Virus record (IMG/VR): IMGVR_UViG_3300047372_000064
Location: 1 to 44,315 of that record
Length of the DNA: 44,315 nt
Source of the DNA: a virus
Reading direction: 5' to 3' (one strand)
Below the pieces are notes generated by a model, which was not told where the DNA came from, made no database searches, and worked only from the letters and a program-made list of their open reading frames with translations. The translations under genes and the position numbers were made by a program. Below are positions 1 to 44,315 of the stretch, piece after piece. Numbering within the stretch: the stretch's first letter is position 1; each line of letters opens with the position of its first letter.

Positions 1-1079
1 TTCTTGGTCTTCTTGTTGTCAAGCATGTCCTTTATCTGTTCGAGACCAGACTCGATAGGCTTTGTGCTCATCCAGTCGAAGGACTTTTCCCCATCTCCTT
101 CACTACGTCCATCAGTTCCATCAGATGTGTCATCTGGCTTTCCGCGCTCTCCTCCCGCAGTATCGCCTCCATCGCCAGTCTCACCTTCATGTGAGTGTCC
201 ATCGTCTTGGCCATCATCAGACTCTGAAGAAGCATCACCGTCTGCATCTCGCTCATCAGTGCCCGTGTCACCTCGTCCACGCTTCGTACCTTCGCCATCT
301 TCATCTTCCTTTCTGCCCTTCGGCTTTTCACGTTTCTCTTCTTCTTCTGCAAGCTCCTTGCTCACAAGCACTGCGAGGTCAAGCGCAGACTTCGTGCCGT
401 TGTATGCCTTGGCCTTGTCTACCTTGCCAACACCCTCAACACCTGTGTCCAAGCCAAGTATTGCATCAGCAATCTTGAACGCTCGGTCTGTGATGTGTCC
501 TGAGAGATTGTCCAGTGCGGCGGTCAAGTGTGGTGATGGATACCCAAGACGAACGCGACCAGCCCATGTCACTGCGAGTGGAAGTGTTGCCCAAATATCA
601 CATGCAAGGTCAGGGTCAGCCTCAAACTGTTTGGCAACCTCACGAGTGACCGCCTCGGCAGTGTGGTCAATCGACTTGGCGATGCCCGGATACAGCGTCA
701 GACCACCATGCTCGATGCGGATATCCTCAATGGCGTTGCCCATTGAGGTTGTCCACGACAAACCCTTTTCCTCGTTGTCCCTTGCGAACTGCGACCATGC
801 TTCCATGTCCGTGAGGATTTGGTGCAAGGCTTCGTGGTTCCCATAGCCACGACCAACATTGACCTGTCGTAATGTCATTGGGCTTTCGGGACATTGCGTA
901 GGCAAGTACACGTTCTTGCCATCCGTTGCGGCACCATCGCCGTGGAACACAACATTGGTATCAAGCTCGCTCGAAATCGTCTTGATGCCAGTCGTCATGC
1001 CATCCATGTATTCACGACCAGTGATGTAGTCCTTGTCCAAATCAGGGTCGTCAGGGGGTAGGTAAAAGTTATCAGCCAT
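1..1079 (-). CDS. CobT-like metallopeptidase/VWA protein, C-terminus cut by window edge
   Basis: About 359 residues are visible and the frame is still open at base 1. Residues 78-126 resemble the N-terminal part of CobT-like proteins: GYGNHEALH gives an HExxH motif (H82, E83, H86), followed by a NAIEDIRIEHGG segment whose acidic residues could supply the third metal ligand. Residues about 243-335 are a long Asp/Glu/Gly/Lys-rich linker, which in this family joins the N-terminal domain to a C-terminal von Willebrand A (MIDAS) domain; that domain would lie beyond the left edge. The AAA+ partner is upstream in the same leftward operon. By family analogy the pair would remodel or activate a protein complex rather than make cobalamin. 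The ATG at 1079 follows AGGGAGA and overlaps the previous stop by 8 nt. The family call is good; the function is inferred. Confidence 0.75.
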   Translation of the reverse strand, partial: MADNFYLPPDDPDLDKDYITGREYMDGMTTGIKTISSELDTNVVFHGDGAATDGKNVYLPTQCPESPMTLRQVNVGRGYGNHEALHQILTDMEAWSQFARDNEEKGLSWTTSMGNAIEDIRIEHGGLTLYPGIAKSIDHTAEAVTREVAKQFEADPDLACDIWATLPLAVTWAGRVRLGYPSPHLTAALDNLSGHITDRAFKIADAILGLDTGVEGVGKVDKAKAYNGTKSALDLAVLVSKELAEEEEKREKPKGRKEDEDGEGTKRGRGDTGTDERDADGDASSESDDGQDDGHSHEGETGDGGDTAGGERGKPDDTSDGTDGRSEGDGEKSFDWMSTKPIESGLEQIKDMLDNKKTK

Positions 1080-1593
1080 TGTTATCAGTCTCCCTTGGTT
1101 GTATTTTTAGCGCACGATACATGTTGCCATCGTAGTGCTTGGTGTTGTCACGGATTGCCTGCCACAACAACAGCTTGGCTTTGTTGCTGGCGTTCCCACC
1201 GAGCCAAATCAATCCGAGATGTTCAAGTACATTGCCCAACTCGACATGAACCGCATCAACCACTTTGCACCAGTCATCGTAGCCCATGTGTGTGGCTGTA
1301 ATGTCGTACACCTCAAACTTGGCGCGATGCTTCGCAAGCATGTCAGCGTTGCCAACTGGCGGTGTTGGTTGCCAGTCTGTCCTCGGCTCAATCTTCGTCT
1401 TGCGTCTGTCCAAGAACGGTGGGATGTCAGGCATCTCGAAGAGGTCGGGGTCTCTTCGCTTGATGCGAGGGTTAGGTGGTCTCTTGATGCGGTCAGAGGG
1501 AACATAAGGTTCCACCACTGGCGCGACTGGCGCGGGTTGCTTGGTCTCAAAGCCAAGTTCCGCAAGTTGCTTTTGTATGATTTTGTCTGTCAT
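1072..1593 (-). CDS. hypothetical protein, 173 aa, between CobS-like and CobT-like genes
   Basis: I do not recognise this protein. Residues 20-75 are proline- and charge-rich (repeated RIKR, PPNPRIKRR, PPFLDRR) and probably disordered. Residues 85-165 look folded and helical, with aromatic and Cys/Trp positions (DDWCKVVDAVHVELG, KLLLWQAIRDNTKHYDG). The ATG at 1593 has a GGAGG ribosome site located inside the preceding micropeptide gene and shares its first base with that gene's stop. Its end overlaps the CobT-like start. Lying between the ATPase and the CobT-like gene, it may be an adaptor for that pair, but this is inference from position only. Confidence 0.75.
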   Translation of the reverse strand: MTDKIIQKQLAELGFETKQPAPVAPVVEPYVPSDRIKRPPNPRIKRRDPDLFEMPDIPPFLDRRKTKIEPRTDWQPTPPVGNADMLAKHRAKFEVYDITATHMGYDDWCKVVDAVHVELGNVLEHLGLIWLGGNASNKAKLLLWQAIRDNTKHYDGNMYRALKIQPRETDNNG

Positions 1594-1667
1594 TATTGAC
1601 CTCCGCTTTGTGCAAGGATAATCAGTCCAAGCAAGATGTTGATGAACGCAAATTCAAGTCCTGTCAT
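1593..1667 (-). CDS. 24-residue hydrophobic membrane micropeptide
   Basis: ATG at 1667, TAA at 1595-1593. The product starts MTGLEF and has one hydrophobic run (about residues 5-19, FAFINILLGLIILA), enough for a single membrane helix, then ends SGGQ. It is preceded by a perfect AGGAGG five bases before the ATG; that site overlaps the stop codon of the CobS-like gene. Its own stop overlaps the next start (TAATG). The strong site and the double coupling argue that it is translated. No family is recognised. It could act at the membrane or serve mainly to couple translation between its neighbours. Confidence 0.6.
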   Translation of the reverse strand: MTGLEFAFINILLGLIILAQSGGQ

Positions 1668-1676
1668 ATAAACCTC

Positions 1677-3701
1677 CTATAGAAATTTGCAGTTGGGGAA
1701 ATGCTTGTCAGCAATCTCGATGATGCGCTGTCGGTTATCGATTGGCGCACGGTCGATGACCGCCGTCTCGATAGCCATCTCGATTGCCTTGGCATTGGTT
1801 GGCAAGATGTTGTCGAAGAACGGTATCATCTCGCATATTGATTGCAGACCACGAGGCGAACATGGCACGGTAATCTCGCCATTGGTGAACGCCTTGCGCA
1901 TGCTCTTTGCAAACTGCACAAGGTGTGTCCTCGTCTCGTCCGCAACTTCTGGGTAGTTCTTCTTCAGCACAACGCCCTCTTCCTTCTCGGTGAGGTAGTC
2001 AACTTCGATGAACACTGGGAACCTGTCGAGCAATGCGCCGTTGATGGGTCGCACACCAGCATAGATGCCATGCTCATCACCTTGGCCACGAGAGTTGGCG
2101 GTAGCGCAGAAGCGGAACAGTGGGTGAGGCGTGACGATACGACCACCGTCTTCGGTCAACATGAGACCCTTGCCCTCGGATGCACGCTGTATCACGAAGA
2201 GCAAGTCAGCACGCCCAGCATCAAACTCGTCAAGCACAAGTGCGCATGGTTGGGTCATGACCCTCGGCAACACACCTTCCTCGAACTTGGACACCGTGGT
2301 GCCACCGTCATTGGCAAGCGTGATGTTGCCCACGAGGTCAGCACGTTCGAGTGCACTGTCGAGGTTTACACGAAACACTGGCATGCCAAGACGAGCAAAG
2401 AACTGTTCATACAATGTCGTCTTGCCCGAACCAGTGTGGCCATGTGCAAAGACGTTCTTGCCCTTGAGAAATGCAGTGCATAGCTTGAGCAAGTGCATGG
2501 CTCGTATGACATAGTTCTCGTCAATGTCAGGGCATTGTGGATGCCGTACCTCGTTGCCATCCTTGTCTGTCCACACGAGTGTCGGCAACTCGAACGACAG
2601 TTCAGTGTGCTTCTTGCCCGTGATGGGGTTCTTGAACAAATCGCATGCCTTGACCATGACAACCTTGTACGTCAGCGTTGAGCCATCGACTTCGACACCA
2701 CCACTGGCGGTCATCGCTGGCGCAGTCATTGCCCGTGACTTCAGCACGGACACTTCGTCTTCGAGTTTCTTGGCCAGTGTTTGCGCAGTGGATAGGTCGG
2801 TGAGCATCCGCTTCACATCACCCACCTTGCCCTTGGTAGCCTGCGTGAGCAGTGCGTTGATAGCCGTCTCAACACTCGTGTCGATGTCAGGCACATCAGC
2901 CGTTGGGGTTGGTGCAGGCACATCATCCTCGGTCTCGCCAAGTATCTTCATGGCAATAGTTGCGGGTACTTCGGTTTCATTCGCCTTGACATCATCAAAC
3001 GAACAGCCGGTTTTAGCCGCTTCAATGTCGTCTGCCATAAGGTCGAAGGCGGCTCGTGCGCTGACACGTTGCTTGGCATTGAGTTCATACTCGTCACATA
3101 GTGAGTTGAGCATGTCATCAGTGCGGTCTCGCATGTCTTTGGGTGAGCCGTAAGGGTCGGCATCGATAGCCATTGTTGCAAGTTTGAGTGCCTGCATAAG
3201 CACATTGCTTGGGTTGAAATCGTCCATAGGTTCTCCGTCTGTTGTTATAAGTTGGGTGTCTTTGAGTTCGGCCATCTTTGTGCCGATGCCAAACTCGTGG
3301 GTGATGATGTCCACATCCTTGGTGAGGATGCCTTCGTATTTGCGTGGGTAGAACTTACCCACCTTGCCACCACGAACGACTGTCAGGTCGCCATTGTGCT
3401 GACAAGTCTCGATGTATTGCATCTGCTTCGCCAAGGCACGAGGGAATAGGCTTCCTTTGTGCACATCGACTGCTGAGAAGATGAGAAAGCCAGCGATTGC
3501 GTTGGGGTTCATATCGTCAACGCTACGGTTGAACGTCTGCCCCCACTCGCAAGACCAACTTGTCATCACATCGCTCAACACAGATTCGTCTTTGCACGCA
3601 TCCACAACCTCGGACACCAACGCCTTCAGCGCATTACGCTTGGCATCCGCAGTCATTCGGCTTGCGTCCATGATACGTTTGAGCAAGTCGTAGCAATTCA
3701 T
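1677..3701 (-). CDS. CobS/MoxR-type AAA+ ATPase, 674 aa
   Basis: The C-terminal half is a AAA+ domain of the CobS/MoxR clade: Walker A GHTGSGKTT at 421-429, Walker B ALVLDEFD ending at 494, a sensor-1 region CATANSRGQGD around 533-542 and a probable arginine finger in LLDRF near 560. The AAA+ part matches the roughly 330-residue size of bacterial CobS, but here it follows an N-terminal region of about 380 residues that I cannot assign, with acidic/proline segments near 255-275 and a helical stretch near 285-330. CobS-type ATPases form rings that work with CobT-type proteins; the CobT-like gene two genes downstream fits. No CobN-like large subunit is visible, so cobalt chelation is unlikely on present evidence. 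The ATG at 3701 has AAAGGAAG six bases upstream. Confidence 0.85.
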   Translation of the reverse strand: MNCYDLLKRIMDASRMTADAKRNALKALVSEVVDACKDESVLSDVMTSWSCEWGQTFNRSVDDMNPNAIAGFLIFSAVDVHKGSLFPRALAKQMQYIETCQHNGDLTVVRGGKVGKFYPRKYEGILTKDVDIITHEFGIGTKMAELKDTQLITTDGEPMDDFNPSNVLMQALKLATMAIDADPYGSPKDMRDRTDDMLNSLCDEYELNAKQRVSARAAFDLMADDIEAAKTGCSFDDVKANETEVPATIAMKILGETEDDVPAPTPTADVPDIDTSVETAINALLTQATKGKVGDVKRMLTDLSTAQTLAKKLEDEVSVLKSRAMTAPAMTASGGVEVDGSTLTYKVVMVKACDLFKNPITGKKHTELSFELPTLVWTDKDGNEVRHPQCPDIDENYVIRAMHLLKLCTAFLKGKNVFAHGHTGSGKTTLYEQFFARLGMPVFRVNLDSALERADLVGNITLANDGGTTVSKFEEGVLPRVMTQPCALVLDEFDAGRADLLFVIQRASEGKGLMLTEDGGRIVTPHPLFRFCATANSRGQGDEHGIYAGVRPINGALLDRFPVFIEVDYLTEKEEGVVLKKNYPEVADETRTHLVQFAKSMRKAFTNGEITVPCSPRGLQSICEMIPFFDNILPTNAKAIEMAIETAVIDRAPIDNRQRIIEIADKHFPNCKFL

Positions 3702-3737
3702 GTTGCTTCCTTTCTGTTTTGGTTTCGGTTTCAGTTA

Positions 3738-3765
3738 AGCACTCCTATCTCTCTCTGAGAGATAG
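3738..3765 (-). promoter_or_regulatory. hairpin motif upstream of the CobS-like operon, copy 1
   Basis: A perfect 9-bp stem (3745-3753 with 3757-3765, loop TCT) sits 37-64 bases before the CobS-like start. Together with the flanking AGCACTCC it closely matches a second element at 5487-5513, also upstream of a leftward gene. The shared part, read leftward, is CTCTCAGAGAGA, then 5-6 variable bases, then AGTGCT. It may be a leftward promoter element or regulator site. No convincing sigma-70 boxes overlap it. Confidence 0.45.
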
Positions 3766-3781
3766 AGACGCGAAGGGGTCA

Positions 3782-3865
3782 TTATCGGCAAGGACACATC
3801 ACGAAGACGAGAAACACTAGGATTGCCGCCTCGGCAATGTACCGCTTGATTTCGTGTGGCATCAT
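3782..3865 (-). CDS. 27-residue membrane micropeptide
   Basis: The start is ATGATG at 3865 or 3862, the stop TAA at 3784-3782. The product begins MMPHEIKRYIAEAA and then has a short hydrophobic run (ILVFLVFVM) ending CPCR. AAGGGAA lies upstream of the start, and the start overlaps the stop of the 90-residue membrane protein, so it would be translationally coupled. No family is recognised. It resembles the micropeptide at 1593-1667 in size, charge pattern and coupling, but I see no clear sequence similarity between them. Confidence 0.45.
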   Translation of the reverse strand: MMPHEIKRYIAEAAILVFLVFVMCPCR

Positions 3866-4134
3866 TTCCAAGTTCCCTTCGTGACTTCGTAGTTGAAGAA
3901 GAGCCAGTCGGGATGACATGTGCCAGTCTGCCAAGTGCCATCGGCAAAATACTCAGCTTGCCCACACCCCGTGATGATGTTCATGAAGATGAGCATGAAC
4001 ATGAGGTAGCCAAGCAATCCAAGGGTTGTGTAGCCGATGACCGTGACGAGAACTTGCGCCCAATGTTTGCGACCGTACAGACGAGAAGCCTCTTCGTCCG
4101 TAAGCCTGCGATAGTTGTATCTGCGCTTACTCAT
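3862..4134 (-). CDS. small inner-membrane protein, 90 aa
   Basis: A basic N-terminus (MSKRRYNYRRL) is followed by a long hydrophobic region at 27-57 (one long or two short helices). A tail of about 33 residues has two cysteines (C57, C73) and tryptophans. The positive-inside rule suggests a cytoplasmic N-terminus. The start overlaps the previous stop as ATGA. It is not a recognised family. Its place in a group of small leftward genes suggests an early host-takeover or membrane function, which is inference. Confidence 0.65.
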   Translation of the reverse strand: MSKRRYNYRRLTDEEASRLYGRKHWAQVLVTVIGYTTLGLLGYLMFMLIFMNIITGCGQAEYFADGTWQTGTCHPDWLFFNYEVTKGTWK

Positions 4135-4475
4135 GACGGCATCAGCCTTTGCTCACACTTGGCGTGACCAGTGGCTTTTTCCTCGACCCAGTACACGCAT
4201 GGCAAGCCATCGGGAAGTGATAACGACCACATTTGCGTGCCATCGGGTGCAAAAGCGTAATCAGCCTCGAAGTCCACGAAGAACTGCTTGGCATCCAAGA
4301 ACTTCTGATTGGGTCGAGGCTTTGTGAAGTTGTTTATGTATTGGCGGTGCAACTTGAGCAATCGCGCCAATACTGTCGCAGGGATTGTTTTGACCGTGAC
4401 CCTCTGCAAGTCCGCAAAGAGACACATGTTGCGAGCCTTGCTCGCATCATCGTGATAGGGTTTTACTAACGGCAT
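4131..4475 (-). CDS. hypothetical protein, 114 aa
   Basis: The frame is open back to 4556, but the ATG at 4475 (MPLVKPYHDD) is chosen because AGGAGG lies seven bases upstream and the region before it holds an operator-like repeat. The soluble protein has a helical, basic middle (VLARLLKLHRQYINNF) and a mixed C-terminus with FFVDFEADYAFAPDGTQMW and PDGLPCVYWVEEKATGH. No family is recognised. It is the first gene of a unit reading on through the 90- and 27-residue membrane proteins. Confidence 0.65.
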   Translation of the reverse strand: MPLVKPYHDDASKARNMCLFADLQRVTVKTIPATVLARLLKLHRQYINNFTKPRPNQKFLDAKQFFVDFEADYAFAPDGTQMWSLSLPDGLPCVYWVEEKATGHAKCEQRLMPS

Positions 4476-4500
4476 ATAGTCCTCCTGTACCGTGTGTGAT

Positions 4501-4550
4501 ACTGATGTAACACTGATGTTACACCAATGCAAGTGCTGTCTTGTAGACAG
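4501..4550 (-). promoter_or_regulatory. operator-like inverted repeat and hairpin
   Basis: An inverted repeat TGTAAC-ACTGAT-GTTACA (4506-4523) lies just upstream of the leftward 114-aa gene and just after the previous unit's terminator. Read leftward, the same stretch contains an 11-base near-tandem repeat, TAACATCAGTG then TTACATCAGTA, so sites would lie on one face of the helix. A second perfect hairpin, CTGTCT-TGT-AGACAG, is at 4536-4550. The arrangement suggests a regulated promoter; no strong -35/-10 pair is evident. Confidence 0.45.
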
Positions 4551-4553
4551 ACA

Positions 4554-4589
4554 CAAAAAAACCCCCCACCAGCGAACCCGTGAGGGGTT
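4554..4589 (-). terminator. intrinsic terminator after the 61-aa gene
   Basis: Read leftward, AACCCC-type and GGGGTT-type arms (4584-4589 with 4560-4565, extended by CAC/GTG pairing) are followed by seven T residues. It begins five bases past the stop of the 61-aa gene, so it closes that unit. Confidence 0.8.
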
Positions 4590-4593
4590 GATG

Positions 4594-4779
4594 TTAGCGA
4601 AGCCACGAGATTAACTCTCGCTTGGCTTGTCGGCGGTCGCCACGGTTCGCAGTGCGCTTGATGTCGCGCTTGCTTGTGCGTGGTGTCTGCCCAATCTCGC
4701 GAAGATAACGGTTGTTGTTCCGTACATCCACGAAATCGTATGCGACCGCCTTGTGAGCGGATGATTGTGGCTTGGGCAT
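4594..4779 (-). CDS. small basic protein, 61 aa
   Basis: A soluble, strongly basic protein rich in Arg/Lys, especially in residues 28-58 (TPRTSKRDIKRTANRGDRR). This pattern suggests nucleic-acid binding, but no domain is recognised. The ATG at 4779 has GGAGG five bases upstream and overlaps the preceding stop as TAATG, so it is co-translated with the 69-aa gene. It is followed directly by a terminator. Confidence 0.6.
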   Translation of the reverse strand: MPKPQSSAHKAVAYDFVDVRNNNRYLREIGQTPRTSKRDIKRTANRGDRRQAKRELISWLR

Positions 4780-4988
4780 TAGTCCTCCATGCCTATTGGC
4801 GTTTGGTCAATGATTGCGTGATGCGTGATGTAGTACACAATCTCAGGAATGTTGATGTGTTCTGCATCGTTGTCATACACGAGACCGTCCTTGGACTGCT
4901 TCGTCTTCGCGTGCATGATTAGCGAGTAGAAGTGATTGGCGATGTCGTGATTTGACATCGAGATGAGTTGTGATTTCGTTGCGGTCAT
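4779..4988 (-). CDS. hypothetical protein, 69 aa
   Basis: A small soluble protein, mixed charge and slightly acidic at the C-terminus, with HDIANHFYSLIMHAKT and EHINIPEIVYYITHHAIID segments; no transmembrane helix or known motif. The ATG at 4988 has AAGGAGG seven bases upstream, a very good site. It is the first gene after the terminator at 5015-5049, so a promoter or read-through must supply its transcription. Function unknown. Confidence 0.6.
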   Translation of the reverse strand: MTATKSQLISMSNHDIANHFYSLIMHAKTKQSKDGLVYDNDAEHINIPEIVYYITHHAIIDQTPIGMED

Positions 4989-5014
4989 GTGTAATCCTCC
5001 TTGCAGATATGCAC

Positions 5015-5049
5015 AAAAAAAGCCCCCATCGCTTGCGCGATGAGGGCTT
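5015..5049 (-). terminator. intrinsic terminator after the 118-aa gene
   Basis: A 13-base stem with one mismatch (5037-5049 pairs with 5020-5032, loop TTGC) is followed, reading leftward, by a run of T residues. It lies 15 bases past the stop of the 118-aa gene and is a textbook rho-independent terminator. Confidence 0.88.
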
Positions 5050-5063
5050 GAGGTTGGGTTGGT

Positions 5064-5420
5064 CTAGCCAAGCAGAGCCATGATGGCCTTGCGCTCGGCT
5101 GGCTTGAGCGCGTTGAGCTTCGCCGCGAAGGCAACCGCTGACGCTTCCTCGGCGGAAGACTTGGGCTTGGAAGCCTTCGGCTTCGGCGCAAGTGCGGTCT
5201 TGAGTGCGACCACCTTGTCGAGGTTCGCGGAAATCTTCGCGACCTTGCCCTCGATGAATTTCGCCGAGAGGGGTTCACCCTTGCGTGAGTGCGTGCGCGA
5301 CTTGGCGTTCGCCAAGCGTGCCTCGAACACGGCGATGATTGGGTCGATGTCGCCAACGGTCTTGGCGGTCTCCGCTTGCGCGATGAGTTGCTCTGCGAGC
5401 AGTGCGTTGAGTGCTGTCAT
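5064..5420 (-). CDS. Ala/Lys-rich protein, 118 aa, first leftward gene
   Basis: A helical N-terminal half (MTALNALLAEQLIAQAE, DIDPIIAVFEARLANAKSR) is followed by a Lys/Ala/Pro linker (ALAPKPKASKPKSSAEE) and a C-terminal helix (KLNALKPAERKAIMALLG). It looks like a small nucleic-acid-associated or scaffolding protein, but no family is recognised. The ATG at 5420 has AAGGAGATA upstream. It is the promoter-proximal gene of the leftward arm and has its own strong terminator, so it is probably made in large amounts early. Confidence 0.65.
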   Translation of the reverse strand: MTALNALLAEQLIAQAETAKTVGDIDPIIAVFEARLANAKSRTHSRKGEPLSAKFIEGKVAKISANLDKVVALKTALAPKPKASKPKSSAEEASAVAFAAKLNALKPAERKAIMALLG

Positions 5421-5486
5421 GATGTATCTCCTTCTGATGCACGTTGGTTCAACTGGCTGACTGCCGAAGCAACAGCCGACCTAAAT

Positions 5487-5513
5487 AGCACTCCCCCTCT
5501 CTCTGAGAGGTAG
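5487..5513 (-). promoter_or_regulatory. hairpin motif upstream of the first leftward gene, copy 2
   Basis: AGCACTCC plus a 6-bp stem (CCTCTC-TCT-GAGAGG, 5496-5510) repeat the element at 3738-3765, with one base less in the spacer. It lies 67 bases before the 5420 start. A short GC-rich palindrome GCGCA-CA-TGCGC (5514-5525) abuts it. Its presence before two separate leftward units suggests a shared control element. Confidence 0.45.
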
Positions 5514-5603
5514 GCGCACATGCGCGGGACGATGGGTGGGCTAAGTCCCTGTTATGATTGGGCATGGTGCTAAGAACCCCCATTGAACCCCGCTTTGTCT
5601 GTG

Positions 5604-5753
5604 CAAATCGAAGATTTGTAACCAAAGCATCGCCGATTGTCCCTCAATGGGACACAAAAACCGTTGAAAATCAACGACTTGTCGTTGGGTCAGGCAGTTT
5701 TGTGACACGGCAAAGCCGTGTGACGGGCGGGGTGGGGTGCGACCCGCCGCCCG
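5604..5753. repeat. array of consecutive short-loop hairpins
   Basis: Reading rightward: CAAATC-GAA-GATTTG (5604-5618); TGTCCC-TCAAT-GGGACA (5638-5654); CGTTGA-AAA-TCAACG (5662-5676), which overlaps and would exclude CAACGAC-TT-GTCGTTG (5672-5687); ACACGGC-AAA-GCCGTGT (5705-5721); and CGGGCGG/CCGCCCG enclosing GGGT/ACCC (5724-5753). All are perfect inverted repeats with loops of two to five bases, apart from the last nested one. Confidence 0.6.
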
Positions 5754-5827
5754 CATGCGTTATCGTGTCATCCGGGCAACCGAATTTTCGCACCAAATTT
5801 TGAAAACCTTGTACTATAGGAGATACA

Positions 5828-6217
5828 ATGCCAGCAGTTCGCAAACACCCGCACCCAACAAAAGGCTCAGGCGGATTAACCGCAGTAACGCCAGTTGAGA
5901 TAGACCGTGTAAGACGAAGTGTGCTAGATGTAGTAAGGAACAACATTCCACAGGTGCGTGAAGTTCTTGACGGCTCCCGCAAGTGGGACAATCAACAGGT
6001 TCGCCTGTTTGGCATGATGTTAAACAAGGTAATGCCCGACTTGCACCATAGTTTTAACCAGCACTCGGTCGAGACGAAGGACGTACACGAACTGAGCATA
6101 GCGGAATTAGAAGAAATAGCCGCCAAATCTGAGGAGATTGAGCCCGATGAGAGTGACGAGAGCCGAAGCGGCGAAATACTTGTTGAAGTTAAAGAAGGCG
6201 AAGACCAGCTTTCCTGA
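5828..6217 (+). CDS. probable terminase small subunit, 129 aa
   Basis: Assigned mainly by position directly before the large terminase subunit, which it overlaps by about 70 bases. The product has a basic N-terminus (MPAVRKHPHPTKG), a central helical part (IDRVRRSVLDVVRNNIPQVREVLD, then QVRLFGMMLNKVMPDL) and a very acidic tail (EEIEPDESDESRSGE). Size and charge layout suit a DNA-recognising small subunit, but I see no definite helix-turn-helix. The ATG at 5828 has AGGAG five bases upstream and is the first rightward gene. Confidence 0.6.
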   Translation: MPAVRKHPHPTKGSGGLTAVTPVEIDRVRRSVLDVVRNNIPQVREVLDGSRKWDNQQVRLFGMMLNKVMPDLHHSFNQHSVETKDVHELSIAELEEIAAKSEEIEPDESDESRSGEILVEVKEGEDQLS

Positions 6218-7784
6218 TTTTGTTAGGGCCATGAACCCCGACTTTGAATTTGCACCCTTCCAACTAGAGCTAATGGAGACCTTAGATGCCCTCGAAAAAG
6301 ACGAACTCGGTGTACGAAGACTTCTTATTACTATGCCCCCCAGACACGCCAAGTCTTTCATCGCGACTGTACACTTTCCTGTCTACTATCTGGCCAAAAA
6401 GCCTGTCCGCAATGTCCTCAGCACCTCGTACAATCAGGATTTGGCAAAGACTTTTGGTCGCCAAGTACGCGATTTGGCTCGTGAGCCTATCGTTACTCAG
6501 GCGTTCGATGATTTCCAAATGTCGGAAGAGAGTCGCGCAGTTGATGACTGGCGCACTAGCCTTAACGGCACTTATTTTGCTACTGGCATTGGCGGTTCCA
6601 CTACGGGCCGTGCGGCTACTATGCTCATACTTGATGACCCTATCAAAGCCCGTGAGGAAGCTGACAGTGCCACCCAGCGTAACAAAACTTGGTCGTACTA
6701 TGTATCGGCTCTTACAACTCGTAAACAACCTGAGCCAGACGGAACTTCGGCACTGGAAATTGTTATCCTAACACGCTGGCACCCAGATGATGTAGCGGGT
6801 CGTCTCATGGAGACGGAGGATTGGAAAGAGGGAATGTGGAAGCACATAGATTTCCCTGCGATACAGAGAGTAAAAGGCAATGTCAAAAAATCCGTGGCTT
6901 CTCTCCCAGAAGATGACCCGCGCTTCATTCCGCAGGGTGAGCTCAGTAAGGTCGCCCCATCAAAAAGACACTACAGTGAAGAAAGCGAAGAAGCTCTCTG
7001 GCCAGAGCGGTTCCCACTTGACGAACTCAAAAAACGAGAAAGACTAGACCCTCGCGAGTTTGCCAGTCTTTACCAGCAATCACCGTATGTAGCTGGGGGA
7101 AACCTAATCAAGTCGTCTTGGTGGAAAACCTATGACCCAGAAGAAACAAACATAACTACGGTTATCATAAGTGCGGACACAGCCTTCAAGAAAAACGAGC
7201 GGGCAGACTATTCTGTTCTTATGACCATCGGCATGGATAACGCTGGTGACATATACATTATGGAGATACGCCGCGAAAAAATGGACTTTCCAGAATTAAA
7301 GAGAGCTTGCATAGGTATAAACGGAAAGTGGAGAGGAAGAGGCTTGAGGGGTTTTTATGTTGAGGACAAGGCTTCAGGGCAGTCTTTGATACAAGAATTA
7401 AAAAACCAATCCGGCATGGCGGTCATACCGTACAAGGTTAGTACAGATAAAGTTTCTCGCCTAAACGCTGTCACTCCAATAATCGAGGGTGGCAGAGTTC
7501 ATCTCCCAAAGACAGCACCGTGGGTAGATGCCTTTATGGAAGAGGCTCAATCCTTCCCCTCTGGCAAACACGATGACCAGATAGACGCTTTGTCTATGGG
7601 GTTGGATGCAATAAGCCGTATGGGTGGCGGAAACTTAAACATGATAAACTCTCCCATCGAGCTTTCGGACAGCCTTTACTCGCAATTTGAACCTATTGGC
7701 GGGGGGTCATCCCTCCAATCCCAGTGGTCAGACAGCCTATCGAAGTCTCGTGACAAGAGATTTGTCAACTGGGGCGAGTTATAG
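6147..7784 (+). CDS. terL: terminase large subunit, 545 aa
   Basis: The motor that packages DNA into the prohead. The ATPase part has the variant Walker A MPPRHAKS (residues 63-70) and Walker B MLILDDP (159-165), as in the PPRHGKS-type terminase family. The RNase H-like nuclease has D344 (ISADTAF), D407 (FYVEDKASG) and the aspartates of KHDDQIDAL (476, 477, 480). The length is normal. The ATG at 6147 is preferred over the TTG at 6138 because AGGAG sits about ten bases before it. It overlaps the small-subunit gene in another frame. The stop is TAG, so TAG is not reassigned here. Confidence 0.93.
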   Translation: MRVTRAEAAKYLLKLKKAKTSFPDFVRAMNPDFEFAPFQLELMETLDALEKDELGVRRLLITMPPRHAKSFIATVHFPVYYLAKKPVRNVLSTSYNQDLAKTFGRQVRDLAREPIVTQAFDDFQMSEESRAVDDWRTSLNGTYFATGIGGSTTGRAATMLILDDPIKAREEADSATQRNKTWSYYVSALTTRKQPEPDGTSALEIVILTRWHPDDVAGRLMETEDWKEGMWKHIDFPAIQRVKGNVKKSVASLPEDDPRFIPQGELSKVAPSKRHYSEESEEALWPERFPLDELKKRERLDPREFASLYQQSPYVAGGNLIKSSWWKTYDPEETNITTVIISADTAFKKNERADYSVLMTIGMDNAGDIYIMEIRREKMDFPELKRACIGINGKWRGRGLRGFYVEDKASGQSLIQELKNQSGMAVIPYKVSTDKVSRLNAVTPIIEGGRVHLPKTAPWVDAFMEEAQSFPSGKHDDQIDALSMGLDAISRMGGGNLNMINSPIELSDSLYSQFEPIGGGSSLQSQWSDSLSKSRDKRFVNWGEL

Positions 7785-7820
7785 GACGACAAACAGCTTA
7801 GTTTTTAGGATTATTATTTC

Positions 7821-9710
7821 ATGTGGTATAAAGATTCAAGTTTAAGCAAAGATGATGTTGTTGTTGACCTGTCTAATTTGATGGAGCCAATAACTGCGTA
7901 TGAAGACATATCTGATATGCTCACCGAAGACCAAGAGCGAAAGCTCATTGATTATGTTCGGGCGGCATCTCAAATGTCATGGCACAGCATTTCCCGCCGA
8001 TACGACCATTGGAAGGATGCTGACCGTGCCCACGATGTTTGGGTTCCGGCGGATACTACAAAGTTTAGGGAAAAGGCGGTCATTGCTGATACACGGGCAA
8101 TAGCAGACACAGTTCTTACATATCAAATGGCGGCATTAGCTGGCCGTAACCCTATGTTTCAGCTTGAGGGATTAAACAGAAAGTCTCGCAAGTCTTCACT
8201 AATCCTTGAACGCTTACTGCACCAGCACATGAGACGCACAGCAGGCGAGGCTCGTCTTGCTCAACTTCTTCTGGACAGCATCAGGTATGGCTTTGCTCCT
8301 ACAAAAATTGTGTGGGACACAAACGCAAACACTTCAAAGATTGTAAACTTTGACCCAAGAAAATGTTTTCCAGACCCACGAGTCTCGTGGGGTGACTGGG
8401 AACAAATGCAATTTATTATTTTTACTGACTACGTTTCCACGAACGCTCTTTTGTCTAGCGGCATGTACCCGAAACTGTCCAAGTATCCGGGTCTAAGACG
8501 AAAGGCAAACAAGTCCAGCGGTTGGCTTTCTCACAAGTATTGGAAGGAAGAAGGCCGTGGACTGTCCATAAATCCAGAAGACCCTCGCGGGAACGAAAAC
8601 GGATTTCACTTCACGCTCGACCAGTCTCGTACTATCGATGAAATGTGGGTGAGGTTTCAGGGCTATGAAATCGGCGTTCCCTCGGTCGAACAAATTTGGA
8701 TGTGTGTGACAATACTAGACGAAGAGGCAGTTATACGTTGCCAGCTAAATCCTTACGGACAGCAGTTCCCGGTCGTTATAGGTGGACTTTATCAAGACAG
8801 CCACAAGACTTACAGCCAATCGCTGTATGACCTTTTACTGCCGCTACACGAAATCAGCACATGGTTGCTACGCTCTCGTATAGATAACGTGCAAGCCGCC
8901 CTTAATAACTTAGTCTTCGTTGACCCTACTCAGGTCTCCGTGCCAGACCTAATTGATAGAAACCCGTGGGGTGTTGTGCGAACTATGCCGGGTGCTAAAC
9001 CGGGCGATGGTGTCTTTATCGCTGAAATACCAGACGTAACTCGCGGCCATTGGCAAGATATTGGTGCGATGTCTGACCTAAAACAGCGTATTAGTGCCGC
9101 GTCAGATGCCCAGCAAGGTGTCCCAACCGCCGATGGTGTTCGTACAGCAACAGAAATACAGAGGCTAACTCAGTTGGGCTCACAACGTCTGGGCGTTATT
9201 GCTCGCATTATGTCAGCCACGACTATACGTCCCATGGTTCGCATGATGACTGCCAACCTACAGGATGCTCTTAATGTTGAGGGTAGCCTGAAGATTGACA
9301 CAGACGGTGCTGGTGGACAGCTTCAAGCTATGGCCAACGATGGCTATATCGATTTTGATTCCAGCATGATACAGGGTGATATTGATTACTTGGTAATTGA
9401 TGGCACGCTCCCTGTAGAGCCAGCGAGGAACGCTGAGACATGGATGAACATGCTTCAAGTCATGGGCCAAACAGGGCTAAACATGGAATACAACACAGGC
9501 AAGATTCTTGAGGAGGCCATTCGTGCGATGGGCGTTAGCGACATCGAACAGTACAAGGTCTCTCAAGAACAGATGCAACAGCAAGGGCCATCACCTTCAC
9601 AGCAAATGGCCATGGCAGAGAAAGCTAGAGGGGCAAGTGTTGTGTCCCAAGAACAACTTATGGAACAAGCGCAAAAAGGAAATGTTGTGCCAATGAGGGA
9701 GGCTCAGTAA
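7821..9710 (+). CDS. portal protein, 629 aa
   Basis: Follows the terminase and precedes the structural genes, with the length expected of podovirus portals. Portal-like features are the early helical segment (QERKLIDYVRAASQMSW), the core IADTVLTYQMAALAGRNPMFQLEG, the middle region where the chain is described by PDPRVSWGDWEQMQF, and a glutamine-rich C-terminal tail (EQMQQQGPSPSQQMAMAEKA) of the kind seen at portal barrels or crowns. Twelve copies would form the DNA channel and bind terminase, then the adaptor. AGGA lies about ten bases before the ATG. Family placement rests on context plus general resemblance. Confidence 0.85.
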   Translation: MWYKDSSLSKDDVVVDLSNLMEPITAYEDISDMLTEDQERKLIDYVRAASQMSWHSISRRYDHWKDADRAHDVWVPADTTKFREKAVIADTRAIADTVLTYQMAALAGRNPMFQLEGLNRKSRKSSLILERLLHQHMRRTAGEARLAQLLLDSIRYGFAPTKIVWDTNANTSKIVNFDPRKCFPDPRVSWGDWEQMQFIIFTDYVSTNALLSSGMYPKLSKYPGLRRKANKSSGWLSHKYWKEEGRGLSINPEDPRGNENGFHFTLDQSRTIDEMWVRFQGYEIGVPSVEQIWMCVTILDEEAVIRCQLNPYGQQFPVVIGGLYQDSHKTYSQSLYDLLLPLHEISTWLLRSRIDNVQAALNNLVFVDPTQVSVPDLIDRNPWGVVRTMPGAKPGDGVFIAEIPDVTRGHWQDIGAMSDLKQRISAASDAQQGVPTADGVRTATEIQRLTQLGSQRLGVIARIMSATTIRPMVRMMTANLQDALNVEGSLKIDTDGAGGQLQAMANDGYIDFDSSMIQGDIDYLVIDGTLPVEPARNAETWMNMLQVMGQTGLNMEYNTGKILEEAIRAMGVSDIEQYKVSQEQMQQQGPSPSQQMAMAEKARGASVVSQEQLMEQAQKGNVVPMREAQ

Positions 9711-9967
9711 TGCCAGAGCAAAAAGCATATCAGCTAGAGCCACTTACAGGTTTTACGCCGCATGAAAAGAATTATATCAAAGCTCTTATCAGGGAAGCAA
9801 TCGCAGAGATTCCAGCACCTACACCTTCGTCTTGCAACTGTTCAGGGCAAGTTGACGGCGTGTCAAGACGAATCTCAGACCTTGAGGCTCGCTACGTTGA
9901 GGACGACAAATACGTTATAACTAGGGCAAAATTAGCTGTGTTCATGAAAGAAGAGGGCATAGAATAA
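9710..9967 (+). CDS. small protein, 85 aa, coupled to portal
   Basis: Starts on the last base of the portal stop (TAATG) and ends the same way into the next gene. A helical N-terminal part (PHEKNYIKALIREAIAEI), a short Pro/Ser/Cys linker (PAPTPSSCNCSGQ) and a C-terminal heptad-like helix (VSRRISDLEARYVEDDKYVITRAKLAVFMKE) suggest a small trimeric or chaperone-like virion accessory protein. No family recognised. Confidence 0.65.
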   Translation: MPEQKAYQLEPLTGFTPHEKNYIKALIREAIAEIPAPTPSSCNCSGQVDGVSRRISDLEARYVEDDKYVITRAKLAVFMKEEGIE

Positions 9968-11007
9968 TGGCCATAACCCGTCCGTCAGGCGAACAGCTAC
10001 GCTTTGAAAGCACCAATACAGGAAGCCATGTGCTCGACACATATCTCGAAAATGCAGAGATAGGTGGGCGCAACCTGACAGATTTGCTTAGTGAACTGTT
10101 TGACACAAGCGGGAATGTAAACCCAAACATTTTTCAGTTCAGAATAAATTCAACAACTTACAAACTGCAAGTCCGTATTGGTAACTTTGTACTCCCTAAC
10201 GCTGGTTGGGTAGATGTTCCAGATGGAACATTCTTCCGCCCAACAGGCAACTATCAAGTTGGCTTTGATTACGTTATCCACGACCTGTTTAATTACAACG
10301 ACAACCTGTACATGGTTACAGTGGCGCATACATCTGGCGCGATACCTGACTCATCTACGTCCTTTGTTGCAGTTTCTGGCGGCACAGGCAAAGTTCCGGC
10401 GACATCTACGCAACTTGCTGGACAAGTTGGCAAGTTTTTAACTGTCAACTCTGCACAAACTGGATACGAGCTTACATCTTTTACAGACAGCAACGTATTT
10501 TATGGGTTCTCCCAAGCAAGCAACGGTCTAGCCGTAAACGAGGTTGGCTTACAAGAAGTGTTGGCAGACGGCGCATTAGTACAAAGTCTTATAAATTTAG
10601 TAAACGGCACTACAGACCCGCTCGTAACAGACGGCTTTTGGGATTTAACATTCACGGTTTCTGGTGTCCCATACAAATATTTTGACGCGGACACAAGCGG
10701 CAATGCGGCGGCAGACAACGATGACTTGCAGGCGTTTGCAAACATTATAAACGGGACAACAACAAGTGGAAACTATTACTCTGCGTGGGTTTCAACAATA
10801 CGGCCATATCTAATTAACAACAAGACGACAAGAAGCTACGACACAATGGTTATCCCCGCGTCCGCTGGCTCAAATTATGAATTGTTTAGCAAGGTTCGGG
10901 ATACCACCGCAGTGTCGATAGACCCAGATGTGTACGCAACTTGGTTCTTGGCTAACGGCAACACACAAGTTGCTGTTACCAACAATAAATTGGTAGTAAC
11001 GATATGA
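9967..11007 (+). CDS. virion appendage protein with shared N-terminal module, 346 aa
   Basis: Residues about 23-85 (TYLENAEIGGRNLTDLLSEL, LFDTSGN, FQFRIN, YKLQVRIG, GWVDV) match the N-terminus of the 610-aa fibre at 20871 in order and spacing, which suggests a common virion-attachment domain. The rest is Thr/Asn/Gly-rich beta sequence with CBM-like features (TGNYQVGFDYVIHDLFNYNDNLYMVT) and a C-terminal region (DNDDLQAFANIINGTTTSG...) of unknown fold. It probably forms part of a tail fibre or capsid decoration. Starts TAATG on the previous gene and overlaps the next by ATGA. Confidence 0.65.
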   Translation: MAITRPSGEQLRFESTNTGSHVLDTYLENAEIGGRNLTDLLSELFDTSGNVNPNIFQFRINSTTYKLQVRIGNFVLPNAGWVDVPDGTFFRPTGNYQVGFDYVIHDLFNYNDNLYMVTVAHTSGAIPDSSTSFVAVSGGTGKVPATSTQLAGQVGKFLTVNSAQTGYELTSFTDSNVFYGFSQASNGLAVNEVGLQEVLADGALVQSLINLVNGTTDPLVTDGFWDLTFTVSGVPYKYFDADTSGNAAADNDDLQAFANIINGTTTSGNYYSAWVSTIRPYLINNKTTRSYDTMVIPASAGSNYELFSKVRDTTAVSIDPDVYATWFLANGNTQVAVTNNKLVVTI

Positions 11008-12800
11008 ACATATTAGACGTTTCAAAACTCGGAAATCGCTGGAAGGGCACGTTTAGTTCCACCGCCTCCTACAACAAGGGGGATGTGGTGCGTGTCGGTG
11101 ACAAAACCCAAGTATTTACTGACAGTGCTGGCACAAAAATAGATTTTGCAGTCGGGCAAGTACAGTTTACCCAAAAGGGTCAGGTGGCGGCAAACCAGAC
11201 AGACTTTCCTGTAGGACGAAGCGGCCAAGAGTTTCATTCTGTTTCAGACGGTTCTGGTGGATTTAAGTCAGAGTTTCGTCATGACAAGGAAAGAAACGGG
11301 ACTAGGGTTGTTAGCTTAACTCAAGATGCGCCTAGCAGAAATGTTGGTTGCATATATGTAGGCGGGTACAGCCCCACCTTTACAATGACTGACGGCACCC
11401 TTCGTGGTTATGGCGAGATGCACAACGGTGCCCTCGGCAAAGGGGCAGTAAGCCAAAACAGAAAAGACCCAGTTACCATACCTCTCCCATTTGGCAAGCG
11501 TGTAAAAAAACATTGGACACCCGGATACAGGCACCTGTTTGTACTAGATGAAGACAATGTTCTTTATGGAAGTGGCTATCAGTGGTCTGGTCAAGGCACG
11601 GGCACAACCGCAACAGTTTATGGTTTACTGAGACCTATCAGCCACGATAGCGGAGACGACATACAAGAAGAAATAACAACCATTGTAGGAGGTTATGACT
11701 ATCAGGGTTATAACAGCTTCATGGCTCTTGGAGTTAGCGGCAAGGTGTACGCTTGGGGCACACAGCGGGGCTCAGTTTATCCATTTGGCTTGCCCTTAAC
11801 ATCAGACTACGAAAGACCAACCCTTATACCTTGGACTGCCGACAGGCCAATCAAGCGCGTCTTTAATTACGCTGGTTACTACCCTCGGTCTTTCCTTATA
11901 GACTTTGATGGCAAAATGTATTGTGCTGGACAAAACAGCCGAAACCTACTCGGAACAAACACAACTGCCTACGACCCGTCAAACCCAACAACTGGACACC
12001 AACTTTTTGACCCTTGGGGTGCAGAAAACGCAAAGGTTAAGTGGGTAATGAACCATTCCAGTGACGGTCACTGGGCTGCTGGTACACAGTATTACTGCCA
12101 TACGGCAATTACCCTTGAGGACGGCAGATGCTACGTTGTGGGCAATGGCAACAACCAAGTTGGCTGGCAACCAAACGGTGGCTGGACATACGGATGGAAT
12201 CTGAACGCTAACTATCCATTCCACACAGGCGTGGAAAAACTGATGACCAAAAACGGTGGCTATGCAAGCGCAGTGGCTTTGATGAAGGACGGAACCATAG
12301 AACATAATGGTGCGTCCTACGCCAGCGCAACCAACACCGCAACTGGCACAAACCATTGGCAAAAATTTAATCAAGCGGCAACGGCTGGTTACAACGGCCC
12401 AGACCTAAACAATGTTGTTGATTTGCAAGGACTGGGTGCTCGTTACGGTGAGAAGTGGGCGGTACGACAAGCGGACGGAAAAATGTTTGTATGGGGTATC
12501 AACGGACAAGGTGGTTGCGGCACAGGAAACACATCCACCCCTCAGAATGGTGGAACCACAAACGGCGCGGCGGGAATAAGTTCTACTGGACAAAACACTG
12601 GTCATCACACCTACGCATTGCTACCCGCCAACATTGTAGACTTTAGAATGTACGGGTATGCTACAGATGCTACGGATTACGCAAACATTGTAGCTCTGGA
12701 TGACACTGGACAGGCTTGGAGTTGGGGTTACGGTGCCCAGACAACAAACCAAGACGATGACAACGAGGACAACAGAACTCCTCGTAAATTAAGGTTTTAG
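11004..12800 (+). CDS. RCC1-like beta-propeller appendage protein, 598 aa
   Basis: An N-terminal segment (KGTFSSTASYNKGDVVRVGDK) resembles small carbohydrate-binding modules and recurs in the next gene (RGVYDATLSYNKQDIVKQAND). From about residue 120 on, blades recur with the RCC1-type pattern W/Y-x-x-G-x(n)-G-x-G: for example YAWGTQRG, YCAGQNSRNLLGTN, YVVGNGNNQVG, FVWGINGQGGCGTGN, AWSWGYGAQ. I count about seven to eight such units, enough for a closed seven-bladed propeller. It is most likely a receptor-binding or surface-adhesion protein. It ends DDDNEDNRTPRKLRF, similar to the end of the next protein. Confidence 0.8.
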   Translation: MNILDVSKLGNRWKGTFSSTASYNKGDVVRVGDKTQVFTDSAGTKIDFAVGQVQFTQKGQVAANQTDFPVGRSGQEFHSVSDGSGGFKSEFRHDKERNGTRVVSLTQDAPSRNVGCIYVGGYSPTFTMTDGTLRGYGEMHNGALGKGAVSQNRKDPVTIPLPFGKRVKKHWTPGYRHLFVLDEDNVLYGSGYQWSGQGTGTTATVYGLLRPISHDSGDDIQEEITTIVGGYDYQGYNSFMALGVSGKVYAWGTQRGSVYPFGLPLTSDYERPTLIPWTADRPIKRVFNYAGYYPRSFLIDFDGKMYCAGQNSRNLLGTNTTAYDPSNPTTGHQLFDPWGAENAKVKWVMNHSSDGHWAAGTQYYCHTAITLEDGRCYVVGNGNNQVGWQPNGGWTYGWNLNANYPFHTGVEKLMTKNGGYASAVALMKDGTIEHNGASYASATNTATGTNHWQKFNQAATAGYNGPDLNNVVDLQGLGARYGEKWAVRQADGKMFVWGINGQGGCGTGNTSTPQNGGTTNGAAGISSTGQNTGHHTYALLPANIVDFRMYGYATDATDYANIVALDDTGQAWSWGYGAQTTNQDDDNEDNRTPRKLRF

Positions 12801-12809
12801 GAGACAGAC

Positions 12810-14963
12810 ATGCCAACAATAAATCTAGGAACCATTGGTTTTACATATCGAGGTGTCTATGACGCTACCCTGTCATACAACAAGCAAGATATTGTTAAAC
12901 AGGCCAATGACACTTACGTTTCATTGGTTGATGGAACCACTGGCGTTACTCCCGGAACAGACGCAACAAAATGGGAAATCTTTACAACCGGGATAGGCCA
13001 GAACAGTGGAACTAACAATGGGGGCATCTGGTATTATGACGGCGCAAATGTTGCCGCTTTGTCTCCGGGAAACGCTGAAAGTGTTCTGAGAATTAACAAC
13101 AGTGGCTTACCAGAATGGTCACTAGACGATAGCCGTTCGGGCGTAAGAGTTTCTAATCTTACATGCGGAAGACAAAACCAATCCTACCGTAGGCACATGG
13201 TTATCATGGAGGGTGGAACAGTATCTTGGTGGGGCGACAACGGCTCCTACCAGCACGGCACTGGGAATTATACTGCCGCCAAGTCACAGCCAGTACAGTC
13301 AGCCTTCCCTCATGGTTTTGTCGGCGCAAAAGAAGATACATATCAGCTTACAAATTGTAACCCAACAACTGTTACTTTTGCGGTAACTGTTGCAAATAGC
13401 GTTTTTGAGTTAGACGCTGTTGCGGCGGCGGCTGACACACCAATGACCAAGGGCAACATATATAAATTTGACCAATCAGATGCCACTAATGTTGGGCATC
13501 AGGTTGTTATAGAGGAAAGCACTGACGGGGGAACCACATGGACAGCGATGGCCTCGACTGGTGCCGACATCGGAGATGGAGAAACAACAAGCGTTTATAC
13601 AACAGGAACATTAGGTTCAGCAGGCGCGAGTACATATCTTCGCATTTCTCAAGACGAAACAAATTCATACCGATACGTTTGCCAAGCTCACGGCGCGGGT
13701 ATGGGAGCGACAATACTTCTTAACACAACTGGGTTCATGAAGATTTTCCGAGCACGCGGCAAATACGCTTGGTGCAACTATGGTAATGCCGCAGGCATTA
13801 TCGATAAAAATAGTAAGGTTTGGCAGTGGGGCAACAACAGTAATGGCGTTGTCGGCACAGGGAACACGACTAACCAGTTTATCCCTTACAACGCCACAGA
13901 CGACAACCTCAACTCAATTCACAACAAGACCGCCAAAAACTTCTCTAGCGAATTAGCTGGAGAAAGCAACAACACCATGATTTACGTTTTATGCACAGAC
14001 GGCACTGTTCATCACTGTGGCTACAGCGCACATGGCCAGACAGGTACTGGCTCTGCGGCTACTAACAGGTTTGTTCAGGTTGTCAACGCAACGAATGTTG
14101 TTCAAATCGAGCAAAGCGATGACTGGGCCGCTTTCCTTATAATGCTAGAAAAGGACGGCTCGCTAAAGCACGTTGGCTATGGAAACGAAAACACAAACGG
14201 TGCTGGCAACCTGAACAACAACACCGTTGCCGGAAGCGTAAGTTTGGTAACGCAGAAAGTTGCTGAGATACTTTATGTTGGCTCACGGATGGTGTGGGTG
14301 CGTGACATTGACGGCAACACATGGAACTGGGGAGACGACAACTACGGCTTCCTAGCTCGTGGCGGCACTGCTGGTGCATACAACCCAGCTATTGTAAGCA
14401 CGAACAACGCCAGTGGCACCAACTGCATTACAGAGGTTGTTGGCAACCCAGACCACAGTCAGTATGAGCATATAGTCGCACGAAGAGCAGACGGCACGAT
14501 ACTGACTGCTGGGTACAACGGTTACGGACAGCTTGGTGATGGCACTCAAACCCAGCGAACTTCCTTTATAACCGCATCAAACTCCCTCACCCCGTACTAC
14601 ACTGATGATGGATGGGGCGCAACATTTCCTACAAATGCCAAGAAGCTGTTGAACATGGGCTCAAACAGCTATGGCACATCAGGAGTTCTTTTTGATGACG
14701 GCATGGTTTTGCTTTGGGGTTACAATGGAAACGGCCAAGGTGGAGTGGGAAGCACAAGTAACGTACTAAACAGCGGCAAAGCCATGAAACAACGCATAAT
14801 GAAAACTGTCATAGATTTTGCCCCCATGGGTTACTCCAGTGAGACTGGCGTTTCCTTCCTTTGTGAAGACGGTGAGTTATATTGTGTGGGCTATGGAGGC
14901 TCCTCAATGATGGCTGACGATGACGCTGAAGCCTCGTACACACCAAAACCAATCTTGTTCTAG
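12810..14963 (+). CDS. RCC1-like beta-propeller with cupredoxin-like insert, 717 aa
   Basis: A paralogue of the preceding gene with the same N-terminal SYNK-type module, RCC1-type blades (SWWGDNGSYQHGTGN, WQWGNNSNGVVGTGN, HHCGYSAHGQTGTGS, WNWGDDNYGF, LTAGYNGYGQLGDGT, LLWGYNGNGQGGVGS) and a similar acidic-then-basic C-terminus. Between the first and second blades, residues about 178-308 form an insert absent from its neighbour. It contains VGHQVVIEE (H230) and YRYVCQAHGAGMG (C291, H294, M298), the ligand pattern of type-1 copper proteins. It is presumably a host-surface adhesin. RBS TTAGGAGACAGACATG. Confidence 0.8.
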   Translation: MPTINLGTIGFTYRGVYDATLSYNKQDIVKQANDTYVSLVDGTTGVTPGTDATKWEIFTTGIGQNSGTNNGGIWYYDGANVAALSPGNAESVLRINNSGLPEWSLDDSRSGVRVSNLTCGRQNQSYRRHMVIMEGGTVSWWGDNGSYQHGTGNYTAAKSQPVQSAFPHGFVGAKEDTYQLTNCNPTTVTFAVTVANSVFELDAVAAAADTPMTKGNIYKFDQSDATNVGHQVVIEESTDGGTTWTAMASTGADIGDGETTSVYTTGTLGSAGASTYLRISQDETNSYRYVCQAHGAGMGATILLNTTGFMKIFRARGKYAWCNYGNAAGIIDKNSKVWQWGNNSNGVVGTGNTTNQFIPYNATDDNLNSIHNKTAKNFSSELAGESNNTMIYVLCTDGTVHHCGYSAHGQTGTGSAATNRFVQVVNATNVVQIEQSDDWAAFLIMLEKDGSLKHVGYGNENTNGAGNLNNNTVAGSVSLVTQKVAEILYVGSRMVWVRDIDGNTWNWGDDNYGFLARGGTAGAYNPAIVSTNNASGTNCITEVVGNPDHSQYEHIVARRADGTILTAGYNGYGQLGDGTQTQRTSFITASNSLTPYYTDDGWGATFPTNAKKLLNMGSNSYGTSGVLFDDGMVLLWGYNGNGQGGVGSTSNVLNSGKAMKQRIMKTVIDFAPMGYSSETGVSFLCEDGELYCVGYGGSSMMADDDAEASYTPKPILF

Positions 14964-14970
14964 GGCGGTC

Positions 14971-15234
14971 ATGGCAAACGAAACTTTTACATCCTTGTCT
15001 AAACAAGAGTTAGAGTCTCTTTTGGCAACAGCGGCAGAGCGTGGTGCAAAAGAAGCATTGTGCAAGGTTGGGTTGCATGACGAGGAGGCTGGTAACGATA
15101 TTCGTGACTTACGAGTTTTGGTTGATGGGTGGCGTGGCATCAAAAAAACTGCTACAAGAACATTTGTACAGTGGTTAATTTTATTTATCCTCGGACTTAT
15201 AGCGATGGGCACATGGCAAAACTTTCACAAGTGA
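14971..15234 (+). CDS. small C-terminally anchored membrane protein, DUF6127-like, 87 aa
   Basis: An N-terminal soluble part has SLSKQELESLLATAAERGAKEAL and the conserved-looking VGLHDEEAGNDIRDLRVLVDGWR. It is followed by a basic linker and one membrane helix at about 65-82 (FVQWLILFILGLIAMGTW). I associate this pattern with a small phage protein family (DUF6127) of unknown role, sometimes suspected to be holin-like; this assignment is from memory. The ATG at 14971 is seven bases after the propeller stop. Confidence 0.7.
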   Translation: MANETFTSLSKQELESLLATAAERGAKEALCKVGLHDEEAGNDIRDLRVLVDGWRGIKKTATRTFVQWLILFILGLIAMGTWQNFHK

Positions 15235-15512
15235 GCAATAAAAAAGCACTAGAATTAGTGCAAGACGTACAGAAACACGATGGCTGGTTATTTATCAAAG
15301 AAATCATGCAAGACGAAATAATGACCGCCGCGCACAAGTTGGCAGAAACTCCACAAATGAGCTTGGAGGAACTGCACTTTAGGCGGGGGGCCATGTGGGC
15401 CGCTCGAAAACTAATCGATGTACCGACCATACTAGCGTCAAAGCTAGAAAACGATGTAGCAATGGAAGTGCTACAAGCCGAGGAAGTGTACAAAGGTACT
15501 AAAACAAAATAG
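15213..15512 (+). CDS. hypothetical protein, 99 aa, upstream of scaffold
   Basis: The start is taken at the ATG at 15213 (MAKLSQVSNKKALEL), which overlaps the membrane-protein gene by 22 bases; a longer frame upstream reads antisense-like, poor sequence. The product is helical and charged (DVQKHDGWLFIKEIMQDEIMTAAHKLAETPQMSLEELHFRRGAMWAARKLIDVP). Such short helical proteins directly before the scaffold are common in podovirus-type genomes, but I do not recognise the family. The ribosome site is weak. Confidence 0.6.
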   Translation: MAKLSQVSNKKALELVQDVQKHDGWLFIKEIMQDEIMTAAHKLAETPQMSLEELHFRRGAMWAARKLIDVPTILASKLENDVAMEVLQAEEVYKGTKTK

Positions 15513-15515
15513 CAT

Positions 15516-15547
15516 GCTACGGCTTGCGCAAACAGTCCGCTACGGCT
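15516..15547 (+). repeat. direct repeat GCTACGGCT x2 before the scaffold gene
   Basis: GCTACGGCT occurs at 15516-15524 and 15539-15547, 23 bases apart, in the short gap before the scaffold gene. An eight-base copy (GCTACGGC, 16682-16689) appears in the gap after it, inside the right arm of a hairpin. The spacing and the non-coding location suggest a regulatory role, unproven. Confidence 0.4.
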
Positions 15548-15563
15548 GACAGGAGAAAAAAAC

Positions 15564-16631
15564 ATGAACGACCTAGTAGAACAAATCGCGGCTCAGAAGC
15601 TCGGCGAAGCAACCACACAGCAAGTCCAACAACAAGTGGCGCAAGACGCGGCTCAAGCCGAAGCGGCACAACAACCACCAACACCGGGAGCAGATTCAGC
15701 CACGCCAGCCCCAACCGAACAGGAGCAGGCCAATGCGGCTATCTCACCCAAAACAGAGGGAGATAGGCAGGCCGATAGCTCATATATTACGGTAGACTTT
15801 GGCGATGGTGATGTACGCACCATGTCGGATATGCAAGTCCGTGAAACTATGAAGCGTTACAAAGACCTAAATTACAAACATCAGACCCAATACGCACCCA
15901 TGTCAGCACCCATGGATTTCATCAATGAGATTGCTGGGAACTTGCAGGCGCAGGGACAAGACGTTAATGGTGATGAGATTGCACAGTTTCTTCGTGCGGC
16001 ATCACAAGCGTTTGTATCAAACCCAACCATGGGCGGGCAAGTAGACCCAACCCCAGATACCATGGGCATCCCCCTAGATGCTCTTGAGCAACAAATGGCC
16101 GCATGGGAAGATGAGAACGCTGTTTCTCTGCCGCCTATGTACAAAGATGCGGCTAGGCAGATGGGTCAGTTGCAGTCTGAAAACCAAGAAATTAAGCAAA
16201 TGCTCGCGCAGATTGCTGGGCAAGCAGGGGACTTGAACATGCAGGCGGCTGAACAAGTCAAAGATGCCGCTATGCAACAGAACAACGCCGCACGGCAACA
16301 GGCCGCGAACAATCTAAACGTGGCACAGCAGAAGTATCAGCTTCCTGACCAAGACGAACAGGACTTCTTTAACTTTGCCTTTGAACGCGGATACACCATC
16401 GAGGACTTTATTGACCCCCGTCTTACAGACATGGTTATGGCTGATTTCTCTAACAACAGGAACGGCCCTGAGATGGATAGGCTCAGGCAAATGGCGGCAC
16501 GAAGGCAGGCGTACACTGGCCAAGTTGGCGCAACACCAGCCGCTGGCGGACAGCCAGAAGCACCAAGCCAAGACGAACAGTTTATCGGTGCTGTCGCACA
16601 GCAGGCCATGCAAAGACGAAACATGGTCTAA
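15564..16631 (+). CDS. capsid scaffold protein, 355 aa
   Basis: Directly precedes the major capsid gene and has scaffold composition: Gln/Ala-rich low-complexity ends, coiled-coil-prone helices (QMGQLQSENQEIKQMLAQIAGQAG, EQVKDAAMQQNNAARQQAANNL) and a central folded stretch (MSDMQVRETMKRYKDLNYKHQTQYAPMSAP). The C-terminal region (DRLRQMAARRQAY...AQQAMQRRNMV) is basic, as is usual for the capsid-binding end of scaffolds. It would direct prohead assembly and then leave. RBS CAGGAG seven bases before the ATG. Confidence 0.82.
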   Translation: MNDLVEQIAAQKLGEATTQQVQQQVAQDAAQAEAAQQPPTPGADSATPAPTEQEQANAAISPKTEGDRQADSSYITVDFGDGDVRTMSDMQVRETMKRYKDLNYKHQTQYAPMSAPMDFINEIAGNLQAQGQDVNGDEIAQFLRAASQAFVSNPTMGGQVDPTPDTMGIPLDALEQQMAAWEDENAVSLPPMYKDAARQMGQLQSENQEIKQMLAQIAGQAGDLNMQAAEQVKDAAMQQNNAARQQAANNLNVAQQKYQLPDQDEQDFFNFAFERGYTIEDFIDPRLTDMVMADFSNNRNGPEMDRLRQMAARRQAYTGQVGATPAAGGQPEAPSQDEQFIGAVAQQAMQRRNMV

Positions 16632-16663
16632 CAGGGACGACAGTAGTATTTTTATATAGTTAC

Positions 16664-16695
16664 AATGAGGCTGTGGCAGATGCTACGGCCTCATT
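16664..16695 (+). promoter_or_regulatory. long imperfect hairpin between scaffold and capsid genes
   Basis: AATGAGGC (16664-16671) pairs with GCCTCATT (16688-16695), and the inner GTGGCA/TGCTAC stretches extend the stem to about 13 of 15 pairs around a GA loop. It is followed by only a weak T tract. In the 167-base gap before the capsid start it could be a partial terminator, a processing site, or an mRNA-stabilising structure. The rest of the gap holds no gene. Confidence 0.5.
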
Positions 16696-16798
16696 TATGT
16701 CACAGACGAAACTCGGCAATATTCGCTGATAGACGAAGGAAGCTAGAGGATAGTCAACTAACCATACTCGAAAACCCATTTTGGCAAGGAGAAATACA

Positions 16799-17980
16799 AT
16801 GACTGCCATTCAAGGACTTCGTGGGACTGGTCAGTTTACATCTGACTTCCGTCCTACCAATTACCGGGAGCTTTTCACGCTCCTAGAACCAAACGGCACT
16901 GCGCCGTTGCAGGCTCTGTTAGCCATGACTGGCTCGGAGAGCACAGATGACCCTAAATACAACCACTTCCGTGATGAGTTGCCTGACCGGACGCTGACTA
17001 CTTCAGCTACTGTAGGTGCCGCCGCAACATCTGTTGTTTACACAAACGATGATGATGAGGCTTTCATTGTGGCTGGAACATTGATTTATGTCCCAGAAAC
17101 TGGTGAAGTAATTCGGGTAACTGCAAACAACACCACAACCAACACACTTACTGTTACTCGTGGCGTTGGCCAAGCTGGTACTGGTCAGGCGATTACGTCT
17201 GGTGCAGAACTGGTTATTGCTGGTCATGCTGACCAAGAAGGTGGCACTAGCCCCGACCCAATCAGCTTCGACCCAACCACTGACTTTAACTATACTCAGA
17301 TTTTCAAGACGAGTATTTCTGTTAGTGGAACTCTGCAAAACACCTATCTACGGACTGGTGATAAAGAGCAAGAGCAACTTACTAAAGCCCTAAAACTTCA
17401 CATGGGTGATATTGAGCGTGCAATGTTCTTTGGTCGCAGAGACGAAGTGAACGGTACAACTGCAAACCCAACTCGTTACACTGGTGGCTTGTTCGCAAGC
17501 ATCACTAATGTTTCCGATGCGGCTTCAGCATTTGCATCAGCTAACACCATCACAGAGAAAGAGTTCGACCGCCTGCTGGTGGAAGACATCTTTGCTTACG
17601 GCTCAAACGAAAAGATTATGTTTGCTGGCCCACGCTGTGTCTCTAACTTGATGGAAATCGGCAAAAACCGTTGGCAACCAACCTCTATCGACAACGCATA
17701 CGGCGTGTCATTCACTCGTTACACCACATTTGCTGGTGACTTGCTTGTGTATATGCACCCAATGTTCCGTCAGGTAGCTGGTCTGGAAAAGCAGGCTGTT
17801 GTTCTTGATATGCCTCACCTGAAGTATCGCTACCTCGAAGGTCGCGACACATCATTGGTGCGTGATATCCAAGGCAACGACTTCGATGGCGTAAAGCACA
17901 TGTACATGACAGAGTGTGGTCTGGAAATGACCCATTCAAAAGTACACCACGTTATCAAGAACTGGAACGCAGTGTCCTAA
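16799..17980 (+). CDS. major capsid protein, SU10/DUF5309 type, 393 aa
   Basis: Forms the icosahedral shell. The order of segments matches the DUF5309 (SU10 major capsid) family: an N-terminal arm (MTAIQGLRGTGQFTSDFRPTN), a beta-rich insert (YVPETGEVIRVT, NTLTVTRGVGQAG), then FKTSISVSGT, the HMGDIERAMFFGRRDE helix with TRYTGGLF, the FDRLLVEDIFAYGSNEKIMFAGPR core and the C-terminal MTECGLEMTHSKVHHVIKNW. The ATG at 16799 with AAGGAGA is chosen over the in-frame TTG at 16781, which lies within the ribosome-site region. The terminator after it and the hairpin before it suggest separate control for high expression. Confidence 0.93.
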   Translation: MTAIQGLRGTGQFTSDFRPTNYRELFTLLEPNGTAPLQALLAMTGSESTDDPKYNHFRDELPDRTLTTSATVGAAATSVVYTNDDDEAFIVAGTLIYVPETGEVIRVTANNTTTNTLTVTRGVGQAGTGQAITSGAELVIAGHADQEGGTSPDPISFDPTTDFNYTQIFKTSISVSGTLQNTYLRTGDKEQEQLTKALKLHMGDIERAMFFGRRDEVNGTTANPTRYTGGLFASITNVSDAASAFASANTITEKEFDRLLVEDIFAYGSNEKIMFAGPRCVSNLMEIGKNRWQPTSIDNAYGVSFTRYTTFAGDLLVYMHPMFRQVAGLEKQAVVLDMPHLKYRYLEGRDTSLVRDIQGNDFDGVKHMYMTECGLEMTHSKVHHVIKNWNAVS

Positions 17981-18013
17981 AGGACGACAAAGTGCGCTAG
18001 AAAAGCGGATACT

Positions 18014-18043
18014 AGAGCCGGGGCAAGTCCTCGGCTCTTTTTT
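18014..18043 (+). terminator. intrinsic terminator after the major capsid gene
   Basis: AGAGCCG (18014-18020) pairs with CGGCTCT (18032-18038), with further GG/CC pairing inside, followed by TTTTTTATTT. It lies 34 bases past the capsid stop. Since the structural genes continue downstream, it probably acts as a partial terminator that raises capsid mRNA over distal genes. Confidence 0.85.
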
Positions 18044-18058
18044 ATTTAGGAGAAATAA

Positions 18059-18367
18059 ATGTCTGAAGATATCAACGCTGAAAAGAAAAAGGCGACAGTT
18101 ACACGCAAAGAGAACCGTGCAAAGGAAGCCGCATCACGGCAGAAGGCATCAGAAAAAGAAAAGAAGATGGACAGCGATTTTGTGTACTTCATCTCTTCTA
18201 ATCCTGAACAGGTCTCTTTTAACATTCGTCTTGCTGGACAGCAGTTCAAGGGAACTTGGGATGACGAGCATGAGTACCTATGCTGGCGCATACCCCACAA
18301 ACTAAAAGACAGAATGATGTCTCACTTTTTTGTGAAAGAAAAGCGGATTATCGTAGGGGAAGAGTAG
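18059..18367 (+). CDS. small head-associated protein, 102 aa
   Basis: The N-terminal third is a very basic, Lys/Glu-rich helix (EKKKATVTRKENRAKEAASRQKASEKEKKM), probably extended or coiled. The rest is folded (DFVYFISSNPEQVSFNIRLAG, EYLCWRIPHKLKDRMMSHFFVKEKR). Position between capsid and adaptor suggests a capsid accessory or completion protein. No family recognised. TAGGAGA eight bases before the ATG. Confidence 0.65.
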   Translation: MSEDINAEKKKATVTRKENRAKEAASRQKASEKEKKMDSDFVYFISSNPEQVSFNIRLAGQQFKGTWDDEHEYLCWRIPHKLKDRMMSHFFVKEKRIIVGEE

Positions 18368-18368
18368 C

Positions 18369-19076
18369 ATGTCATATCATTCGTCATCTTCTAGTTCATC
18401 TTCAAGCTCATCATCCAGTTCAACTGGGACAACCACTGGCAATGCTTCTAGCAAAGTGTCAAGCACTGACATGGCGAAGCCAACAGGGGAGCCAACGCAT
18501 GAAATGGCGGACGGCTCAATACATGTAGGCCCAGTACATCCCAGAGATACAGTTACGAAACAGAAGTCTGACACTGCCACTGCTAATACAATAGAGTGGC
18601 TGGATAACAATACAGAGGATAGAAATAGACACTCCCCCTCTACACCACACCTGAACTCTCCTCACGCTAGTCTTGAGTCTTTAGTTTTTCAGGCGTTGCG
18701 TAGATACGGAGACATGCACCCCGGCACAGTCGATGGTGAAGTGATGATGATGTTTGTTGAGTTTGCCAATATGGTTATTGAGGATTTACGTTCTCACCCG
18801 TACTGGGACAACATTGAAATGGATTTCTACACACACCCTCAAGAAATACGAAAAGTTCCTGACAGCATAATGGTTCAGGGGTTGCTATATCATTATTCGG
18901 TACAGCAACAATCGTCAAAAGTTGAAGCATACGGCCCAATGTATTTTAAGGGAATGAACCGCGTTCTTTACAATCGCAAGTTTGGCAACGCCCCCATTGA
19001 AATGTCTCCTTGGGATAGAGGCGTTGGCAATAGGCCATCAGGGGTAAAGTCATACGACACTTCCAGAGGTAACTAA
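18369..19076 (+). CDS. probable head-tail adaptor protein with N-terminal serine tract, 235 aa
   Basis: Residues 85-205 are helical with conserved-looking segments (SLESLVFQALRRYGDMHPGTVDGEVMMMFVEFANMVIEDL, SIMVQGLLYHYSVQQ, GPMYFKGMNRVLYNRKFG), consistent with a podovirus head-tail adaptor that caps the portal (a P22 gp4 / T7 gp11 role). The assignment rests on place, size and fold impression. Residues 5-18 are fourteen consecutive serines, followed by a Thr/Ser/Pro-rich disordered stretch to about residue 80. Both the serine tract and the following linker are unusual for this protein class. Overlaps the nozzle start (TAATG). Confidence 0.7.
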   Translation: MSYHSSSSSSSSSSSSSSTGTTTGNASSKVSSTDMAKPTGEPTHEMADGSIHVGPVHPRDTVTKQKSDTATANTIEWLDNNTEDRNRHSPSTPHLNSPHASLESLVFQALRRYGDMHPGTVDGEVMMMFVEFANMVIEDLRSHPYWDNIEMDFYTHPQEIRKVPDSIMVQGLLYHYSVQQQSSKVEAYGPMYFKGMNRVLYNRKFGNAPIEMSPWDRGVGNRPSGVKSYDTSRGN

Positions 19077-20869
19077 TGTCCACAACCTACTCTCCATCTG
19101 GCGTAAGGGTAAAGGTATATCCTTACGAAGACTTCCAAGGAATTGATGCCTCAAGAGATGTATCCGCTCTGGACACAGGGCAGAAACAGCACATGATTGA
19201 GATTGAAAATGGTTTTGCCGATTGGAGAGGCACCATTGTTAGAGAAGCTGGCGCAAAACAGCGTACAGAGGGCGACAAGCTCATCAAGCATCTCAACTTC
19301 TTTGGTAGAAACTTGGCAGTATGGGCGCAGAAGGAAGGCTCCGGCATCGCTTTGCAGTCAGAGCGTAGCGCAATAGTAAATGAAAACATAAACTCCAATA
19401 CAATATTCCTGACGATAACCGAAAGGGGTAGCGGGTATGACCAAGCTAACCCCCCAACCGTTACCTTCTCAGCCCCAACAGCGGATGGTGTTACTCCGTC
19501 AGTGGCCACAGGCACGGCGGTCATTGATGCTAATGGAGAGTTGGACAGTATAACAATTACATCTCAGGGTAATGGTTACTTACCAGACCCCACGGTAACT
19601 GTTGATGCGCCAGCAACTGGCACAACAGCGTTAGTCACCGCGAAGATGGGCACAGATGTAAGGACAAGAACCCATTATATTGAGGGCGCATACCCAGCAT
19701 CGTCCATTGTCACATCCACAGTTTTTAACAACTCCGCAATGTTCTTCTCTAGGGACAAGACCCCGTATAAGTATGATGGATTGCAATGGAAGAAAATTGA
19801 GGCAGGCTCAGACCCAAGACCAGCTTTCGGAGTTTCTATTCAACGCCGTCTCGCCATATCTGGTGCGCCAGCAAAAAGAACAGTTATCGACTTCAGCAGA
19901 GTTGACCAGCTTGTATTCCCAGAAGACGAAGACCCCGGCTCAACAGATGTATTGAAAGCCGCAGACATTGATATTGGAAACATTATCGGTACTGCCGATG
20001 AAATCAAGGGATTGGGGGTGTTTGAAAACAATCGTCTTGCTGTGTTCACGAATGACCAAACTCTTGTTTACCAGATAAGCCCAGACCTAACCCAATGGGC
20101 AATCGATGACAAGGCGAACATTAAGGTTGGAACCATTAGCCACAACACGATAGCAACAGCAGGCGCAGACCTGATGTTCTGTTCTCGTGAAGGCGTACAC
20201 TCTTTAAGACGCTCAGACACAAACGGTATCACGATATTCTCGATACCTATGTCAAACAAGATTGACCTTGTGTACAGAGAGTATCTTGCTCTCGTCAGGG
20301 ACAAAGAGCAGATAAACGCTTTCTATGACCAAGACGAAGGCCAGTATCATATATTCTTTCCTGTTTCGGATTTGATTTGTAAACGCTTAACAATAACACT
20401 CAACCCTATGCAGGGTGGAGAAAGTAAATGGTCTTCAGGCACATTCCTCAACGCTACTTGCGGCAGGCAACTGGGAGAAAACACTCTTCTGGGAACCCCC
20501 GGAGGTATATGGGAGCGTTCAGAGATTGAGGACATAGAAGAGTTTAGTCCAGAAATGGTGGTTACTACACCAATACTCTGGCAAGGGTCTATCAATGACA
20601 CAAAAGAAAGCTATAGTTTTATATTGCAAGCCACAGGACAGGGCGAGTTACAGGTAGAGGCTTTTGACGAAAGAGGTCGATACCTTTCAGCATTGCAATT
20701 TTTAATTCAAGACGGAGGGGCGGACGACAAATTCCCCGATGTGCCGTTAAATAGACAGTACGAGAGAAGGTTTGAACATCGCTATCGTGGTGTTCAGTTT
20801 AGATTTACCACGCGAGGCAAGGGGCTCTTGAAGATTATTGGCTTCGCTGTAACCGTAAGGCAGGGATAA
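19076..20869 (+). CDS. tail nozzle / DNA-stabilising beta-propeller protein, 597 aa
   Basis: The position after the adaptor and the repeated beta segments (NSAMFFSRDKTPYKYDG, RRLAISGAP, NRLAVFTNDQTLVYQ, DLMFCSREGVHSL, QYHIFFPV, TLLGTPGGIWERS) match podovirus nozzle propellers (P22 gp10 / T7 gp12 role). Residues about 109-190 hold an inserted Ig-like repeat with GSGY and GNGYLPDPTVTV motifs that is nearly shared with the next gene. The C-terminus (RRFEHRYRGVQFRFTTRGKGLLKIIGFAVTV) is typical of the last blade and closure. It would keep the packaged DNA in and guide its exit. Confidence 0.78.
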   Translation: MSTTYSPSGVRVKVYPYEDFQGIDASRDVSALDTGQKQHMIEIENGFADWRGTIVREAGAKQRTEGDKLIKHLNFFGRNLAVWAQKEGSGIALQSERSAIVNENINSNTIFLTITERGSGYDQANPPTVTFSAPTADGVTPSVATGTAVIDANGELDSITITSQGNGYLPDPTVTVDAPATGTTALVTAKMGTDVRTRTHYIEGAYPASSIVTSTVFNNSAMFFSRDKTPYKYDGLQWKKIEAGSDPRPAFGVSIQRRLAISGAPAKRTVIDFSRVDQLVFPEDEDPGSTDVLKAADIDIGNIIGTADEIKGLGVFENNRLAVFTNDQTLVYQISPDLTQWAIDDKANIKVGTISHNTIATAGADLMFCSREGVHSLRRSDTNGITIFSIPMSNKIDLVYREYLALVRDKEQINAFYDQDEGQYHIFFPVSDLICKRLTITLNPMQGGESKWSSGTFLNATCGRQLGENTLLGTPGGIWERSEIEDIEEFSPEMVVTTPILWQGSINDTKESYSFILQATGQGELQVEAFDERGRYLSALQFLIQDGGADDKFPDVPLNRQYERRFEHRYRGVQFRFTTRGKGLLKIIGFAVTVRQG

Positions 20870-20870
20870 A

Positions 20871-22703
20871 ATGGCGCGATTAAGACAACAGCACCCGCAG
20901 AATTATGTCAATTCGGGTAACATTCATACGGATTTTGAAAATGTAATCCGCTACTTAAACGCCGCAGAACTTGGCAACAAGACTGTGGGTGAACTGCTGA
21001 AGGTTCTATTTAACGAAAGTGGCGACTTCCGTGGCCCAGTTGAGTTTCGGGTAGACAACCAAACAGGCTTGCAGTATCGCGTTGGTGAGTATGCAAACGA
21101 TGACGAGGCTTGGATTACCCTCGTACAAATATCTGACCTTCGTGGCCCATCGGGCGCGAACACAGGAACCGTTGAAGGGCCGCTATTTTTTAATCGCCAA
21201 GATAGCGTTGTTTCAACAGGCATCTCTGGCGGTGTTTTTACAATCACAAGCGGAGGAACTGGATACACTGTTGCGCCAACAATATCATTCAGCAATCCAG
21301 ACGGAGACCCCATCAATGGTGTGAACCCATCCGCTACATGTACAATAGATGTCAACGGCCTTGTCGATACAATCACAATGGTAAGCCCCGGTTCGGGCTA
21401 CCTAACGCCACCAACAATGACATTTACGCCACCCACAACTGGTACTACAGCTACTGCAACAGTTACGCTGGGTGCCATTGCGGCAACTTCAAATGTAATC
21501 TCTTACACATTTGACCCGACAACTGACGACATTGTTGTTTACAAGAACGGCCTGTTGCAGACTGAAAGTGCTCCATCAAGTGAGTACACAAAAAGTTCTG
21601 CCAACAACGAGGTTACGCTTGCGGCAGTACAGTTGGCTGACAAGATTACAATCTACTCAATACGTTCGCAGGCCGTCACAAACTTCCGCAGGCTTGACGA
21701 GACAATCGCACAGGCCAAGACGAGCGTAACATTTATTCACACAGCAAACGAAAAGCTGTTGGTTTACAAAAACGGTATCTTGCAAGAAGAGGGTGGTAAT
21801 GATGACTACCTGACAAACCCTGCTACCGCCACCATTACATTCACAAGCACACTGATAGTGGGCGACAAGGTTTCCGTTATCACAGTTGAAAACCAGTCCT
21901 TGAAAACAGTGGCTGGTCTAATGTTTGAAGACGAATACACGGACACAAGTGGATTCATCAGGTATGCAAAACTTGCCATAGACAATAACGAAATTCCACA
22001 AACAAAGGTTTCCAATCTTGCTACCTCCCTTGCAGGCAAGGCAAACCTTTTGTCATCCAACTCGTCCCCGACATCCCCAGCTACTGGAGATTTGTGGTTG
22101 GATATCTCACAGGTTCCAGCGATTTTGAAGTTCTACGATGGTACGCAGTGGCTAGAGACCTCCCCAGAAAGCTCACTGCCAACCTTCGTGCAATCAAATG
22201 CAAACCAGTACGTTCGTGTGAACGGCACAGGCACTGCGCTTGAGTACGGGGACTTGGACTTCACATCGCTGGTTCCTAAAACATTCATGGGCGCACAGAA
22301 CGGTGTTGCCAGCTTGGACAGTAGCTCAAAGATACCTGTTGCCCAGTTGCCTGACATCTTTGCCACAACCACACTGCCATTCAAAAATCAGTGGGAAGAC
22401 ACCAGTGCCACAGTGACGAACAAAACATATTTCATAACTCGTGTTTGGAAACAGAAACTCCGTATTGATGGCATCAACTACCAGCTATCTGGCGGTACAG
22501 CCACCATCCAGCTTTCTTTGGACGGAACTCCCATTTCAGGAACAACCCTAAACGCGACAACAACGAACCAATCACAGAGCTTTAGCCAGATTATTGAGGT
22601 TGACGGAAACACTTCAGGTCGCCGATTGGAGGTCGTGGTAACAAACGCCTCGTCCGCATCTGGCCTTGAGCTTGGTGTAGCGGCGGCAACACTATCGGTA
22701 TAG
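20871..22703 (+). CDS. modular tail fibre / appendage protein, 610 aa
   Basis: Modules in order: residues 25-90, the N-terminal module shared with the 346-aa protein; 122-204, a GSGY Ig-like domain shared with the nozzle; two consecutive YKNGLLQ/YKNGILQ repeats (about 207-265 and 279-345) of the kind found in phage fibres; a GKANLLSSN...GDLWLDIS linker; and a C-terminal beta sandwich (QLSGGTATIQLSLDGTPISGTTLN..., GLELGVAAATLSV). It presumably binds the tail via its N-terminus and the cell by its end. No catalytic motif is seen. Confidence 0.78.
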   Translation: MARLRQQHPQNYVNSGNIHTDFENVIRYLNAAELGNKTVGELLKVLFNESGDFRGPVEFRVDNQTGLQYRVGEYANDDEAWITLVQISDLRGPSGANTGTVEGPLFFNRQDSVVSTGISGGVFTITSGGTGYTVAPTISFSNPDGDPINGVNPSATCTIDVNGLVDTITMVSPGSGYLTPPTMTFTPPTTGTTATATVTLGAIAATSNVISYTFDPTTDDIVVYKNGLLQTESAPSSEYTKSSANNEVTLAAVQLADKITIYSIRSQAVTNFRRLDETIAQAKTSVTFIHTANEKLLVYKNGILQEEGGNDDYLTNPATATITFTSTLIVGDKVSVITVENQSLKTVAGLMFEDEYTDTSGFIRYAKLAIDNNEIPQTKVSNLATSLAGKANLLSSNSSPTSPATGDLWLDISQVPAILKFYDGTQWLETSPESSLPTFVQSNANQYVRVNGTGTALEYGDLDFTSLVPKTFMGAQNGVASLDSSSKIPVAQLPDIFATTTLPFKNQWEDTSATVTNKTYFITRVWKQKLRIDGINYQLSGGTATIQLSLDGTPISGTTLNATTTNQSQSFSQIIEVDGNTSGRRLEVVVTNASSASGLELGVAAATLSV

Positions 22704-22713
22704 GTGTGACACA

Positions 22714-24060
22714 ATGCCAAACGAACGCAAGAACACAACATTATCTGGACAGCCCAGACTTGAAGATAGCTACGGAGTCCGAGAGGCACTCGATGACTAT
22801 GGGCCAGTGTCAAACTTCATGCGTTGGTACAACGAAAACGTCATGGGCAAACCAGCACATGATGACGAAATACCCCTCATGCCTCCCGGTCTCGGCGGTC
22901 TCGGATTTGATGTTCTTAGCAATGACCCAGACAGAAAAACACAACAACAACTTATCGAAGAAGAACGTGAGGCGTTTGACGAGATACGAAAGCGCAGGCA
23001 ATTTAAGGACAGTACCATGAATAATTTAATTGACGGCGATGACATGATGGATTTTGACTTTGCGTCTGCAAGAAAAGATACGCAGATGGCGAAGACACAG
23101 CCGGGTGACTTGATTATCCCAGCAGAGTTACAGGGCATGAACCCAGAACTTTATCAAGCGTTCCGCGCTGGGTTGTTCATGGAGGGCATAGACCCAGACG
23201 AATTTACATCTGGCTCTTCCAAAGTAAAAATAAACCCCGTAACTGGAGAAGAGCAATACTTCCTTAACAAGATTGCTAAGGCTATCAAGAAGACTGTCAA
23301 GAAGGTTGCTTCAAACCCCATAGGTCGCACACTAATCAACGTGGGTGCCGCCACACTGTCAGGCGGAAACCCATACGTTATCGGTGCAACGAACGCATTG
23401 ACTGCAAAGGCGGCAGGCGCAAACGACACAACAGCCGCCCTGTCCGGCCTTGGTGCTGGGTTTGGTTCCAGCATGATGAACAACGCCGCAGGCGGTACTG
23501 GCGTGATGAGCAAGATTGCTCCCACAGGAACTATCAATAATTCATTGTCCACAGCTTCAACAGGGTTTGGTTCAGGTATTACAAACTATGTGAAAACCCT
23601 CGGAGCGCAAGGTCTTGCTGGTCTGGGGCAGATGGGCAATTTAGGTAGCACACTAGCTATGAACATAGGTAACACATCCTTGGCTTCACTAGCTGGAGCG
23701 CAGTTGGGTGGCGGGCTTGGCTCTATGGCAGGCATGATGATTTCACCGCCAGCGATGCAGGCCATGCCAGACATGGCATCCTTTGCTCAACAAAACGCAT
23801 CAGCATTACCTAATGTCGCTACAGGCGGAAACTTGCCGTACAGTACAGGGGTGAACTACACATACGCTCCACAAACTCAAATGCCTTATTTCAACCCAAT
23901 GATGGGTGGTATGGGTGGTGGGCCTAGCTACGTTTCAGCAGGCATGAACAATCGTGGACAGATGATGAACTACGCCAGCAACATGTTTGGTAATCGTCTT
24001 GCTGAAAATTCAAGACGAAGTGGTCTTTCAGGTTTTGGTCAGGGGATAACATTTTACTAG
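22714..24060 (+). CDS. probable internal virion (ejection) protein, 448 aa
   Basis: An acidic N-terminal half (residues 1-160, with MRWYNENVMGKP and EEEREAFDEIRKRRQ) is followed by a basic patch (KIAKAIKKTVKKVASNP) and then a long Gly/Ala/Met-rich, weakly hydrophobic region with several membrane-active-looking stretches. The end, NSRRSGLSGFGQGITFY, shares an SRR/GFG motif with two neighbours. Gly/Ala-rich amphipathic proteins after the nozzle are typical of ejection proteins that form a conduit across the envelope. No family recognised by sequence. Confidence 0.6.
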   Translation: MPNERKNTTLSGQPRLEDSYGVREALDDYGPVSNFMRWYNENVMGKPAHDDEIPLMPPGLGGLGFDVLSNDPDRKTQQQLIEEEREAFDEIRKRRQFKDSTMNNLIDGDDMMDFDFASARKDTQMAKTQPGDLIIPAELQGMNPELYQAFRAGLFMEGIDPDEFTSGSSKVKINPVTGEEQYFLNKIAKAIKKTVKKVASNPIGRTLINVGAATLSGGNPYVIGATNALTAKAAGANDTTAALSGLGAGFGSSMMNNAAGGTGVMSKIAPTGTINNSLSTASTGFGSGITNYVKTLGAQGLAGLGQMGNLGSTLAMNIGNTSLASLAGAQLGGGLGSMAGMMISPPAMQAMPDMASFAQQNASALPNVATGGNLPYSTGVNYTYAPQTQMPYFNPMMGGMGGGPSYVSAGMNNRGQMMNYASNMFGNRLAENSRRSGLSGFGQGITFY

Positions 24061-24501
24061 ATGATAAGAGACGCGGAGCATGACGATGTTGAAGAGTGTT
24101 TGGAATTGGGTCACAGAATGTACTTGGCAAGCCAGTACAGCAGTCTCCCTTGGAGTTCGGAAAAGTGTAGGCGGCTTGGCCATGCGTTTGTCGAACGCGA
24201 AGACCGCTACTTCAAACTTTATGAAAAAGATAATCGCCCAGTTGGCTTCTGTATGGGGGGGATTGAAGACCTCATTTTTAGCGAAGAGCACATGGGCAAA
24301 GAATACTTGTTGTTCACTTCTGAAGAAGTTCCGTTGGTGGGACTAAGGTTAATGAGAGACTTTGAGAAGTGGTGTATAGGATGGGGTGTTATGGAGATTG
24401 ATTTTTCCACAACATCGCAAGGAGAAGACGAGCGGTTTGAGGCTTTCGCAAATCGTCTTGGATATCGCCAAGCTGGGCGGCATTGGAAAAGGAGACTGTA
24501 A
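24061..24501 (+). CDS. GNAT-type N-acetyltransferase-like protein, 146 aa
   Basis: Length and layout fit a single GNAT domain: an N-terminal IRDAEHDDVEECLELGHRMY, then strands YFKLYEKDNRPVGFCMGGI (the usual beta2-beta4 hairpin) and a C-terminal WGVMEIDFSTT...FEAFANRLGYRQAGRHWKRR, which matches the usual end helix and LGY-type motif. The pyrophosphate-binding loop (R/Q-x-x-G-x-G/A) is not well preserved, so activity is uncertain. Starts one base after the previous stop and shares its last base with the next start. Its target is unknown; a virion protein is plausible from position. Confidence 0.72.
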   Translation: MIRDAEHDDVEECLELGHRMYLASQYSSLPWSSEKCRRLGHAFVEREDRYFKLYEKDNRPVGFCMGGIEDLIFSEEHMGKEYLLFTSEEVPLVGLRLMRDFEKWCIGWGVMEIDFSTTSQGEDERFEAFANRLGYRQAGRHWKRRL

Positions 24502-25703
24502 TGGGTGACGGGCCAAGCGGTGGTGATAGCGACCAAGTAAACACCACCACCAACACAAACAAAAAAAGCACAGGCACTGGCAAGACCGTTGCAATGGATA
24601 GCTATGAAGTCGAGGCCATGGCCGAAGAGGAAGCCTCAAAAGGCTATAGCTCTGGTTTCTATGGTAATGAAGGTACAGACAGTAGCGGCAACCGAGTTTT
24701 CAGCGAGACATACAAGTCTGGCAACTGGAACAATGCGCCCACAAAAACCAGAACATATACAGGCACAGATACAGGCTTCACAAACACAATCATGGGTTCT
24801 GCAAACCCCCAAGAAGCCTTGTATGATTACTCAAATAAAGTCCGCTCTGGAACTGCGGGCAAGGTTACAAACGCAGAGCTAAATGCTTTAGAAGCACAAG
24901 GTCTTGATACTTTTGGTATGGGTCTTAGGGGGACAGAAGGTTTTGGTGGCAAGATGGGCCATGATGACTACGGCACTCCAATGAGCCGACAGTCATACAA
25001 TCCCGGCTTTTTGAACCAAGGCGGAGACCCCACAGACGAAGCCCAACGGGTAAACAACCCTATGATGTCTGGCTTGGTCGGCCTTATGGCTGGCATGACA
25101 CCCATCGGAACAATCGCGAAGGGTGCGCAGATGTTTGGGTTGGCCGACCCAATTGGCTCACCGCCAACCAACATGATGGGAAAAATATCTGGTGCTCTGA
25201 CAATGGGTTTAACAAACCCAGCAAACCCTGACTTGTATGATGCTGGTAATTACACGCAAGCAGTTGACAGGGCGGCGGCTACCAGTCAGATGGGTGTAGA
25301 ATTTGACCGCTCTAAAGGTTCTATGTTTAGCCCCGGAGGGCAAGACAAAGATAACGAAGCTGGCACAGTAGGGCAAAACCTAAACTCTGGCGGTAGCGGT
25401 GGAGGCACCTCATCAAGTGGAGGAGGAAGCGGTAGCACCCCTAACTATGATGCGGCGGCAACAGTAACAGGCTTTGACATGAATGGTGGTGGTGCCGGAA
25501 ACGCGATGGTCAACTACCTTAGTAACATGGGACGAAACAGAAGCACTGGAAATGTTACAGTGGATGCAGACAAACAGAACTTCGGCGCGTTCAGAAGGAT
25601 GAATTTTGACAACTTCAATGTTGGAGACCAGCAAAACTTTGACCTCAGCGATTGGCGTAAGAGTAGACGCTTTGGTGCTGGGTTCTTTAACATGTTCAAA
25701 TAG
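24501..25703 (+). CDS. probable internal virion protein, Gly/Ser-rich, 400 aa
   Basis: The ATG at 24501 overlaps the acetyltransferase stop as TAATG and has AAAGGAGA upstream; an in-frame TTG at 24483 lacks a site. The N-terminus is Thr/Asn/Ser-rich and the middle includes a hydrophobic patch (NPMMSGLVGLMAGMTPIGTIAKGAQMFG). Residues about 290-320 are a Gly/Ser-rich linker. The C-terminus (DLSDWRKSRRFGAGFFNMFK) again shows an SRRFG motif. It is probably an ejection protein of the same kind as its neighbours. No family recognised. Confidence 0.55.
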   Translation: MGDGPSGGDSDQVNTTTNTNKKSTGTGKTVAMDSYEVEAMAEEEASKGYSSGFYGNEGTDSSGNRVFSETYKSGNWNNAPTKTRTYTGTDTGFTNTIMGSANPQEALYDYSNKVRSGTAGKVTNAELNALEAQGLDTFGMGLRGTEGFGGKMGHDDYGTPMSRQSYNPGFLNQGGDPTDEAQRVNNPMMSGLVGLMAGMTPIGTIAKGAQMFGLADPIGSPPTNMMGKISGALTMGLTNPANPDLYDAGNYTQAVDRAAATSQMGVEFDRSKGSMFSPGGQDKDNEAGTVGQNLNSGGSGGGTSSSGGGSGSTPNYDAAATVTGFDMNGGGAGNAMVNYLSNMGRNRSTGNVTVDADKQNFGAFRRMNFDNFNVGDQQNFDLSDWRKSRRFGAGFFNMFK

Positions 25704-25712
25704 GAGTAGACA

Positions 25713-26723
25713 ATGCGCGACCCGTTTATGATTAAAAAGCCTTGGAGCGATGCTCCCGGAATGGAAGAGTTCTATGACAGCCTAGACCCAATGGAATTAA
25801 AGATGGGTCTTTTCGGCGGCGGCTCTGGCGGTAACGATGGCGGTGGCGGGCCTCCAAACAGAACTCGCGCACCTAACAATCGCAACCGCAACCGCAACAA
25901 CAACAACAACAACGATGGCGGCAACGATGGCGGTGGCTACAACGCACCACGGCCAGCAAACAGACGGCCAACACCTCAATACAAGGCACAGTCTGCGGGG
26001 CCAAAGGGATATTCCTTCGGCGGCGGACAACCACAGCCGGGTGCGGCGGCAGGGCAAGAGGGTACAGGATACCGCGCTGGCGTTATGCCATCGGGTGCTC
26101 AAGGTTTTGCTGGTGGACAGAGGCGTGGAGAAGGTGCTTTCGTAAGAGGGAGCGATGGAACATTACGGCGTTCAGCCGAGTTCCAGAGAAAAGAAGACCT
26201 TTACGGACAAGAGGGCTTACGGTATGACCCCACAGCCTTTTATGCAAGTGGCATCCGTGGATTTGGCCAAGGCCGTCAAGCTGTAGAACAGGGAAGACGA
26301 ATTGAAAGCATGTCTGAAAGCGGCGTTCCTATTGACGGAGAATTTTCTGTAGAGCGTCAGCAATACGCGGACGCAGTTGGCGGCGGCGAAGTTGGCGTTG
26401 GTGAACAGGGCTTCGGACGCAGGGCGATGCTTGGCGGCGAAGGTGAGGTTGCTGAAAACTTATCTGGGGAAGAGAACTACCAGACAGAAATGCCAGCAGA
26501 GGTAGCTGGTTCAGACCTAGAGGGCGACCCCGGTGCTCCACCTATAACACCGCAGTCCAACATTATACCTGACGTAAACTATTTGGTTCCAACGGTTGAG
26601 CGAGACGAACAGTCAATGAGCTTTATACCCGGCGAAAGTGCTGGGCAAGTAGCAACCGGGCCACTGTCTAGGAATCTCACTGGTTCAAGACGAGGTTTTG
26701 GCTCAAGTATCGTAGTTTATTAG
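25713..26723 (+). CDS. Gly/Asn-rich disordered virion protein, 336 aa
   Basis: An ordered start (MRDPFMIKKPWSDAPGMEEFYDSLDP) is followed by a low-complexity segment at about 31-90 made of Gly, Asn and Arg (RNRNRNNNNNNDGG) and then Gly/Gln/Arg-rich sequence. The last residues, TGSRRGFGSSIVVY, share the SRR-GFG motif with neighbouring proteins. The Asn/Gly tract is encoded by repeated GGC-AAC-GAT-GGC type units. It is likely intrinsically disordered and threaded through the tail on ejection, or a scaffold for the internal core. RBS TAGGAG nine bases before the ATG. Confidence 0.55.
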   Translation: MRDPFMIKKPWSDAPGMEEFYDSLDPMELKMGLFGGGSGGNDGGGGPPNRTRAPNNRNRNRNNNNNNDGGNDGGGYNAPRPANRRPTPQYKAQSAGPKGYSFGGGQPQPGAAAGQEGTGYRAGVMPSGAQGFAGGQRRGEGAFVRGSDGTLRRSAEFQRKEDLYGQEGLRYDPTAFYASGIRGFGQGRQAVEQGRRIESMSESGVPIDGEFSVERQQYADAVGGGEVGVGEQGFGRRAMLGGEGEVAENLSGEENYQTEMPAEVAGSDLEGDPGAPPITPQSNIIPDVNYLVPTVERDEQSMSFIPGESAGQVATGPLSRNLTGSRRGFGSSIVVY

Positions 26724-26733
26724 GAGGGCTGAA

Positions 26734-27537
26734 ATGTCATTTGGTGATGTGCTCGGCGCAGTAACAGGGAATAGTTTTCTTGGTGATATAGGTCAGGCTG
26801 GTTTCGACATGTACAATTCTGTGCAGGCGAACAATGAGCGTGAGGAAGTGCGCCAACAGCAAAATGCAATGACCCGCATGAGGCTACAGCAAGAAGCCGC
26901 AGAACGAGCCGAACAGGTTGCGTTGCGTAACAGGCTTTTACAGCAGTCAACCAACCTTTCTGAAGCACTCGGCAATGTGTACAATTTTCTTGGCATGCCA
27001 TATCAAGCAGACCCAAGACGAATTACACAGGACTACCTCGCTCTACGAAATCAAAACTACGGTGATGTAGACAGACTCCTTACAATGATAGGCTCAAAAG
27101 GCACCGCAAGCGCAATAACTCGTGGCGTAGAGGGCGGCGTGATGGACTTCGAGAAGCAACAGCTTGCTCGTAAGTATAGCGATGTTTACCAGAAGGCAGA
27201 CCAAAGCGCATACGATGCCTCTATCGCTCGCAACAAGTCTTTGGTGGACACGCTAAACACCAGCAGACAAAACACAGTGGGCGAGATAAAAGATTTGTAC
27301 GGCACGCAGTTCGAGATGGAGAAGGGTCTCTACAAGGGTAGTTCTGGAAGAGACGCCACTAGCGCACTGAACCAGATGTCACAGGACTCCTACAAGGTCG
27401 CTGACAGTGCTACAGACATGATGGGCAAGAGCTTCGGTGCTGTAGTAGAGCGATTAGAAAAAGACGCATACGACCAAACCGTTAAACAAACCTTGGCGAG
27501 AGCAACTCAAAACCAAGGGGCACCAATTTTTACATAG
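26734..27537 (+). CDS. helical internal virion protein, 267 aa
   Basis: After a short glycine-rich hydrophobic start (GDVLGAVTGNSFLGDIGQAGF) the chain is almost all helical, with long Gln/Arg/Glu-rich segments (NNEREEVRQQQNAMTRMRLQQEAAERAEQVAL) likely to form a coiled coil. A lower-complexity end (ATQNQGAPIFT) follows. This build is like the mid-size internal virion proteins of T7-like and P22-like phages. RBS TTAGGAGG eight bases upstream. No specific family. Confidence 0.65.
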   Translation: MSFGDVLGAVTGNSFLGDIGQAGFDMYNSVQANNEREEVRQQQNAMTRMRLQQEAAERAEQVALRNRLLQQSTNLSEALGNVYNFLGMPYQADPRRITQDYLALRNQNYGDVDRLLTMIGSKGTASAITRGVEGGVMDFEKQQLARKYSDVYQKADQSAYDASIARNKSLVDTLNTSRQNTVGEIKDLYGTQFEMEKGLYKGSSGRDATSALNQMSQDSYKVADSATDMMGKSFGAVVERLEKDAYDQTVKQTLARATQNQGAPIFT

Positions 27538-27545
27538 GTTAAAAT

Positions 27546-29795
27546 ATGGCATTTTACTACGGCTCAAAAGAACAAGGATTTAAGTCTGGCTACGAAGGTC
27601 AGATTGACCGTATGCGCAATCAGCGCATCAAAAACAAAGAGCTATTTGATAACTGGAAAAAAGAAAAACTGCGGAATGGTGAAAGCGTTTCCGTAGATGA
27701 CCTTATACAGCAAAGGGAAACGCTTGCTGGTGGGGATAATTACTTTTTGTCTGGGCTTGTTACTGATGCAGAGTCAGAGAACATGGCCAAGCGTCACAAC
27801 GAACAAGTGGCCAGTAAAATAATTACTGAAGCTACAGGCAATATGGAGAACCAAGTAAAGCAACAAAACATCTTTGAAGACGCGATAGGTATCAAAGACG
27901 GAGTGACCTACAACGATTATGTAAAGGACGCTTCTCGCTTTTTTGGCGGAGACGAAGCCGCCGCAAGAACTGCTTTTGACGATATGGGCGGGGAAGATTG
28001 GTTCAATAACAAACAGATAGAAAAACGCTCGTTGAAGGCTGAGGATTTAATTGCTAACGACAGCCGCTTTACCAGAGCCCAGAGCCCAGAAGACCTCAAA
28101 AAGTATTTTGGCAACGAGCCTGCGGATGTGCAAGCCGACATATTAGCGGCATGGAAAAAGGGTGAAGACGACAAGAGGGCGGCAGAGGTTGACAAGGTTG
28201 AGGGTTACATTGCGGCACTAAACAGCGACACGCTTTTGTACTCTGATGATGCCCAAATTAAACAAATGATAAGAGGCCAGTATCTAAACATAAGTGATAC
28301 CGACCTAGATGGTTTGGTAAGTTTCTGGAAGGGCCAACAAGCCTCTCTAAGGACAGCCAAAGGCAATCAGCAAAAGTCAGCCTTCCTAAAAGAGATTGGC
28401 TCAGACAAAGAGCTGTTAAAGATATACGGTCAACAAGGTGTAGACCCTTCAGATATCATGACACGAATAAACGAAATTGGCCGGAAGTATGACTTCTTGA
28501 GCGAAACAAACTGGTCAACCATGGATGGGTTTGAAAAGTGGATAGGCGATGATGCTTGGCTAGAGAACACCATGAAGAAGGGCTACACAGGTCAATACGA
28601 AAGTCTTGAGGAAAAGCTAAATAGCACCGCCGTGGAAAGCGGAAAGGCGGCATTAGACAGAAGCATGACTACGGTTACTCAGGAAGTAAATGATATACGC
28701 AGAGCAAATAAAGAAGCTGGAGATGACGCGCCAAAAGAAGACTTGGCGTTTGAAGAAGGCGGCGTGGCATCTGCGGCGTTAGCAATCGTTGGAGAGAAGT
28801 ACATTCTAAGGGCTGGAGGAGCACAAACTATAATCTCCCACGCCAGAGAGCTTGTAAAAACAGACCCCAACATTGGCACACAAACTCTTGCCAATGCACT
28901 TGAAGCCCTACTGATGGACGGCAACCAGCTACAGACATTGTCTGAATACCAAGAGTCTTATGTACAACAAGGTCTTGAAGGGGAAGGTTATTCTATAGCA
29001 CCGGGCGAAACTGTACAGGCTTACGCTACAGATTTGACGACCTCTGTGGATGCAGTTATAGAAGAAATTAGCAAGACGTTACAGAACGCGCCTTCTGGTA
29101 GCTATGAAATAGTAAACGGCAGAACAATCTGGTTCGGGGATACTGGGGAATCTGCGGCATACCAAACAGCGGTTACTGACATCAAGGCTATGATTTCTGC
29201 TGTAAAGAAAGACTTTAATAACCACAAGTCAGCCCTATTTTCTGACATGGAGGGGCAAGTAGAGATAGATGGGGTCATGTATAGAGGCTCAGATGCTGGC
29301 CAACCTTTAATAACTATGCTGGAAGAAAAGCTGAAATCCCTTGAGGCAATACACAAAACAACAAAGCCAACACCAAGAACATCTGGTAGCACTAACCCAG
29401 CCACTGGTCTTGCCAGCGATGTTGAGACAGACTATGGCTCTTTGGGTGTTGACCAGAGTTCAAGACTGCCAAAAGATTTTGACTTTATGCCAATGAACGA
29501 CACTGCTGTAAATGCCTCATTTGTTTCACAAACAATGGAAGGACTATTTGACCAAGACCCACAGATACTTGCTGTGGCTCAAACAATTATCAGCAACCAA
29601 GGGAACCGTAGCATAACCGAGGTTGCAAGACAGCTTAGAAACCTTATCGGCTCTCCAAAAACCAACGAGCGGACTAGACCGGGCGGTCAGGGTTTCTGGA
29701 TACACAGGCAAGGTGCTGAATTTGCACCCGGCGAAAAGAAATTCTACACTAAACTCGCTCGCCTCCTACAGGCGGAAGCGTTTTCGGATGAGTAA
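27546..29795 (+). CDS. large helical internal virion protein, 749 aa
   Basis: Mostly helical and charged, from an amphipathic N-terminus (YYGSKEQGFKSGYEGQIDRMRNQRIKNKELFDNWKKEK) through repeated helices, with a moderately hydrophobic mid part (GGVASAALAIVGEKYILRAGGAQTIISHAREL). A C-terminal linker (TTKPTPRTSGSTNPATG) precedes a small end domain (QTMEGLFDQDPQILAVAQTIISNQGN, KKFYTKLARLLQAEAFSDE). Position just before the giant polyvalent gene supports an ejection role. No catalytic motif is evident. It is not a recognised family. Confidence 0.65.
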   Translation: MAFYYGSKEQGFKSGYEGQIDRMRNQRIKNKELFDNWKKEKLRNGESVSVDDLIQQRETLAGGDNYFLSGLVTDAESENMAKRHNEQVASKIITEATGNMENQVKQQNIFEDAIGIKDGVTYNDYVKDASRFFGGDEAAARTAFDDMGGEDWFNNKQIEKRSLKAEDLIANDSRFTRAQSPEDLKKYFGNEPADVQADILAAWKKGEDDKRAAEVDKVEGYIAALNSDTLLYSDDAQIKQMIRGQYLNISDTDLDGLVSFWKGQQASLRTAKGNQQKSAFLKEIGSDKELLKIYGQQGVDPSDIMTRINEIGRKYDFLSETNWSTMDGFEKWIGDDAWLENTMKKGYTGQYESLEEKLNSTAVESGKAALDRSMTTVTQEVNDIRRANKEAGDDAPKEDLAFEEGGVASAALAIVGEKYILRAGGAQTIISHARELVKTDPNIGTQTLANALEALLMDGNQLQTLSEYQESYVQQGLEGEGYSIAPGETVQAYATDLTTSVDAVIEEISKTLQNAPSGSYEIVNGRTIWFGDTGESAAYQTAVTDIKAMISAVKKDFNNHKSALFSDMEGQVEIDGVMYRGSDAGQPLITMLEEKLKSLEAIHKTTKPTPRTSGSTNPATGLASDVETDYGSLGVDQSSRLPKDFDFMPMNDTAVNASFVSQTMEGLFDQDPQILAVAQTIISNQGNRSITEVARQLRNLIGSPKTNERTRPGGQGFWIHRQGAEFAPGEKKFYTKLARLLQAEAFSDE

Positions 29796-29895
29796 TATGT
29801 TTATGTGGCTCTTAACAATCTTCCAGAGTAACCCTGCTGGAGACCTTTCCAAGCACAGAAAGCACACGGCAAAGTACGAAGACCTGTGTATGTAG
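29788..29895 (+). CDS. possible 35-residue membrane peptide
   Basis: The ATG at 29788 overlaps the end of the 749-aa gene by eight bases; TAG at 29895. The product starts MSNMFMWLLTIF, a short hydrophobic run, followed by a basic tail (HRKHTAKYED). It could be coupled to the preceding gene. The ribosome site (GGCGGAAG) is only fair, so it may not be translated. Confidence 0.35.
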   Translation: MSNMFMWLLTIFQSNPAGDLSKHRKHTAKYEDLCM

Positions 29896-29957
29896 CAGGG
29901 ACGACCAATGCCCTACACCTTCGGTAAACTCTATGTATCGGAAACTGGAGTACCGAA

Positions 29958-32900
29958 ATGGACAATTCAAAATCACGTTGGTCGCGTAAGCCCGTAGATG
30001 TTAGCCGCTATCAGGCAAAAACAGCAAAACAAACAGGCCCACTTGGATATGCGCAGGGGCTTTCCAAAATGGAAGCTGTGGAGATGCTCTCCGACAGCCG
30101 CTTCCTCCAAGATGTAAAAGACTTCTACTATCAAAGAGATGGCCGGATGTTCTCTTCAGACGAAGAGGCTGTTGAAAAGTTTTGGTCTGATAGAACTTGG
30201 CGCAACTCAAACGTACTTATGACAGGCGTTGATGCCATTGCATCACAAGGATACACCACAGAACAAAAAGAGCGTCTAGGTAGAATACAGACAGTATTCG
30301 ACAGCAACCCCAATTTCTGGGAAGACGGTGGCCGAGGCGCAGAGGGTTTCTGGGCAAACGCCGGAGCAATGCTGTTAGACCCAACAAACCTAATTGGTTT
30401 TGGTATTGGTGGTGTCGGCGCGAAAGCCGCCGCGAAGGCCGCGACTATGGCAGGCCGAAAAGCTACAGGGTATGAATTAGCAAAAGCAGGCTTTATTCGA
30501 GGCGGTGCTTCAGAAGCCGTTGCTTCAGGCGGAATAGAGGCGGGAGCAGACGCTCTCGTCCAAAACAGGGACATGTCAGTTGGTATCCAAGACGAATACA
30601 GTCTTGGCAGAACAGCAATGGCTGGGGGTATTGGCGCAACAGTTGGCGGTGGTATTGGTGGCGTTCTTGGTGGTCTCGCCCCAACAGTTGGCAGAAAAGC
30701 CAGTGAGCTAACAGGCATAGACAAGCTAGACTTTATCAAAAGTGGAGAGGCCGAAGGTCGCGTAGAGTTACAAAGAATTGAAATGGAAAATGCGGCAAAA
30801 GCCGCACAAGAAGAAGAAGCCGCGCAAGATGTAGATGGCCTGTTTGGTGAGTACGACACTCAGTTGCGCAAGAACGCAGAAAACGGACAAGATGTTTTGT
30901 CGAATGTTGGCCTGCGTCCAGATGTAAATATTTCTATAGAAGCTGGTTCAGGTAGGTACAATACAGCAGAAGAGTTTGCTGAGGCTGTTGGTGTTGACTT
31001 AAACAGCCCTGACTTTGCGCAAGTAAAAGATGTATTTGACCAAATAAAACTACGCACCGAGCACCAAAGAATGAAGTCTGTGCCATCAGAGGTGGCCAAT
31101 CTTCGTGCGCAAGCTGACAAAGCACAAGTAAACTCTGCCCGTGGGGATGCGGCGGCAGACCCCAACAAAATTGATGCGAACATAACTAATGCACAGGGCT
31201 ACCGTTCAAGAGCTAACTCCCTTGAAGCGGCCTATGACAGGTACACAACTTGGTTACGCTCTGGTGCCTTCAGGAATGATGATGTTCCTCCACCTGATGT
31301 GCGCAGTGCTATGGATGAGGTTACTGGTCTTCTTGGTAGAGAGCCAGAAACAGGAGTTGTCCCAGCCAATCCTCGTGACCGAGGAGATGGCTTTACCATG
31401 CGTGATGACGCGGACGCTGATGCTGTTCAACAGCAACGTGCGGCTCGTGGGCTAGACGACCCAACAATTCCTCCATCCCGGCAGATACCTGAAGCACCTC
31501 CGGGGCCACGAAACGTATCGGGAGATGGATTTGAAGCAGTTGTTGACACATCTGAAGCGGCACAGACCACAGCACCGAGGACAGCCGCAGAGGCAGAGTT
31601 GTCCAACGCCAAAGAAATGTACGACAACACTCTCGCAAAGCGAGACGAAGCACACCGTGCAATCAAAAACCTTCAGGCAAAAGCAAGACGAGGCAGTATC
31701 GGGGAAGACGAGACTGCCGAACTCTCAGACCTTATCAAAACTAGAGCACAGCTAAGAAAAGAACTGAAGCAATCTTCTGTTCGCGTAACAGCCGCTGAAA
31801 ACGCTCTGTCAAAATTGGCTAACGATATAGTCGATGACATTACAGACACACCAACGCAGATGGTGGAGGAAGGTGCTGAAGCACAACTTGCAGAAGCGGC
31901 AGAGGGAGTCCTTGAGACCGATGCACCTATTGCCGTTGAAAGAACCCTTGAAGACGGTGCTATAGAAACAGCCAAAACGGAAGGCGAGACACTTGCCTTC
32001 TTGGATGCGCTTGGCTTTGACAAGAAAAAGATGCGCAGAGAAGTTCGCGCCCTAACGAACGGCGTTACAAGAGCCGAAGCTAGGGTTATCAGAGCTCAGT
32101 TTGCTACAGAAAAAGTGAACCGACTTCATGCCGCGAGCTATGTTCAGCAAGCTATTGATATGATAGGCGGCGTGGACAAGCCAGAAGTTTATATCATTAG
32201 TGCAATGCGCTCTGTTATCAAGAGCTTGGACATGGAGCCCGGAGTAGAGGAGTTAGCTCTTGATGTTTACAATGACTTTGTTATCGACAATGCTCCGTCA
32301 ATCTTAAACCAAGTTGTTGAAGGTATTGGCCTTGGTAGGTCGGTAGATGATTACTTTGATTTCATTCGCGTCAACTACGGCGATGAGTTGGTCGATGTGT
32401 TGCACCGACACATGCGCGGCGAACTTGATACTTTAGACCGTATCGAGACCAGCAGAATTGATATGCCAAAGATTAGTGACTTTACTCCGTCAGAGCAAAA
32501 GGCACTAAAAGAGGCAATGGATATATTGCAGTCAGATGGCCGCACGCAGGGATGGAACAAGTCTGCGATACAAATGTTTGCAAACCAGTTCATTGCAAAT
32601 CTAAGGCAGAAGAAAGCTGATGGGATTAACCCATTCCGTGATGGTGCTCATGAGGGTAAAAGCGTAGAGAGCTTTGGCACAATCACAGTAAACGGAAAAG
32701 AATACTCTGGCCACAAGCTGGGAAAAACGCAATCAATCCTGTCCCCCGCAAAAAAAGGCAAGGGTGATTACAAGTATTACGGACAACTCATCTCCGCACT
32801 AAAGAGGGATGGAGTAACTATGACTGGGCGAGAGGCCGCTTATCGTGCGGCGGATGAAGCCAAGTTGGAAACAGCCACAAACTCCATGCGGCGCGACCCA

Positions 32901-35900
32901 GTAAAATATAACAAGAAAACCGTTGACGGCGAAACGGTGCATGAAGGCATAAACGCTGAACCTGTTCGCAAGATTGATGAAGCCCGCAAGGCTTTGAAAG
33001 GCATAGACCCTACCGAGGATGCTACAGAAATCAGAGCATTACTCATATCCGAGGGCGTTATACCAAACGTAGAACTGGCCAAGTCGTCTTTCCGTCCACA
33101 GGAGATGGAGCTTGGAGACCCTATATCAATTAAGAGCAATTACCCAAAGAACGTGACAGGCTACAAAGCACTTTCTGGAAGCAAGAGAACAGACGGTTCT
33201 GTGTTCGTCTTGCGGCGTGCAATTCCTTTGACTGGTGAAGCACTCAAGAAAACAGCGGCAGGCAAGGTTCGTCTTGATGGCCCTCGTGTAGGCAGGGCAA
33301 CGATAAAAGTAATAACACCACAGGGTGTCAAAGAAATACCCAACCACGAGATAATCGATGGGATACTTTATGAGCGTATCCTAGCCTCCCCCGGACAGGA
33401 AACGGAAACCCCTTCTGGGTTTAACACTTTTAGTGGTGGCGACAAGGTTTTTGCAGACCCAAATTCAAAGCGTCTGTTTGCTACAGCGGAAGACATTCCA
33501 GAGAACCAGCGTGGGACAACTATTGAAGACCTGACGCAAGACCTCTTGGCACAACGAAAATTACTTACGCAAAGCACAGACCTAGAAATGAAGGCGAGGG
33601 ACATAGAGAACTTCCGCTCTTCTGATAGGGCGCAGTTTGAAGCCAAGTACCGTGAGTACAGAAACGCGGCACGCGAGCTACAAAAGATGAAAGAAGCAAA
33701 GGCGAAGCCTGTACAGGTTTTGGCTATGGAGCGTGCGGTACAGGCTAAAAAGAAAGAGATAAGAACAGAGTACCCAGAAATGTGGAAAGACCGCAAAGTT
33801 ATCAAGAAGGGCTTGGTTGAGCTTGAGCTTGCAAACAACGCGGGAAAAATTGACGATATGAAAAAAGAGGTTGCCGACCTAGCTGATGAGGCTGGAGACG
33901 CACCAACACCAGAGGACAAATCTGTAGCAAAGGTTGCCGCTGACAAGGCGAGCCAGCAGTATGCAGACGCCAACAAGGTCTCATTGGCCTACCAAGATGC
34001 TGTCGCTAGGTTCCAAGAACACGGTGACGCAAGGCTTCTTGATGAAGAGCTTGCCAAAATCAGGATGGAAGCCTCAAAAGTTTCCCATGAAAAACCTAAA
34101 ACAAAGCCACGGGCGAAGCGTATGCCCATGGTTGTTAAGCATCGTGGTGTAGAGGTTGACCTAGAAAACCATTTCTCCTTTACAGGAACGGAAGACGAGG
34201 GCTTCGACCTTGGTTTTCTTGGGCAAAAGATTGGACGCATAGAAAAAACTGAAGAAGGGTTCGAGGTTATCAGTGATGACCTTGATTCAACACCAGTTTA
34301 CGACAGCTTCGACTTGGCCAAGCGCGGCCTTGTAGACGATTTTGAGCCACGCATCAAGGTTGCTTTCAGAGAAGGCAAGCTGATGGCGGCTGATGCGCCT
34401 GAAGAGGTTAGCTTCCACGAGCCAAACCATCAGAACACAAATACATACAAGAACGCAAAACAAACTGACGCGGCAGACGAAGACGATATTGCGGAAAAGT
34501 TTCTCGGCTCTGACGAAAGGCTGAACCAGTCTGGCGCAGACTACTCTTCTCAAGTTCCTCCGGGGCGTAAGTTTGCTATCGGCATCAAGACAGGGCCGTT
34601 TGCTGGCGTTGCACGGGCACCAAGCACAGAAGAAAAGTTGGTTGGAGTTGTTCTTTCAAAACAGTCCGAACAAGAGTTCGTCTTGGGACATGTAGCGGAG
34701 GGAACAAACGGAACGAAGGCATCAAACTCTTTCATACCATTTGACCCTGAAGACAGCTTTGAGTCATCTACAAAGGGACAGGTCAAGAAAGAGAGAAAGC
34801 CTAGAAAGAACGAGTTACTCGAACAAGACCCAGACCTCGAAGACCCAGCGAAACAGGCGGTTTCCCTGAACAAGACGAGGGCAATGGACTTAGACCAAGA
34901 GGATTTGCCGGAGGACTTACAGGGCAAGTTCAAGACTGTCTATGACTTGCATGATGAGATAGTGAACCTTGAGCGTTTACCTTGGAACTCACCGCAGTTT
35001 GCGAGCAAGCAAGACTATCAGCGTTTTGTAATGCACTTGCGCACATTGAACGGCTTGCTAGACCAGTACGCCCCCCATGGTATAAAGCTACCAAACGCAT
35101 CTCGGCACGCATCAATGAGACAGCTAACTGCTGTTATGGGTGAGCGTCCAGTTGGTGAAATAAATGCGGTAATGTCTGTCCTTCGCAATCTTTCTGAAGG
35201 CGACAGTCGCATGCCAAGGTTTATCCAAGACCCTAACGCCTACTCACACAGACCAGCCAACTACGCCAATACAGCAGAGCTTAACTCTATATCTGTAGCT
35301 GAAGACTTAACCCCAGATGTGATACCCGGATTTGCGAAAACAATTCATGAGATTGGGCACTGGGCATACTTTAATGTATTGACCCCAGCGGAACGGTCTA
35401 CATTCTGGGATGCAATGGGTAAGTATATCACTGCCGAAGGCGTTGATATGGGCATGATAAAGAAAAGATTGCCTGAAATTGGTGGCAACGAGTTGCGTTC
35501 ACCACAAGAGTTCTTTGCACAGCAGTTTACACAGTTCGCAATCTCACAAAAGAGGGCTGGCGAAACAACTTCGTTAATGAAGCTCTGGACAAAAGTGGCG
35601 GAAAAAGTTCAAAAGATTATGCGTGCGTTTTTTATTGAGGATGCGGACGCTATTGACGCAGACCTAATGCCTATCTTTGAAAGAATACTCCCAGAGGATG
35701 ACGGCAGTGTGAACAAGTTCATGCAAGTCGCCAAAAAATACAGTGAGGCAGGCACAAGAGTTGGTTATCCAGCGCAAAAACTTGCTGTGTTTGAGGACAT
35801 TCGTCTTGAGATAGGGCGTGCTATCGACACTGGCAACGAAGACGCCATCGAAGATGCGCTTCGTGGCTTTGTTCGTGAGGTGTACGCATATTCTGGAAAG

Positions 35901-38900
35901 CCGGGCAACAAGACCATAACCAACAGAAACACCGGGAAGAAGATTAGCCGTGTTCGCCTCTTCGATGCAAAGCAAATTGGAGAAGCCGCAGACGGAACCA
36001 AGAAGCATGACTTTGTAAACTCACATTTTGTAAGACAAAACCTTGTGCAAAGAATGTACGCAATACAAAGGCACCTTGCAGAAAACCCAAAGAAGGTACT
36101 CAGCGAAGAGGACAGGTTGGCAGAGATAGACAAGCTGTTGGCCTCCCAAAACTCTGATGACTTTGGCGAATTAAACAGAGCATCAATGACATCAACCGTC
36201 ATGGAAGCCACCGCCGCTGTCGCAGAGGACGCAAGCGAAGGGTTGGTTCTTTTAGCTAATGATGTTCTTGGCTCTATAAATGAAGCGCAAACAGAACTTC
36301 GCAGACGTATTGCAAGAAGCGTGGGCAAGACAGACACAGGTGCTGGTGTAAAGATTACTCCAGAAGGCAAAGAGGTCGCCACACAAGATAGCGTGAAAGG
36401 CAACAAGTTCAGAAAGCGTGCGCAGAAGAGAAAGCAATCTGTTGCAGAGAACGCAGAGCAAAGCGTACAAGACACACTAGCGAAGATGGAAGCCGCAATA
36501 TCTGGCATGCCTAGCAAGATGTCAGCACCACAAAGTGGCGCGGAGACACCTAGCCTAAAAGGCGAGAGCGTTATTGGCTTGCTAACAAGATACAAAAAGA
36601 CAAGAGCCGACAGCCCAGAGAAGCGTGAGATTGCTCAGGAAGTTGCAAACAGAATGGCGGCACGGCCAGAGCTAACTCCTCTGGAAGAGTTGCCTATGGA
36701 TTTGCAGACAGAGTATTCTGACAAGTTCAAAAAGGAAACAATGTCCTTACACGAGGCTATTGTCGGTATGCAAAAGGCAATGGACGATGGCGACCTAGTA
36801 AAGGCTCACCAATACCAGAGCTTTGTTGGTGCGGTTTATGGAACTTTAGAAATACCAAGCATGCTTCGGTCTGTTCACAAGGCTATTGACACAGAGACGA
36901 GCCACAACTTCGGCTCGCAGACAGAGAATGGCGTGCCATCAAGTGCGCCGCAAGCTGTCAAAAACGCTCTTGGCCTAATAACACACAGAGACAAGCGAGT
37001 TGAATACACAGGAAGAACAGTTCTCTATCGTGTACTAAACCTTATGGGTAAGGCAGAAAAAGACTTGGTAAATCAAACCGAGTTCCTAACCTTTGCAGAG
37101 CTACAAAACATTATAGGTAATGTAGCAAGTGAAGCACCAAAAAGTGCAAAGCGTGCAATGGAAGTGATGGACGAGAGCTATGGCACTTACCTTGGGCAAG
37201 AGGGTGCGAATAGAAACAACGCTCTCATGAACGCCTTGAGAAAGCACTTCAGAAAGATAGGAACAAACATATCAAAACAAGGTGCGCCTCTCCGCCTCGT
37301 GGCTTCTGGTGCACAGAACGCAAACACTGGCACACAAATAAGAACAGCCCTTCACGAAGTTGGGCACATGCTTGTTCGCACAAAGTTTGACGAGCCAAAG
37401 ATGCAACAGTTGCGGAAGTTCCTTGACGACAAGCTAGACGCTGGAGACGAAACAGCGAGCAAGTTTGTTAAGAACTACGGGACTGAAGCGGCGGCAGAAG
37501 AGTATTTTGTTGATGAGTTCGCCAAGTGGATGGCAGGCCGTGTTTCTGCACAAGACGCATTTGGAGAAGCCAACTTACAGAACGGCATGATGCGCATAAT
37601 AAAAGAACTTGGCGAAATGGTTGCTTACGTCATGAACGGCTTGGTGAGAAACAAGACAATGCGCCAAGAGTTTAGAAGTCTTACAGGGTATGGCGACATG
37701 TTCCGCGTAAGAAAGCGGGTACAGAAGCCGACTGTACAGGCCGTAGCGTCAACAGACAGCTACTCTATGCCTGCAACCCTAGCACCAAGATATGCACAAG
37801 AAACATTGGCGAACATGCCCGATGGACAGCGCATTTCAGCAAGAGAATTTGTTGGGGCACGCGAAGGCGAAGACCTTATGGACTTTGTTTACTATCACGG
37901 AACACCAAACGGAAGGGCGTTTAGCAGAGCAGAAAACCCTGATGTCGTCTTGGAGCCTTCAGGGAACCAGTCTCTTTACGGGCCGGGAATATATGTGACA
38001 AAGAAGCAGGGTGTTGCTGAAGACTACTCTGTCATAGGCCATAGAGCTTCGTTTGAAAGAATGATTAACGAAGCAACAGATGACCCTGCAAAGCGTGCAG
38101 AAGGCGCAGAACTAACATCAATGTTAATCAACGCTCGTGAGGAAATAAACACCATACAGCGCGAGATGAATAGCACGCAGTACAGTCAGCAAACTCTTGA
38201 CAGAGCAAAGCGCATTACCAGTGGCGAAATTGAAGACTACAGCACAGACGGCTTTGATTACCAGTTATCCCAGCACCAGCGCAGACTGACAGACAAAGTT
38301 ATGGAAGAGGACGCTTTGTGGAAAGCGTTAGAAAAGGCAACTGGCGTTACAAGAAAGCCAGCGGTTCTTCCTCTTCTGGTTCGGGCAGACGAAACCTTTA
38401 ACATGGATGCAAACACCTTCTACAGATTTGGTGAAGGCACGAATAGTGTTAATTGGCTCATAGACGAAATGGCGAAGTCAGGGACTATTCCTACGGACGG
38501 TGCTATGAAAGTTATGCAACGCATTGGCACAAGAGACTTCAGCGGTGAAGACTTGTACGAAGCGTTGGTGGAAGGTGTGCGAGAGCAGGGCATCGGTGAG
38601 AATGATGCTAAGGCAGAAATAGCCGGGTTCTTGAAAGACCTTGGATATGACAGCATGCGTATCACAGAGGTAAACCCTAATAGCTCAGACATGATTGAAG
38701 CCTTAGTTCTGTTTGAACCAACACAGGTCAAACATGTTGACGCTCAAACATTCGATTACGAAAACCCTGAAATATACCAGCTTCGTCTTGGTGAGGGTGG
38801 GTTCTTGGGAGAGCTTGGAGAAGCTATCATAGACAACCCAGATGTAGACATTGCACAAATGCGTGCAACGATACTGAACGCCGCAGAAAGAATGGGTGCG

Positions 38901-41522
38901 CCCAAGCCTGTGCGAGAGTTTATAAACAAAACATCTAGGGGTGAGGCACTTACACCAAGTGATATAGAGGGTGTAAGCCGTTCGTACAAAGGAAATCTGC
39001 TTGGTGAAAACTCGGCTTTCTTCAGAAAGAATGGCGCGGCATGGATTGGAAACATACTAAAGCCATCCAATGGCGCGGGTCTTTTCCAGAAACATAACGC
39101 TGACCTAGCCAAGACACTTGGCCCAGTTCTTACAGCGTTGAGAAGCGTGCCCGATTACGGAAACTCCGCAAAGCGGTTCTTTGAAAAATCAAAAGGACTT
39201 GCGGCCCCACTAATGAAATCTGCAAGGCAGACGAAGCAACCAGCTTCGCATGACCGTATTATGCGTGCGTTGCGTCAAGACGATTTATCGTCTTTGTCTA
39301 CTGGTGAGCGTGCAATAGCACAGCAACTTGCTGATGTGTTTGCGCAAGAACTGGTTGACCTGAAAGCGGCTGGGTACAATGTTGGCGATGTCTTGCGGCT
39401 CGGCAAAAGATACTACATCCCACAAGCGTGGGACACTGGCATGATTAGGGACAACCCTCGTAGGTTCCTTAACATTATGACAGATAGGTTTATCAAAGAC
39501 AGACGGCAGGCTGGCATGCCAGCAGACCGTGCGCAGGCAGAGCTTGCGGCGAAGACTATGATGGAGCGCATGCTTGACACGGATGGTCGTATCGATACAG
39601 ACCCAATCCTCAACAAGAAGATGCAGTCTGACCCATTCTATCAGCGTATGATTAACCTTGACCCAGAAGAAATCCCAGAATTTGAGGAGTTCTTGGTGAA
39701 TGACCTTGAGGGTATTGTAACCCGGTACTTTGACAAAACTACCCGGAAGCTCGTCTTGGCAAGAGAGTTTGGCGTTCAGGGCCATGGCTTCATGAGCTAC
39801 CGTGCAGTAGCAGAGGGTGGTATAGAAGCCGCCATCAGAGTTTTGCAAACCAGCAAGATTGTAAAAAGTGTGCGAAGAGATATGGAGGTTGAGGCTGAGG
39901 TTGAAGATGTGGTTATCCCACCTCTTCGCAAAACCGATGAAGAAATCAAATCGATACTCACACAAATTCAAACTATGGTCGGCGGAACTACCGCACAAAA
40001 AACGGCGCAAAAGCAAGCCGCAATAGACTATCTGTTTAACAGTGGCGACCTGTCCAACATGGACATTGGCATGAGAAACAACTGGCGAAAGCGTTCAGAG
40101 GGAATTGTAAACGCTATCGCAGACTTCCCAATGCCAGCGCACGCAAGGTTGCTCAAACAAATGGACAAGATGTTCAACGCAATAAACAAGCGTCCGATTG
40201 ACGGAGGAGATGGTACAGAGCTTGTAGACAATGTTAGCCGAAAGGTTCGAGGCTTTAATGCAGTCACACTACTGGGGTGGACAACCCTTACGTCCGCACC
40301 TGACGCTGTATTGCCCCTAATCCGCAGTGGCAACTTTATGGCTTGGCAAAAAGGCATGAGACAAATCATGCAGAAAGACCCATCATATAGGCAGGCGGCA
40401 CGAGACATTGGTGTAGGCATTGAAAACCTAATCCACGACCGCATGACGCACATGTCTGGCGAGGGTTCACAAAGATTCACAAACGCATTTTTCAATGCGA
40501 CATTGCTAACGCCTTGGACTAACTTCATGCGAGAGGCATCCGCAATCGTTGGCTTCAATGCTATGAAAGCAGAGGCAGACACTGCAAGACGGCTCGCACA
40601 ACAGGGCAAGTTTGGAACCAGATACAAAACAGCAGTCAGGTTCTTGGCGAGATACGGTCTGGAAGATTATGCTGACCCTCAAGGGCCACAGCTTATGGAT
40701 GTTACACAGCATGTGCGAGACGACAAGATACGTTACGCAATCATGAGGTTTACCTCTGAGACAATCTTTACTCCAGACCCGAACGACATACCTTTGTGGT
40801 CACAGACACCTGTTGGAAAAATTGTATTCCAGTTGAAGTCTTTCCCAGTAATGATGCAACGCATGGTCTTCGGTGAAGGCGGTGTAATGTCTGAGGCGTT
40901 TGGCAAAAACACAGACGGAACATACAAAGGAAACTTTGGGCCGCTCCTAGCCTTGGTAACTGCGGGCTCCGCTTTCGGTGGCGGGTCTCTTGCGCTAAAG
41001 GATTTAGCACAGTCTCGTGGCGGTGATGACGATAGAAGCCGTGAGCTTCGCAACAGAAAGATTAGTGACACAATCTTTGCAGACATTGCCAAAGCCATGG
41101 GTGTAGACCCGAAGGACTACGCTGGCCGTCCAGACGAACTGGTAGGCTGGTGGCTTGAGGGTATTGTGGCTGTCGGTGGCCTCGGCTTCCTCGCAGAGCT
41201 TATGTACAACTCCGCAGAGCAACTGGACAACGGAGCATACGGAGCCACAAGAATAGCCAGTGGCATACTTGGCCCCGGCGTAGGCAACTTTATGGATGTT
41301 ATAAATGTCGGTGCTGGAATCGAACAGGGTCTTCTTGGAGACGGAGACAGCGCAGGGAAGCAACGCCAAGCGGCAAGAACTGTAGCTGGAAGAGTGCCAG
41401 TGTTGGGTGGTGTTCGTAGCTTCAGAGAAGGCGCGGCAGACTTGATGGGAGACCCAAGAAGCACGAGCAAGAACGGGCCAAAAGTAAAAGACCCATTAGC
41501 TAAATGGAAAAAAGATATATGA
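29958..41522 (+). CDS. giant polyvalent protein with two zincin and one ART-like domain, 3854 aa
   Basis: Residues 125-245: Gly/Ala-rich hydrophobic stretch, membrane-active looking. About 555-620: coiled coil. 1797-1801: HEIGH, then FFAQQF (E1851), a zincin-type metalloprotease. 2466-2470: HEVGH, then EEYFVDEFAKWM (E2515 or E2520), a second zincin. About 2640-2930: ADP-ribosyltransferase-like region with YYHGT (H2647), GPGIYVT (Y2679) and LFEPTQVKHVD. 3400-3600: helical domain with GWTTLTSAPDAVLPL and VFQLKSFPVMMQ. 3660-3800: further hydrophobic Gly-rich segments. Large proteins with a chain of such domains are known as polyvalent proteins and are thought to enter the host with the DNA. Last structural gene before lysis. 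GGAG precedes the ATG. No virion RNA polymerase motifs were found. Confidence 0.82.
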   Translation: MDNSKSRWSRKPVDVSRYQAKTAKQTGPLGYAQGLSKMEAVEMLSDSRFLQDVKDFYYQRDGRMFSSDEEAVEKFWSDRTWRNSNVLMTGVDAIASQGYTTEQKERLGRIQTVFDSNPNFWEDGGRGAEGFWANAGAMLLDPTNLIGFGIGGVGAKAAAKAATMAGRKATGYELAKAGFIRGGASEAVASGGIEAGADALVQNRDMSVGIQDEYSLGRTAMAGGIGATVGGGIGGVLGGLAPTVGRKASELTGIDKLDFIKSGEAEGRVELQRIEMENAAKAAQEEEAAQDVDGLFGEYDTQLRKNAENGQDVLSNVGLRPDVNISIEAGSGRYNTAEEFAEAVGVDLNSPDFAQVKDVFDQIKLRTEHQRMKSVPSEVANLRAQADKAQVNSARGDAAADPNKIDANITNAQGYRSRANSLEAAYDRYTTWLRSGAFRNDDVPPPDVRSAMDEVTGLLGREPETGVVPANPRDRGDGFTMRDDADADAVQQQRAARGLDDPTIPPSRQIPEAPPGPRNVSGDGFEAVVDTSEAAQTTAPRTAAEAELSNAKEMYDNTLAKRDEAHRAIKNLQAKARRGSIGEDETAELSDLIKTRAQLRKELKQSSVRVTAAENALSKLANDIVDDITDTPTQMVEEGAEAQLAEAAEGVLETDAPIAVERTLEDGAIETAKTEGETLAFLDALGFDKKKMRREVRALTNGVTRAEARVIRAQFATEKVNRLHAASYVQQAIDMIGGVDKPEVYIISAMRSVIKSLDMEPGVEELALDVYNDFVIDNAPSILNQVVEGIGLGRSVDDYFDFIRVNYGDELVDVLHRHMRGELDTLDRIETSRIDMPKISDFTPSEQKALKEAMDILQSDGRTQGWNKSAIQMFANQFIANLRQKKADGINPFRDGAHEGKSVESFGTITVNGKEYSGHKLGKTQSILSPAKKGKGDYKYYGQLISALKRDGVTMTGREAAYRAADEAKLETATNSMRRDPVKYNKKTVDGETVHEGINAEPVRKIDEARKALKGIDPTEDATEIRALLISEGVIPNVELAKSSFRPQEMELGDPISIKSNYPKNVTGYKALSGSKRTDGSVFVLRRAIPLTGEALKKTAAGKVRLDGPRVGRATIKVITPQGVKEIPNHEIIDGILYERILASPGQETETPSGFNTFSGGDKVFADPNSKRLFATAEDIPENQRGTTIEDLTQDLLAQRKLLTQSTDLEMKARDIENFRSSDRAQFEAKYREYRNAARELQKMKEAKAKPVQVLAMERAVQAKKKEIRTEYPEMWKDRKVIKKGLVELELANNAGKIDDMKKEVADLADEAGDAPTPEDKSVAKVAADKASQQYADANKVSLAYQDAVARFQEHGDARLLDEELAKIRMEASKVSHEKPKTKPRAKRMPMVVKHRGVEVDLENHFSFTGTEDEGFDLGFLGQKIGRIEKTEEGFEVISDDLDSTPVYDSFDLAKRGLVDDFEPRIKVAFREGKLMAADAPEEVSFHEPNHQNTNTYKNAKQTDAADEDDIAEKFLGSDERLNQSGADYSSQVPPGRKFAIGIKTGPFAGVARAPSTEEKLVGVVLSKQSEQEFVLGHVAEGTNGTKASNSFIPFDPEDSFESSTKGQVKKERKPRKNELLEQDPDLEDPAKQAVSLNKTRAMDLDQEDLPEDLQGKFKTVYDLHDEIVNLERLPWNSPQFASKQDYQRFVMHLRTLNGLLDQYAPHGIKLPNASRHASMRQLTAVMGERPVGEINAVMSVLRNLSEGDSRMPRFIQDPNAYSHRPANYANTAELNSISVAEDLTPDVIPGFAKTIHEIGHWAYFNVLTPAERSTFWDAMGKYITAEGVDMGMIKKRLPEIGGNELRSPQEFFAQQFTQFAISQKRAGETTSLMKLWTKVAEKVQKIMRAFFIEDADAIDADLMPIFERILPEDDGSVNKFMQVAKKYSEAGTRVGYPAQKLAVFEDIRLEIGRAIDTGNEDAIEDALRGFVREVYAYSGKPGNKTITNRNTGKKISRVRLFDAKQIGEAADGTKKHDFVNSHFVRQNLVQRMYAIQRHLAENPKKVLSEEDRLAEIDKLLASQNSDDFGELNRASMTSTVMEATAAVAEDASEGLVLLANDVLGSINEAQTELRRRIARSVGKTDTGAGVKITPEGKEVATQDSVKGNKFRKRAQKRKQSVAENAEQSVQDTLAKMEAAISGMPSKMSAPQSGAETPSLKGESVIGLLTRYKKTRADSPEKREIAQEVANRMAARPELTPLEELPMDLQTEYSDKFKKETMSLHEAIVGMQKAMDDGDLVKAHQYQSFVGAVYGTLEIPSMLRSVHKAIDTETSHNFGSQTENGVPSSAPQAVKNALGLITHRDKRVEYTGRTVLYRVLNLMGKAEKDLVNQTEFLTFAELQNIIGNVASEAPKSAKRAMEVMDESYGTYLGQEGANRNNALMNALRKHFRKIGTNISKQGAPLRLVASGAQNANTGTQIRTALHEVGHMLVRTKFDEPKMQQLRKFLDDKLDAGDETASKFVKNYGTEAAAEEYFVDEFAKWMAGRVSAQDAFGEANLQNGMMRIIKELGEMVAYVMNGLVRNKTMRQEFRSLTGYGDMFRVRKRVQKPTVQAVASTDSYSMPATLAPRYAQETLANMPDGQRISAREFVGAREGEDLMDFVYYHGTPNGRAFSRAENPDVVLEPSGNQSLYGPGIYVTKKQGVAEDYSVIGHRASFERMINEATDDPAKRAEGAELTSMLINAREEINTIQREMNSTQYSQQTLDRAKRITSGEIEDYSTDGFDYQLSQHQRRLTDKVMEEDALWKALEKATGVTRKPAVLPLLVRADETFNMDANTFYRFGEGTNSVNWLIDEMAKSGTIPTDGAMKVMQRIGTRDFSGEDLYEALVEGVREQGIGENDAKAEIAGFLKDLGYDSMRITEVNPNSSDMIEALVLFEPTQVKHVDAQTFDYENPEIYQLRLGEGGFLGELGEAIIDNPDVDIAQMRATILNAAERMGAPKPVREFINKTSRGEALTPSDIEGVSRSYKGNLLGENSAFFRKNGAAWIGNILKPSNGAGLFQKHNADLAKTLGPVLTALRSVPDYGNSAKRFFEKSKGLAAPLMKSARQTKQPASHDRIMRALRQDDLSSLSTGERAIAQQLADVFAQELVDLKAAGYNVGDVLRLGKRYYIPQAWDTGMIRDNPRRFLNIMTDRFIKDRRQAGMPADRAQAELAAKTMMERMLDTDGRIDTDPILNKKMQSDPFYQRMINLDPEEIPEFEEFLVNDLEGIVTRYFDKTTRKLVLAREFGVQGHGFMSYRAVAEGGIEAAIRVLQTSKIVKSVRRDMEVEAEVEDVVIPPLRKTDEEIKSILTQIQTMVGGTTAQKTAQKQAAIDYLFNSGDLSNMDIGMRNNWRKRSEGIVNAIADFPMPAHARLLKQMDKMFNAINKRPIDGGDGTELVDNVSRKVRGFNAVTLLGWTTLTSAPDAVLPLIRSGNFMAWQKGMRQIMQKDPSYRQAARDIGVGIENLIHDRMTHMSGEGSQRFTNAFFNATLLTPWTNFMREASAIVGFNAMKAEADTARRLAQQGKFGTRYKTAVRFLARYGLEDYADPQGPQLMDVTQHVRDDKIRYAIMRFTSETIFTPDPNDIPLWSQTPVGKIVFQLKSFPVMMQRMVFGEGGVMSEAFGKNTDGTYKGNFGPLLALVTAGSAFGGGSLALKDLAQSRGGDDDRSRELRNRKISDTIFADIAKAMGVDPKDYAGRPDELVGWWLEGIVAVGGLGFLAELMYNSAEQLDNGAYGATRIASGILGPGVGNFMDVINVGAGIEQGLLGDGDSAGKQRQAARTVAGRVPVLGGVRSFREGAADLMGDPRSTSKNGPKVKDPLAKWKKDI

Positions 41523-41911
41523 GCAAGTACGCAACAGAGTTCTTCACATACAATGAACTGAGATGCAGGGGCTGTGACGGCTCCTGTTCTTGGTCTAGTA
41601 ACGATAAGCCATTGTTCAATGTAGACGAAAGAGCTTTGGGCATGCTGTCAGAACTTCGCAAGCTCATAGGAAAACCATTCACACCGAACTCATGCACGAG
41701 ATGCCCGATACACAACGCTCGTGTAGGAGGGGCACCCAAGTCACAGCACAGGGCAACCTTTGACAAACCAGCATACGCCTTTGATGTGCCTCTGGTTGTG
41801 CCGAAAGAGGAAATAATCAAAGCCGCCGAAGAAGTTGGCTTCATGGGTATAGGCGGTAACTACAAAACATTTGTCCACATGGACGCAAGGTTGAGGAAAG
41901 CAAGATGGTAG
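41519..41911 (+). CDS. M15-type zinc peptidase endolysin, 130 aa
   Basis: A single small domain matching the Peptidase M15_3 pattern: RCPIHNARVGG, then SQH (H77), AYAFDV (D89) and FVHMD (H120), the three expected zinc ligands. Such enzymes cut the peptide bridges of peptidoglycan and serve as phage lysins. The N-terminus carries CRGCDGSC and residues 59 and 62 are also cysteines, more than usual for an enzyme of this size. No signal peptide is seen, so release needs the holin nearby. The ATG at 41519 overlaps the giant gene's stop (ATGA). Confidence 0.85.
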   Translation: MSKYATEFFTYNELRCRGCDGSCSWSSNDKPLFNVDERALGMLSELRKLIGKPFTPNSCTRCPIHNARVGGAPKSQHRATFDKPAYAFDVPLVVPKEEIIKAAEEVGFMGIGGNYKTFVHMDARLRKARW

Positions 41912-42141
41912 ACAACATAATCCACTTCCCGTTGAGTCAGCAAGACGAACTAAAGATAGAGGTAAACTTTGATGTGGAACCTTCAGAGGTTCTTCACGAA
42001 GCTGACAGCAACGAACTCGAAAGTGTTATCGTCTTGGGTTTCAAAGACGGACACTTCTACGGTACATCGAGTGAAAGCGACCCAGCCCAAGTAATAATGA
42101 TGATGGAAAAAGCCAAAGCAATAATACTGGAGAGCCTGTAA
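41905..42141 (+). CDS. hypothetical protein, 78 aa
   Basis: A small acidic soluble protein with a beta-rich middle (LKIEVNFDVEPSEVLHEAD, VIVLGFKDGHFYGTSS) and a C-terminal helix (AQVIMMMEKAKAIILESL). Lies in the lysis cluster, overlapping the lysin by seven bases and the holin start by one base (TAATG). No family is recognised; it is in the place of an antiholin or lysis regulator, but nothing in the sequence supports that specifically. Confidence 0.6.
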   Translation: MVDNIIHFPLSQQDELKIEVNFDVEPSEVLHEADSNELESVIVLGFKDGHFYGTSSESDPAQVIMMMEKAKAIILESL

Positions 42142-42593
42142 TGGAAACAATTATGACTGCGCTGTTCGGCGGCGCAACTGGAATCATTGGCACTGTAATC
42201 GGAAAGGCCGCTGGCTACTTCGAGAAGAAGCAAGAGATGGAGATTCTGAAGGAAAACAACAAGCACGAGCTTTCCCTCCAAGAAATGCAAATTAGCGCAC
42301 GAGCTCAGGAGCTTGAGAGTGAGGCTGTTATTGCAGAGACGAAAGCGTTTTCAGAAATGCGCTCGGCATCGTATGACCATGACGCATCCTACGGAAAGCC
42401 GTACAGGTGGGTCATAACTCTTCTCAGGTTGGTACGACCAATCCTGACAATCATGCTTATTATACTGACAGCAATATTGTTTTTTAACTTATCAGAAAAT
42501 GGTCGAGACGAAATTGCGAGCCAAGTCATTTTTTTGACAGGCATGAGTATCTCTTGGTGGTTTGGTGACAGATATAAAGGAGGCGGAAAATGA
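42141..42593 (+). CDS. holin, three-helix type, 150 aa
   Basis: An N-terminal glycine-rich hydrophobic segment (LFGGATGIIGTVIGKAAGYF) is followed by a charged coiled coil (residues 28-75). Two strong membrane helices follow at about 90-115 (WVITLLRLVRPILTIMLIILTAILFF) and 126-141 (SQVIFLTGMSISWWFG), and the end is basic. This matches the small phage/gene-transfer-agent holin family with three helices. It would open the inner membrane for the M15 peptidase encoded two genes before. Start overlaps the preceding stop. Confidence 0.8.
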   Translation: METIMTALFGGATGIIGTVIGKAAGYFEKKQEMEILKENNKHELSLQEMQISARAQELESEAVIAETKAFSEMRSASYDHDASYGKPYRWVITLLRLVRPILTIMLIILTAILFFNLSENGRDEIASQVIFLTGMSISWWFGDRYKGGGK

Positions 42594-42760
42594 TGAAGGG
42601 CACAGGAAATGTGATGCCGAAAAACTCTCGGCCAACAGATTATGGTAAGGGTGGACGATACGGAAACATGATGGCTTCGTCTTGTCCATGCGTAGCAAAG
42701 AGGAAAGACAATGGCAAGTCGAACAAAAAAATCGAAATCATCGCCGTCAAAAGGGTCTAA
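42590..42760 (+). CDS. tiny basic Cys-containing protein, 56 aa
   Basis: ATG at 42590 with a strong AAAGGAGG site, overlapping the holin stop; TAA at 42758. The product is Gly/Lys/Arg-rich (NSRPTDYGKGGRYG, then SSCPCVAKRKDNGKSNKK), with two cysteines spaced by one residue, and ends in a hydrophobic/basic tail. The next gene starts inside its coding sequence in another frame. The whole product is close to an unstructured nucleic-acid or capsid binding peptide. No family recognised. Confidence 0.55.
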   Translation: MMKGTGNVMPKNSRPTDYGKGGRYGNMMASSCPCVAKRKDNGKSNKKIEIIAVKRV

Positions 42761-42896
42761 AAAAGACGCTTGTTACCATAAGGTGAAGTCTCGCTACAAG
42801 GTTTGGCCAAGTGCTTATGCTTCGGGAGCTTTGGTAAAGTGCCGGAAGGTTGGCGCAAAGAACTGGGGCAACAGTAAAAAGAAGGGTAAGAAATAA
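42711..42896 (+). CDS. small basic protein, DUF5872-like, 61 aa
   Basis: The segment ACYHKVKSRYKVWPSAYASG followed by ALVKCRKVGAKNWG is a well-preserved motif of small proteins common in marine phages and some large viruses (DUF5872 by my recollection). It is embedded between Lys/Ser-rich ends. It carries two cysteines and many lysines; the function of the family is unknown. It starts within the previous gene (overlap about 50 bases) and ends TAATG into the next gene. Confidence 0.75.
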   Translation: MASRTKKSKSSPSKGSKKDACYHKVKSRYKVWPSAYASGALVKCRKVGAKNWGNSKKKGKK

Positions 42897-43066
42897 TGGC
42901 ACGGACGAAGAAGGTTTGCGAAGAGCCAAGTGCGGCAGAAAGAATAATAGCACTGGCAACTGGCAAGAAGGCGACCCGCAAATGCAAGCGGGTCAGAGTG
43001 AAGAAAGAAGATGCCGAGAGTATTGCGTCTTCTATAAACTGGGGCAATCAACATAAAGGAACTTAG
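42896..43066 (+). CDS. tiny basic protein, 56 aa
   Basis: ATG at 42896 coupled to the previous stop (TAATG); TAG at 43064. The product (starting MARTKKVCEEPSAAER) has a middle rich in basic residues with cysteine (KKATRKCKRVRVKKED) and ends SSINWGNQHKGT. Like its neighbours it is small, lysine/arginine-rich and Cys-containing. No family is recognised. The tight coupling is the main evidence that it is real. Confidence 0.5.
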   Translation: MARTKKVCEEPSAAERIIALATGKKATRKCKRVRVKKEDAESIASSINWGNQHKGT

Positions 43067-43068
43067 TT

Positions 43069-43110
43069 ATGTACGGAAAGAAAAAAGGCAAGGGCGGTAA
43101 AAAGAAGTGA
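43069..43110 (+). CDS. possible 13-residue Gly/Lys peptide
   Basis: ATG at 43069, TGA at 43108. The product is MYGKKKGKGGKKK. AAAGGAA lies nine bases before the start, and the next gene's GTG overlaps its stop. Translation is plausible because it fits exactly in the coupled string, but the length makes it uncertain. Confidence 0.35.
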   Translation: MYGKKKGKGGKKK

Positions 43111-43259
43111 CCGCAAAGAAAGACGAACAGGTTGCCAAGTTGTATGAGCAAGCCGCAAAGGATTGGGCTTCTGGAAACAGGCTATCAAATAACCGAACGA
43201 TGCACATTAACAGGTATGTGTTGAGGAACAGGAATAAAGGCAATGCCAAGAAAAAGTAG
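43107..43259 (+). CDS. tiny basic protein with GTG start, 50 aa
   Basis: GTG at 43107 overlapping the previous stop (GTGA); TAG at 43257. The product has an N-terminal helix (KKDEQVAKLYEQAAKDWASG) and a basic end (RYVLRNRNKGNAKKK). The next gene starts inside it, in another frame, by 17 bases. No family recognised. Support is positional, plus the sensible helical composition. Confidence 0.5.
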   Translation: MTAKKDEQVAKLYEQAAKDWASGNRLSNNRTMHINRYVLRNRNKGNAKKK

Positions 43260-43455
43260 TTCCTCAGACAGCCTGAAAAAATGGTTCAGTCGAAACGGTG
43301 GGAAAGGTTGGATTGACTGCAAGACGGGGAAGCCGTGTGGTCGCCGTAAGGGCGAGAAGCGCAAAGGCTACCCCGCTTGCAGGCCAACCAAAGCTCAGTG
43401 CAACAGTTCTGCACGGAAGAAGAAAGGGCCGCAAAGGATTAGCTGGAAGAAGTAG
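43243..43455 (+). CDS. small basic Cys-rich protein, 70 aa
   Basis: A very basic protein with conserved-looking core LKKWFSRNGGKGWIDCKTG, then KPCGRRKGEKRKGYPACRPT and KAQCNSSARKKKGPQRISWKK. Four cysteines could form a zinc knuckle. I recall this core from small proteins of marine phages and algal viruses (again DUF5872-related), of unknown role. The ATG at 43243 is 17 bases inside the previous gene and has AAAGG upstream. Confidence 0.75.
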   Translation: MPRKSSSSDSLKKWFSRNGGKGWIDCKTGKPCGRRKGEKRKGYPACRPTKAQCNSSARKKKGPQRISWKK

Positions 43456-43464
43456 GAGGATTAA

Positions 43465-43923
43465 ATGGAACCGCTGACTACCGCAGTCGCCGCTTTTAGC
43501 GCGGTAAAGGCGGGTATAAAAATAGGGAAAGACGCTCAGTCTCTTTTCAAGGATGTGGCGAAAGCGTGGGGTGCCATCGAGGCAGTAAAGAACAGCCACA
43601 ACAAAGCAAAAAATTCTGTAAAAAATAAACTTATGTCAGTTGAAGAAGAAGCCATGGAAACTTTTGTGGCTAAAAAGCAGGCAGAGGATATGGAAAAACA
43701 GTTACGCGAGATTGTCTTGGCGACAAGGGGCATCGGCGGCTGGCAAGAACTGTTGCGTATGAGGGCTGAAGTTTCGCGAGAGCGCAAGGAGGCCGAAAGG
43801 CAGGCAAGACGAAAGGCCGAAGAACAACTAGAACACTTCCTGATTGGCATTGGGATTTTGTTTTGTGTGTTGCTGGTTGCTGGCCTTATATACTTCGTCA
43901 TGTCAGCAAAGAATTTGGTATAG
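43465..43923 (+). CDS. coiled-coil protein with C-terminal membrane helix, 152 aa
   Basis: A helical N-terminal part (VAAFSAVKAGIKIGKDAQSLFKDVAKAWGAIE) is followed by a long charged coiled coil with EEEAMETFVAKKQAEDMEKQLREIV and WQELLRMRAEVSRERKEAERQARRKAEE. One strong membrane helix at 125-146 (FLIGIGILFCVLLVAGLIYFVM) ends the protein. I associate the segment with a common unnamed marine-phage family. Roles to consider are a lysis accessory (spanin-like, but the membrane anchor is at the wrong end) or a virion-membrane factor. RBS TAGGAGG six bases upstream. Its end overlaps the leftward kinase gene. Confidence 0.7.
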   Translation: MEPLTTAVAAFSAVKAGIKIGKDAQSLFKDVAKAWGAIEAVKNSHNKAKNSVKNKLMSVEEEAMETFVAKKQAEDMEKQLREIVLATRGIGGWQELLRMRAEVSRERKEAERQARRKAEEQLEHFLIGIGILFCVLLVAGLIYFVMSAKNLV

Positions 43924-44315
43924 CTTTGCTGTCAGTTCCGCCGGGGAACCGTTATTTTGTACGGTGTAATCCACTTTGAAGTCTTGTTCTTCTGATATGT
44001 GCCCTGATTGCTGTATATCAGGGCGAACGATACGAATAACAAAACCGTCCATTTCACGAATAATCCGAGCTTCATTTTCGTACCGAATGTCATCGGTCAC
44101 TACACCTATATTTAAGTTGAGGAGTTCTTGGGCTTGATGCGCCCACATGTTTACCCATACATCCTCACCGATTGTGTGTCGTCCCCACTCCGTGCCCAAT
44201 GTTTGCATTGCATAACGTGGGGTTTTTCCACACAACAACTCACAAGGCTTCTCCTTCAGAGAGCCTTCAATGTGATTGTAATCAAGACCCACAGAACGCA
44301 ACATCGTCTTGAGGG
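43903..44315 (-). CDS. deoxynucleoside monophosphate kinase, N-terminus beyond right edge
   Basis: About 137 residues are visible; the frame is still open at the right edge (LKTMLRSVGLDYN), so the N-terminal ATP-binding loop is outside the window and the internal ATG at 44304 is not the true start. Matching features are TPRYAMQTLGTEWGRHTIGEDVWVN, VVTDDIRYENEARIIREMDGFVIRIVRP and HISEE, the pattern of T4 gp1-type dNMP kinases that phosphorylate dNMPs to supply replication. The gene runs leftward and its last 21 bases overlap the end of the convergent membrane-protein gene. This suggests an early-class replication block beyond the window. Confidence 0.87.
   Translation of the reverse strand, partial: LKTMLRSVGLDYNHIEGSLKEKPCELLCGKTPRYAMQTLGTEWGRHTIGEDVWVNMWAHQAQELLNLNIGVVTDDIRYENEARIIREMDGFVIRIVRPDIQQSGHISEEQDFKVDYTVQNNGSPAELTAKLYQILC

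Follow-up and report, generated by a model that had tools for sequence, protein, structure and literature searches.

Locus and source virus

The window, by which we mean the whole 44,315-nucleotide stretch of viral DNA analysed here, contains a single ORF of 3854 aa on the plus strand (29958..41522) that starts with ATG and takes up 26% of the sequence, in keeping with the first-pass annotation, which had described one gene filling a quarter of the window. It also occurs in another IMG/VR contig, 57,599 bases long (L002/L006), whose protein is identical over every segment compared, and further contigs hold relatives of the giant ORF at 87–100% identity; the gene is therefore no accident of assembly. 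A one-ORF architecture of 2917–4126 aa is shared by 57 non-redundant relatives. Counts out of 57 given below refer to these non-redundant relatives with an intact single ORF, and totals of 41, 36 or 45 refer to the sequences entering individual domain counts. Pfam and PHROG scans of the whole giant protein yielded no significant match, and alignments of the relatives were needed.

Comparison with Roseobacter phage CRP-810 shows that the TerL, portal and MCP of the window virus are 58%, 70% and 58% identical to those of that phage, and the portal and capsid protein are of the SU10 type. On these grounds we place the window virus among the CRP-810-type marine phages, with a predicted short-tailed (podovirus) morphology. 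The CRP-810-type family was proposed as new and consists of marine phages that mostly carry an integrase (PMC11288001).

The giant gene is preceded on the same strand by a gene encoding a 749-aa protein (27546..29795) that resembles T7 gp15 in size and position; no significant sequence match between the two was found. Upstream of this is a gene for a 267-aa protein (26734..27537, plus strand) that occupies the position of T7 gp14 and has a weak match to CRP-810 gp38. The 3′ end of the giant gene is overlapped by a gene for a peptidase M15, a probable endolysin (41504..41911, plus strand; PF08291, E 4.1e-13).

Several other features of the window have counterparts in CRP-810. A small GNAT acetyltransferase-like protein is encoded in the structural module at 24061–24501 (PF00583, 0.0023, just under the cut-off), and the structural module of CRP-810 likewise holds a GNAT gene (gp40). 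Just before the capsid gene lies a gene for a 355-aa protein (15564–16631) with 38% identity to CRP-810 gp46 and a weak Actin-family match (0.013). Between the portal and capsid genes, at 11004–14963, are genes for two adjacent proteins with matches to RCC1/WD40-like beta-propellers, which are likely tail or receptor-binding proteins; the corresponding place in CRP-810 is occupied by a 1,252-aa tail fibre gene.

Ejection-type termini and the variable segment

Residues 1–300 (29958..30857, plus strand) match proteins in 19 phage records by tblastn, most of them annotated as internal virion protein D (IVPD), and hhalign aligns this region with residues 31–261 of the IVPD of pelagiphage HTVC019P at a probability of 99.8% (E 6.7e-29). 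The domain is present in 57/57 relatives. By this homology, we regard residues 1–300 as corresponding to the N-terminus of the pelagiphage (T7-like) internal virion protein D. Within it is a Gly/Ala-rich segment (residues 130–245; 30345..30692, plus strand) that may be membrane-active, and a hydropathy scan places the N-terminal hydrophobic peak at residues 220–238.

At the other end of the protein, residues 3012–3854 (38991..41519, plus strand) constitute a T7-gp16-type ejection domain, identified through PHROG, hhalign and Foldseek comparisons. The window's C-terminus matches phrog_684 (virion structural; 1.2e-14) and phrog_16310 (3.4e-9); it has no direct match of its own to phrog_342, the T7 gp16 family, and the link runs through the relatives and through Escherichia phage TL-2011b. 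Fifteen of 41 relatives match phrog_342, the best at 2.2e-22. The phrog_342 match of T7 gp16 covers the full protein at 1355 bits, and that of the TL-2011b protein, which belongs to the PHROGs matched by the window (phrog_684 and phrog_16310), covers positions 203–1225 of 1235 at about 701–702 bits. The C-terminal profile of the relatives aligns with this ejection-type protein of TL-2011b (hhalign E 1.8e-22), and its match to T7 gp16 itself is weak (61%).

The C-terminal region was also modelled with AlphaFold2 (pLDDT 74). In a Foldseek search of BFVD, the model matches proteins described as 'large polyvalent protein associated domain' (TM 0.80–0.82) as well as internal virion proteins from several phages: Vibrio VP2 (5.5e-9), Bordetella BB8 (internal protein D; 7.8e-7), Xylella Cota, LKA1 and LIMElight. 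Taken with the profile matches, this identifies residues 3012–3854 as the core portion of an ejection protein of the T7 gp16 type. The first-pass annotation had noted that the gene sits where other phages encode internal ejection proteins, and that placement is made firmer by finding both ends of the protein homologous to ejection proteins, of the IVPD and T7 gp16 types respectively.

The hydropathy scan also reveals two C-terminal hydrophobic segments, at residues 3662–3680 (40941..40997, plus strand) and 3728–3746 (41139..41195, plus strand), and such segments are confined to the vicinity of the N-terminus (220–238) and to the C-terminus (3662–3746). We considered a T7-style basic C-terminal tail as a family feature and rejected it after comparing the relatives. 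Many relatives (for example L083, L137, L202 and L023) end in a Gly/Ser-aromatic repeat such as GWGSWGG, GFGGGGF or GGYKSGGYK; the window protein lacks this repeat and ends in PLAKWKKDI.

The protein thus shares with T7 gp16 (internal virion protein D, PHROG 342) its C-terminal domain, the C-terminal hydrophobic segments and a place after a gp15-sized gene, but differs from it in several respects. It has no N-terminal transglycosylase, with no SLT match found in the window by Pfam or PHROG and no alignment to the T7 gp16 N-terminus, and its N-terminal domain is instead of the pelagiphage type. The transglycosylase is, however, phage-specific, being absent from P22-type proteins, and does not define the family, whose C-terminal part is the conserved one (PMC8954989). 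The window protein also has ∼2,700 extra residues that include two HExxH domains and an ADP-ribosyltransferase (ART)-like domain. At 3,854 aa it is about three times as long as the largest of the gp16-like proteins in a published survey, which range from 609 to 1337 aa (PMC8954989).

A hypervariable stretch of ∼1,000 residues (301–1300; 30858..33857, plus strand) sits between conserved domains. For residues 301–700, a counterpart could be detected in few or none of the 56 other relatives, and for residues 701–1300 in close relatives only. A Pfam scan of residues 301–1300 of the window protein gave no match; in the corresponding segments of 45 relatives the same scan recovered an E3_binding-type domain (PF02817) in five (best 1.9e-11) and no other recognisable effector. 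The estimate of about 1800 residues preceding the first zincin with no assigned function, made in the first-pass annotation, is too high, and roughly 1,400 remain, since residues 1–300 belong to the IVPD family and the first HExxH domain begins near residue 1687.

HExxH and ART-like domains

The two HExxH domains expected from the first reading of the sequence are both present. The first, Z1, spans residues 1687–2002 (35016..35963, plus strand), as delimited by alignment to CRP-810 gp35, with HEIGH at 1797–1801 and E1851 as the third-ligand Glu. The second, Z2, spans residues ∼2301–2620 (36858..37817, plus strand), with HEVGH at 2466–2470 and E2515 as the likely third ligand. A third HExxH, HEPNH at residue 1487, shows no conservation and is in all likelihood fortuitous. 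An intact HExxH at a similar distance from the C-terminal domain is found in 52/57 relatives for Z1 and in 31/57 for Z2, a recurrence that makes the placement of these motifs more than chance.

In Z1, the HExxH and the downstream Glu are retained together in 36 of 41 sequences, and the other five have lost both, the Glu being replaced by K, R or Q; this joint loss in 5/5 cases marks E1851 as the third metal ligand. In 31/57 relatives, one of the two HExxH domains is dead. At least one is kept in 57/57 and none has lost both, although the tree has Z1 lost just once, so that the pattern of never having both dead is not statistically strong. Z1 and Z2 appear to be distantly alike, to judge from a profile comparison (76.8%, E 2e-5). 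Curated peptidase families in Pfam gave scattered weak matches only, in single relatives.

A predicted model of Z2 (pLDDT 83) has the HExxH and the Glu on two helices. It has no three-stranded beta-sheet before the HExxH helix, and the loop preceding that helix is of low confidence. The earlier description of two zincins is thus borne out as regards the metal ligands, both HExxH+E sets being present, but not as regards the fold of Z2, whose model is without the zincin beta-sheet. Because of this we describe Z2 as a predicted HExxH metallopeptidase-like domain and do not file it as a zincin.

The ART-like domain occupies residues 2630–2955 (37845..38822, plus strand), as defined by Pfam, the predicted model and the relatives. 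Its candidate active-site residues are H2647, Y2679 and D2898, which fall in or near the motifs YYHGT (2645), YGPGIY (2674) and GYDSM (2896), and a helical insert of ∼110 aa separates strands 2 and 3. The Pfam family ART-PolyVal (PF18760) matches the window at E 2.4e-5 and 25.5 bits, under the curated cut-off of 31.2, and matches 24 of 36 relatives, the best at E 2e-10. In the model, H2647 and Y2679 lie inside strands and D2898 lies immediately before or at the start of another. ARTs of polyvalent proteins have an H-Y-D active site with the His in strand 1, the Tyr in strand 2 and the Asp in strand 5 (PMC5512222), and the modelled residues of the window protein fit this arrangement (PF18760, Tox-ART-HYD2 clade). 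The ART-like domain proposed in the first-pass annotation is thereby strengthened by an H-Y-D set and a Pfam match, the latter below the cut-off in the window itself, with its activity a prediction. We also considered the Glu of IEALVLF as the catalytic residue and dropped it, as an E is found at this place in only 24/57 relatives, whereas the Asp of GYDSM is conserved and the published site is H-Y-D. Neither structural nor sequence searches of the PDB were informative, with nothing significant by Foldseek for either model (tankyrase-2, at E 2, does not count as a match) and chance hits only in sequence searches with three profiles.

A complete H-Y-D is found in 33/57 relatives and H-Y-E in a further five (38/57 together), and the triad is incomplete in 19/57; with about a third of the relatives having a broken triad, the ART is therefore not essential family-wide. 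Loss of the ART His accompanies loss of Z2 (14/15 versus 12/42; Fisher 1.4e-5), as would be expected if Z2 serves the ART. This coupling is suggestive, and it is not significant on phylogenetically independent pairs, with 3–5 independent contrasts on supported branches.

We estimated dN/dS by comparison with a relative that is 87–96% identical depending on the domain. The values are 0.02 for Z1, 0.07 for Z2, 0.034 for the ART and 0.041 for the C-terminus, all of them approximate since dS is near 1, and they point to purifying selection in every domain tested.

The counterpart in CRP-810 (gp36/gp35/gp34; OR671924; PMC11288001) has the same gene position and domain order, with identities to the window protein of 37.6% in the N-terminal domain, 28.3% in Z1, 28.9% across Z2 and the ART, and 34.5% at the C-terminus. 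In contrast to the single ORF of the window, the deposited CRP-810 genome has three ORFs in place of this gene. The gp36/gp35 break falls at a one-base frame difference, and the gp35/gp34 break at a tandem duplication of 31 bp, through which SMLRGRKLD occurs twice and the frame is shifted; the junctions lie at 24061–24089 and 30065–30111 of OR671924.1. This could be a genuine fission or could result from sequencing or assembly. Only gp36 is named in the annotation, as internal virion protein D, and the enzyme-like domains are not noted.

Against the 57 intact copies stand four split ones (CRP-810, L159, L164 and L203). In L159 the N-terminal ejection domain has an ORF of its own (902–2674; 591 aa) that lies ∼5 kb upstream of the remainder (7586–16198), an arrangement which suggests that the N-terminal module can function unlinked. 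A further copy of the giant gene resides as a prophage in the bacterial genome of Poseidonocella sp. HB161398 (L166; NZ_VATA01000004.1), and has lost both the second HExxH domain and the ART histidine.

Proposed role during infection

In our interpretation, a CRP-810-type podovirus has here turned its gp16-type ejection protein (internal virion D) into a polyvalent effector, most likely a self-processing one, and we hold this reading with moderate confidence. The IVPD-type N-terminal and gp16-type C-terminal domains would form part of the ejected trans-envelope conduit, and the ∼2,700 residues between them would pass into the host cytoplasm, like the central part of T7 gp16. T7 gp16 has two inner-membrane spans arranged as TMH I, a cytoplasmic part and TMH II (PMC8954989), and the hydrophobic layout of the window protein is similar; by analogy, the two ends would stay in the conduit and the HExxH and ART domains would reach the cytoplasm. 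One or both HExxH domains would most likely then cut the giant chain itself, so that the ART and the variable segment come free of the conduit, and the H-Y-D ART would probably go on to modify a host target at the start of infection. We infer the presence of the protein in virions, its cytoplasmic topology, the proteolysis (of itself or of other proteins), and the NAD-dependent activity with its target. Cutting of the protein by itself seems at least as likely as the processing of other virion proteins. DdrB of phage P1 offers a precedent for such autoprocessing; the N4 vRNAP, the best-known giant ejected protein with an HExxH domain, speaks against it, being packaged uncut (PMC5512222).

A more specific and rather speculative version, which we think unlikely, is that of a self-dismantling device. 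The conserved, membrane-anchoring ends would bring the protein across the envelope, Z1, which nearly all relatives keep, would cut off an exchangeable, host-tailored cargo of ∼1,000 residues, and Z2 would free the ART and be lost where the ART is dead. If this is true, the hypervariable segment, which is different in almost every phage, would be that host-tailored cargo.

The same domains could instead act before infection. The HExxH domains may function only in virion assembly, cutting the giant protein or its neighbours so as to fit the head, with no role in the host and with the ART as the sole effector or a vestige. In favour of this, DdrB of phage P1 cuts itself before packaging (PMC5512222), the three separate ORFs of CRP-810 indicate that separate pieces may be tolerated, and the chain has about three times the length of the largest published gp16-like protein (PMC8954989). 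However, N4 packages a 3,500-aa HExxH protein, its vRNAP, unprocessed (PMC5512222), and the cytoplasmic delivery predicted from the gp16-type ends fits later cleavage equally well. We consider a role confined to maturation possible if rather unlikely. It is quite improbable, in our estimation, that the HExxH and ART-like folds serve chiefly as scaffolding or as parts of a membrane or DNA conduit, with catalysis decayed or irrelevant. The dead HExxH domain in 31/57 relatives and the incomplete ART triad in 19/57 speak for such a structural role, but in the window both sets of metal ligands and the H-Y-D remain intact, purifying selection on every domain is strong, and no relative has lost both HExxH domains. 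Moreover, the third ligand of Z1 is lost together with its HExxH, so that they act like a single catalytic or metal site.

The N4 virion RNA polymerase also deserves consideration as a model, in that the window protein might be a virion enzyme both delivered like it and homologous to it. The vRNAPs of N4 and of the N4-like Roseovarius podovirus 1 (RPP1) are likewise giant ejected proteins, of the same size class, with an HExxH domain before a long helical C-terminus, and the roseophage vRNAP carries an ART as well (PMC5512222). In contrast to these, the window protein has no polymerase domain in any segment as judged by Pfam, and its C-terminus has no detectable sequence homology to theirs. 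We reject homology to N4 vRNAP, since neither the C-terminal nor the HExxH profiles match the N4 or RPP1 vRNAP, and consider this explanation most improbable.

The concept of giant multi-enzyme proteins with MPTase and ART domains, predicted to be injected as effectors, goes back to the work of Iyer et al. in 2017 on polyvalent proteins (PMC5512222). The window protein likewise combines MPTase-type HExxH and H-Y-D ART domains in one giant protein of the virion module, and it differs in having a mapped gp16-type C-terminal ejection domain and an N-terminal IVPD domain; no RNA polymerase, lysozyme, ParB or methylase domains were found in it. The delivery part is thus identified directly, as T7-gp16-type ends, and we see the protein as a large, well-conserved example of a known concept with a clearer delivery anatomy than is found in the literature examined. 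Its enzyme-like part was overlooked in the deposited reference annotation of CRP-810. This order of domains recurs in at least 57 relatives within a marine phage family of global distribution, for which a cultured isolate exists. That one isolate makes three points accessible to testing: a possible effector role for an ejectosome protein, its possible self-cleavage, and the target of a phage ART in the abundant marine Roseobacters.
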